This document shows positions 1-38,689 of a stretch of 38,689 nt of DNA, piece by piece (positions within the stretch are counted from its first letter, which is position 1; the number at the start of each line of letters is the position of its first letter). Origin of the DNA: a virus; the IMG/VR virus record IMGVR_UViG_3300035698_027676, positions 1 through 38,689 of that record. One strand, 5' to 3'. The notes below the pieces were generated by a model. It did no database searches. It had not been told where the DNA came from and worked only from the letters and a program-made list of their open reading frames with translations. The position numbers and the translations under genes were made by a program.

Positions 1-2
1 AT

Positions 3-326
3 AATAGAAGCTCGATAACCGCTAGCGATGATTTAGCAGACATCACTAGTGAACCTAGTGGCAATGGATACACAAGAGCCGCCGCCACTCCTGGTACAGA
101 TTTTACTTTAGCACTAACACCTTTAGGAAATGTCCAAGCAAATTCTCCAATAATTGCCTTTGCATCCACAGGTAATTGGACTACTGTAAAGCGTTTATTT
201 TTAGCTACTTCTGCTGATAATAGTGGTTATTTACTTGCTACAGCTACACTATCTGAATCAGTAGATATGACCGCAGGTGATTTAATAAATCTGCGATTGG
301 GTTTAGCATTGAAAAATTGTCCCTAG
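3..326 (+). CDS. Virion/tail structural protein, C-terminal fragment
   Basis: An open frame enters from the left edge and ends at TAG 324-326, giving the last 107 residues of a larger protein. The visible part is rich in Ser, Thr, Ala, Asn and Gly and predicted to be beta-rich. It contains the stretch TTVKRLFLATSADNSGYLLA, a pattern I associate with small phage virion or fibre-associated proteins (value per unit, LATSxDNSG, then a closing strand). No catalytic motif is visible. It is convergent with the next minus-strand gene, overlapping it by 24 bases. The function is inferred from style only and the N-terminus lies outside the window. Confidence 0.6.
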   Translation, partial: NRSSITASDDLADITSEPSGNGYTRAAATPGTDFTLALTPLGNVQANSPIIAFASTGNWTTVKRLFLATSADNSGYLLATATLSESVDMTAGDLINLRLGLALKNCP

Positions 327-830
327 AATAGATGCTTGTAAAACTTCAATTGTTTTAATTTCAACGGAATTTATTATAGAAATAGATTTTTCATCTATTA
401 AAATATCTTCACCATATTCAAAACGAAGATATTCTGCTCCTTTATCTTTAATGTCTTTTAGATTAGCGGATGTTATTGGAGATTTATGTTTATCATACCA
501 TCTGTTTCGTTCTGAATTTTTCCATTTTCTCCACACTTCATCTCTTAATTTTGTTGTAGAAGGTTTGTAATCTTTTGGAATTTGAGGAAGATTTATTTTA
601 TATCCCGTTTCTGTCGCGCGAATAAATTCTTCTTCGTCACGATTAAAAATGTCATATTCACAAAAAATTTCACTTGCTGGTTCACTCGTTTTTCCTGTTT
701 TTGCCACAAACCACACCGGAGAACTTATTCCAACAACTTGGATATTTTTTCCTTCAATCAAATCATAACGTTCTTTTTTGGTTAGAAAAATATTGTGTGA
801 AATCAACAATCCTAATTCATTCATATTCAT
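303..830 (-). CDS. Hypothetical protein, 175 aa
   Basis: Soluble charged protein that I do not recognise. The central part (about residues 75-115) is rich in Lys, Arg and Trp (KLRDEVWRKWKNSERNRWYDK), which could be a nucleic-acid-contacting helix. The C-terminal third alternates beta-type and charged segments. There is no signal peptide or membrane segment. A second in-frame ATG six bases downstream (824) is better spaced from the weak AGGT Shine-Dalgarno, so the true start may be MNELG. It is divergent from the protease gene at 898; the 67-bp gap should hold both promoters. Confidence 0.6.
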   Translation of the reverse strand: MNMNELGLLISHNIFLTKKERYDLIEGKNIQVVGISSPVWFVAKTGKTSEPASEIFCEYDIFNRDEEEFIRATETGYKINLPQIPKDYKPSTTKLRDEVWRKWKNSERNRWYDKHKSPITSANLKDIKDKGAEYLRFEYGEDILIDEKSISIINSVEIKTIEVLQASILGTIFQC

Positions 831-872
831 ACCTATTTAAGTGTTGCAAAACTCATGCTATGTATGCGGTTA

Positions 873-881
873 TGTCATAAT
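873..881 (+). promoter_or_regulatory. Possible extended -10 promoter for the protease gene
   Basis: TGTCATAAT matches an extended -10 element (TG-N-TATAAT with one mismatch), 17 bases before the ATG at 898. No convincing -35 is present. The element overlaps a short dyad, GTCAT-AAT-ATGAC (874-886), that could be an operator half-site pair. Weak, position-based call. Confidence 0.28.
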
Positions 882-897
882 ATGACTACATAAATAC

Positions 898-1860
898 ATG
901 TCTTACTCGATTAAATCATTTTTTACAATTTCTATTTCCTTCATAGTTATTTTACTAATTTTAGTGTTTTATAACAAACCCGAAGGTGATAAAATCCTAT
1001 TCAGGTGGGCTCCCGATGATAATGTTGTCGAAATGCCACTTGTACTAGATAGCGATCCATCAAAAGCATCTTATCAATATGCCCCACAAGAAGATAGAGA
1101 GTTGGAATTTAGAAAATGGTTAGCTCCATCTATAAAAATTATAGCTAGGGGTGCTAGTGGTTCAGGAACAATTATTTATTTCGATCAAATTAAGGGAGAG
1201 GCATATGCTGCATCATGCGGACATCTCTGGGAAGGTAATCAGACAGCAGAACAATTAAAAAGAAAACCGGTTTCTGCCACAATAATAATTTGGTATCATA
1301 ATGAAAAAAAACTTAAAGAACCACGCAAATATGAAGCCCAAGTTATTTTTTGGAGCAATGATCGTGGTTTTGATTCAAGTTTATTAAAGTTCAAACCTGA
1401 TTGGGTGCCTGATTTTTTCCCAATTGGACCTACAGACTACACAATAAATGTAGGAACCATACTTCATTCTTGCGGATGTGATGGCGGAAGAGAGGTTGCA
1501 CATTATGATGTGGAATTTATGGAATACAGAGGAGTAGACATTATTACTACAAAAAATAGTCCTCGTCCGGGTCGTTCAGGTGGTGGTTTAATGTCGAACG
1601 ATGGTTTTTATGTTGGAACATGTTGGGGGACTTCAGATACGTCATCTGGTGGTGGTGTTGGTTATTTTACACCCTTAGAATCTATTCACAAAGTATATTC
1701 TGACAATGATTATCAATGGCTTTTAGATATGTCTAATATAATTCCAGCAAGACGTATTCCCATACATGATTGGCACCATCCTGACCAACAATGGGAATCC
1801 AATCAAATACCAATTCCTCGCGGTCCTGCAATACCAATTCCTCATGTTTCTTTACCGTAA
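898..1860 (+). CDS. Membrane-anchored trypsin-like serine protease
   Basis: 320 aa. Residues 8-25 form an uncleaved-looking hydrophobic N-terminal segment, so the protein is probably a type II membrane or signal-anchored protein with its protease domain outside the cytoplasm. The catalytic triad of the chymotrypsin/HtrA fold is visible: His109 in AASCGHLW, Asp159 in RGFDSSLLKF, and Ser227 in GRSGGGLM. The oxyanion Gly residues around Ser227 are intact. There is no PDZ domain. The last 45 residues are Pro/Ile-rich (IPIPRGPAIPIPHVSLP) and may be a tether or ligand. It is monocistronic and converges on the nuclease gene with a 9-base overlap. Substrate unknown; a periplasmic or envelope role in lysis, exclusion or virion processing is inference. 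Confidence 0.8.
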   Translation: MSYSIKSFFTISISFIVILLILVFYNKPEGDKILFRWAPDDNVVEMPLVLDSDPSKASYQYAPQEDRELEFRKWLAPSIKIIARGASGSGTIIYFDQIKGEAYAASCGHLWEGNQTAEQLKRKPVSATIIIWYHNEKKLKEPRKYEAQVIFWSNDRGFDSSLLKFKPDWVPDFFPIGPTDYTINVGTILHSCGCDGGREVAHYDVEFMEYRGVDIITTKNSPRPGRSGGGLMSNDGFYVGTCWGTSDTSSGGGVGYFTPLESIHKVYSDNDYQWLLDMSNIIPARRIPIHDWHHPDQQWESNQIPIPRGPAIPIPHVSLP

Positions 1861-2646
1861 CGCTGCCGTTAATTTTGGAGTTTTCAAAAAAGGACAAAGA
1901 GAAGAATATTCACATCTATTACAATGATTTCCAATAGTGCCCCATACACTAGATGGATCTTTTTCTTCAATCCTATTATAACTTTCAAAAAGTTCTTTTT
2001 CTGCTGAAAGGAGAGACTTTTCGGAAAAGTTAGCTCCAATTAAATTTCCACCTTCCACATAATACAATGCTGCTTTTATTGATTTTGCGGGTATGTCGAG
2101 TTGCTTTTGCATCACTCTAGAATAAGCTCTTAATTGCAAATCAGATTTAATGGTTTTGTTATTTTTTCTCCATCTTCCCTTTTTTGTTGTTTTATAATCA
2201 ATAATGAATATTTTATCATCTTTTTTAATAACACGATCAATAACCCCAACAAGCATTTTTTTATTTGGTGGATCTAAATCGTACTCAAATTTGTATTCTA
2301 AGTCCCCCTCAAAACCAATGGAATCCATAAGGCTTTGAAGAGCCCTCATATGTCCTGGCAATCGTTTTTTGTAAGGAGCGGGAAGTGGTGGGGCTTTTTC
2401 TGATTCTCCATAATAGCTTTCAATTAGGATTTTTCCATTCAACACCCCATCACAAATTTCTTGGAGAGATTTTTTCCCTCTATGTCCCACAAAATCTTCA
2501 GCAATTTTGTGAACAATATGACCATACACAAAATAAAAGGGTTCTGGTTCTGGAGAGGGTTTTTTAAAGTGATACTTAAATCTATATTTACAGGCACAAG
2601 TATCCCAAACATCTTTACGACTTACAGAAATGTGACTAATTTTCAT
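1852..2646 (-). CDS. Cas4/RecB-like PD-(D/E)XK nuclease with Fe-S cysteines
   Basis: 264 aa. The PD-(D/E)XK core is seen as His46, Asp137 (VGVIDRVI) and Asp150-x-Lys152 (IIDYKTTK), with a following Gln171 (QLRAY motif) typical of the RecB family. Cys17 or Cys19 near the N-terminus and Cys242, Cys245 and Cys251 in the C-terminal CNRCEYSSLC form the four-cysteine set that binds a 4Fe-4S cluster in Cas4/AddB-type exonucleases. Length fits a stand-alone Cas4-like phage exonuclease. It is divergent from the primase gene, sharing a 75-bp promoter region. Likely role is processing of DNA ends in replication or recombination. No CRISPR array or other cas gene is nearby, so I do not call it cas4. Confidence 0.85.
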   Translation of the reverse strand: MKISHISVSRKDVWDTCACKYRFKYHFKKPSPEPEPFYFVYGHIVHKIAEDFVGHRGKKSLQEICDGVLNGKILIESYYGESEKAPPLPAPYKKRLPGHMRALQSLMDSIGFEGDLEYKFEYDLDPPNKKMLVGVIDRVIKKDDKIFIIDYKTTKKGRWRKNNKTIKSDLQLRAYSRVMQKQLDIPAKSIKAALYYVEGGNLIGANFSEKSLLSAEKELFESYNRIEEKDPSSVWGTIGNHCNRCEYSSLCPFLKTPKLTAALR

Positions 2647-2665
2647 GTGTTTTTACCAATTAACC

Positions 2666-2694
2666 TTGACGTGATAGAAATAATCTACCATAAT
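2666..2694 (+). promoter_or_regulatory. sigma70-type promoter driving the primase gene
   Basis: TTGACG (2666-2671) and CATAAT (2689-2694) are separated by exactly 17 bases, each 5 of 6 to consensus. Transcription would start near 2701, about 20 bases before the primase ATG at 2722, which follows the Shine-Dalgarno AGGGAG. This is the best housekeeping-type promoter I found in the window and fits early expression of replication genes. Confidence 0.65.
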
Positions 2695-2721
2695 TAACAA
2701 ATAAATTCCAGGGAGATTCCT

Positions 2722-3798
2722 ATGTCTGTAGATTTTGATAGATTTTTAGATTGGGCTGAATCTCGTTTTGATGATGTTGTTGTTAAAGGCAATGAAATTA
2801 AGATAAATTCTATTTTTGCCGACGACAACAAACATCATCTTTGGTGCAATCCAACAGGCGGAAAGAAAAATCGTTCCAATGGTGTTTTTCATTGTTGGAA
2901 AACAGACATGAAGGGATCTCTTATTAGTCTCGTTATGAAAGTGGACAATTGTCCGTTTGAAGAGGCAATAGAAACTCTTGGCGGGAGTGACACGCGCCTT
3001 TCAGAATTAGAAAAACGAGTTCAAGAAGTTTTTGATTCAAAACCTCAAACGCCAACAGTAGAATTACCACCACAAGAAAAAAAACTTATTTTGCCTAGAT
3101 TTACATATTCATTTGACGACTTACCCAGCACAAACTATCACCGTGTTCGCGCTGAAGTTTATTTGTTTGAACGTCGATTAACTACAGACAATTTAATGGT
3201 TTGTACAACTGGAGAATACCGTAGCCGTATTATTATTCCGTATTACGACCAAAAAGGAGAATTAATTTATTGGAATAGTCGTTATATTGGAGATTCTAAA
3301 GCAGCTCTTAGATACAGAGGTCCAGATGACGAAGATGAAGAATTGAACCCTTTGGGTGTTGGTAAAGGGGATGTTCTTTATTTTCCAAAATGGCCAGAAA
3401 AAGGAAGTCATGTACATCTGGCTGAAGGAGAATTTGATGGGAAATCTATTTGTCTTGCTGGATTTTTTGGAGGTGCTTTTGGTGGAAAATCATTAACGGA
3501 AGCTCAAATTGGTATTTTGCGATCTAATCAATATGTTCCTATTTTATGTCTAGATTCAGACAAATATGGAAAACACGCATTGCGCAAGATGGGAAACCAA
3601 TTATTATCAGAAGGTTTTTCTAAAATTGGCTTTATACGCCCCCCCCAACAATATAAGGATTGGAATGAATTTTTACAAAATCTAGGCTTTAAGATATTAA
3701 AAAACTATATTCAGAGCAAAACTAAGTTTTATGATCCTAGCCATGGAGAAATTGATGGGGGATGGATGACTTTGGGTCTACAGTTTAAAGATATTTAA
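2722..3798 (+). CDS. DNA primase (DnaG-type zinc and Toprim domains)
   Basis: 358 aa. The N-terminus carries a reduced CHC2-like zinc-binding region with Cys42 (HHLWCNPTGG) and His57-Cys58 (GVFHCWK), followed by a helix resembling the family's IxxVM segment. The Toprim domain shows Glu235/Glu237 and Asp239 (AEGEFDG) and Asp278-x-Asp280 (CLDSDKYG), the metal-binding acidic residues of primase catalysis. It ends soon after, without a helicase domain, so it resembles the short stand-alone primases (T4 gp61-like size) that work with a separate helicase. It synthesises RNA primers for lagging-strand replication. The start at 2722 has AGGGAG upstream. Confidence 0.85.
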   Translation: MSVDFDRFLDWAESRFDDVVVKGNEIKINSIFADDNKHHLWCNPTGGKKNRSNGVFHCWKTDMKGSLISLVMKVDNCPFEEAIETLGGSDTRLSELEKRVQEVFDSKPQTPTVELPPQEKKLILPRFTYSFDDLPSTNYHRVRAEVYLFERRLTTDNLMVCTTGEYRSRIIIPYYDQKGELIYWNSRYIGDSKAALRYRGPDDEDEELNPLGVGKGDVLYFPKWPEKGSHVHLAEGEFDGKSICLAGFFGGAFGGKSLTEAQIGILRSNQYVPILCLDSDKYGKHALRKMGNQLLSEGFSKIGFIRPPQQYKDWNEFLQNLGFKILKNYIQSKTKFYDPSHGEIDGGWMTLGLQFKDI

Positions 3799-3810
3799 CT
3801 CTTTTAAAGT

Positions 3811-4269
3811 ATGGAAACACTAAAATATTTCGTAGGCAAAATCTGCACTATTCTTACCCGCCCCCATAACAGGAATTTTATGGAGGAAGATCCTGAAAAT
3901 TATCGAGAACAAGTTTATCAATATTTTCTTGGAAAAATACTTGAAGTAGATGGGAATGGCATTCTGATTGAACAAATTGTTACTCCGGAACGATTAAAAA
4001 GTTATTTCTTTTTTCACAGTATTGTGGGAATATGCGAAGAACAGTCTATTGAAGCAAATACCCCAGAAAATGAGAAACTTATTCAAGACATCCAAGAAAC
4101 CTATCAAAATCAAAAAAACACAGAAACGGCAATAAAAGAAGCTGTTAATGCTTCTCCAACTAAAGATGGACCCATAGTTCTTGGAGAGGTTACTCCGGAA
4201 GGAAATTTAATTAATACTGATGATTTACTCAATAAAGCACAAAAAATGAAAGAAAAGTTTGGTGAATGA
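3811..4269 (+). CDS. Hypothetical protein, 152 aa, possible Sm-like barrel
   Basis: Not recognised. The first 70 residues alternate beta-type segments, KYFVGKICTILTRP then YQYFLGKILEVDGNGILIEQI, and this layout loosely recalls an Sm/Hfq or SH3-like barrel. The second half is acidic, helical and probably disordered. Starts 12 bases after the primase stop with no clear Shine-Dalgarno, so translation may depend on the upstream gene. It ends in TGA, and the following gene starts 26 bases later, suggesting one operon. The barrel idea is a guess from pattern only. Confidence 0.55.
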   Translation: METLKYFVGKICTILTRPHNRNFMEEDPENYREQVYQYFLGKILEVDGNGILIEQIVTPERLKSYFFFHSIVGICEEQSIEANTPENEKLIQDIQETYQNQKNTETAIKEAVNASPTKDGPIVLGEVTPEGNLINTDDLLNKAQKMKEKFGE

Positions 4270-4295
4270 AAATGTTTTGCTTCAATATATAAGAT

Positions 4296-5099
4296 ATGTC
4301 ATTCTTAAATTATTATCTAGATCGTCGGGAAACTAAAGTCTTGGAAATGGCTGTCCCGGCAGCAAAATTTGGCGATAAAACTGTTCATGAAAAGCGCAAA
4401 GTTCCCATTTTTATGGATCAAGCAGATATTGATTATCTATATCAATTCCCGCCTTCTCTTTGGTCTCAGGCTTTATCTTACAGATATAATGAACTTCTTT
4501 ATTCTGCACAAAAAGCTGGAGGAAGAAAAAGAAAACTTGATGATGTTCAAAACGTCACATTAACATTGGAATCTGGTAAGGGTGGAGATCAAAAAATTCA
4601 ATTTCCAAAAGTAGAGGTTGGAATTAATGATTTGATGCACCGTTTAACTGCCGATGTTGATGATGATTATATTTCTCAAATTGGAAAATCAGAAGAAGAT
4701 AAAGCGACATATCAAAAACACGCTGATGAAAATAAATTAGGACATTATGGTTTTGATTTAACTGGAATGAAGCGCAGCAAAAAAGGATATGGAACCAGTG
4801 AAGGTTTTGTGCTAATGGATAAGAACACAGCCAGAAAGCGTTTGGCTACTTTGCGAAACGCCATAGCGGATGGATGGTATGGAGGAGTCCCCAAAGACGC
4901 CACTATGAAACCTATGAAATATGGCACAGGTTCTCGTAAAAATATGTGGGTTCATAACGAAGAAGAACTTAGACAATTGCCAAATAACAAAAAGTATGGG
5001 AAAACACGAGATGGAAAACGTATTTGGTATGGTTATATGCAAAGTGGAAAAGCGATTCGTTTTTGCAGAATACTTTGCCGGTTCTTAAGCCCGCAATGA
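4296..5099 (+). CDS. Hypothetical phage protein, probable N-terminal part of a frame-broken 879-aa protein
   Basis: 267 aa as read. No family recognised. It is soluble, mixed alpha/beta, Lys-rich and contains GYGTSEGFVLMD and RDGKRIWYGY segments. The last 11 residues (CRILCRFLSPQ) differ in character from the rest: they hold the only cysteines. If the ribosome, or the true sequence, shifts -1 in the T5 run at 5060-5064, the frame continues as IRF-LQNTLPVLKPAMM into the next gene, giving one 879-aa protein. As written it ends in an ATGA overlap with the next ATG at 5096. No Shine-Dalgarno is visible before either start. Confidence 0.6.
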   Translation: MSFLNYYLDRRETKVLEMAVPAAKFGDKTVHEKRKVPIFMDQADIDYLYQFPPSLWSQALSYRYNELLYSAQKAGGRKRKLDDVQNVTLTLESGKGGDQKIQFPKVEVGINDLMHRLTADVDDDYISQIGKSEEDKATYQKHADENKLGHYGFDLTGMKRSKKGYGTSEGFVLMDKNTARKRLATLRNAIADGWYGGVPKDATMKPMKYGTGSRKNMWVHNEEELRQLPNNKKYGKTRDGKRIWYGYMQSGKAIRFCRILCRFLSPQ

Positions 5100-6934
5100 T
5101 GGTGGATAGAAAAATCTTTTTAATACACATAAAGAAATTAATGAATAGAGCTAACCAGATAGAAGAAGATCTTGGTTTTGATAATGGATTTGATATTTAT
5201 ATGCAAGCTGGTGACCCCAACCAACGAAAACACTTGGAAGATGAAGTTTCTCGAATTGAAACGTGGTTAAAAAATCCACAAAATAAAAAACCCTCAAGTG
5301 GAAAAGATACAAAACATAATGAAAGGAAAGAAAAAAACAAACAAAAGAAAATAATTATTGCAGTTTTAGAAGGCACATCTTCAGCAGCACATTCATATAT
5401 GGAAGATATGCAAAAAACAAGAGGAGGAATTTCATATCAACAGGCTCTTAAAGCATTAAGTTCAAATAAAGGATTGATGAAGGATTATTTAGTGAAAACG
5501 GTGTCGGCATACAAACAACAAGCTAAAAATGTTCAAGAAAAAGCAGAACGTTATAAAGATCCTCATGATTGGAATGTGCATCACTTTAATCCAGACTATC
5601 GTAATTTACATACTTCTGCTGTAGGGTTTGGTACCGTTAATACCAATTGGCAACAAAAAGAAACTGTCCATGGAGCTTTGCTAAAATTAGGCATCGAACC
5701 TGATGAATTTTGGCAAGAGTTAAAACCATACTTAGCGCAAGCAGGATCAGAAGACGATATTCCTTACGTCCAACCACATCCGGGACATAAACAGGAAGGT
5801 AGTGGAGAAAATATACTTTTTGGTAGCATAGGAAATGGACTTAATTCTTTTCTTGGGAAACCCGGTTTGCATGAAACTCCCGCATGGTTTGCAATGATTA
5901 AAAATTGGTGGGAAATATTTGAAAATGCTTCTGATTATTTGAGAGGTAGATTGGGAAGTAAAGCATTTATTCCTTTTGCTAGACAATTTGACAAATATAA
6001 AACTGGCAATTACGATAAAACGGCTATAAAATCTAGTTTTAATCAAATGTCTAAAACAGCAAAACAAACGAGTGAAAATTACGCAGCAATGGTATATCAA
6101 TTAAAAAGCAGGCTCCGTCCAGGGACTCCAGGTGGTCCTGATCTTGGAGATGTGCTTGGACACATTGGTTATCAATTACAACCTACCGCTCAAAATATTG
6201 CCTATAAATGGAATAGAATTCACCGTCCTGAAGATCCTGGTTTCAAACAACACGGAGTTCACGGACAAACCAGTCATGACATTGAAACTCTAAAACAATT
6301 AATTGACAAAGAGTTAGTTAGCGATGAACAAGTAGCCCAAGAAGTGGCTCAAGCTGTGGGAAGTCAAAAGAAAGTAGCAGCATCAATTGCTGGCGGCATG
6401 AATGCTGGAGAACAAAAAATGATACAACACGTTGTAGATACGGGTTTGGCATTTCAAATGTATAGACAGATCTATATTTGGCTTAAACAAGAATCTGGAG
6501 AACAATGGAACTTAAAAGAAGCCAATGCATTTGCTAGTAGTGCAGTAGACAAATACATGTTAAAACAAGGTTATGGTGGTCGTAATTTTGGAGGACTTCC
6601 GCAGGGAGATCCTAAAAATGCTTTTGCGATTACAAAAAATCAAAAAGAACAAGAAGATCAATTGCGCCAACAATTTCCTGATGCTGCTAAAAAACTAGGA
6701 CCAGGAACATTGGTTCCGCCCACTAGTGGAAAAATTTCAGATCAAGCAGATCATCTTGTTAAATTATTACAAGTCTTACAAAATCCTAAAACACTTATGG
6801 CTCTTAGAAAGAGTTCAAAACGTTATAACAAACGACTTAGAGATTTTTTTGAAAAGAAAGTCCAAGACAAGGAAGTGGGCTATGTAATTATTCAAAAAGT
6901 TCTTATAGGTGTTGATAAATTAGATAAAAAATAA
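5096..6934 (+). CDS. Large hypothetical phage protein (612 aa), possibly the C-terminal part of a frame-broken protein
   Basis: No family recognised. The frame is open upstream to at least 5024, but ATG 5096 overlaps the previous stop as ATGA, so I chose it for the two-gene reading. Residues about 55-90 (numbered from 5096) are a highly basic Lys/Asn-rich linker (HNERKEKNKQKKIIIAV). The remainder is largely helical with a Gly/Pro-rich middle (PGTPGGPDLGDVLGHIGYQL) and a basic C-terminus. There is no signal peptide or membrane segment. The size and charge pattern would suit a virion-internal or DNA-packaged protein, but that is a guess. It converges on the next minus gene with no gap, and a small hairpin lies at 6936-6952. 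Confidence 0.65.
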   Translation: MMVDRKIFLIHIKKLMNRANQIEEDLGFDNGFDIYMQAGDPNQRKHLEDEVSRIETWLKNPQNKKPSSGKDTKHNERKEKNKQKKIIIAVLEGTSSAAHSYMEDMQKTRGGISYQQALKALSSNKGLMKDYLVKTVSAYKQQAKNVQEKAERYKDPHDWNVHHFNPDYRNLHTSAVGFGTVNTNWQQKETVHGALLKLGIEPDEFWQELKPYLAQAGSEDDIPYVQPHPGHKQEGSGENILFGSIGNGLNSFLGKPGLHETPAWFAMIKNWWEIFENASDYLRGRLGSKAFIPFARQFDKYKTGNYDKTAIKSSFNQMSKTAKQTSENYAAMVYQLKSRLRPGTPGGPDLGDVLGHIGYQLQPTAQNIAYKWNRIHRPEDPGFKQHGVHGQTSHDIETLKQLIDKELVSDEQVAQEVAQAVGSQKKVAASIAGGMNAGEQKMIQHVVDTGLAFQMYRQIYIWLKQESGEQWNLKEANAFASSAVDKYMLKQGYGGRNFGGLPQGDPKNAFAITKNQKEQEDQLRQQFPDAAKKLGPGTLVPPTSGKISDQADHLVKLLQVLQNPKTLMALRKSSKRYNKRLRDFFEKKVQDKEVGYVIIQKVLIGVDKLDKK

Positions 6935-7285
6935 TCAACTTTTAAGAAGTTGTAAGTAATGGTTTTTCAATTCTTTAATTGGAATATCTTTTACTTTTTT
7001 ACGATTAATGTGTTCAAACATTCCGCTAATTGGTACTCCTTTTTTTACAATATCAAGTAAATTCAACAATTCTTCAACTGTGTCTTTTGGATTCTTTTTA
7101 ATCGTTTGTAAAAGTTGATTTACAACATTTTTTTTAAAGGGAGTTAATTTAGTTCCCATATTTTTTAATTTTTTGTTTATTTCTTTTTCTATTTCTATTT
7201 CTTTTGTTTCAACAGCAGGTTTGTCTACGGGCGTTTCTTCTTTTGGTTTTTTTGGTTCTTCGGGTTCGAAACCCAAATCTAACAA
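6935..7285 (-). CDS. C-terminal part of a TGA-interrupted acidic/Pro-rich protein
   Basis: 116 aa if started at the TTG at 7285. No ATG or Shine-Dalgarno is present. The same frame is open without a break back to the TGA at 7349-7351 that ends the 418-aa gene upstream. The 21 linking codons encode the same acidic, Pro-rich style (DDDEPIKDKPEPSEDQD) seen on both sides. The natural reading is therefore one 556-codon gene (6935-8605) with a single in-frame TGA. The C-terminus is helical and basic (NVVNQLLQTIKKNPKDTVEE), possibly a small folded domain. Alternatives are stop-codon readthrough, a recent nonsense mutation or a base error. Confidence 0.6.
   Translation of the reverse strand: MLDLGFEPEEPKKPKEETPVDKPAVETKEIEIEKEINKKLKNMGTKLTPFKKNVVNQLLQTIKKNPKDTVEELLNLLDIVKKGVPISGMFEHINRKKVKDIPIKELKNHYLQLLKS
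6936..6952. terminator. Weak hairpin between convergent genes
   Basis: CAACTT-TTAAG-AAGTTG forms a 6-bp stem with a 5-base loop. Read on the minus strand it is followed by ATTATTTTTTAT, so it could act as an intrinsic terminator for the 6935-8605 gene set. On the plus strand no T-run follows. The stem overlaps the minus gene's last codons. The stem is short and AT-rich, so termination strength is doubtful. Confidence 0.4.
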
Positions 7286-7348
7286 ATCTTGATCTTCTGA
7301 AGGTTCAGGTTTGTCCTTTATGGGCTCGTCATCATCTTCATAATCTTT

Positions 7349-8605
7349 TCAATGTCCAAATCCTTTTTTATCGAAATTACTCATTTTATCTGGCAATTCG
7401 TCGCCTTCTTCGTGTGGAAACTCAGTTGAAGGTTCAGATTTTATACCGCCTAATTTTTGGGGTTCGGGCATTTGCATTAGCCCTTTAGTCCATCCAATTT
7501 TTCTTAATATCGCTTCTTGAATCGGTATGTTTTCTTTTCCGAGTTCCCCAAGTCCCATAGATTTAAACCATTTTTTTAATATATCTCCACGCACAGCAGT
7601 CCCAGTGACTTTTTTAAGAGTTTCTGTAACTTCTTCTGGGTTGAAAATGTTTTTATTTTGACTAACTAGCCATCGAAGAGTAGCGTGGATGTGTTTTTTA
7701 AACAAGAGTTTTCTTCCGTTTGTCCAATCTGGTTTAGGAGTTTCTATCTGATCCATTTGACCTAATAATTGTTGTTTATATTTGTCAAATTTGCCGTCAA
7801 TTTTATTAATGAGGTCAAAATCATCATCCATCAACGTCAGATCGTCGTCATTGTCTACTGGGGGGGATGGCTTTAGTGGCTCTGGTTGTTCTGGCTCTGG
7901 TTGTTCTGGCTCATCTGACTGTGTTGTAAGTCGTGGATCTCCAACACCATAACTTGCCTTTATATCAGCGTCAGATGTAAGATCTGGTGCCGCCCCACCC
8001 TTTGCACCATATTGTGCATCGGTATTTGGAACTTCTTCTGGTTTTGCTGAAGAGCCTCCAATTTGTGTCCTGGCAGCAATAATTAATTTTTTAATATCGT
8101 TTCTAAACTTTTGCACAGCCGCAACAATTCCTTCTTCAGGTTCGGCATTAGCTGCTTCAACTACTTCATCAGATAAATTCTCGATTAAAAAATCTAATTC
8201 ATTATATTCTTCTAAAGTTAAATGACCACTGGAGCTTTCTGTTTTACCTTGTCCTTTTGGAAGATTGGGATATAAATGAGAATAATCGGGATTATCTGAT
8301 GATCTTCCTTTCCACAACCACCGCAAAATACCTCTTACTCCATTCCATTGGGGATTGTTTGATGAAGGCGCACCGGTAGCAGAAGGTAATGAAGATGTTT
8401 TATTTGGTGGAATCTGAGTTTTTGGAGACACTGGTTGGTTTGTCTGCTGTTGAGCTTTCTGCTGTTGAATAGCTTGAGTAACTAAATTGTGCAAACCCCT
8501 CAAATGAACAGATAAGCTCAAAGACAATTCTTGAGCTGCCTTATCAATATCTTTTCCTAATTTATTTACAATTTCAATTGGGTTAGATTTTTCAACCGAT
8601 GTCAT
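7349..8605 (-). CDS. Acidic, Pro/Gln-rich hypothetical protein (418 aa), N-terminal part of a TGA-interrupted gene
   Basis: Not recognised. The N-terminal 50 residues form a likely amphipathic helix, followed by a Gln/Pro/Ser-rich disordered linker, a helical segment about 125-190, a second linker with the repeat EPEQPEPEQPEP, and a folded-looking domain about 285-380 (KHIHATLRWLVSQNKNIF). Good Shine-Dalgarno (TGAGGA) before ATG 8605. It ends at TGA 7349-7351, after which the same frame continues to 6935. The multidomain layout with long linkers could suit a scaffold or hub, but there is no direct evidence. It follows the 73-aa gene by 25 bases on the same strand, so they are probably cotranscribed. 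Confidence 0.65.
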   Translation of the reverse strand: MTSVEKSNPIEIVNKLGKDIDKAAQELSLSLSVHLRGLHNLVTQAIQQQKAQQQTNQPVSPKTQIPPNKTSSLPSATGAPSSNNPQWNGVRGILRWLWKGRSSDNPDYSHLYPNLPKGQGKTESSSGHLTLEEYNELDFLIENLSDEVVEAANAEPEEGIVAAVQKFRNDIKKLIIAARTQIGGSSAKPEEVPNTDAQYGAKGGAAPDLTSDADIKASYGVGDPRLTTQSDEPEQPEPEQPEPLKPSPPVDNDDDLTLMDDDFDLINKIDGKFDKYKQQLLGQMDQIETPKPDWTNGRKLLFKKHIHATLRWLVSQNKNIFNPEEVTETLKKVTGTAVRGDILKKWFKSMGLGELGKENIPIQEAILRKIGWTKGLMQMPEPQKLGGIKSEPSTEFPHEEGDELPDKMSNFDKKGFGH

Positions 8606-8630
8606 GGATTCCTCACTTTAACAATATATA

Positions 8631-8852
8631 CTACTCGTGTCCACGACATTCTCCCATTTTTTTTAAAGACATGATACATGCATCAAAACGATGAAATTCG
8701 CTTGTTAGGTAATTTAATTGAAGATCATTGAATTCTATAGTGTCTTTTTCATCTACATCAAAGATAATATCTTTACCGCGTCGGCCTAATGGTTTCCAAC
8801 CATGCATTAAAAGATAAGCTCCCGCGCCCAAATCACTTACTGTTTTCCTCAT
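8631..8852 (-). CDS. DUF5659-like small protein, 73 aa
   Basis: The sequence AYLLMHGWKPLGRRGKDIIFDV, with a central hydrophobic strand and a C-terminal helix (RFDACIMSLKKM), resembles the DUF5659 family of small phage and bacterial proteins, whose function is unknown. The family match is from memory of its pattern (AYLL-x-G-[FW]-x-x-x-G-R-x-x-K) and not computed. Shine-Dalgarno GAAGGT precedes ATG 8852. It is located between the actin-like gene and the long acidic protein in one minus-strand run. Confidence 0.6.
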   Translation of the reverse strand: MRKTVSDLGAGAYLLMHGWKPLGRRGKDIIFDVDEKDTIEFNDLQLNYLTSEFHRFDACIMSLKKMGECRGHE

Positions 8853-8874
8853 TTTTACCTTCTTTCTTTCAAAA

Positions 8875-8973
8875 CTATTTAATATAATTAAGTCTTACTT
8901 TCTGTTTTTCTTCATTAATTCTTTTAGCCATGTTGAGAGTCGTTCCCCATATGGTCTTAGAATTAATTCTCAT
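8875..8973 (-). CDS. Possible 32-aa small peptide
   Basis: A short frame starts at ATG 8973, seven bases after the actin-like gene's stop, and ends in TAG just before the Shine-Dalgarno of the 73-aa gene. It contains WGTTLNMAKRINEEKQKVRL, a protein-like amphipathic basic helix. It fills the only gap in this operon exactly. No Shine-Dalgarno is visible, so translation would rely on coupling to the upstream gene. A shorter start at the internal Met (8931) is possible. Could equally be an untranslated spacer. Confidence 0.35.
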   Translation of the reverse strand: MRINSKTIWGTTLNMAKRINEEKQKVRLNYIK

Positions 8974-8979
8974 CGAGCA

Positions 8980-10002
8980 TTATTTAGAATTTTCTGCCGC
9001 TATCAAACAACCACGCGCCACTGAATACAGAGGATCTTTAGGACGAATAATTTTACCAACATTTATTGGCAAATCTGCCTTTGACACAATTTCTTGGAAA
9101 AGTTCTGGAAATCCCTTGGGGGAACTAGTTCCACCAGATACAACGATATCAATTGGGTGATCTAATCGAGCTTTTTTACCAGCATCCTTTAATCCTTTTT
9201 TTATTCCTGAAACTGTTTTTTGAATCATGATTTCATATTGGGCTTTAATAGCTCTTTGAACAAGTTCTGTGGGATTCTCTACGGTTAAATCTGTTTTGAG
9301 CTTTTCTTTATTCACATAAGTGGTGGTTTCTTCGCCACACGCTCTAGTTGCCTGTTTGTCTATCCAATCTCCGCTGTTAATCAAAGAAAATTGAAATACA
9401 GGGGCTCCAAAAACAGCAAAGCAAATATTGACCATACCCGCTCCGAAACTTATCCCCAGACCCGTCCATGATTTTTCTGCCAATTCCGCATAAACCAAAG
9501 CTAACCCTTCGTTAATTGGATAAATTTCCAATCCCAAAGAATTTCCATCTTCATCTTCTGCTGAACTAAAGATGGCGTGGAGAACTTTTCCATGATAATC
9601 AGCGTCAGTTTCTTCATTGATCGCGTTGGCAGGAACACTATAAAAAATAGTATCTTTTGGTTGTGCTCCTTCAATTAAACTGTGAACCATAATACTCATA
9701 ATTTCTTGAGCATGTCGTTCTTTGGGGTTTAAACAACCATCTTTCATTGGTCTGTGGAGTTCTATCTGTGTCATTGTGTAAGCCATATCAACAGCAGCTT
9801 CTCCCAAAGCATAAGCCACATCTTGATCTTCGGACTCCACAAGAGGAACTCCTGCTTTATTCATCATGTTGAATACAAACCTATTGTTGTCAAGAGGCAT
9901 TTCTAAGAAAGCATTGACTTCTCGTTTATAAGTAATTTTTCCTTCTTCGTTGCGCTTAGCAGAAACTAAATTATATGTCCCAGCATCGAACCCGTAACTC
10001 AT
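8980..10002 (-). CDS. Actin-like ATPase (ParM/MreB/Hsp70 superfamily)
   Basis: 340 aa, the normal size for a bacterial actin homologue. All superfamily landmarks are visible in order: phosphate-1 loop (GFDAGTYNLV, residues 4-13, Asp6), connect-1 (NEGLALVYAEL, 164-174), phosphate-2 (GISFGAGMVN, 183-192), adenosine motif (VVSGGTSSPKGF, 287-298) and connect-2 (SVARGCLIAAE, 327-337). Such proteins bind ATP and many form filaments that move or position DNA. Divergence is too great for me to assign ParM, AlfA or MamK type. Strong Shine-Dalgarno AAGGAG. Fifteen bases upstream lies a 72-aa gene in the same operon, the position where plasmid actin systems carry their partner. Confidence 0.8.
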   Translation of the reverse strand: MSYGFDAGTYNLVSAKRNEEGKITYKREVNAFLEMPLDNNRFVFNMMNKAGVPLVESEDQDVAYALGEAAVDMAYTMTQIELHRPMKDGCLNPKERHAQEIMSIMVHSLIEGAQPKDTIFYSVPANAINEETDADYHGKVLHAIFSSAEDEDGNSLGLEIYPINEGLALVYAELAEKSWTGLGISFGAGMVNICFAVFGAPVFQFSLINSGDWIDKQATRACGEETTTYVNKEKLKTDLTVENPTELVQRAIKAQYEIMIQKTVSGIKKGLKDAGKKARLDHPIDIVVSGGTSSPKGFPELFQEIVSKADLPINVGKIIRPKDPLYSVARGCLIAAENSK

Positions 10003-10017
10003 GTAATTTCTCCTTGA

Positions 10018-10236
10018 TTACTCCTGTACACTTTTACCAAATTTAACTTTCTTTTTTGGAGAAAAATCTCCAATTGACCAATCAACTTTATCGCCCTCAA
10101 TGGCAGTAGCTTTTGCCTCTTCAATTGTTATTCCGGAAGAATTCAAGTTGATGTTTAAATCTAATGTAATTTTAATTTTTGCTTCACCATTTTTGGTAAC
10201 AACCGTTGTTTCGCCGGGCTTAATTAGTTTGACCAT
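10018..10236 (-). CDS. Small protein paired with the actin-like gene, 72 aa
   Basis: The frame can be extended to TTG 10272, but ATG 10236 gives the compact product beginning MVKLIKPGETT. I prefer it because it is the first ATG. The middle is beta-rich (EAKIKITLDLNINLN), then an acidic patch, then a basic tail (SPKKKVKFGKS). Not recognised. It is the first gene of the actin-like operon, so it is a candidate accessory or adaptor factor, though no ribbon-helix-helix or other DNA-binding motif is evident. Confidence 0.55.
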   Translation of the reverse strand: MVKLIKPGETTVVTKNGEAKIKITLDLNINLNSSGITIEEAKATAIEGDKVDWSIGDFSPKKKVKFGKSVQE

Positions 10237-10285
10237 ATGATTATTTATGTTTTTGGATGGCTTTTTCACCAATAAGAGAGTATAA

Positions 10286-10293
10286 TATAAATA
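10286..10293 (+). promoter_or_regulatory. T4-late-type promoter element (TATAAATA) for the HNH gene
   Basis: The octamer TATAAATA, the consensus of T4-type late promoters, lies 42 bases before ATG 10335. It falls just inside an apparent upstream extension of the HNH frame, which supports 10335 as the true start. Caution: several copies of this AT-only octamer are expected by chance in a sequence this AT-rich, and three others occur inside genes. Confidence 0.45.
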
Positions 10294-10334
10294 ATTTGTT
10301 CCGTAAGTTACTAAATAAAAAGAAAGGAATAATT

Positions 10335-11111
10335 ATGGTTCATATTACACTTCAATCAGTGCAAAAACATTTAGAATCTTTTGGTTGTAATCTTTTAGAG
10401 GAAACATATATCAATAGTAGTACGCCACTTAAATATTGTTGTAATTGCGGGCGCATTACAACGGCAACATGGAACAATCTTTCAAGAAGAAAACCAGGAT
10501 GGAAATGCAAGAAGATTCACCGATTAGATATTGATTTTATTCGTTCTGAATTCACTAAACGTAATTGCAAGTTGTTGGAAGATAAATATGTGTATTCCGA
10601 TGTACCAATGAAATATATTTGTTCTTGCGGCAATTCCCACCAAATGAGTTGGGATAATTTTAAGCAAAACCACAAATGTAACAAATGTGGTTACGATGAA
10701 ATACGTGGATCAAATAACCATTTGTGGAATCCCAACCGACAAGCAGTCTTATTGAATGAGAAAATTAGGAAAAAATACTATCACATGCTTAGACAGACTT
10801 TACGTGCTGCGGGAACAAAAAAGGATAAAAAGAGTTTAGAAATTTTGGGGTATACTTCCAATCAACTCTTGGAACATTTAATGAAACATCCTGATTGGGT
10901 TGTATTAAAGAATAAAAATTGGCAATTAGATCACATTTTTCCTATCAAGGCTTTCGTTGATTATGGTATTTTTGATATTCAATTGATTAACGGACTAGAC
11001 AATCTTCGTCCCTCAGCAACGAAAAATAATTTATCTAAAGGTGGTTCTTATAATCCAAAAGAATTTGAAATATGGTTGACAACTAAAGGACATGTAATGG
11101 CCAACGATTAA
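10335..11111 (+). CDS. HNH homing endonuclease with two zinc-ribbon repeats
   Basis: 258 aa from ATG 10335, which has AAAGGA upstream; an ORF extension to 10257 would lie before the promoter. Residues about 6-60 and 66-118 are two copies of one module carrying cysteine pairs (KYCCNCGR; KYICSCGN, then HKCNKCG), probably zinc-binding DNA-recognition units. The nuclease domain follows: Asp199-His200 (WQLDHIFPIKAF), Asn223 (LDNLRP) and Asn231-Asn232 (TKNNLSKGG) of the HNH/treble-clef fold. It is a free-standing, presumably mobile endonuclease gene, inserted between a divergent operon and a convergent glycosyltransferase it overlaps by 29 bases. Confidence 0.87.
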   Translation: MVHITLQSVQKHLESFGCNLLEETYINSSTPLKYCCNCGRITTATWNNLSRRKPGWKCKKIHRLDIDFIRSEFTKRNCKLLEDKYVYSDVPMKYICSCGNSHQMSWDNFKQNHKCNKCGYDEIRGSNNHLWNPNRQAVLLNEKIRKKYYHMLRQTLRAAGTKKDKKSLEILGYTSNQLLEHLMKHPDWVVLKNKNWQLDHIFPIKAFVDYGIFDIQLINGLDNLRPSATKNNLSKGGSYNPKEFEIWLTTKGHVMAND

Positions 11112-12027
11112 ACATTTTTTTTAATCCATCAATAAGATGATCTGATGTTATCTCCGTAAGACATGGTTTTGGTATTTGATTAGTTTTATGGCAATTTGGC
11201 CAATTATAACATGGCCCACACCATCCTGGATGAGTATCACGGTGAATTTGAACAATTTCAGATTTGTAATATTTTGAATATACATATCCATCAGCAAACG
11301 AGAATATTCCAGTTAATGGCTTTTTGCCTCCTCCCGCGTAATGAAACGCCGCACTATCCACTGCGACTACATAATCCGCCGCATCCAAAGCTCCCATCCA
11401 CTCTTTAATAGAAAGTCCAGACCATACAGGGGCATTTAATTCTGGAATAGGTTTATTGTGTAAACCAAATACATAGCATCCCTGATCTTTCAGGAAGCTC
11501 ACTACGGAGTTTTGTTGTTCAGTAGTAAGATTCTTGGTAATCATTGCAGAAATGGGACAGAGAGCCACTGTGGGGACTGTATGGGGTAATTTAGCCCTAG
11601 CTTCCGCTTCATATTTAGGATCTAATTTAAAATGCATATTGTGCTTTGTTAACTCCACCCCACAGTGATTCGCCCAAATATCAGCCCGATGTTTTTGGGA
11701 AAATGGAGCCATTGCCATTTCGTGTCGATTACAAGCACTTGTTGTTACATAAAACACTATGTAATCTTGGGTGTTTGTTTTACGACAATCTAAAATTTTA
11801 TCTAAAAATGGATGATCTTCAACAGCTTCATGATATTTGGCAGGGCAAGAGAAATGTAACTCTAATTCGGGATTTAGAAGTTTAAAATCCTCGAATAACA
11901 TACGATGCATTAAAATATCTCCCAAACCACCAGTTTCGCGCATTACAAGAACTTTATTGTGTTTTTCGTGGAATTCACGTAATGAAAAAGAACGGGCTCT
12001 TGGTTTGGGGACTTTTAATCTGGGCAT
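11083..12027 (-). CDS. Glycosyltransferase family 9 (heptosyltransferase-like)
   Basis: 314 aa. The N-terminal Rossmann domain begins VLVMRETGGLGDILMHR (27-42), the GT9 start with its G-x-G-D motif. The C-terminal nucleotide-sugar domain has VAVDSAAFHYAGGGKKPLTG (221-240), the family's D-[TS]-[AG]-x-x-H-x-A segment. A late cysteine cluster (Cys270, Cys273, Cys279, Cys289) could bind a metal. GT9 enzymes transfer heptose or other sugars from nucleotide donors; here it may glycosylate a virion protein or alter host surface sugars. It lies just downstream of a terminator, so it needs its own promoter, which I could not identify. No Shine-Dalgarno is obvious. Confidence 0.82.
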   Translation of the reverse strand: MPRLKVPKPRARSFSLREFHEKHNKVLVMRETGGLGDILMHRMLFEDFKLLNPELELHFSCPAKYHEAVEDHPFLDKILDCRKTNTQDYIVFYVTTSACNRHEMAMAPFSQKHRADIWANHCGVELTKHNMHFKLDPKYEAEARAKLPHTVPTVALCPISAMITKNLTTEQQNSVVSFLKDQGCYVFGLHNKPIPELNAPVWSGLSIKEWMGALDAADYVVAVDSAAFHYAGGGKKPLTGIFSFADGYVYSKYYKSEIVQIHRDTHPGWCGPCYNWPNCHKTNQIPKPCLTEITSDHLIDGLKKMFNRWPLHVL

Positions 12028-12050
12028 GTTTTAAAAGAGCATATTTAAAT

Positions 12051-12090
12051 AAAAAAACCCTTCTAGCTTTTGACTAAAAGGGCTTTTTTT
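12051..12090. terminator. Bidirectional intrinsic terminator
   Basis: CCCTTCTAG-CTTTTGA-CTAAAAGGG (12058-12082) forms a 9-bp stem with one G-T pair. It is flanked by A7 on the left and T7 on the right, so each strand ends its hairpin with a T7 run. It lies 9 bases after the stop of the 211-aa virion gene and 23 bases before the glycosyltransferase start, so its main job is to end the virion-gene transcript. Confidence 0.87.
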
Positions 12091-12099
12091 GAACGTTTC

Positions 12100-12735
12100 T
12101 TAGCTATTGCATACTGAGCGGATACTCAGAACAACTTGCACTTCGACGGGTCCAACTGCACCAGAGGTGCTATTGTCGAACTCAATCAAGGTGATGGCTA
12201 AATCGCCAGCGTTAAACACCTGAGTGCTGTTTAAAGGCAGATCCATAATGGCATCACTTACACCATTGATGCGCATACGAATATCTTGGGTGGCATGCTT
12301 GTTTGTGATTTGGGCAAATACAGCATACCCACCGGTATCAGTAGCAATGTCTACGATGTTAGCTGTGTCAGTATAAGTACTGGCAGCAATAATGTTCTGG
12401 TCGTAAACCTTTGGATAGACGTTTTCTGAAGAAACATCAGAATAAACACTACCATCATCAGTAACAACTGTGACAAAGGCTTCGTCATAAGCAACTTGTG
12501 GATAAGCGAAACGCTTCCAGTAGTTACAATCCGTAAAAGTTTCACCATCAATCAAAAGACGGTTAATTCTGTTCGGACCCATGACGTAAACACCACGTTG
12601 TTTACTGGTGGACATTTGATCGCCAAGAGGATCGGTATAAACAGCACCAGTTCCATAAGCGGAACGAGCTGAACTAGGGTCTATATCAAGACGACCTTGG
12701 CCAACATTGTTTAAAGCAACTCTAAATACACTCAT
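12100..12735 (-). CDS. Probable abundant virion structural protein, 211 aa
   Basis: Beta-rich protein, few charges, with many Val, Thr, Asn, Ser and Asp, typical of virion surface or tail proteins. Examples are AFVTVVTDDGSVYSDVSSEN and a C-terminal VEVQVVLSIRSVCNS. No family recognised. Several signs point to high expression: a strong Shine-Dalgarno (CAGGAG), a late-type TATAAATA about 57 bases upstream, a dedicated terminator, and clearly higher GC and more balanced codon use than neighbours. It is a single-gene transcription unit. Candidates are a head decoration, tail-tube-like or whisker protein. The sequence alone does not choose between them. Confidence 0.65.
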   Translation of the reverse strand: MSVFRVALNNVGQGRLDIDPSSARSAYGTGAVYTDPLGDQMSTSKQRGVYVMGPNRINRLLIDGETFTDCNYWKRFAYPQVAYDEAFVTVVTDDGSVYSDVSSENVYPKVYDQNIIAASTYTDTANIVDIATDTGGYAVFAQITNKHATQDIRMRINGVSDAIMDLPLNSTQVFNAGDLAITLIEFDNSTSGAVGPVEVQVVLSIRSVCNS

Positions 12736-12791
12736 TATATCTCCTGCGCTTAAAGCAGCGAAAATAAATATCTAATCCTTGTCTTCATCCA

Positions 12792-12799
12792 TATTTATA
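12792..12799 (-). promoter_or_regulatory. T4-late-type promoter element (TATAAATA) for the 211-aa virion gene
   Basis: On the minus strand GTAG-TATAAATA-TGGATG lies in the intergenic region, giving a leader of about 50 bases to ATG 12735. Position, orientation and the following terminator together make a complete late transcription unit. Same caution as for the other copy: the octamer is not rare by chance here. Confidence 0.5.
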
Positions 12800-12849
12800 C
12801 TACAGAAGATACTTTTGTATTGAGAGTTTTTCCAATTGTAATAACTATA

Positions 12850-12855
12850 TATAAT
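12850..12855 (+). promoter_or_regulatory. Candidate -10 box for the RG-rich protein gene
   Basis: A perfect TATAAT lies 47 bases before ATG 12903. The matching -35 position (TTTTTC) is poor, so either an activator is needed or this is chance. Confidence 0.33.
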
Positions 12856-12902
12856 TTAGAAGTTGCTTTGGTGGAATATACATTTAATTCCAAAGGAGAA
12901 TC

Positions 12903-13145
12903 ATGTCTGATAAGAAAAAAAAAGAAGTAGATGAAATTCGTAGACCAATCAAAAGAAAAGATCAAATAGGTGGCGGCGAGTGCGTTTTTGACAGCGAAGG
13001 TCTAGGTCCAGGTAGAGGAAATAAATTTGGTGATTTCCTTAAACAGCGTGAGGAAGGTAAAGGTAAGGGTTTGGGTAAAGGTAAGGGTTTGGGTAGAGGT
13101 AGGGGCTTAGGTAGAGGAAGAAGAGGAAGAGGAAGAGGCAAATAA
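12903..13145 (+). CDS. Basic KG/RG-repeat protein, 80 aa
   Basis: Residues 1-24 are Lys/Arg-rich, 25-50 form a short acidic and Gly-containing segment, and 52-80 consist of repeats: GKGKGL, GKGKGL, GRGRGL, then GRGRRGRGRGK. At DNA level this is an 18-bp unit (13056-13073) repeated exactly once more and then diverging. Strong Shine-Dalgarno AAAGGAG. The tail resembles RGG-type disordered nucleic-acid-binding tails. I infer RNA or DNA binding or condensation, but no defined family is visible. It is divergent from the late virion gene. Confidence 0.72.
   Translation: MSDKKKKEVDEIRRPIKRKDQIGGGECVFDSEGLGPGRGNKFGDFLKQREEGKGKGLGKGKGLGRGRGLGRGRRGRGRGK
13056..13109 (+). repeat. 18-bp tandem repeat encoding GKGKGL/GRGRGL
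   Basis: Two identical 18-bp units (GGTAAAGGTAAGGGTTTG) followed by a third diverged unit in which AAA codons become AGA/AGG. Length changes by slippage would stay in frame. The region encodes the basic tail of the 80-aa protein. Confidence 0.9.
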
Positions 13146-13153
13146 TAAATTTT

Positions 13154-13492
13154 TTATTTAATTGCTTCTAAAAAATATTGAAGAGATTGTATGAGTTTTG
13201 ATTCTGCAAGGAGCCCCGTTACAGGGTTGTTAACGAAGTTTGACTTAAGTTCTCGAACATATCCGAATTGCCATTTTTTCTTTACTAAATTAGATTGAGA
13301 TATAATTTTGGTTTCATTTTCTGCTAGATATAGAAGACTATCACGGCACACTAAATAGATCTCAATACCAGGAAGTTCTTTCTCAATAAAAGGACGAGCT
13401 ATTATTAAATGTTTAAAATTATCCGGAGATGGACCAAAATAACAAATGCAATATTTGTTATTTACTTTGGCATATTGAGAAAGAGGAATCAT
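13154..13492 (-). CDS. Hypothetical protein, 112 aa
   Basis: Begins with alternating strands and helices, KYCICYFGPSPDNFKHLIIA then PGIEIYLVCRDSLLYLAE, like the first half of a Rossmann-type nucleotide-sugar or GT-B fold, but it is too short for a full transferase. Not recognised. The ATG shares the bases CATG (13490-13493) with the start of the divergent plus-strand gene, and no Shine-Dalgarno is visible on this strand. Proximity to glycosyltransferase genes makes a sugar-related role possible but unproven. Confidence 0.5.
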   Translation of the reverse strand: MIPLSQYAKVNNKYCICYFGPSPDNFKHLIIARPFIEKELPGIEIYLVCRDSLLYLAENETKIISQSNLVKKKWQFGYVRELKSNFVNNPVTGLLAESKLIQSLQYFLEAIK

Positions 13493-13688
13493 GTCAGACC
13501 AATGGAAAGCTCAACAAGTTGCTAATGGTTTTAATTCTTTTTTCGATCAATTCGGAGAATTGAACGAAAATAATAGAGTAGTTTTAGAAATAATTTTAGA
13601 GGTTTTACATGGCAGAAAAACTTTATCTTTACCTAACTCGTCGGGACAAAACGGGGATGAAATTAATAAGTGTTCTTCCGACTTCTAA
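13491..13688 (+). CDS. Hypothetical small protein, 65 aa
   Basis: Starts at ATG 13491 with a good Shine-Dalgarno (AGAGGA) lying inside the divergent gene. The N-terminal 45 residues are an amphipathic helical region (QQVANGFNSFFDQFGELN). The last 27 codons overlap the next gene in a different frame and are Ser/Asn-rich, consistent with weak constraint there. No family recognised. Confidence 0.5.
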   Translation: MSDQWKAQQVANGFNSFFDQFGELNENNRVVLEIILEVLHGRKTLSLPNSSGQNGDEINKCSSDF

Positions 13689-13977
13689 ATCAATTCCACC
13701 CACTAGAATATCTGATATAGAAGGAATGAATTTGCCCACGACTTTGACTAATGAAATAAGCAGTACCATTAAAAGAGAACGCATGCTCTTTGAGCCGTGG
13801 ATAGAAAGCGCCAGCAACTTCACAGCACTAAGGAAGTCTTTGAAAAGGCGTGGATATAAAAATATAACAACTAATACTTCTCCTCTACATGAAACTCGCG
13901 GGATTTTAGATCAAAGACCCGTTCCCAAAACCAAATACCTATACAAAAGAAAAACTATGCTCAGAAAAGGAACTTAA
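13609..13977 (+). CDS. Hypothetical protein, 122 aa
   Basis: Very basic protein with an N-terminal beta segment (MAEKLYLYLTRRDKTGMKLI) and a Lys/Arg-rich C-terminus (TKYLYKRKTMLRKGT). Its Shine-Dalgarno (AGAGG) lies inside the preceding gene, which it overlaps by 80 bases; the two are probably translationally coupled. Charge suggests nucleic-acid contact. Not recognised. Confidence 0.55.
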   Translation: MAEKLYLYLTRRDKTGMKLISVLPTSKSIPPTRISDIEGMNLPTTLTNEISSTIKRERMLFEPWIESASNFTALRKSLKRRGYKNITTNTSPLHETRGILDQRPVPKTKYLYKRKTMLRKGT

Positions 13978-13988
13978 ACGAATAAGTT

Positions 13989-14282
13989 TCATTCCATTTG
14001 TTTAACATACCTTCTAGGAACATAAAAAGATCCAGAATCAACTTTGATAAGAAAATTTGTACTATCAACATCTGAAATAGTTCCGCCATTTTCTACAAAG
14101 TCTACAGCAAGTTCTTTAGTTGTTCCATCTTCTGGAGTTATATGACGAATTAAATTTTTTCTAACCACTTTGGATTCAACTACCAATCCTTTAAGGTTGG
14201 GACAATTCATTTTTACATCATCTGGATCTTGTTTAATCCATTTTTTAAAATCACCCATATTAAAATAACTTAGATTATCCAT
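13989..14282 (-). CDS. Hypothetical protein, 97 aa, last gene of the fibre operon
   Basis: Small protein with an acidic helical N-terminus (FKKWIKQDPDDVKM) and a beta-rich C-terminus (NFLIKVDSGSFYVPRRYVKQ) that could be an SH3-like barrel. Good Shine-Dalgarno (GAGGAA) sits in the end of the preceding gene, one base away. As the last member of the tight minus-strand operon 13989-21665 it is likely made with the fibres, possibly as a chaperone or accessory. Not recognised. Confidence 0.55.
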   Translation of the reverse strand: MDNLSYFNMGDFKKWIKQDPDDVKMNCPNLKGLVVESKVVRKNLIRHITPEDGTTKELAVDFVENGGTISDVDSTNFLIKVDSGSFYVPRRYVKQME

Positions 14283-14283
14283 T

Positions 14284-15132
14284 CTATTCCTCTAAGAAAA
14301 AATCTGTAATGTTTTCCAACGATATATAGTTGGCATGTTCCAGCTTTATTCCTTTGGAACAATTTCCTATTTTAACTCCTTGTGTTTTAAGCCAATATAG
14401 ACATGCATCAATAACATGTTGAGACATGATTTGTTGAGGATAAGTCCACAAACCATTGTCTAAATTTTCGGCTGTAGCTCTTTCTTCTTTAAAACTATCA
14501 TCACAACAAAAAAGGAGTAATTTTTGGACTCCTAAAGTGTATGCCAAGTGAATTGCTGCACAAATCGGATTTCTATAATCATCTAAAATTGTTTCAGCTT
14601 TAATTTGTGGCGAATACTTTTGATCTAAAGTCGGTGTATAAAAAAAGAGTGATCCATCATAATTTCTTGTAAATAATGGATTAGTTCTGGTGGATGCCAC
14701 ACAATCAGGAAAGTATCGGTGTTTTTTGGGTAAGTATCTAGCACATTCTTCAAAAGGATTATTAGCTACATAAAAAGATATAGCTCTCTTTTTGGATGCT
14801 TTCTCTCCCACCATTTTCCATTTTGCCAAAGTTCCATTTGTACTAATAATTTTTACATCTTTGTATGAAAATTCTGCTAATTTTTCTTGTTGTTCTTCAA
14901 AATCATAACCATCCGAAACAATAATTAAATTTGGGTAAATTATATTTCTTTCTTCTAATGTCGAATTAATTTTGTGAACATTAGACAATTCATTTTTCAA
15001 AAAAAGCCTTATATCTCGTTCATTACAAAGATTATTGATGTCAATTTTAGGGGTTCTTTGGGTAAAGTCGCGCACCCACATACCTTCTTCTGTCAGAAGA
15101 TAATTGTTGTCGTATTTCTTTTTAATTCTCAT
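14284..15132 (-). CDS. DUF115/MAF-like putative glycosyltransferase
   Basis: 282 aa. Residues 188-212 (NPICAAIHLAYTLGVQKLLL, then FCCDDSF) match the family pattern of an Asn-containing loop, a helix, and a strand ending in Asp. A late GIKLEHANYISLENI (261-275) resembles the C-terminal segment of DUF115 / MptE-like / motility-accessory-factor proteins. Some of these transfer nonulosonic acid or related sugars to flagellin Ser/Thr. Family assignment is by eye. The start ATG (15132-15130) overlaps the stop of the repeat-fibre gene as ATGA, so translation is coupled to that fibre. That makes the fibre the obvious candidate substrate. Confidence 0.55.
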   Translation of the reverse strand: MRIKKKYDNNYLLTEEGMWVRDFTQRTPKIDINNLCNERDIRLFLKNELSNVHKINSTLEERNIIYPNLIIVSDGYDFEEQQEKLAEFSYKDVKIISTNGTLAKWKMVGEKASKKRAISFYVANNPFEECARYLPKKHRYFPDCVASTRTNPLFTRNYDGSLFFYTPTLDQKYSPQIKAETILDDYRNPICAAIHLAYTLGVQKLLLFCCDDSFKEERATAENLDNGLWTYPQQIMSQHVIDACLYWLKTQGVKIGNCSKGIKLEHANYISLENITDFFLEE

Positions 15133-17609
15133 TTGTTTGGATTACAAGGAACCAAGGCAAAGCATGGTTGTTCGCCTTCTTCGCCGCCAATTAAATTAGA
15201 GGTGTTGAATTGGACCGGTACTGGTCCACCTTTGTAAACGAGTGGTATCTCTAAATTTTCTGGCACTTCTAAACGAGCAATTATTTGAGAGGGCATCTTG
15301 ACTTCGATAGAATCTGGCATTCCTCGAACTTCTATAAAATCAGGTATTCCAGAAGCATCCAATTTTATTTGAGTAGGGAAGTTTTCGGGAGTCAAAAGAC
15401 GAATTACATCTGGCACATTTGATTCTAATTTTATGGATTTGGGTAAATCTTGTGCTATAAGTTCAATATGTTGTGGAATTTCCTCGCTAGTTATTTTTAT
15501 ACTTCTGGGCAGTGGTGGTCCGCTCCATTCCATTTTAATATTGGGTATCTCAGGAACTTCTAAAGAAATACTTTGAGGCACATCGTGTCGAACATTAATG
15601 TCTGGAATTGTCGGTGCTACGATTTTAATTTCAGAAGGTATTCCAAGACTTTTTGCCTTAAAATTTAATGGAGGGGGTTTAAATGCGTCTTTTTGAAGAG
15701 AAGAACCTTCATCAATTAATTTTTTAGTTGTTGCTCTAGAAGCAGCACTAGTATTAAAAAGTGCTGCTGGTTCCGTACAAGAAACATCTACTGAAATAGA
15801 GCAATCACAACTTATAGTTGGTACTTCGCCCCATGAAACAGTAATTTCAGGAGTGGAATCAAATACCACTTGAATTTCATCTGGAAGGCTATCTGTTAAA
15901 GTTACGGTGATGTCTTGAAGACTATCTGTTAAAGTTACATCAATGGTGGTCGGTATATTGTCTATTACATTAATGGTGGTTGGTATATTGTCTATTACAT
16001 TAATGGTGGTTGGTATATTATCTGTTACAGTAATGGTATCTGGCACATCATCTGTTACAGTGATATCGTATTCCAGACTATCCAATACGTTAATCTCGTA
16101 TTCTAGACTATCTACTACAGTAATTTCTGATGGAATGTCATCTATAACAGTAATAAATGAAGGAACATCAATTGTAGCTGTAAATGACATTTCTGAAGGA
16201 AATTCGGCAATCAGTCTTATTTCTGAAGGTATATCTCCAACAATATTGATTACAGAAGGTATGTCGCAGCCTGTAAGTTCAATTGTTGATGGTATACTAT
16301 CAAGAACTATAATTGTTGATGGTATATCCGTACCAATAATAGAAATGGTGTCCGGAATTATCAAAGAAATCGTGGTTGGAATTTCTGCTATCAAAGAAAT
16401 CGTGGATGGAATATCCACTATTACAGAAATAGTAGATGGAATATCATCAATTACAATAATTGTGCTTGGAATATCTAAACTATCCCAAATAATGATGCTT
16501 GTCGGAAAACTGTCAAAGACAATAATTGTGCTGGGAATATCATCAATTACAATAATTGTGCTGGGAATATCATCAATTACAATAATTGTGCTGGGAATAC
16601 TATCAATTAAGATGATTGTGCTGGGAAGATTTGGCATATCTAGTGTAATTACACTTGGAATATTAATATCTATAGTCGGAATGATAATTGATGGTATGTT
16701 AATGTCTGGTATGTTAATGTTTGGAATGTCCAAACATGGAAAAACAATTTGAGGAAGTTCTAACGTTGGAACGGGAATGTCGATATCAGGAACTACTATT
16801 TCAGGTATTTCTATTTCAGGAATAGGAATGCTAAAAGTTTCCTCTTCTTCTTCTGTTGTTGGCTCTACTAAAGGAATTCTGTCAGAGGGAGTTTGTATGA
16901 CTGTGCATACTTCACTAGTAACTGTAATTATTGGATCAACAATAGAATTGGCTGGATAAGTATGGGTTCCAGACAATTCTGAGTTTGTAGAAGTTCCATC
17001 TCCAAATTCTATTTTAAAATTAGTGTACTGACCTATAAGCGTCACAGAATATTCAGCAAGTGTGTCGTAACAACTAGTGGGATTGTCCTGTATTTGAAAA
17101 TCAAAATTAACAGTTACACAATATGCATCATCAATACAGGTTGGTTCATCAACTAATCTGCTAATTTTATCGTCAATATCTAAAATAAAAAGTTCTGTGG
17201 CTTGAATAGCATAAGCTATTTGATTGTGATGTTCTGCTACAACAAATCCTCTAACCCAAGTCCCTCGCCGTCCTTCGGGATCACCAGGGATGGGTTCTGT
17301 GGATGCTAAGTTAAACTGAGTTTGATCTCCACCTATGTTTCTGGCACACCTTGTGAATTTATAAATTTTTCCATTAGCATTTTTTTCTACTGAATCATAG
17401 TAAAAAAGTTCTCCATTGATGCTGCTAAATCCATTTTCAGGCCAGATTTCTAATTCGTTAACTCCAACAGGTATAATTTCAATTTCTTCTGCCCAAGCAG
17501 GATTATTTTGCGCAAGTCGAGCCTCACTGGTACTAAAGACCAGATATAATGTTCTGTTAGAGTCTATTGCTTTTGGATAGACAGGTTGCGGTGGAAAACC
17601 AACGGCCAT
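15129..17609 (-). CDS. Fibre protein with PKD domain and long 10-residue IPSTI-type repeat shaft
   Basis: 826 aa. Residues 10-140 are the N-terminal domain shared with the next two fibre genes, ending in VVAEHHNQIAYAI. Residues 165-235 are a PKD-like Ig fold (EFGDGTSTNSELSGTHTYP). Residues 255-600 consist of about 30 ten-residue repeats, consensus D-I-P-S-T-I-x-V-I-D, with Pro at a fixed position and alternating hydrophobic residues. Residues 650-790 hold a second diverged set (IPxxIKL). The C-terminus has paired cysteines (Cys816, Cys822). The repeats probably form a beta-type shaft (solenoid or intertwined trimer). It is probably a receptor-binding or spacer fibre. Shine-Dalgarno AGGAGG. 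Confidence 0.78.
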   Translation of the reverse strand: MAVGFPPQPVYPKAIDSNRTLYLVFSTSEARLAQNNPAWAEEIEIIPVGVNELEIWPENGFSSINGELFYYDSVEKNANGKIYKFTRCARNIGGDQTQFNLASTEPIPGDPEGRRGTWVRGFVVAEHHNQIAYAIQATELFILDIDDKISRLVDEPTCIDDAYCVTVNFDFQIQDNPTSCYDTLAEYSVTLIGQYTNFKIEFGDGTSTNSELSGTHTYPANSIVDPIITVTSEVCTVIQTPSDRIPLVEPTTEEEEETFSIPIPEIEIPEIVVPDIDIPVPTLELPQIVFPCLDIPNINIPDINIPSIIIPTIDINIPSVITLDMPNLPSTIILIDSIPSTIIVIDDIPSTIIVIDDIPSTIIVFDSFPTSIIIWDSLDIPSTIIVIDDIPSTISVIVDIPSTISLIAEIPTTISLIIPDTISIIGTDIPSTIIVLDSIPSTIELTGCDIPSVINIVGDIPSEIRLIAEFPSEMSFTATIDVPSFITVIDDIPSEITVVDSLEYEINVLDSLEYDITVTDDVPDTITVTDNIPTTINVIDNIPTTINVIDNIPTTIDVTLTDSLQDITVTLTDSLPDEIQVVFDSTPEITVSWGEVPTISCDCSISVDVSCTEPAALFNTSAASRATTKKLIDEGSSLQKDAFKPPPLNFKAKSLGIPSEIKIVAPTIPDINVRHDVPQSISLEVPEIPNIKMEWSGPPLPRSIKITSEEIPQHIELIAQDLPKSIKLESNVPDVIRLLTPENFPTQIKLDASGIPDFIEVRGMPDSIEVKMPSQIIARLEVPENLEIPLVYKGGPVPVQFNTSNLIGGEEGEQPCFALVPCNPNK
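15240..15644 (-). repeat. Second, diverged repeat block of the fibre
   Basis: Encodes about a dozen 10- to 14-residue units of the form [IV]P-x-x-I-[KE]-[LV], for example IPSEIKIV, LPKSIKLE, FPTQIKLD, MPDSIEVK. They are more charged than the first block and not similar enough in DNA to be recent duplicates. Confidence 0.7.
15810..16847 (-). repeat. In-frame 30-bp tandem repeats of the fibre shaft
   Basis: Roughly 30-bp units encode IPSTIIVIDD-like decapeptides. Near-identical copies occur about 16515-16610 (unit with TCATCAATTACAATAATTGT) and about 15945-16030 (unit with TCTATTACATTAATGGTGGT), which shows recent local duplication. Others have diverged at DNA level but keep the Pro and hydrophobic pattern. 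Confidence 0.9.
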
Positions 17610-17626
17610 TTTATCCTCCTGCTTAT

Positions 17627-19945
17627 TTAGTAAAGACCCATCAAAAATTGAGTTCCTGAAGGTCTTATGCCCGCACTGTTAAATGTATTATCTGTATTTG
17701 TAAATTTTATAAAAGCACTTGTGCTATAATCATAACTCAAATAAGCTACATGTTCTTTGTCAGATGTTGCTAAAAATTTGTTAGCTTTATTGTCAAAATT
17801 AGATACGTCTGAATCTTGCAATGAGCTAAAAGTAACAGTAGAAGTGTTGGCTCCTGTAATTTCCCAAGTGCCAGAAGCATCATTATATGCCGAAATGTCT
17901 CCTGAATTATTAAAAAAGAAAATACCATTACTCATTGTAACAAGTTGTCCCTCGGTTTTTGATGGTCCGGCCAAATCTGGTAGTGTTGTTAATGTTAAAA
18001 ATTCGTCACCTACCGTTCCTTGTGTTTTGTAAAAATCTAATATTCTGAAAAATTCATTTACCCCAGCGTTTCTCAAAATATACCCAGTACTATCTTTCCA
18101 GGCCGTTCTATAAACTGCAAAATATCCATTCGTAGGGATGCCCGATGAAAATGAAGATGGATGTTCCAGCAATACATCTGCTCCATTTTCAAAAAATGAA
18201 GAAGTTAAAGTCTCAGAAGAATTAGCACCGGTTCCAAGAGCATATGTTACTCTTGTCGGATTAGCTGGATTGGTACCTGAAGGCGCAACATGTTTTTGAG
18301 ATCCAAACAAAAAATAGATATATTGGTCAGACACTAACGAACACCAATTCCACGGCATGCCAGAAACATCTGAAAAAGAAGAATATGTATCGGCAAATCC
18401 ATTAAATTGTTTATTGGTTATTTTTTGTGTGGCATAATTAGCTCCTCCTGATGCCCAAAACAAAAGAGAAGATCCATGCTCTCCAGAACCCAATGTTCCT
18501 TGTGGAGCGAAAGAAGTATTTTTTGCAAATTCAGATTTTGCCCTTACTTCAGCATCTTCGTGGTATGCTGCTCCTTGTAAGTAATCAAGAAAGGTGTTAT
18601 CTCTACTAACTGTTAATGTTTGGTCACCCGTTTTAAAGGTTTCGCTAATCAATCCATACTCATTAGTTTTTGTAGTGCCGCCACTTTTGTTGTCTTCGGT
18701 TTGGAAAGTCCATAACCATAAATTTTGAGATTCTATGATGTCGATAGAGTCTTCATAAGTTGTAATTCTAAAAGATCCTAATTGCGTATCTACTCTAAGT
18801 TGCAAATCATAAAGTCCACCAACGGCATATGCTGCTCTTGTACTTGATAAATTTCCATGTGTTAAATCGTCTCCCAAATTCCAAGTATATTCAATAATGG
18901 GATCAATTTTAGATCCACTCCCATCCAATAATTCTCCACCATATGTTCTTGTAGTGGTGTTGGGGTTTTCTCCATCTGGAATTTCCATTTCTATAAAGGT
19001 GTTTGTTGCTGATCTTATTTTTGGAGGGGTTGTATATGGACCACCTATAGGAGTTCCTTGTGTTACATTTTGACTTGCTTTGGGATCAAAATCTATTACA
19101 GCTTCATTTGGAGCTTCTACTCTTGCGTGGATATAGTTAAAAAAAGTCACACTGTTGATTCCATATTCATTACTTATCGTAAGTGTCACGTCATAAATAT
19201 CAGGGCACGTATAACATTTTGTTAGAGACCCCCCATCTAGGTCTCTAACGGTTACATTTGTTTGATTAGTTGGAACTACGGAAGTTACAGAGATTGTTCG
19301 AGGTAAAGTTATTGCAGATGTAGAAATTGTAGAAGTGCAATCATCACCAAAATCCCAAGTATAAATAACTGTACCATCCCCCAAACGAAAACTCTCATCA
19401 GTAAACGTCACACACAAAGGCACTAAACCAATGCGCACATCAGCCGTAAACCATGGTCTAGGGGTAAAAATTAATTTCGTTAAAAAATTAAGTCGTCCTT
19501 CAATAGTGCTTCCCCCAGGAATGGTATCTGTCGTTCCTTCTATGCCTATAAATTCTTGCACCGCAATCAAAGCATCTTTAAGAGCATTGTGGTGGTGAGG
19601 CATTACATTTTGAGTAACATTGGTAATGGTTTTTGGTTTTACGACATCTGTAAAACCAGGAAGAAGTTGCAATCCAGTAAAAGTAGTAGAAGTTCTTGAG
19701 GTGTAATAAAAAGTAAGAGCCCTTTTGTCAATATCGCTACACTGTTCTGTTAGTGTTATGAAGCCAGTAGTCGGAAAAAGACTAATTACACCACCATCAC
19801 CAGCCTCTAATTCTTCTATAGTTATAGAAGTGTCTGCTGGATCGTAATCTTCTGCAAGTCGAACACGCAAAGCGTCATGAACAACAAATAAATTAGTATC
19901 TGTGTCCAATTGCGTTGGATAATTACTGCCACTTGGAATAGTCAT
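17627..19945 (-). CDS. Fibre/adhesin protein with two PKD-like domains
   Basis: 772 aa. Residues 10-135 are the shared N-terminal domain with the motif MPHHHNALKDALIAVQEFIG (115-134), nearly the same as in the 351-aa paralogue. Two PKD-like Ig domains follow: about 160-275 (YTWDFGDDCTST) and about 280-405 (YTWNLGDDLTHG). Residues 410-772 are a large beta-rich C-terminal domain with aromatic repeats (WNWCSLVSDQYIYFLFGSQK), plausibly a beta-propeller or sugar-binding head; I cannot name the family. Its ATG shares a base with the preceding stop (TAATG), so it is coupled. Probably one of several tail-borne receptor-binding proteins. Confidence 0.72.
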   Translation of the reverse strand: MTIPSGSNYPTQLDTDTNLFVVHDALRVRLAEDYDPADTSITIEELEAGDGGVISLFPTTGFITLTEQCSDIDKRALTFYYTSRTSTTFTGLQLLPGFTDVVKPKTITNVTQNVMPHHHNALKDALIAVQEFIGIEGTTDTIPGGSTIEGRLNFLTKLIFTPRPWFTADVRIGLVPLCVTFTDESFRLGDGTVIYTWDFGDDCTSTISTSAITLPRTISVTSVVPTNQTNVTVRDLDGGSLTKCYTCPDIYDVTLTISNEYGINSVTFFNYIHARVEAPNEAVIDFDPKASQNVTQGTPIGGPYTTPPKIRSATNTFIEMEIPDGENPNTTTRTYGGELLDGSGSKIDPIIEYTWNLGDDLTHGNLSSTRAAYAVGGLYDLQLRVDTQLGSFRITTYEDSIDIIESQNLWLWTFQTEDNKSGGTTKTNEYGLISETFKTGDQTLTVSRDNTFLDYLQGAAYHEDAEVRAKSEFAKNTSFAPQGTLGSGEHGSSLLFWASGGANYATQKITNKQFNGFADTYSSFSDVSGMPWNWCSLVSDQYIYFLFGSQKHVAPSGTNPANPTRVTYALGTGANSSETLTSSFFENGADVLLEHPSSFSSGIPTNGYFAVYRTAWKDSTGYILRNAGVNEFFRILDFYKTQGTVGDEFLTLTTLPDLAGPSKTEGQLVTMSNGIFFFNNSGDISAYNDASGTWEITGANTSTVTFSSLQDSDVSNFDNKANKFLATSDKEHVAYLSYDYSTSAFIKFTNTDNTFNSAGIRPSGTQFLMGLY

Positions 19946-21000
19946 TAAATCACCACTATACTTTCTTTTAAAAAGGCTCTTCGTAATCTTTCATCAGAGA
20001 AGACGATAATAAGATTAGGAGTGTATTCTCCCGGTTCTGTGTAAATATGGGTCGTTGTATGAATATTTGGATCTTCTACACTAAAATTCTCACCATCTCC
20101 AAAAACCCAATATCTTTGTAAAACATCTCCATCTGTTTGATCTACAAAATTAAAAGTAGCTGCTTCTGCGGTGGGGTTAGTTCCTGCCAATACCAATGCC
20201 GCCGCTGTTTCTGTGGAATATGCTGGTTTTGATGTGTCTGTTTGAACTACATAATAAAAAGGTGTGATTTGATCCTCAGATACTTCAATGTAATTTCTTT
20301 TAGTGGTCACTCCTTGACCACCTGTTGAAGTGATAACATTTAGTTTTACGGTATAAGTTCCTTCATTTTGATAAATATGTGTTGGATTTTGTTCAATTGA
20401 ATAACTTCCATCACCAAAATCCCAGAGATATCTAATTATATGGCCATCTGAAAAATTATGAAAACTTACTGTAAGAGGAGGAACTCCTTTTAAAGGAAAT
20501 GCTCTAAATACTGCTTTGGGTGCTAGATATTTAACCTCTAAGTCATGCAATTTTTTAGAGATAGACCCCGCAGCAGGATCGACAGAAGCTCCGACTTTTG
20601 TTTCTATATTTAACATGGCGTCTTTAAGAGCATTATGATGTTCAGCCATTACAGAGTTGAGAACAGCAGACCCAGAAAGCCATTGATTTTGAGTAGATCC
20701 TGAAAATCCTCTCACAAGGTCTTTGAATACTGTGTTTGTGCGAGAATCATAATAAATTAATTCGGCGGTTCCGGATTCGCCCGCATCCCTACCTATTCTG
20801 AGAAGTCCTTTTGATGGAAATGCCGAAGCATCATTTACAACAATCATAGTTCCATTAAAAGGAAGAGCTTGTTTCAATATGGTTTCTGCATTATTTTTTG
20901 CTTCATAAAGAGAATCCACATCATCTGCTGCATCCGGAAAAAGAGAAAGATCACCCGACTCATATCCCTGATCCAAACTTGAAACTCTTTCAGTTGTCAT
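19945..21000 (-). CDS. Fibre protein with two PKD domains, short paralogue
   Basis: 351 aa. The shared N-terminal domain covers about 20-135 and ends in VMAEHHNALKDAMLNIETKVG-like sequence (118-137). PKD domain 1 is about 160-240 (YLWDFGDGSYSIEQNPTHIY, then GTYTVKL) and PKD 2 about 275-350 (YWVFGDGENFSVED, then GEYTPNL). There is no further head domain, so it looks like the minimal form of the three paralogues. Good Shine-Dalgarno (GAGGAA). PKD domains typically extend surface proteins and mediate protein or sugar contacts. The conserved N-domain is probably the virion attachment module. Confidence 0.75.
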   Translation of the reverse strand: MTTERVSSLDQGYESGDLSLFPDAADDVDSLYEAKNNAETILKQALPFNGTMIVVNDASAFPSKGLLRIGRDAGESGTAELIYYDSRTNTVFKDLVRGFSGSTQNQWLSGSAVLNSVMAEHHNALKDAMLNIETKVGASVDPAAGSISKKLHDLEVKYLAPKAVFRAFPLKGVPPLTVSFHNFSDGHIIRYLWDFGDGSYSIEQNPTHIYQNEGTYTVKLNVITSTGGQGVTTKRNYIEVSEDQITPFYYVVQTDTSKPAYSTETAAALVLAGTNPTAEAATFNFVDQTDGDVLQRYWVFGDGENFSVEDPNIHTTTHIYTEPGEYTPNLIIVFSDERLRRAFLKESIVVI

Positions 21001-21665
21001 TTTTCCTCATTTTTTATTTTTACAACTTTTTTAGCAGCACATTCTATTTGCTCCAACATATTCACTAATTCTTTTCGTATAGGAGTTTCTTTTCCCATCG
21101 CAAGAATACATTTTGCCAACTCTAAATCTAGTGGTTTATGTAATAGTAATCGTAATTTTACTTCTTCTGTATATTTTTCGTTCCAATATTCAAGATTGGT
21201 TTCAAGATCGTCAAATGGTTTTAGAGTTTCTATTTTTGCTAAATCTTCGTATGCTTGAATGAAAAACTCTGCTTCTTCTTCTGCGTCTTGGAGAGTGGCT
21301 CCCAATCTTTTTAAAGTTTTTTCCAAGTTGTTTTTTCTACGAACAATTTTGCGAATTTGAATTTCATGTGCTTTTTTTTCCAAATCACCAAAATTGCTAT
21401 TTTCCAAAGACTCTCGGCTTCGTTTAATATCTATGTTTGCCAACTCGATATCATCTTTAGCTTCTTCTATGCTAAGCCTTAGATTTTCAATAGATTCTTG
21501 TCTGGCTCGCAATTCCACGAGACATTTGCGCAATCTGGATTGAACTGTAGGTTCCTTTCCAAGGACAAAATACCGCAGTTGAAAGAATGTGTGACGATTG
21601 CGAATTTCTGGAGTTTCTAAAACCTGATTTATAGTAGACAGAAGATCTTTTTTTGGTATTGACAT
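20997..21665 (-). CDS. Coiled-coil protein, 222 aa, first gene of the fibre operon
   Basis: Long heptad-like helix from about 55 to 155 (RQESIENLRLSIEEAKDDIE, then IVRRKNNLEKTLKRLGATLQ), with a helical C-terminus. No enzymatic motif. The stop overlaps the next ATG as ATGA (20997-21000). Shine-Dalgarno AAGGAA precedes ATG 21665. It may be a fibre-assembly chaperone or connector because of its place at the head of the fibre operon. That role is inference only. Confidence 0.65.
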   Translation of the reverse strand: MSIPKKDLLSTINQVLETPEIRNRHTFFQLRYFVLGKEPTVQSRLRKCLVELRARQESIENLRLSIEEAKDDIELANIDIKRSRESLENSNFGDLEKKAHEIQIRKIVRRKNNLEKTLKRLGATLQDAEEEAEFFIQAYEDLAKIETLKPFDDLETNLEYWNEKYTEEVKLRLLLHKPLDLELAKCILAMGKETPIRKELVNMLEQIECAAKKVVKIKNEEK

Positions 21666-21716
21666 ATTATTGTTCCTTCTAGAGAATAGTGTTATCTTAA
21701 ATTAGTAGAGGGTTAT

Positions 21717-22304
21717 ATGGGTAAATTAGACAGAGCAGTAGGGTATCTTTCGGGTGCGATGGATTTTGCACCAGATCATGGAATTGTCTGGCGCAGAAAA
21801 TTTATAAAAATGTCCATTAAAGCTGGGTTGAAATTGGATTTTATTGATCCCACTAATAAACCTGGCGGTGAGGATATGCATATAGGGGAATGTAAAGAAT
21901 ATCAGGAACGGCTTCAGAGAGAAGGTAAATTTAAAGAACTTCGAGAATATGTTCGTAGATATCGTCATATTGATCTCCGATTTACAGATTTGTCAGATTT
22001 ACTTGTGGTACTTGTAAATCCGCTTATTCCTCAATGGGGAACAGCTAATGAACTTTATGTTGCTGAAGAGCAACATAAGCCCATATTTTTGATTTGCGAG
22101 GGCGGACTTTATAATTTGCCTCGTTGGCTTTTTGATGTAGTTCCATTAGATTATGTTTTTGATTCTCTTGAAGGAGTCATAGAAAAATTAGTTATTTTGG
22201 ATAATGAAGAAAATTTATGCGAAGAATGGGTTTTAGTTAGAAAATTTATTGAAGAAAGTCGAATGACTCATCATCAAGCAGAAAAACTATTTATGGACAT
22301 TTAA
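21717..22304 (+). CDS. Nucleoside 2-deoxyribosyltransferase-like enzyme
   Basis: 195 aa. The N-terminal YLSGAMDFAPDHGIVWRRKF (10-29) matches the family's substrate-binding start (Y-L-[SA]-G-x-M), and SDLLVVLVNPLIPQWGTANE (93-112) carries the Asp and the G-T-x-x-E segment with the presumed catalytic Glu112. Family enzymes cleave or exchange the N-glycosidic bond of deoxynucleosides or nucleotides via a covalent deoxyribosyl-Glu intermediate. Phage versions are usually placed in nucleotide salvage or base modification. It is an isolated plus-strand gene, divergent from the fibre operon, with Shine-Dalgarno AGAGGG. Confidence 0.75.
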   Translation: MGKLDRAVGYLSGAMDFAPDHGIVWRRKFIKMSIKAGLKLDFIDPTNKPGGEDMHIGECKEYQERLQREGKFKELREYVRRYRHIDLRFTDLSDLLVVLVNPLIPQWGTANELYVAEEQHKPIFLICEGGLYNLPRWLFDVVPLDYVFDSLEGVIEKLVILDNEENLCEEWVLVRKFIEESRMTHHQAEKLFMDI

Positions 22305-22351
22305 TTTATTCATCCTTCTCCTTAGCGAATAAAATGATAAGATGATGTGAT

Positions 22352-22918
22352 TTAGCACATTTGAGTGCCTAATACCGCTTTGAAGCGACATCCTTTAGAC
22401 GCTGCCTCCATAGCCCAGAAACTTTTAGATATTTCTAAAGGATTGTCGGTAAAATTACCAATATTCTTAAAAGTTTTCTGATGAACGCAGATTCCATTAA
22501 GACTAGCTTCATGAAATTCATCGTAGATTTTTACGGGAATGCCATCTCGATTATAATCTACAACAATTGGAAATAAGATGTCTTTTTCATCTTCTATCCA
22601 AAAACCAAATCTCAAATTAAGGTTTGGTCTCACTACGGCGCCTTCCATAACCAAAATATTCCATTGTTTGTGTCCCTTTTTTATCCCAGCATTAAGCAAA
22701 GATGTAATAGTTTTTTTACCTTTATAGGTCGGACACACTTGTTTTAATTCATCGAGTTCTGTTTTGCTAGTGTCCTCACCAACCGCGCACACAATAGGAA
22801 CATCAATGGAATATTTGTTTCGTATGGAACGAATCGTCCCTTGAACTCTTCCAATGTTGTGTTCGGGTGATAGGATTACAAAACCAAAACTCAATTCTTT
22901 TTTACTGAATCGAGTCAT
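22352..22918 (-). CDS. GT-A (family 2)-like glycosyltransferase, short
   Basis: 188 aa. LSFGFVILSPEHNIGRVQGT (9-28) looks like the start of a GT2-type fold, followed by VPIVCAVGEDTSK and KKTITSLLNAGIKKGHKQWN (the K-x-x-x-[LI]-N-x-G helix of GT2). ILVMEGAVVRPN occupies the place of the DxD strand, but the canonical DxD is replaced by MEGA, so activity is uncertain. It is shorter than typical GT2 proteins. It is the last gene of the 25120-22352 set, following a fibre-type gene. It may modify virion proteins. Confidence 0.55.
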   Translation of the reverse strand: MTRFSKKELSFGFVILSPEHNIGRVQGTIRSIRNKYSIDVPIVCAVGEDTSKTELDELKQVCPTYKGKKTITSLLNAGIKKGHKQWNILVMEGAVVRPNLNLRFGFWIEDEKDILFPIVVDYNRDGIPVKIYDEFHEASLNGICVHQKTFKNIGNFTDNPLEISKSFWAMEAASKGCRFKAVLGTQMC

Positions 22919-22929
22919 ATTAGCCTTTT

Positions 22930-23742
22930 TTAATAGTTACTATCCCAATCAATTCTAATTACGTCAGATGAATCTAAAGCCCTATTTAAGACAAAAATAC
23001 CACTTGTTGGAGTGGCGGATGAAATCTTGGCAAGAACCCAAGTTCCATCAGGACCAGATGAGCCATCATATACATAAGTGGATTCGGCATCACTTATACG
23101 AATTCCATTTACATACACACGTAAAGTATCGGTTACAAATGCTGTGCCGAGAGTAGTTGTTTTATAATTTTTGTAATTTGGACTGGATGGGTTGTTATGA
23201 GCAGGTTCTCGGTCATAATAATGTCGATGTGCTGCTGCTTCGGGGAAAACAGTATGAGCCTTAATTATATCTGGAGCTTCTAAAGAAAAAGTAACAGTAT
23301 CCGAATGTTGGAAACGAGCGGTTCCAGAACTTAAGAGTTCTGTAGTAGAGATAGATTCCACCTCTACATCAAGATTGTTAGCTTCTGATTCAATTAAACT
23401 TAATTTATCTCTTTCTGAAGAAATCATTCTGACATAAGACACTACAGTTCCACTGGTGCCATCAGCTCTAGTTCCATCTGTGTGCCATGCTATATTATGA
23501 TCGGTTTCATTTATAGCTTGTACTTTGATATCTCCGCTATTTTCAAGTGATTGATTCAACCGATTATTTAACGAACCAGCAGTTCCTACTGAATTGCGAA
23601 GATTATCAGTATTAAGATCTACTTGGGAATTTACCAAGTCTATTCTTGTCAGAATGTTTTTTAATGGAATATTGTCATAATGAAAGTGGTATGGCCACTG
23701 ACTAGCGTATTCTACTTCGGTAATTTTATCAATTTCTGGCAT
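22930..23742 (-). CDS. Tail fibre-type structural protein, 270 aa
   Basis: The N-terminal 130 residues are helical and Asn/Asp-rich with coiled-coil character (RIDLVNSQVDLNTDNLRNSV; SSERDKLSLIESEANNLDVE), and the C-terminal half is beta-rich (RVYVNGIRISDAESTYVYDG, then VIRIDWDSNY). The pattern of strand-x-VNG-x-[RI] and closing I-x-[IV]-D-W is common in phage fibre proteins. Shine-Dalgarno AAGGAG lies in the preceding gene's end. No specific family named. Confidence 0.6.
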   Translation of the reverse strand: MPEIDKITEVEYASQWPYHFHYDNIPLKNILTRIDLVNSQVDLNTDNLRNSVGTAGSLNNRLNQSLENSGDIKVQAINETDHNIAWHTDGTRADGTSGTVVSYVRMISSERDKLSLIESEANNLDVEVESISTTELLSSGTARFQHSDTVTFSLEAPDIIKAHTVFPEAAAHRHYYDREPAHNNPSSPNYKNYKTTTLGTAFVTDTLRVYVNGIRISDAESTYVYDGSSGPDGTWVLAKISSATPTSGIFVLNRALDSSDVIRIDWDSNY

Positions 23743-23743
23743 A

Positions 23744-24292
23744 TCACTCCTTGTAAGCTAATGTTTTGCTTAACTGTCCAAGGTTATATAGGTCATGAGA
23801 TAAAAAGGTTTCCCATTCATCTTCAATCTCTTCTATATCCTTCGCCTTTGTATCTGCCCAATCCATAATACCCAACCAATTCTCTCCATAATTTCCCAAA
23901 ATTTCTTCATCTGGCTCTATATCCCTAATAAATTTATAAACAGCTTTACCTGCCGCTGAATTTTTAGTAGGACCATTGTGGTAAAATATCTCTGCATTTT
24001 GCTGTGATTCTGAATGATTAACAATGCCTCCCAAACCCAAGGGAACTATTTTGCGTGTGGCATTCGTTATCCGTTCTCCCCGCTTATTCATCTTCCCATT
24101 AGCAGCAAATTTGTATTTATCGGCATAATGGGTGCATCTATCAACTAAAGAATTATTTTTAACTTGTACACCAATTATTTCTAATGATTCTCCTCTTTTT
24201 AGAGCTACACGGGAAAAGACACCCATGCCTGCATTGGGAATAGTAGATTCTTTAATATAGAATCTATCATCGGTTTCTTCTATAAGGATCAT
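23744..24292 (-). CDS. SET-domain protein (putative lysine methyltransferase)
   Basis: 182 aa from ATG 24292; I reject a TTG extension to 24307. SET landmarks are clear: STIPNAGMGVFSRVALKRGE (16-35, the G-x-G SAM-binding loop), GGIVNHSESQQNAEI (88-102, the N-H-S motif), and IRDIEPDEEILGNYGENW (122-139, with the catalytic-region Tyr135). No pre-SET or post-SET cysteines are present, like small stand-alone viral and bacterial SET proteins. It would methylate a Lys on a host or phage protein. Start overlaps the preceding stop as ATGA. Confidence 0.8.
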   Translation of the reverse strand: MILIEETDDRFYIKESTIPNAGMGVFSRVALKRGESLEIIGVQVKNNSLVDRCTHYADKYKFAANGKMNKRGERITNATRKIVPLGLGGIVNHSESQQNAEIFYHNGPTKNSAAGKAVYKFIRDIEPDEEILGNYGENWLGIMDWADTKAKDIEEIEDEWETFLSHDLYNLGQLSKTLAYKE

Positions 24293-24603
24293 TCTAAAAA
24301 ACCACAATCTATGGCGGCATTTAATTCTTTTATTGTTATTTCCCTTTCCAAAATTTCAGAAAGACAATTGAGGAAAAATCTGCATATTTCACCATGAACA
24401 CTTTTTTTTAAAAAAGGATCTTGTCCACAAAACTGTTTGGCACGTTCGAAATCTTTCCCCATTCCCCAATCAAATAAAACTCCATTAAAAAATAGAGCTT
24501 TATATCGGATCTCCGTTTCAGAATCAACGATTTCTTTTATTTTGCAAGAACACGACTTACTGTTGATTGATTTACTTTTACTTGACATGCTATTTGTTTT
24601 CAT
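24289..24603 (-). CDS. Hypothetical protein, 104 aa
   Basis: The N-terminus is Ser/Lys-rich and disordered (MSSKSKSINSKSCSCKIKEI); the remainder is a small alpha/beta domain (YKALFFNGVLFDWGMGKDFE). Five to six cysteines without a CxxC pair arrangement. Its position directly before, and coupled with, the SET gene suggests the two work together, for example as substrate or partner. Not recognised. Confidence 0.5.
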   Translation of the reverse strand: MKTNSMSSKSKSINSKSCSCKIKEIVDSETEIRYKALFFNGVLFDWGMGKDFERAKQFCGQDPFLKKSVHGEICRFFLNCLSEILEREITIKELNAAIDCGFLE

Positions 24604-24643
24604 CTTTGTGTAATTTAAAAATCTTCAAATTATCAAGTATTTT

Positions 24644-25120
24644 TTAGATAAACGAGATTCTCCAAGTCCATGTTATTTGCATTTGTGCTGTCTTGCTAAA
24701 GCCTGCAAAAGTAATCATGCTATACAGTGTGCGAGGATCTGTATTCATTTCCAAACCCATTTCATTAATAGTGTGTCCCACAGCCTCATCACGAGCAACT
24801 ACTGACGTGAAAATTACCTGTGTCAAATCGTTGGGGTCCAATGTGCTAATAAGAGGCTTTCTTAAGATAGTAGTCCCAAAAAGACCACCTCTATCTTCAC
24901 TAATGAATTTAGGAACGCCACCTGAAGTTCCACCATCTCCAAATGCCATACGACTAATGAAATAGTCATAATTACTACCATATTGATTAGCTAAACTAGC
25001 AGCTAAGGCTTTTCTTCCATCTCGTAAGACTGTATTGTGAAAAAGGGTTTTTTCAATCCTGCCATCGTCCCATTCAATAATTCTTTCTACTTCGCCTTTA
25101 CAATGAACTTTTTCTATCAT
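24644..25120 (-). CDS. Virion/tail-associated protein, 158 aa
   Basis: Contains YFISRMAFGDGGTSGGVPKF (53-72) and VGHTINEMGLEMNT (113-126), then a closing beta segment MQITWTWRISFI. This G-D-G-G-T ... I-N-E-[MI]-G-L layout recurs in small phage tail and fibre-associated proteins near baseplate genes. Start overlaps the stop of the gpI-like gene (ATGA, 25117-25120) with the Shine-Dalgarno GAGGGA inside it. Likely a tail-tip or fibre-base component; the exact role is unknown. Confidence 0.65.
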   Translation of the reverse strand: MIEKVHCKGEVERIIEWDDGRIEKTLFHNTVLRDGRKALAASLANQYGSNYDYFISRMAFGDGGTSGGVPKFISEDRGGLFGTTILRKPLISTLDPNDLTQVIFTSVVARDEAVGHTINEMGLEMNTDPRTLYSMITFAGFSKTAQMQITWTWRISFI

Positions 25121-28100
25121 ACTTCTCCCTCTTCAACAGAATCATCTTCATATTTAATATTGTATGAAACCGATTCTGTTTGTGTTGTTGTATCTAAAAT
25201 ACCATCGTCTTGTTCCTTGGTATTTAAGATGTGATAAGCAAAAGATGTTCCATAAGTTACTTCACTTTCCACTATAGATGCTCCTCTTCGATCAATTAAA
25301 TCAAAATCATGGCCAGGAATCTCTGGATCTATGCGCTCTGGAATATTTGGTCCAAGTTTTTCAAAACGAATTATGTCGAAAGTTACCGATGTAGTAGATG
25401 TCACCTTCCAATCTTCATGCGGACCTAAAAGAGTAATTTCAGTTCCATCTATTTCACTCATAGAATAATAATTTGTAGAACTCGATGGTGTAGTTATTCT
25501 TATAAGATAATTTTCTTTAAATCTCCATTGAGCTTCTGTTTTATCTATTCCAATTGGAGGGTTTACTCCATTTTGAATGTCTAAATTAGCCTCATAATCA
25601 ATTATCGTTGTTAATTTAAGACCACGATAACCAAATTGAGCAACGGCGTTGTCAACTAAACGACGATACATCACAACAGATACCCCCACTACAGTTCCCG
25701 CTGTATAATTGTCTATGTAAAATTGATGAGTGTCACCATCCACAAATCCAATTACTTCATATTGAGATCCATTGTAAAGGGTATAATCTCTAATTTTAAT
25801 GAAGTTTTGTATGTTTTCGATACTAGTAGCGGAACTTCCAGGTTTAAAGTCTACAAGACCGCGACGACGAACAGAAAGAGCACCACTCGTGCCTGTGGCA
25901 CGAGTGGTGCTTGTTTCATCTTGTAGCAGCCAAGTTAAATCGGTTGTATCTGTTGTGGGTAAAGTTCCATCATCTTCCAAAACCAAAACACCATCAGGAA
26001 GAATGTCTTTTACATCATAAGCACCGCCACCAGAAGTGGAGAGTAAAACAGTCCAGGGATTGCCTGTTTGATATCCATCATCAATATCACGTTGACTTTT
26101 AACCCCTAATTCAATGAGAGCAGTTGTATTTCCATCACTAAAAGTGAACAAATCATCTTGTGTGATGTTAATTGGATTTCCACTAATGATTCGATTTGAC
26201 AATCTAAAAGTAAATTGTGTTTGATTCACTGGTTCAGAAAAAGCGGGATTTGCCGCAACAACATCTGCCATATATCCTGCGGGATTTTCTATCGAATAAT
26301 CCCCTGCTAGGGTATGTGGAGCTATAATTTCCAACCAGTTAGAATTATTTGCAGGAGCACCTCCTACGCTACTGGTATTTACTCCAAATCTTTCAAAGTC
26401 AAAATGATCTCCCTGGACATCATCTCCTGATCCTGGAGATAAAATCACTACAGATTCATTTGCAGACTCTCCAGCTATAGATGTGTAAACAACGGTGGAA
26501 TTCGCCAGCATATTTCTTTTAAGAAGTGAAAGAGCGTCTTGATGAGGTACTACTCTATTGAATATATTTTGAGCCTCACCAGCGATTACTACCTCTTCGC
26601 CAAACATATGGACAAGCATTACTACATCTTCTACTGGTGATGGAACAAATTCATTTACAGCACCGCCAAATGTAATAGAATGCAATAAGGCATGAAACGG
26701 TATGAATTCAGACAGGATGTTAGTTACTTCAATCATCCTATCATTAGCAAGTTCTTCTATTTCTACTTCTAGGTTGTACTTACTTCCCAAACAATGTCTG
26801 CAAGGGTCGATAAAGCCTTTGTCAATATTACAAGGATCTCCAGATTCTCTAGTTGAGTTGTGTGAAACTAAACCAGAGGTTAAATAAGATCTGGTATCAT
26901 CAACATTAACTGGATCAAAAACTTCATGTTTACCCCCGTCTGATATCAATCTAACTCGATCAAAAAACCACCCTTCAGCAAAATATTGTTTCAAAAATTG
27001 CAATTCTTTGCAATTTTCACCAAATTCTAATGCTTTAAAAAGAATGAATTCAACACAATTATCTGGTATGGTTGTGAGATATCCTTGCTTAATTCTAGTA
27101 ATCATTGTAAGTATGCGTTTTTCCTCACGACTTCTATCAATCGGTTTTGCATTACTCTTTCTATTTTTTCTAGGAAAAATTGCACGAACAATGTCACACG
27201 CATACGGAATAACCGTTTTATCATTTATATTTTGTTTTAAATTTTCATTTACAAGCCGTTGTTTTCGTTCTAAATTAAAACCAATCTTAGAAACAAACTT
27301 TGAAATTGAATCTTTTCCAATAACTCTGGTGCGCCAGTAAGTTCGTAATTCATCTTTATATCTAACTTTGTAATTGGTAACAGTAGAAAGAATGCCCAAC
27401 TGCAACAAAAGCATTTGAACTTCTTCACATAATGTGTGCCATTTTGAAGTAAATAATACAGATTTTTTCTGCACTCCACCATCTGTATCAAATAGCCCAC
27501 GAATAAAAGCACAAATTTGTGTTTCGCCACTACTCCATAATTGAACTGGAATATGTTGTTTCCAACAACCTTTTGGTTGAAAATTAGGCAAAACGTTTCC
27601 TAATTCTTTCGCTTGAATTCGAGATGTGCCAATTCTCCACATTGTTTCATTACACTTCATTGAAACATATAATTGATGTTTCTCTGGAGTGATTTTATAA
27701 ACATTAAATTTAGCTTGTTTGCTTGACAAGTAGTTTTCATACCAAACTTTTGTTGTGGATTCGGTTTCGGGTATTAGCAAATTAAAACGGCGTCGTCTAT
27801 CAATTGTTCCATCACCATAAATTAATCCGGCTGCGTACCATGTGTTAGTATCGCATCCTAAAGACGCGGATAAATTAGAATTGCCTCGCTTGCCAAGTAT
27901 AAAATCTCCAGTTTTGAGTTGGTCAGCACTTACCCAAATAAGGTTGCCATTTATACTCATTACCCTAAATTCATGATTCGGAGTAACGGTCAATCTACGA
28001 CCCATTGAAGTGTCAATTTTAAGTGTTTTTCTAATACCATGACTTACTACTGTTTCACACTCTCGAAATCCATATTCTGTCAGTAATTTTAATGACTTGC

Positions 28101-29715
28101 CAATTTGATCCCCAATACAAGCAACTTCGTCGCAAGTTGTTATCATAGTTGAACTTACAACGCAGCCATTATATTCTTCCATATTATAGATATTTTCTGA
28201 ATAGGGGAATTCTGTTCTAACCCATCCAAAAATCAGTGGATCATGTAAAGGATGTCTATTGGGAATTACCAAATCAAACATCGAATCATCTTCTTCAATT
28301 ACCCTTACATTCCAATTCTTCGGAGGATAACTTTGACTTCTCTCATCACGTTGATCTTCTAAATCAAGGGATCGTATATATTCTTCTATGATTTGTTGGG
28401 CAGCAAGAGTTATCTCATTGACTTTATAAATAACTCGAATTGATTCCCCTTCTTCTAAAATGATAGAATTAACAGACAATTGATCTCCTATCCAAGTTAA
28501 TGTAGATTGAGAACCAACTGTTGCTATTGTGATGTAATCAGAAGAAAGCTCCACCCATTCAGAAGTTGCGCTATTGTTGCGGTAATATACTTCTGTATTA
28601 TTAACATCTAATGTCAATGCGGTTTTAGCAAGCGAAAACGTAGTTTGTCCATCTTCTTCTACATCGAACATTTCTTGCCAAGTATACATGGAAATAACTT
28701 GCCATAAACGTATAAATTTTTCAAGACTCATACCTGCTTGAGATAGAGCCATTTGTAAACCTTTTCGTGTTCCCTTTTTTTTGTACAAGGGGACGGCTTC
28801 TTTAATTTGTCTTCGCCAAAGTGTAGGATCAATAGATCTAAGTCTAAGATTGAATAGGTTTCCTAGCAATTGCAACATGTTTTCTGGAACAACATTGGCA
28901 TCTATGACTCCCAAAAGTTGATTTGCTTGGTCTTCAAGAAACGTAAATCCTTTGGCTATAGCCATGTTGAATCCAGTCATTACTTCTGGCGTTAGATCGG
29001 CATCGCTAAATTTTTGATCTTTAAAGGTAGAAGGGAGATATCTTTGAACTAAAGTCTCATATTTATCTGGATCAGTAAATTGCGTTGGCAAACTCGTTGT
29101 TAGTTTGGTGTCTGTAAAAAGAGAAAAACTATTGTAATTGCTAATAGAGTCGCCTGCCGCAATTGGAAACCACTCCCAGCAAATAAAATAATCACCCTCA
29201 CGTTGAGATAAAGGCTCCCAGTATAAAATAAATTTTCCAGGAATTACTTCTTCATCTTCATCTTCGGCTGGAACAAGTATGTTGTTTGCAATAGTATCTA
29301 ATTCTTCTGTGGGTGGGACTTGATCTGGATCAAGCCAAGCTGGATATTCTTCGCTCAAAGCATCTGCGTGTCCAAAAACTTCAACAGGCAAAGCTCGTTT
29401 GTAATAAACACTATCTAATCTTTTGCTTTGATCTATTTTATTTTCAGCTAATACAACCGCATCTAAATTAGCTTGTGTAGGACTAGCACATAATGCTTCT
29501 TGAGCGTCTTCTAAATCTGTCACATAGTCAGGTTCAATCGTCTCCTTTTCATATTCTGTGTAATTTTTCCCAGAAAATCCCTTCTCCAAAAAATATATCT
29601 TAACAGTTGAGATTTTATATGGCGTAGACACACAATCATTTGCATCCGTAGTAGTTATTTCAAACTGAACGGTGTCTGTGATTTTAGGAGTTTCGTATAT
29701 TGTTTTGATAACCAT
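25117..29715 (-). CDS. gpI-like phage tail protein precursor with intein
   Basis: 1532 aa before splicing, 1096 after. Residues about 215-345 match the phage tail protein I domain (YLPSTFKDQKFSDADLTPEV; WRRQIKEAVPLYKKKGTRKG). Residues 518-953 are an intein. The C-extein starts STRESGDPCNIDKG with a Cys-rich patch and continues with a helical segment (NILSEFIPFHALLHSITFGG) and a long beta-rich region that may bind fibres. It follows the gp6/J-like gene, exactly where gpI lies in P2-like phages, so it should sit at the baseplate periphery. Much longer than P2 gpI. Confidence 0.82.
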   Translation of the reverse strand: MVIKTIYETPKITDTVQFEITTTDANDCVSTPYKISTVKIYFLEKGFSGKNYTEYEKETIEPDYVTDLEDAQEALCASPTQANLDAVVLAENKIDQSKRLDSVYYKRALPVEVFGHADALSEEYPAWLDPDQVPPTEELDTIANNILVPAEDEDEEVIPGKFILYWEPLSQREGDYFICWEWFPIAAGDSISNYNSFSLFTDTKLTTSLPTQFTDPDKYETLVQRYLPSTFKDQKFSDADLTPEVMTGFNMAIAKGFTFLEDQANQLLGVIDANVVPENMLQLLGNLFNLRLRSIDPTLWRRQIKEAVPLYKKKGTRKGLQMALSQAGMSLEKFIRLWQVISMYTWQEMFDVEEDGQTTFSLAKTALTLDVNNTEVYYRNNSATSEWVELSSDYITIATVGSQSTLTWIGDQLSVNSIILEEGESIRVIYKVNEITLAAQQIIEEYIRSLDLEDQRDERSQSYPPKNWNVRVIEEDDSMFDLVIPNRHPLHDPLIFGWVRTEFPYSENIYNMEEYNGCVVSSTMITTCDEVACIGDQIGKSLKLLTEYGFRECETVVSHGIRKTLKIDTSMGRRLTVTPNHEFRVMSINGNLIWVSADQLKTGDFILGKRGNSNLSASLGCDTNTWYAAGLIYGDGTIDRRRRFNLLIPETESTTKVWYENYLSSKQAKFNVYKITPEKHQLYVSMKCNETMWRIGTSRIQAKELGNVLPNFQPKGCWKQHIPVQLWSSGETQICAFIRGLFDTDGGVQKKSVLFTSKWHTLCEEVQMLLLQLGILSTVTNYKVRYKDELRTYWRTRVIGKDSISKFVSKIGFNLERKQRLVNENLKQNINDKTVIPYACDIVRAIFPRKNRKSNAKPIDRSREEKRILTMITRIKQGYLTTIPDNCVEFILFKALEFGENCKELQFLKQYFAEGWFFDRVRLISDGGKHEVFDPVNVDDTRSYLTSGLVSHNSTRESGDPCNIDKGFIDPCRHCLGSKYNLEVEIEELANDRMIEVTNILSEFIPFHALLHSITFGGAVNEFVPSPVEDVVMLVHMFGEEVVIAGEAQNIFNRVVPHQDALSLLKRNMLANSTVVYTSIAGESANESVVILSPGSGDDVQGDHFDFERFGVNTSSVGGAPANNSNWLEIIAPHTLAGDYSIENPAGYMADVVAANPAFSEPVNQTQFTFRLSNRIISGNPINITQDDLFTFSDGNTTALIELGVKSQRDIDDGYQTGNPWTVLLSTSGGGAYDVKDILPDGVLVLEDDGTLPTTDTTDLTWLLQDETSTTRATGTSGALSVRRRGLVDFKPGSSATSIENIQNFIKIRDYTLYNGSQYEVIGFVDGDTHQFYIDNYTAGTVVGVSVVMYRRLVDNAVAQFGYRGLKLTTIIDYEANLDIQNGVNPPIGIDKTEAQWRFKENYLIRITTPSSSTNYYSMSEIDGTEITLLGPHEDWKVTSTTSVTFDIIRFEKLGPNIPERIDPEIPGHDFDLIDRRGASIVESEVTYGTSFAYHILNTKEQDDGILDTTTQTESVSYNIKYEDDSVEEGEV
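26857..28164 (-). mobile_element. Intein with LAGLIDADG homing endonuclease
   Basis: 436 residues, Cys518 to Asn953 of the precursor. Splicing block A is CVVSSTMITTCDEV, block B is LTVTPNHEF (T-x-N-H), blocks F/G are DDTRSYLTSGLVSHN followed by Ser954. Thus Cys1, penultimate His, terminal Asn and a +1 Ser are all present and splicing should work. The endonuclease has both dodecapeptide motifs, AGLIYGDG (Asp635) and RGLFDTDG (Asp745), with catalytic acids intact. It would excise itself from the tail protein and spread to intein-free alleles. Confidence 0.93.
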
Positions 29716-29718
29716 TTT

Positions 29719-31287
29719 TTACTCATACAGGAATGAAATTTCAACAGTGTCCGGTCTAATTACTTCATAATATTCAGCCGTAACTACTGTGCCCGAATTA
29801 TCGGCATCATTTGTTACAAATGACACTTCGTATGTATTTACCCTTTCTATACTAGATAAAGATTTTATAAGAGCAGCACTTGTGAGATCTTGTCCATAAT
29901 CCCAATTATTGAGATCAAAGAAAGAATCTATTGCATTCTCAACAGCGGTTCTTACTTCTTGTTCAAATTTTCTTTGTAGGCGACTCACCACAGCCTCCAC
30001 AGACACATCTACTTCTAGTGCAGTGCCGTCTTTAATGCACACATAATCCGTAATCATTTTTTTATCTTCTAATTCTTCATATAATGCAGATTTTAACTCA
30101 TCAGAAGCCTCTATTAAATTACCATCATTTTTTGCTAAAACATAAAGATCTACTACGTTTGCAGAACAACCTTGATTTCTTAAAACGGCCGTGGCTTTTC
30201 CAACTTGACCATGATAAGGTGTAGTAAAAATATCTGCTAAAGATTTGTAATCCAATCCAGTTACCGCCCTGTCTTGTGTTCTAACCCATATTGGTAATTT
30301 TCGTCTTACATCTTCAATGGTGTCGCCATCATAACCATATTGTCCCGGTGTATAATTGCGAAATTCTACCGGAACACTGTATTCTAATCCAGAAACTACA
30401 GCTTGTCGTTGAGTGTTAAGAAACCCAGTTACAATATTTCCTCTTGTTCCTCCCCCAATCCTATAAATAATTTCTATATTTGAGCCTTGTGAGGGACTTA
30501 AACCACGAGAGTTATTTCCAAATAAGATATACGCTCTATAAAGAGAATCATATTCAACGCGAAATTCTTTTCTTGGTTGCGAATCTGTAAAATAATCTAC
30601 CCTTTCCCAAATAGATCCATCTACTGACACCGTGACAGAATTTTGTATTACAGAAGATTCTGTTGTAGCATACGTCTGTAGAGGTTCTCCCGTTCCTCGA
30701 TAATTAATAGTTGTTGTTGTTCCCTCCAAACCTATTATATTATCAATCACTAAAGTATTGGCAGGAATGGTTATGTCTTCATCATAAATTGGATTAAAAT
30801 CACCATCAGCAGGAAAAAGTTCTATTTGTGCCGGACCATCTTCAGCCACAAATGCCACATTCACAGGTGTATTAACTACTACATCTTGAGAATAAGCACT
30901 TGTTAATGTGGCGGTCCATTTAGATCGAGAAGGTAATGGGGGAGTTGGGTTAAACCCAATTAAACGAGCCAAACGAAAAGCATTGTCTGCTTCTGTAACT
31001 GTATCAATAAAAAATTCATTTGCCAGTTGATCCATTTTAAACGAAAGAGTGTCAGCTAAAAAAGCCCAATTTTCAATCAGCATAATAGCCAAAGAAGATT
31101 CAACCAAATCATTAAATGTATTTGGCAAAACAGTTCCATTATCGCCAAAGCGCTCATTTAAAAACTCCACCAATCTGGTCTTCATAGACCAAAAATCTTG
31201 GTTCGTGTAATTAAAATTAATAATTTGTTTGGTTAAAATAGATTCGTTTTGAGAAAAGGGTGTAACATTTGTTGGGCATGTAGCCAT
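29719..31287 (-). CDS. Baseplate wedge protein, gp6/gpJ family
   Basis: 522 aa from ATG 31287, which has GGAGG seven bases upstream; a TTG extension to 31302 would run through that site. The N-terminus is helical (DLVESSLAIMLIENWAFLAD), followed by beta-rich Baseplate_J-type domains (RAYILFGNNSRGLSPSQGSN, then EIIYRIGGGTRGNI) and a C-terminal domain with YKSLADIFTTPYHGQVGKA and LEVDVSVEAVVSRLQRKFEQ. The J family forms the iris-like ring of baseplate wedges that triggers sheath contraction. Flanked by gp25 and gpI homologues in the canonical order. Confidence 0.85.
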   Translation of the reverse strand: MATCPTNVTPFSQNESILTKQIINFNYTNQDFWSMKTRLVEFLNERFGDNGTVLPNTFNDLVESSLAIMLIENWAFLADTLSFKMDQLANEFFIDTVTEADNAFRLARLIGFNPTPPLPSRSKWTATLTSAYSQDVVVNTPVNVAFVAEDGPAQIELFPADGDFNPIYDEDITIPANTLVIDNIIGLEGTTTTINYRGTGEPLQTYATTESSVIQNSVTVSVDGSIWERVDYFTDSQPRKEFRVEYDSLYRAYILFGNNSRGLSPSQGSNIEIIYRIGGGTRGNIVTGFLNTQRQAVVSGLEYSVPVEFRNYTPGQYGYDGDTIEDVRRKLPIWVRTQDRAVTGLDYKSLADIFTTPYHGQVGKATAVLRNQGCSANVVDLYVLAKNDGNLIEASDELKSALYEELEDKKMITDYVCIKDGTALEVDVSVEAVVSRLQRKFEQEVRTAVENAIDSFFDLNNWDYGQDLTSAALIKSLSSIERVNTYEVSFVTNDADNSGTVVTAEYYEVIRPDTVEISFLYE

Positions 31288-31291
31288 ATTA

Positions 31292-31720
31292 TTATCCTCC
31301 AAGAGGCATTTCTAATCTTAATTCATTTATTTCTGATATATTCTCAAATTCGGAAAACTCTATACTTATCAAGAGTATATGTCCTATTTCTTCTAGTGTA
31401 TCGTCTGAACTTAGTGCATTTTCTACTTCAACACTATTGGCACTTACCGAAATATTTATATTTTTAACAACTATACGAGGTTCCCACATCGTAATTGATT
31501 TTATAATCATTTCTCTAGCTTGTGAAATTATTTGAGAATCATTTGGTTCAAACAACAGTTTGTTTAATGGAGTGCCAAAAGATGCCAACATTACGCGTTC
31601 ACCAGGATTAGTTAGTAATAATGACAACAAATCACCTTTCACCACATCAACTCCTTCTTTTGTGTGTAAAAGTCCTCTTGGGTTTTTTGTTATTGGATAT
31701 GGCGCTCCTAAAAGTTTCAT
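31292..31720 (-). CDS. Baseplate wedge protein gp25-like
   Basis: 142 aa, normal size for the gp25/gpW family. Conserved features: GDLLSLLLTNPGERVMLASF (29-48), LNKLLFEP and the helix SQIISQAREMIIKSITMWEP leading to the R-I-V strand. The N-P-G-E-R-[VI] motif is the family hallmark. gp25 is the first sheath-contacting wedge component. Shine-Dalgarno AAGGAG. Its stop codon sits inside the Shine-Dalgarno spacer of the next gene. Confidence 0.9.
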   Translation of the reverse strand: MKLLGAPYPITKNPRGLLHTKEGVDVVKGDLLSLLLTNPGERVMLASFGTPLNKLLFEPNDSQIISQAREMIIKSITMWEPRIVVKNINISVSANSVEVENALSSDDTLEEIGHILLISIEFSEFENISEINELRLEMPLGG

Positions 31721-31734
31721 ATATTCTCCTTAGC

Positions 31735-33771
31735 TTAGCTACAATTCAGTGGTGGACAACTAGTTCCTGCAAGAATATGCCAAATATTAATACATGGTGC
31801 TGTACAAGAGGCTGATGCATAAACTCGGTCACTAGCCACAAGGCGATTGCCTTGAAGAACAACCACAGGCCAAATACATGGACCCTTTTCATCACTATCT
31901 GGCATTGGACAATCTTTTCCGGCAAGAAGGTAAATATTTCGATCTGCAAGAAATATATGTTGATCTGCAAGGTTAATATATGTCTCGCATGATTTATGTA
32001 GTGTGTGTTGACTTACTACAATAATTTTATTTCTTGGACCCAAACATCCACCTTGACAAAAATCAGACATTTCATCATTTGCCAAACTTGGTCTAGAATA
32101 ATCATCACTTCCAGATTCATTTCCGTGACCAACAATAGTTACATGATGTCCTTCTGTAGAACAAACATAATCACCACCCGCCCTTACAAAAATTTGACCA
32201 CCATTTGGACTTTCTTGCATTCGAATGATATGAGGACCACAACAAGCAGTATATTGAGGGGCAAAAAGTTGAATTGCTTGTTTTTGGGTTTCTTGTTCTT
32301 GTGTATTATAATCTTCCATTCTAAGCATTAAACCATACCCAGATCGCAATTGAACATAAGCATTTTTAGCCGTTGGGCTTATCATGCCGCCTTCTTGACG
32401 CCCCTTGCATTGTTTATTATCCACATCCGCCAAATCAAAAGTGTGATTGCTTGTGCTTTGCATGTGAATTCCGCGTTTTTCCCCTGCTTGGGGTTCCCCC
32501 CCTGGTTCAGTAGGACATGATACGGTGTGGTCATTGAGTTCTATTTTGTTTCCGCTAGCCGATAGTATTTCTATTCGATTAGTTTCATCTCTAACATTTT
32601 TTTCTTTTTCAAAATCATCCATTCTGATCTGGTGACCAGTTGCAGAAACCCATTCAGTGTATCCTTCAAATTTATCCGTACAACCAAAATCAAATGAATT
32701 TAAACCTCGTTCCCAATTGGGCACTCCTTGTGGTTCTTCTACATTGTCATTCATGACAATTGTATGTCCGCTTGGAGAGATTAGTTGGGCTCCACTTTGT
32801 TCTAATTCTATTTTGTTGTTTTGTGGTGTTCCTACGCCTTGGTATGGTTTCTGTTCGCTTACATGTTTGTGGTAGGGATTAGCAAACACGCTTTGGTCGC
32901 CATCGGGAGGACAAGCGGCTTTTTCAAGAGGGTTGCCCTCTTCATCATTACACAAACTCACATCATTTCCTTGCAACCACTGTCCAGAGGGATGAAGGTG
33001 GTCGTCCTTAAAAAGAAGCAAACCCCCGGCAGCACTTTTAAGTTCAATCCTTGTCCATCTATGGTTGCATTTGTAGTTTCCATCTACCATCGTAAGAGAA
33101 TGTTTTTGAGGAGTTTTAAATCCATACATATTTGCATATGTTATTTTGGTTTTTGCTTCAGTGTCTTCTTCGAAATCTTTCATCGAGTCTACGTCAAGAC
33201 CATTGTAATTTTCCGTATTCCAAGGAGGAAATACTTGCGAACCATCATTTGGGCCAACCAAGTAACCTTTTCGATGCCCTTCGTGAGCATCTGCATACTC
33301 TGGAATACCTCGTCCCCATTTATGTTGTCCATCTGGACCCCTGTCTCTATCCCAAGTGGTTCCCAAGTAAAAAGCAGAATATCTATGCCCCCCTTCAAAT
33401 ATTAAACACAACTTAGATCCTGCTGGGGGAACCCATGTTAATCCACAATCATCAAATCCACCCATACTAGAAATTGGATATGCCCATGGCAATTGATCTA
33501 TAGTTACCTGTATAGGATCGCTCATAAGCGGACTGTAATATTTAACTCGTCCTTGTTTGAGAGGATCGTCTGTTGCTATACATATCGCCGTATGCATGCC
33601 TACATAAGTTTTTTCTTGAGCAGGTTGTGTAAATTTTGTTTTAACTTCTGTTTGTACTAATGTTTTATTGACATATCCTAACTCAGAAAATTTTTCTTCC
33701 ATTTTAAAAATGCGATTGTGCAATTCTTCTATGGATTCTGGCATATTCATTGACTTTAAATCTCTTTCCAT
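31735..33771 (-). CDS. gp5/VgrG-like baseplate spike, no lysozyme domain
   Basis: 678 aa. A helical N-terminus, then an OB-fold at about 58-150 (QGRVKYYSPLMSDPIQVTID; GLTWVPPAGSKLCLIFEGG; YLGTTW), the classic gp5/VgrG core. The remainder is beta-rich and shows several copies of the spike motif S-x-[ST]-G-x-x-I-x-[LM]-[ND]-D (LISPSGHTIVMND, VSATGHQIRMDD, LSASGNKIELND), typical of the triple-stranded beta-helix. There is no lysozyme insert. It is unusually rich in cysteine, especially the end (CTAPCINIWHILAGTSCPPL), suggesting metal binding near the tip. Shine-Dalgarno GAGGAA. Confidence 0.82.
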   Translation of the reverse strand: MERDLKSMNMPESIEELHNRIFKMEEKFSELGYVNKTLVQTEVKTKFTQPAQEKTYVGMHTAICIATDDPLKQGRVKYYSPLMSDPIQVTIDQLPWAYPISSMGGFDDCGLTWVPPAGSKLCLIFEGGHRYSAFYLGTTWDRDRGPDGQHKWGRGIPEYADAHEGHRKGYLVGPNDGSQVFPPWNTENYNGLDVDSMKDFEEDTEAKTKITYANMYGFKTPQKHSLTMVDGNYKCNHRWTRIELKSAAGGLLLFKDDHLHPSGQWLQGNDVSLCNDEEGNPLEKAACPPDGDQSVFANPYHKHVSEQKPYQGVGTPQNNKIELEQSGAQLISPSGHTIVMNDNVEEPQGVPNWERGLNSFDFGCTDKFEGYTEWVSATGHQIRMDDFEKEKNVRDETNRIEILSASGNKIELNDHTVSCPTEPGGEPQAGEKRGIHMQSTSNHTFDLADVDNKQCKGRQEGGMISPTAKNAYVQLRSGYGLMLRMEDYNTQEQETQKQAIQLFAPQYTACCGPHIIRMQESPNGGQIFVRAGGDYVCSTEGHHVTIVGHGNESGSDDYSRPSLANDEMSDFCQGGCLGPRNKIIVVSQHTLHKSCETYINLADQHIFLADRNIYLLAGKDCPMPDSDEKGPCIWPVVVLQGNRLVASDRVYASASCTAPCINIWHILAGTSCPPLNCS

Positions 33772-33780
33772 TTTTCCTCG

Positions 33781-35361
33781 TTAAACGTTTGTAGGGACAT
33801 AACCTTCAGAACCATTTCCGCCCAAAGGTTCTCCCGGCATTACATCTAAACCGGGAACATCTAATTTTGCCTTAAGTGTAGTATGATAAGAACCGCCCGA
33901 AATGGCATGATTAACACTCAAAGTATACCAATTTTTATTGCTTAGAACTTCATTACAAGGAGGATCAGCCAACCAATTTGGACAAAATTCCGCAGAAGAA
34001 TTGTTTTTAAGATGAAATGGATTAATGGCAATTATAGAAAACACACGCTTCAATTGTGGAGAACTTACATAACGTTCAAAATCTGGATTCCCAACAATTG
34101 TTAATTCTGCCGTTATTGGTTGTAAAGAACCAAATGGTCTATTAGCTTGTTCATGAGCGGGTAGGGCTTGGTTTTTTTTCTTCGAAGCCTCTTTTGCATA
34201 AATATATATATCCTCGCCCGATAAAGACAGTTCTCCTTGAGTTCCAGGTTGAGTCGTTTTTTTACTTAACTGACCTTTTTCACACTTAACAAAGTCATCT
34301 TCTGTTAATGTATTTTTTCCATCAGAAGCTCCAGCAGTTCCTCCTCCTGAAGACATAGATCCAAATGCCTGTATCCATTGAAAATTAGGTTGAAATTCTA
34401 TAACATTACTACATTTTCCACCATTAATAATAAAAGTTCCTAAATTTATACCGCTAGAATCACATGAAAATGGCAGACATGGTTTCTTTTTCCAATCTGC
34501 CCAAAAAATTAAAGTTCTTAATTTAGTGTTATCCCAAGCACAGAAAATTCCTTTGCCTTTATCAGTTACAAATGGCTCTAACCAAGACCTGGCTACATTT
34601 ACAGGATCTAATGATTGCGCTCGCCATATAGCTTTCGGCCCTCCGATTCCGAAATCTTTCCATTTAATTTCTTTACATGAACCATCTTCATTTTTTTCAC
34701 AAAATTTAATATCAATTTTAGGTTCTTGGTCGAAAAGTTGCCTTATGGCATCCTCAAGAGTCATTTTTGTCTGCTTACCTCCCCACGCTCCATCATTACG
34801 CATCATAAAAGTGGTAACAATTGGATCTGTTACATCTATTCTATATTTAATTTTTCCCTGAGTATAATTTATTTCCAAATTAGCCACATGTGCCCAAACC
34901 CAAAAATCCAACCCTAATGTTCCTTCATACCCGTTACAGTCTGTATACGTCCATCCGAATTTAAACCTAACAGAATATTCTGCATTTGATGCTTTTTTAG
35001 TATTTTTGGTCAAATTATTCACCAATTTGCTTAGTATCCCCCCGGCGATATCAAGAATTTCTATTGTTGCTTTGTGACCATCAGAAAAGCCATATTCAAA
35101 ATTAGTAATACAAGCATCGTGTCCAAAGTTAGGAGCAGATTCATTACCAACAAGAATTTTAAAATCACCACTTTGAAATTCACAAATAACAACTGGAGCA
35201 GCATTGTGGGCATTAATAATTGTGTCTTCTTGTCCTGGAATCTGCAAGGGAGGACACACATAGTTTTTATTGCAACCTACTAAACATACACCCGTCATTC
35301 TTGGTGCTGTGCCGGATGGTCCGGATGGTCCAAGTGGTCCAAGTCCTGATGGTAATGGCAT
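33781..35361 (-). CDS. Baseplate hub protein, gp27/gpD-like
   Basis: 526 aa. The N-terminus has a short collagen-like stretch (GLGPLGPSGPSGTAP). Then beta-rich segments TIINAHNAAPVVICEFQSGD and GHKATIEILDIAGGILSKLV resemble the first hub domain, and DAIRQLFDQEPKIDIKF with AIWRAQSLDPVNVARSWLEP the middle region of gpD/gp27 hubs. The C-terminal ELTIVGNPDFERYVSSPQLK, then WYTLSVNHAISGGSYHTTLK, is typical of hub C-termini. It lies between the LysM-like protein and the spike, the canonical hub position. Hub trimers join tube to spike. Cys-rich, like the spike. Confidence 0.75.
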   Translation of the reverse strand: MPLPSGLGPLGPSGPSGTAPRMTGVCLVGCNKNYVCPPLQIPGQEDTIINAHNAAPVVICEFQSGDFKILVGNESAPNFGHDACITNFEYGFSDGHKATIEILDIAGGILSKLVNNLTKNTKKASNAEYSVRFKFGWTYTDCNGYEGTLGLDFWVWAHVANLEINYTQGKIKYRIDVTDPIVTTFMMRNDGAWGGKQTKMTLEDAIRQLFDQEPKIDIKFCEKNEDGSCKEIKWKDFGIGGPKAIWRAQSLDPVNVARSWLEPFVTDKGKGIFCAWDNTKLRTLIFWADWKKKPCLPFSCDSSGINLGTFIINGGKCSNVIEFQPNFQWIQAFGSMSSGGGTAGASDGKNTLTEDDFVKCEKGQLSKKTTQPGTQGELSLSGEDIYIYAKEASKKKNQALPAHEQANRPFGSLQPITAELTIVGNPDFERYVSSPQLKRVFSIIAINPFHLKNNSSAEFCPNWLADPPCNEVLSNKNWYTLSVNHAISGGSYHTTLKAKLDVPGLDVMPGEPLGGNGSEGYVPTNV

Positions 35362-35369
35362 TTTTTCTC

Positions 35370-35702
35370 CTAAAAAATATTACTAGGCAAACGAATTGTC
35401 AAACCTGCTTTTAAATCAAATATATCTTTTATTCCATTTGCTTCTAAAATCTTCCACCAAAAATCTGGAGTTCCATAACTTTGTTGAGAAACAATGTCAG
35501 GTCGATATTCTGTGCTTGCTGAAATTAGTGTATATTTATCTTTTGGAGTTTCTAAAATATTTTTTTTCTTATATGTGTTAAAAGTTAAATAAACCATGTC
35601 TCCAATCATATAATATAAAGGAACACTATCTGCATAACGACTTGTTCTGGTGACAAAATCGTCTGTTTCTCTATTGGGAATACGCATAATTTTATTTGCC
35701 AT
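35370..35702 (-). CDS. gp53/LysM-like baseplate wedge protein
   Basis: 110 aa. YADSVPLYYMIGDMVYLTFN then DIVSQQSYGTPDFWWKILEA and IFDLKAGLTIRLPSNIF give the gp53 pattern: residues about 70-110 (S-Q-x-x-Y-G-x-P-x-[FL]-W-W-x-I-x-x-x-N) match a LysM-type fold used in phage baseplates to bridge hub and wedges. Shine-Dalgarno GGAG. The next gene upstream stops three bases away, so the two are coexpressed. Confidence 0.78.
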   Translation of the reverse strand: MANKIMRIPNRETDDFVTRTSRYADSVPLYYMIGDMVYLTFNTYKKKNILETPKDKYTLISASTEYRPDIVSQQSYGTPDFWWKILEANGIKDIFDLKAGLTIRLPSNIF

Positions 35703-35704
35703 TT

Positions 35705-36253
35705 TTATACTCCATCATCAAGAATTCGTAACTGTCCAGGTAATTCGGAACTCATGTATACTACATCCCAAGTAGTGTCGATATCAAATTTAAATGGAAT
35801 AAAAGTCACCTTATCGAACGCCACTTCAGTAGGAAATTTAACTGAATATTGTTTAAGCACAACGCAGAGAGGAGAATCTCCCAAAATCTTTCCACATTGT
35901 ATCTGACATACTGGAGGTGGTATAAAAGGTGTTGTAGTATTGCCCAACTTAGGATACACAGCACTCTCTATAGCCCTCAACGCCTTTAAATTATATTCTA
36001 TATCATCTGGATGGCTTACTACTAAATGTATTGCCATTGTAATAGATCGGTTATCTGATGATCCATAAGTTTTCATTGGAGATGACCGACCAATAACAGA
36101 TTCATCATTATATGTGGCACTTTTTTGATCTGATATATCCGGAAGATTGTTAAAAAGTATTCTTCCAAAATTTGGAATCTGCAAAAAGCACTCTTCCATA
36201 GGAATTAAAGGACCACCCGGCATTGTTGCTTTTGATTCGGTAGTGGTGGGCAT
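35705..36253 (-). CDS. Tube-associated / CIS adaptor-like protein
   Basis: 182 aa. RILFNNLPDISDQKSATYND (31-50), GRSSPMKTYGSSDNRSITMA and LCVVLKQYSVKFPTEVAFDK resemble the N-terminal domain of contractile-injection-system tube/LysM adaptor proteins (F-N-P ... G-R-x-x-P-x-x-x-Y ... I-x-[FM]). Lies between the tape measure and the gp53-like gene, as expected for a protein at the tube-hub interface. Strong Shine-Dalgarno AAGGAG. The family match is by eye. Confidence 0.65.
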   Translation of the reverse strand: MPTTTESKATMPGGPLIPMEECFLQIPNFGRILFNNLPDISDQKSATYNDESVIGRSSPMKTYGSSDNRSITMAIHLVVSHPDDIEYNLKALRAIESAVYPKLGNTTTPFIPPPVCQIQCGKILGDSPLCVVLKQYSVKFPTEVAFDKVTFIPFKFDIDTTWDVVYMSSELPGQLRILDDGV

Positions 36254-36274
36254 AATTCTCCTTTTTATTTTAGT

Positions 36275-36325
36275 AAGTGTTATACGGTTTCCGTATTAGC
36301 AAGTGTTATACGGTTCCTGTATTAA
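36275..36325. repeat. 26-bp tandem duplication at the tape-measure 3' end
   Basis: AAGTGTTATACGGTTTCCGT (36275 onward) recurs as AAGTGTTATACGGTTCCTGT (36301 onward), 26 bases apart. One copy contains the last codons and stop of the tape measure gene, the other lies in the short gap after it. The copy at 36275 holds a perfect inverted repeat ATACGG-TTT-CCGTAT. There is no T-run, so it is not a typical terminator. Confidence 0.75.
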
Positions 36326-38689
36326 ACTTCTTATTACCACCCTCACCCGGCTTACCGTATTTCCATTGACCATATTGAGGTGAGTGTCTTGGCTTTGAAT
36401 AAGGATAGGTAGAAGCTGATTGAGCGTCTCCGCCGCCAACAACTCCGCCACTTGGCTTTAAATATCCTGCTAATTCTTGAATCCCTTCAGCAACCGTTGC
36501 CAATAATTCTACTTGTTTATTAGAGGACTCTTCAATTTTAACTAATTCTTCACTTTTTAATTCTGGATTTCCTGCTTCTACACCTGTTCGTTCTCTAAGA
36601 ATTGCTTCATCTATGTCTTGAAGTGATTTAGGTTGAGTATCAAGTTTATTAGCTATCGGACGCATAGCCGCTGGAATAGCATGAGAAACACCAACTTTGT
36701 TGTCAACTTCTATTTTTTCCATAGTTTTTTGTTCTAATTTCTGGGCGTTTATAGAATCAACAATTCTTTTAGCATTGAAATCTCGCCAAACTTTTTCTTC
36801 AGGAATTACATTAGCCCCTTTATTAGTATTTAGTATTTTTTCAGGAATTGGTTTGTTTACCATAACCGTAAACTTTCCTCCTCTGTATGTATTGGGGTCA
36901 TATGGTGCAATCTTTTTCTTTTTATTGGCTGCTTGCAATTTTGGAATTAATGCTTCTTTTTTTTCTTTCCTCATGACTTTATGAACGGATGACCATCTAT
37001 CGTTAATTTCCTGTTCTTTAGCCATGGTGGCGGCGGCATCTTCCGGCAAGTCACCATTTCGCCTTGCTATTGACTTTTTCTTTGCATCCCAATTAGGGTC
37101 AAGCCACCCCCCGAATTTATCTAATATTCCAGGGGCAGGAGTGTTTATATGAGCCCCAAATACTCCTCCTCTTTCAACACCCCATTTTGATTCTTTTGCA
37201 AGTTTTTTAGATTCTTCAACTTCAGTAATCGCATCATTACTAATTTTGCCGATTCCTCCCCTAAATAAATTTTTTAAAAGTCCACCAAACCATCCAGTAC
37301 CTTGTTTTGTAATTTTATTTGCTTCTTGCTCAGCTTTTTTGGCATCTTCACCCATCCAAAGAGATTTTGTCATTCCAACAAACCCAGCCCTCAATTTATT
37401 CCCCCAACCAGAAAACATTTTGCGAATTGGAGAGTTTTTACTCATAATAAGATCTTTCAAACCCAATGGCGCAAAAAGACTAGATATCAAAGTTGAAGTT
37501 AAGAGACTTACAAGTCCTCCACCAGCACCAGCACCAGCACCAGCACCACCAGCACCACCAGCTAGCCCACTTTGGATCTGTCCGAGTCCTGTGCCGAACC
37601 CACTCAATCCAGCACCCATATTTAAAGAAATACCTTGAATTTCAATATTCTTTCCATCATTACCTTTAATTTTAGAAAGTTTATCCATCATTTCGACTAG
37701 TTCATTTATTAAAGTGTTCATTTTTTTCATTTTGCCAAGAGCTGCTTCAATTTCTTCTTCTTCAGGAAAAAATGCCTCAATTGAAGTCATAACGTCTTCG
37801 CCAATAAGTTGTGCAATTCCTTTAAAATATTCACTAAACTCTTCTGTCTGTCCTAAAAGATTTTCAAGTGGTGAATTAGAAAATAATCCTCCTTCCGTTA
37901 ATGGTGCTAATTTCTCTTGTAGAGTAGTTGCAGTTTCGGCTAAATGACTTCCAATTTCGCCAAAAGCTGCGAGTCCTTCACAAATTTCTTCAGCTTCTTC
38001 TGGCGTTGCTACCCCAGACATTTTTTTCCCAACTTTCATTACCGATTCCATAAATTCTACAAGTGCGTTGCTTATCCAATCAATTCCCCATGCTCCAGCA
38101 TACAAAGCAATTGCCACCGGAACAGCCACTAAAGATAAAGCTCCTAAAACCGTTCCCAAAGTTGCTAATTTAATCACAGACCAAGCAATAGAAGCTGTTG
38201 ATGATAAAATTTTTGCTACTGTTTCTGCTGTAGATATTGCCCATGCAGGATCTACAGAAAAGATTGCTCCCATTCCTAAAATGGCATCACACAAAACTAT
38301 AATTGCTGGAGTTAATATACCTAAACTAACAGCTCCAAGTAGCATTAAAGGAACAGTTATTGGGGCTGTAAGAGCCAAGATTCCTAAAACTGTTCCCAAA
38401 GTTGCTAATTTAATCACAGACCAAGCAATAGAAGCTGCTGATGATAAAATTTTTCCAACTGTTTCTGCTGTAGATGCAGCCCATGCAGGATCAACCCCAG
38501 AAGAAAAAATCGCTCCCATTCCTAAAATGGCATCACACAAAACTATAATTGCTGGAGTCAATATGCCCAAAGCTACAGCTCCAAGTAACATTAAAGGAAC
38601 AATTATTGGGGCTGTAAGAGCCAAGATTCCTAAAACTGTTCCCAAAGTTGCTAATTTAATCACAGACCAAGCAATAGAAGCTGCTGATG
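36306..38689 (-). CDS. Tail tape measure protein, C-terminal 793 residues
   Basis: The frame is open to the right edge; an apparent start at 38663 is only an internal GTG. The visible N-terminal part consists of two complete 80-82-residue hydrophobic repeats and part of a third (SVIKLATLGTVLGILALTAP, then GILTPAIIVLCDAILGMGAI), giving many potential membrane-spanning helices. Next come an Ala/Gly-rich and acidic helical region, a Gly/Ala run (GGAGGAGAGAGAGGG), basic linkers and a Gly/Tyr-rich tail. Tape measures set tail length and insert into the host membrane at injection, which fits the repeats. Located upstream of the baseplate genes as expected. Confidence 0.8.
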   Translation of the reverse strand, partial: SAASIAWSVIKLATLGTVLGILALTAPIIVPLMLLGAVALGILTPAIIVLCDAILGMGAIFSSGVDPAWAASTAETVGKILSSAASIAWSVIKLATLGTVLGILALTAPITVPLMLLGAVSLGILTPAIIVLCDAILGMGAIFSVDPAWAISTAETVAKILSSTASIAWSVIKLATLGTVLGALSLVAVPVAIALYAGAWGIDWISNALVEFMESVMKVGKKMSGVATPEEAEEICEGLAAFGEIGSHLAETATTLQEKLAPLTEGGLFSNSPLENLLGQTEEFSEYFKGIAQLIGEDVMTSIEAFFPEEEEIEAALGKMKKMNTLINELVEMMDKLSKIKGNDGKNIEIQGISLNMGAGLSGFGTGLGQIQSGLAGGAGGAGAGAGAGGGLVSLLTSTLISSLFAPLGLKDLIMSKNSPIRKMFSGWGNKLRAGFVGMTKSLWMGEDAKKAEQEANKITKQGTGWFGGLLKNLFRGGIGKISNDAITEVEESKKLAKESKWGVERGGVFGAHINTPAPGILDKFGGWLDPNWDAKKKSIARRNGDLPEDAAATMAKEQEINDRWSSVHKVMRKEKKEALIPKLQAANKKKKIAPYDPNTYRGGKFTVMVNKPIPEKILNTNKGANVIPEEKVWRDFNAKRIVDSINAQKLEQKTMEKIEVDNKVGVSHAIPAAMRPIANKLDTQPKSLQDIDEAILRERTGVEAGNPELKSEELVKIEESSNKQVELLATVAEGIQELAGYLKPSGGVVGGGDAQSASTYPYSKPRHSPQYGQWKYGKPGEGGNKKFNTGTV
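38143..38689 (-). repeat. 240/246-bp tandem repeats in the tape measure gene
   Basis: Units begin at 38143, 38383 and 38629 (CCTAAAACTGTTCCCAAAGT or one-base variants), spaced 240 and 246 bases, with high DNA identity, so duplication is recent. The 6-bp difference adds two residues (SSGVDP versus SVDP region). The array continues beyond the window edge. Confidence 0.92.

Follow-up and report, generated by a model that had tools for sequence, protein, structure and literature searches.

An interrupted frame downstream of a phage volactin gene

The window analysed here, the whole of a 38,689-base IMG/VR virus record, derives from an uncultured, probably huge, phage and carries on its minus strand an actin-like gene (8980-10002) that matches the Pfam Volactin family (PF25216, E 2.5e-69). 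Volactin was described as an actin-like protein of Haloferax volcanii (PMC10869688); we found no report on a phage volactin in the literature searched. It is followed on the same strand by a small conserved gene (8631-8852; DLGAGAYLLMHG...) with a DLGAGAY motif, and directly after this by the gene under study. Starting from an ATG at 8605, this gene runs for 418 codons to a TGA at 7349-7351 (next base A), beyond which the same frame continues through 137 sense codons (6938-7348) to a second TGA at 6935-6937. From these coordinates and from the alignment described below, the full-length gene was delimited to 6935-8605 on the minus strand. The initial annotation had described a continuous gene split by a single in-frame TGA, as the ORF coordinates bear out, and its count of 556 codons corresponds to 555 sense codons (418 + 137) plus the TGA itself.

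With the base statistics of the extension itself, 137 open codons would arise by chance with a probability of about 1.6e-5, and with those of the window the value rises to 2.4e-4. The codon usage of the extension frame scored +0.55 bits per codon, whereas none of the other five frames exceeded +0.11. The junction is devoid of an ATG or a Shine-Dalgarno sequence. A downstream gene with a start codon of its own, separate from the first, could be proposed from a TTG at 7285, the first of the extension, and from its first ATG, at codon 64, and two other tandem gene pairs of the window also happen to be in frame. However, no recognisable Shine-Dalgarno sequence was found at either of these codons and, as detailed below, homology crosses the junction in one ORF in the closest relative and the C-terminal module never forms an ORF of its own, so that this arrangement is very improbable.

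Relatives encode the same protein in one ORF

Used directly as queries against viral contigs and annotated phages, neither half of the split gene yielded a single match, because the protein evolves fast, and its relatives were recovered only through their volactin neighbour, at 80 loci. The volactin query itself had few matches among genome contigs, most of them distant, a pattern search around the stop detected no near-identical strains, and the convergent gene downstream retrieved no relatives when used as query. Volactin is encoded by phages, on contigs of up to 532 kb in some cases, with the small DLGAGAY gene downstream in 76 of the 80 loci. With these two genes as synteny anchors, most complete loci displayed the order volactin, small DLGAGAY gene and a modular gene at the position occupied in the window by the split gene.

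The closest contig (L002), whose volactin is 81% identical, shows colinearity with positions 1855-38689 of the window. Its counterpart of the split gene is one unbroken ORF of 573 residues, to which a single HSP aligns query residues 1-556 (E 1.8e-40), and it stops at the same place as the window extension, just before the convergent gene. The end of the extension, HINRKKVKDIPIKELKNHYLQLLKS (6938-7012, minus strand), aligns end to end with the L002 terminus YINKLKSRRIPLEERKNFFRKAMVS. In a local alignment the extension and the L002 C-terminus scored 88, against a mean of 45 (sd 7.7) for shuffled sequences, and none of 2000 shuffles scored as high. This C-terminal motif is common to the ends of family members (L002, L004, L009, L049, L072 and others) and about a dozen lineages carry it C-terminally, always in one ORF with the N-terminal part.

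A short profile of the motif placed it in one ORF with the N-terminal part in 20 of 20 loci, a result that is partly by construction given that these loci make up or resemble the training set of the profile. The record of an uncultured huge phage excluded from the motif definition (LR756511, 595 kb) also has the motif at the end of a single ORF, of 549 residues, which likewise disfavours two separate genes. The profile is weak alone, assigning 10.8 bits to the window extension and equal scores to some short spurious ORFs, and for this reason we base the argument on gene position, on synteny and on the alignment with L002. The relatives adjoining volactin in LR756511 and in IMG/VR contigs of up to 532 kb have their gene order and C-terminal motif in common with the window gene but differ from it in being single ORFs and in their low identity to the window protein (about 15-30%).

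The window gene therefore has the position of the family and full-length homology to its members, C-terminal motif included, but is interrupted, whereas its relatives are uninterrupted. An in-frame stop upstream of the motif was absent from every relative examined, and the C-terminal module was found as a separate ORF in none. Homologues ending at the first stop and followed by an independent gene, which would have spoken for two genes, were sought and not found. In L065 and L068 a frame stays open for 186 codons beyond a TGA, which was considered as a parallel and rejected; the continuation there is without the motif and resembles the start of a separate signal-peptide gene. The C-terminal ends of five other relatives (L003, L010, L018, L041 and L042) are without the motif.

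Comparison with L002 also pointed to probable insertions elsewhere in the window. A LAGLIDADG intein of about 436 residues (Cys518 to Asn953; 26857-28164, minus strand; PF14528, E 5.6e-18; PF14890, E 3.9e-10) lies inside a Tail_P2_I-like tail protein (25117-29715), and the L002 homologue is devoid of an intein at the same site. A 284-residue ORF on the plus strand (10257-11111) resembled an HNH-type endonuclease by eye, with no Pfam match; its flanking genes adjoin each other in L002, and it is probably an inserted mobile gene. The tail gene cluster further includes a SET-domain protein (23744-24307, minus strand; PF00856, E 5.7e-07) and a low-complexity protein (15129-17609, minus strand) with many 'DIPSTIxVIDxIPSTI' repeats.

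Predicted architecture of the read-through protein

An AlphaFold2 model of the read-through protein, of low confidence (pLDDT 53), consisted of helical modules and disordered linkers. The stop falls within a predicted linker (residues 382-463, pLDDT below 50), which continues into the extension as an acidic Pro/Lys-rich stretch and is followed by a C-terminal helical module (about residues 464-556). A fold search with this low-confidence model gave no significant match, and the protein matched no entry of Pfam or PHROGs. The intact form, as encoded in the relatives, would be a modular protein of 500-600 residues in which helical segments alternate with acidic or Pro-rich disordered linkers, its gene lying downstream of the actin-like volactin gene in large phages. 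The conserved gene order suggests a role linked to volactin; a place in the virion, implied by the initial annotation, finds no support given that no family library recognises the protein. The tryptophan that had been proposed for the stop position is not specifically supported either, the poorly conserved linker leaving this residue unspecified by the homologues.

UGA keeps its meaning as a stop

Reassignment of UGA to a sense codon or to selenocysteine has some precedent, as UAG is reassigned in some huge phages (PMC7162821). However, TGA terminates at least six genes of the window at the same point as their L002 homologues and the window genes use TGG 176 times, from which we conclude that UGA retains its stop meaning. 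An internal TGA was found only once, and no tRNA was found in the window. Recoding is, on this evidence, barely credible, in agreement with the initial annotation, which had deemed global recoding unlikely.

Readthrough, with a mainly 418-residue product and a minor full-length form, had been among the options initially proposed. Phage Q-beta produces its coat protein and the A1 protein in this manner. The window gene resembles the Q-beta type in having a UGA, an open continuation and a C-terminal module appended to a short major product, and the position of the stop inside a linker ahead of a conserved module is compatible with such a design. Unlike in readthrough of the Q-beta type, the window stop is not conserved, its relatives encode a stop-free long form, and no recoding element was found. 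The RNA structure 3' of the stop was unremarkable (z -0.9 to -1.3), no Rfam element matched, and only the UGA-A context could be pointed to. This context is leaky, and tRNA-Trp tends to misread it in E. coli (PMC5289835), but two other window genes also terminate in TGA-A and have ordinary ends. With a second lesion, of another type, in the neighbouring gene, programmed or selected readthrough appears improbable, judging from these comparisons.

A second lesion in the convergent neighbour

The damage extends beyond the split gene, since the convergent neighbour (4296-6934, plus strand) carries a frameshift seen only in the window. It is divided into ORFs of 267 (4296-5099) and 636 residues (5024-6934), with the change of frame near a run of five T (5061-5065), and it is a single ORF in L002 (835 residues), L042 (772), L003 (1040), L009 (1075) and L018 (1335). 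The two window-only lesions, different in type and about 2.3 kb apart, are the only ones in the 38.7 kb, the other window genes with an L002 counterpart being intact. They suggest either locally poor sequence or the recent decay of a pair of accessory genes, and for this reason favour sequence error or gene decay over programmed readthrough. A survey of 162 complete genes for volactin, primase and exonuclease (159 kb) in comparable contigs turned up no clear lesion, with one short case at a contig end. Lesions being this rare, error is not a default expectation.

A pseudogene or a fragment of a draft assembly would likewise have an in-frame stop private to one contig, with frame, codon bias and homology running on past it and an adjacent gene frameshifted. 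The window differs from the typical case in having two lesions only, against a near-zero frequency in comparable contigs.

Discussion

The ancestral frame at this locus is single, its interruption is private to one contig, and a second private lesion lies next door. We propose that both ORFs belong to one gene and that the in-frame TGA results from a draft-contig error or a real nonsense mutation, a reading to which we assign a probability of roughly 90% from the sequence comparisons, with error slightly favoured over true mutation. Of the options offered initially, nonsense mutation or base error is thereby favoured and programmed readthrough disfavoured, as no relative has the stop and a second window-only lesion, absent from the initial annotation, is adjacent; the homologues uphold the overall description of one continuous gene interrupted by one TGA in a genome whose code is not globally altered. 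An in-frame stop could possibly also have arisen from a pair of homopolymer indels that flank the TGA and compensate each other, but two errors would be required.

If the TGA is real, the main product would be a 418-residue protein deprived of the C-terminal helical module, and near-cognate misreading of UGA-A may yield a small amount of the full-length form with no dedicated recoding signal. Judging from the model, the truncated protein could be tolerated, because the stop lies in a linker and some relatives are naturally devoid of the C-terminal module. A truncation fixed in the lineage, with a functional short protein, is one form of the preferred explanation, and we regard it as a tentative one: the five relatives without the motif and the predicted location of the stop between modules are in line with it, but the 137 codons have kept their coding bias and the family C-terminus and have acquired no further stop, so that any truncation must be very recent.

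A consideration against error or simple mutation is that a single stop substitution with no loss of frame on either side also fits a readthrough cassette. A newly arisen linker UGA-A retained in this lineage for its leakiness, so that the gene next to the volactin filament gene yields mainly a short protein and to a lesser extent a long one, is a scenario that we consider quite unlikely. Were the stop real and selected, huge phages would have a stop-codon switch acting on a protein whose gene adjoins that of an actin-like filament, which the evidence disfavours. On the preferred reading of error or nonsense mutation, the annotation of the window changes from two ORFs to one disrupted gene, and the neighbouring ORFs of 267 and 636 residues likewise become another. 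The locus brings to light a conserved, uncharacterised family in phages, in which volactin is accompanied by the DLGAGAY protein and by a linker-rich modular protein.

Follow-up and report, generated by a model that had tools for sequence, protein, structure and literature searches.

A candidate baseplate-anchored fibre of uncultured huge phages with a decapeptide-repeat shaft of variable length

What does a protein build when it repeats a short, proline-containing unit some 25 times, and does that repeat belong to any fibre shaft already described? We addressed these questions for one gene of a complete 38.7-kb IMG/VR virus record (the window, 38,689 nt in all). The sequence-only reading had placed a fibre gene at 15129–17609, with about 30 decapeptides at residues 255–600 and a strict proline every 10 residues. 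The coordinates hold, with the gene on the minus strand, and the repeat is real: in residues 253–600 autocorrelation gives a self-identity of 42% at a lag of 10 residues, falling to 25% at 20 and 21% at 30, against a highest value at any lag of 0.194 in 500 composition-preserving shuffles of the same residues. The extent and regularity needed correction, as the array comprises about 25 units over a shorter stretch (Table 1). It is separate from a preceding five-residue array, which reads PEIEI PEIVV PDIDI ... PNINI PDINI PSIII. The decapeptide consensus is P-S-T-I-x-V-x-D-x-I. When the 25 units were phased by hand, Pro was found at position 1 in 22 (those at 503, 513 and 565 have none), Ile at position 4 in 23, and V, L, I or F at position 6 in 24. 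Position 5 is polar or Ile, positions 8–9 are Asp, Ser or Asn, Asp being the commonest, and position 10 is mostly Ile. Units are mostly spaced by 10 residues, with spacings of 8, 11 or 12 in some, and weaker units of the same pattern carry on at residues 658–783, within the C-terminal part. In the window protein, lag 10 exceeds lag 20, with no super-period of two units, and lag 30 has no excess over lag 20, so that nothing points to three units per turn.

The array also repeats at the DNA level, as had been claimed. Two pairs of adjacent 30-nt units (339/349 and 533/543) are identical, unit 381 differs from units 339/349 by one base, and Tandem Repeats Finder independently reported 30-bp arrays at 15935–16061 and 16359–16627. 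Recent duplication has occurred within the array.

Table 1. Features of the fibre gene and its neighbours in the window
Feature	Position	Strand	Basis or remark
gpV-type OB protein	31735–33771	minus	upstream of fibre gene
gpJ	29719–31302	minus	upstream of fibre gene
gpI-like tail protein	25117–29715	minus	upstream of fibre gene
PKD351, upstream neighbour, 351 aa	19945–21000	minus	adaptor-type N-terminal domain and two PKD domains
PKD772, upstream neighbour, 772 aa	17627–19945	minus	adaptor-type N-terminal domain and PKD domains
Fibre gene, 826 aa	17609→15129	minus	ATG at 17609, stop ends at 15129
N-terminal adaptor domain (residues 1–155)	17145–17609	minus	hhalign to N-termini of both upstream proteins
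PKD domain (residues 162–243)	16881–17126	minus	AlphaFold pLDDT ~80; structure comparison
Five-residue P-x-h-x-h array (residues 259–317)	16659–16835	minus	direct reading; Pro spacing 5
Decapeptide array, ~25 units (residues 329–586)	15852–16625	minus	autocorrelation and shuffles, unit table, 30-bp tandem arrays, predicted strands
Conserved C-terminal region (residues 591–826)	15129–15839	minus	found in every complete orthologue
Downstream 282-aa gene	14284–15132	minus	overlaps fibre gene by 4 nt; MptE/sialyltransferase-like

Genes for baseplate proteins of the gpV, gpJ and gpI types are followed, in this order, by genes for a 222-aa protein (gp222), PKD351, PKD772, the fibre and the 282-aa protein, whose MptE/sialyltransferase-like matches are all sub-threshold. 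All related loci, within the limits of their sequence, have the genes in the order gp222, PKD351, PKD772, fibre, 282-aa, 97-aa and 112-aa, and wherever a locus extends this far, the 282-aa gene adjoins the fibre gene. Several other features of these loci were recorded. The gpI-like protein holds an intein with a LAGLIDADG domain, and its orthologue in locus L005, only 621 aa long, is probably intein-free; in locus L001 (2792–3721) an ORF that by eye is homing-endonuclease-like lies between the two PKD genes. Near the fibre genes, the window encodes a glycosyltransferase family 9-like protein (11083–12027, minus strand) that is conserved in relatives. A 340-aa protein (8980–10002, minus strand) has an end-to-end match to Pfam Volactin (PF25216), at E 2.5e-69. 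Volactin is an actin-like protein described from Haloferax (PMC10869688), and the homologue is 57–68% identical across the huge-phage lineage where present and 31% identical in a second huge phage, LR745208. Close to the record end, a gene with a 246-bp tandem repeat (36306–38663, minus strand; 2.3 copies, 92% matches) encodes a candidate tape measure protein.

The array is preceded by two domains. The N-terminal adaptor domain ends in a long predicted helix (residues 121–152). When the first 165 residues of the fibre orthologues were compared by hhalign with those of PKD351 and PKD772, the probabilities were 99.1 (E 5.5e-19) for the former and 98.5 (E 2.8e-15) for the latter. A common N-terminal domain is thus present in all three proteins, though the likeness is weak by pairwise BLAST alone. 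The N-terminal domain of PKD351 also matches a 'virion structural protein' of Synechococcus phage S-RSM4 (SRSM4_151, E 1e-5; the match spans only ~75 residues), whose gene comes after g25 and g6 (gp25/gp6). The adaptor presumably attaches to the baseplate or to neighbouring fibre proteins. Behind it, residues 162–243, as modelled, superimpose on the collagenase PKD domain 4u6t (VIA-align Z 8.4, rmsd 2.3 Å, 73 residues), which confirms a PKD fold; Pfam PKD_4 matches 11 of 16 orthologues, weakly. Gene context, adaptor and PKD domain thus bear out the earlier view of a fibre, in the sense of a virion protein that resembles fibres and has a shaft of repeats, and a baseplate/fibre gene block together with an N-terminal domain common to virion proteins marks it, by sequence criteria, as a putative baseplate-anchored one.

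The C-terminal region consists of a W-G motif, a Pro-poor linker (residues 600–655) and then degenerate P-x-x-I-x-L units. Its identity is 50%, versus 59% for the adaptor, between the window and L007, and 94% versus 91% between L002 and L004; between clades it falls faster in some pairs (30% versus 56% for the window and L001). Within clades the region is thus almost on a par with the adaptor in conservation, whereas receptor-binding tips are usually variable, and docking or capping is as likely a role as receptor binding. Two points speak against a side fibre: it has no recognizable receptor-binding head, and its C-terminal part is too conserved for a usual host-range tip.

Relatives of the fibre were sought in three collections. 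In tblastn searches of the phage collection, the sole relative was LR756511, an uncultured phage of 595 kb, whereas IMG/VR yielded 23 orthologous loci on contigs of up to 459 kb. A single match among bacterial genomes lies at a contig end in a Neisseriaceae MAG; it has the same PKD neighbours, from which we infer that the contig is probably a phage contig. Shaft length, taken from 40 residues past the FGDG motif to the W-G motif, was expressed in residues and not as unit counts, since FCEPPSF-type units escape automatic pattern counting. Shafts span 142–146 residues in six phages, 215, 223, ~273, 350 (window) and 381 in others, and 893, 907, 930, 998, 1038 and 1082 residues at the long end. 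This almost eight-fold range, from 142 to 1082 residues, lies between conserved ends, with N-terminal parts of 226–262 residues and C-terminal parts of 190–242 residues across complete orthologues (those of L009, L003, L021, L019 and L026 end at contig ends and are incomplete). Comparison among related phages therefore upholds the proposal that shaft length is evolving. The unit period is 10 or 11 in nearly all relatives, while the unit sequence differs by clade: IPSTIIVIDD (window), IPSIISLVGT (L007), IPTSIHINTPK (L013) and PPSFDCISFCQ (L005). Between L002 and L004 the ends are 91–94% identical and gapless; in the shaft, identity is 80% and four indels together account for 37 residues. In a tree built from PKD351 and PKD772, L005 (223 residues) falls within the clade of 893–1038 residues and L013 (1082) pairs with L007 (381) as its sister, placements that imply at least two gains or losses of long shafts. 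Judged from these sequences, the fibre belongs to a lineage of uncultured huge phages that keeps both ends and the gene order while shaft length varies.

Some orthologues depart further from the window protein. That of L019 (6001–13023) exceeds 2341 aa and has few units, followed by Pro-rich linkers and repeats that by eye are RCC1-/Kelch-propeller-like, before the contig end cuts it. One shaft, in L013 (6001–10650), holds several unlike arrays, of the IPTSIHINTPK, NPSLIVPPI, ECPTDCSVEL and PAWWDQVDFKG types. The fibre proteins of L002, L004, L022, L023 and L025 have ~90–110 cysteines each, arranged as FCEPPSFDCISFC units, and those of L002, L004 and L023 also have a super-repeat of 35 residues; disulphide or metal stapling of such a shaft is conceivable.

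Consistent with the suggestion that the array belongs to no known shaft family, it had no confident match in Pfam (none even at E 10), in PDB sequences (none at E 1) or in PHROGs, where phrog_20597 at residues 482–510 is at chance level (E 0.2). Two other candidates were set aside: phrog_33360, 'tape measure' (E 2.5e-5), covers only the five-residue array (residues 260–321) and was taken as compositional, and PDB chain 9lc0 (E 0.024) gave a gapped, low-scoring alignment of I/V/N/T repeats. The array alone found nothing in the phage collection, where low-complexity filtering may mask matches, and in this it is unlike the adaptor, which is linked to SRSM4_151 through PKD351. No description of this decapeptide repeat was found among the abstracts, titles and text passages covered, most subscription papers lying outside them, and none of the papers covered mentions LR756511. 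These results mean absence from the collections searched and are not proof of a new fold.

Repeat spacing also sets the array apart from the shafts to which it is most readily compared. Triple beta-spiral repeats are ~15 residues long with two strands; here there is one strand per 10 residues, and the lag-15 identity of 0.135 equals background. Nor does the shaft contain any run of three G-x-x triplets as in collagen, in agreement with the earlier contention that it differs from both types. It nevertheless has in common with the adenovirus and reovirus triple beta-spiral, a trimeric shaft of variable repeat number, the hydrophobic alternation and a turn at Pro or Gly (PMC7565637 and general knowledge). 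The triple-stranded beta-helix of phage T4 gp5 is likewise built of a short repeat with interdigitated strands, its length tunable by repeat addition (PMC4576200). However, the gp5 repeat is VxGxxxxx, 8 residues with Gly, whereas the unit here has 10–11 residues with Pro; the shaft has only 4 Gly, residues 253–600 contain no VxG, and lag-8 identity is 0.10 versus 0.42 at lag 10. Repeats also allow length change by duplication in the shaft of the R-type pyocin fibre, another contractile-tail fibre (PMC6116203), but its helix-plus-turn motif is irregular and invisible in sequence, in contrast to the regular strand-and-turn unit predicted here. The decapeptide array may still work like an intertwined beta-shaft.

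Structure prediction gave a regular but unconfident picture. With an alignment of 16 sequences (without L005), the AlphaFold model of the whole protein had a mean pLDDT of 45 (PKD ~80, array ~45, most of the C-terminal part ~30–35), and nearly all units contained one short strand, generally 5 residues long. The array folded alone with an in-phase alignment reached pLDDT 51 and pTM 0.38, with 14 strands at ~10-residue steps in a single-chain curved stack. Disorder without a regular strand pattern was thus not the outcome of prediction, one strand per unit being predicted in both runs. The hydrophobic positions 4, 6 and 10 and the mostly polar position 5 suggest one buried face per strand; for positions 4 and 6 the evidence is the window array, as the search pattern conditioned the orthologue profile on both. 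VIA-align placed the array model on leucine-rich-repeat arcs (Z 8–9.5, rmsd 4–5 Å, ~140 residues, a Z range common for this tool) and the whole model on CsgA (Z 7.9, rmsd 10.2). The leucine-rich-repeat matches were not read as homology, as they come from a model of pLDDT ~50. Foldseek searches of viral models found nothing below E 0.001 with either the whole-protein or the array model.

Several arrangements could produce such a picture. In a monomeric or side-by-side beta-solenoid, each 20-residue coil would consist of two decapeptides, with the strands in two sheets that face each other, an arrangement known from curli CsgA and from rolls of the RTX type. The curved stack and its alignments would agree with this, and a core at positions 4, 6 and 10 would be compatible with two such sheets, but true single-chain solenoids usually score high pLDDT, and here the array never exceeded 70 even when folded alone with an in-phase alignment. 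Moreover, the Z values are unexceptional and the two-unit super-period is missing, and we consider a solenoid rather unlikely, though a serious rival to an intertwined trimer. Low pLDDT together with the fast indel change could indicate a flexible, largely disordered Pro-rich spacer whose role is length only. Such a spacer would hardly keep the strict hydrophobic positions 4 and 6 of the window array, a period of 10 or 11 in nearly all relatives, a regular strand in every predicted unit and a strongly hydrophobic composition unlike that of disordered linkers, and we regard it as improbable.

The number of chains and the place in the virion bear on two further alternatives. The shaft of Orsay virus CP-delta is a pentameric beta-bracelet, small barrels of strands from several chains joined by short loops, and its strands are 5 residues long (PMC7565637), as predicted for the fibre here. 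Its repeat, in an animal virus, is an 8-residue (L/V)x2Vx4V, in contrast to the period of 10–11 with hydrophobic 4, 6 and 10, and nothing in the fibre points to five-fold symmetry; a pentameric or other n-chain shaft of this kind thus seems very improbable. The protein could instead belong to another part of the virion, for example as a fibre of the head or collar, or as a strut at the baseplate periphery anchored by its two ends, both of which are conserved as if docked. Against this, the gene lies among those for the baseplate, and the adaptor has a link to a protein whose gene adjoins gp6/gp25, which leaves such a location unlikely.

The explanation that we favour, with moderate confidence, is a side fibre anchored to the baseplate of a huge contractile-tailed phage, with a decapeptide shaft of intertwined chains and, presumably, a role in adsorption. 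The N-terminal domain would attach the fibre either to the baseplate or to the two related PKD proteins encoded upstream, the PKD domain would be a rigid spacer, and the C-terminal region would cap the shaft or join a partner. Each unit would form a short beta-strand at positions 3–7, in which 4 and 6 point to the core and 5 to the solvent, followed by a turn whose signature is Asp/Ser at 8–9, the hydrophobic residue at 10 and Pro at 1. Wound round one axis, several chains, of which there are most likely three, would supply strands in turn, none folding alone. Strands that are regular but unconfident have their simplest reason in an obligate oligomer, which the shaft most likely is and which low monomer confidence fits, although low pLDDT is equally expected from partial disorder or a poor alignment. 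Since phage fibre shafts are usually trimeric, this would probably be an intertwined trimer. Duplication or loss of 30–33 bp would lengthen or shorten the fibre; because shaft units would be equivalent, its length could be adjusted without disturbing the ends. That these features amount to an undescribed shaft fold, in which intertwined chains each contribute one Pro-capped strand per 10–11 residues to a length-adjustable rod with two conserved ends throughout the lineage, is possible, though we put it forward tentatively.

Fibre shafts built of repeats are already known; this one has a unit absent from the family and structure collections searched. The unit could lend itself, as a simple module, to the construction of stiff protein rods, and the almost eight-fold natural length series between the same two end domains could be used to probe how fibre length acts in adsorption. 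The repeated rise or loss of long shafts, of 893–1038 residues in one clade and 1082 in another, indicates that in these huge phages fibre length is under active change.
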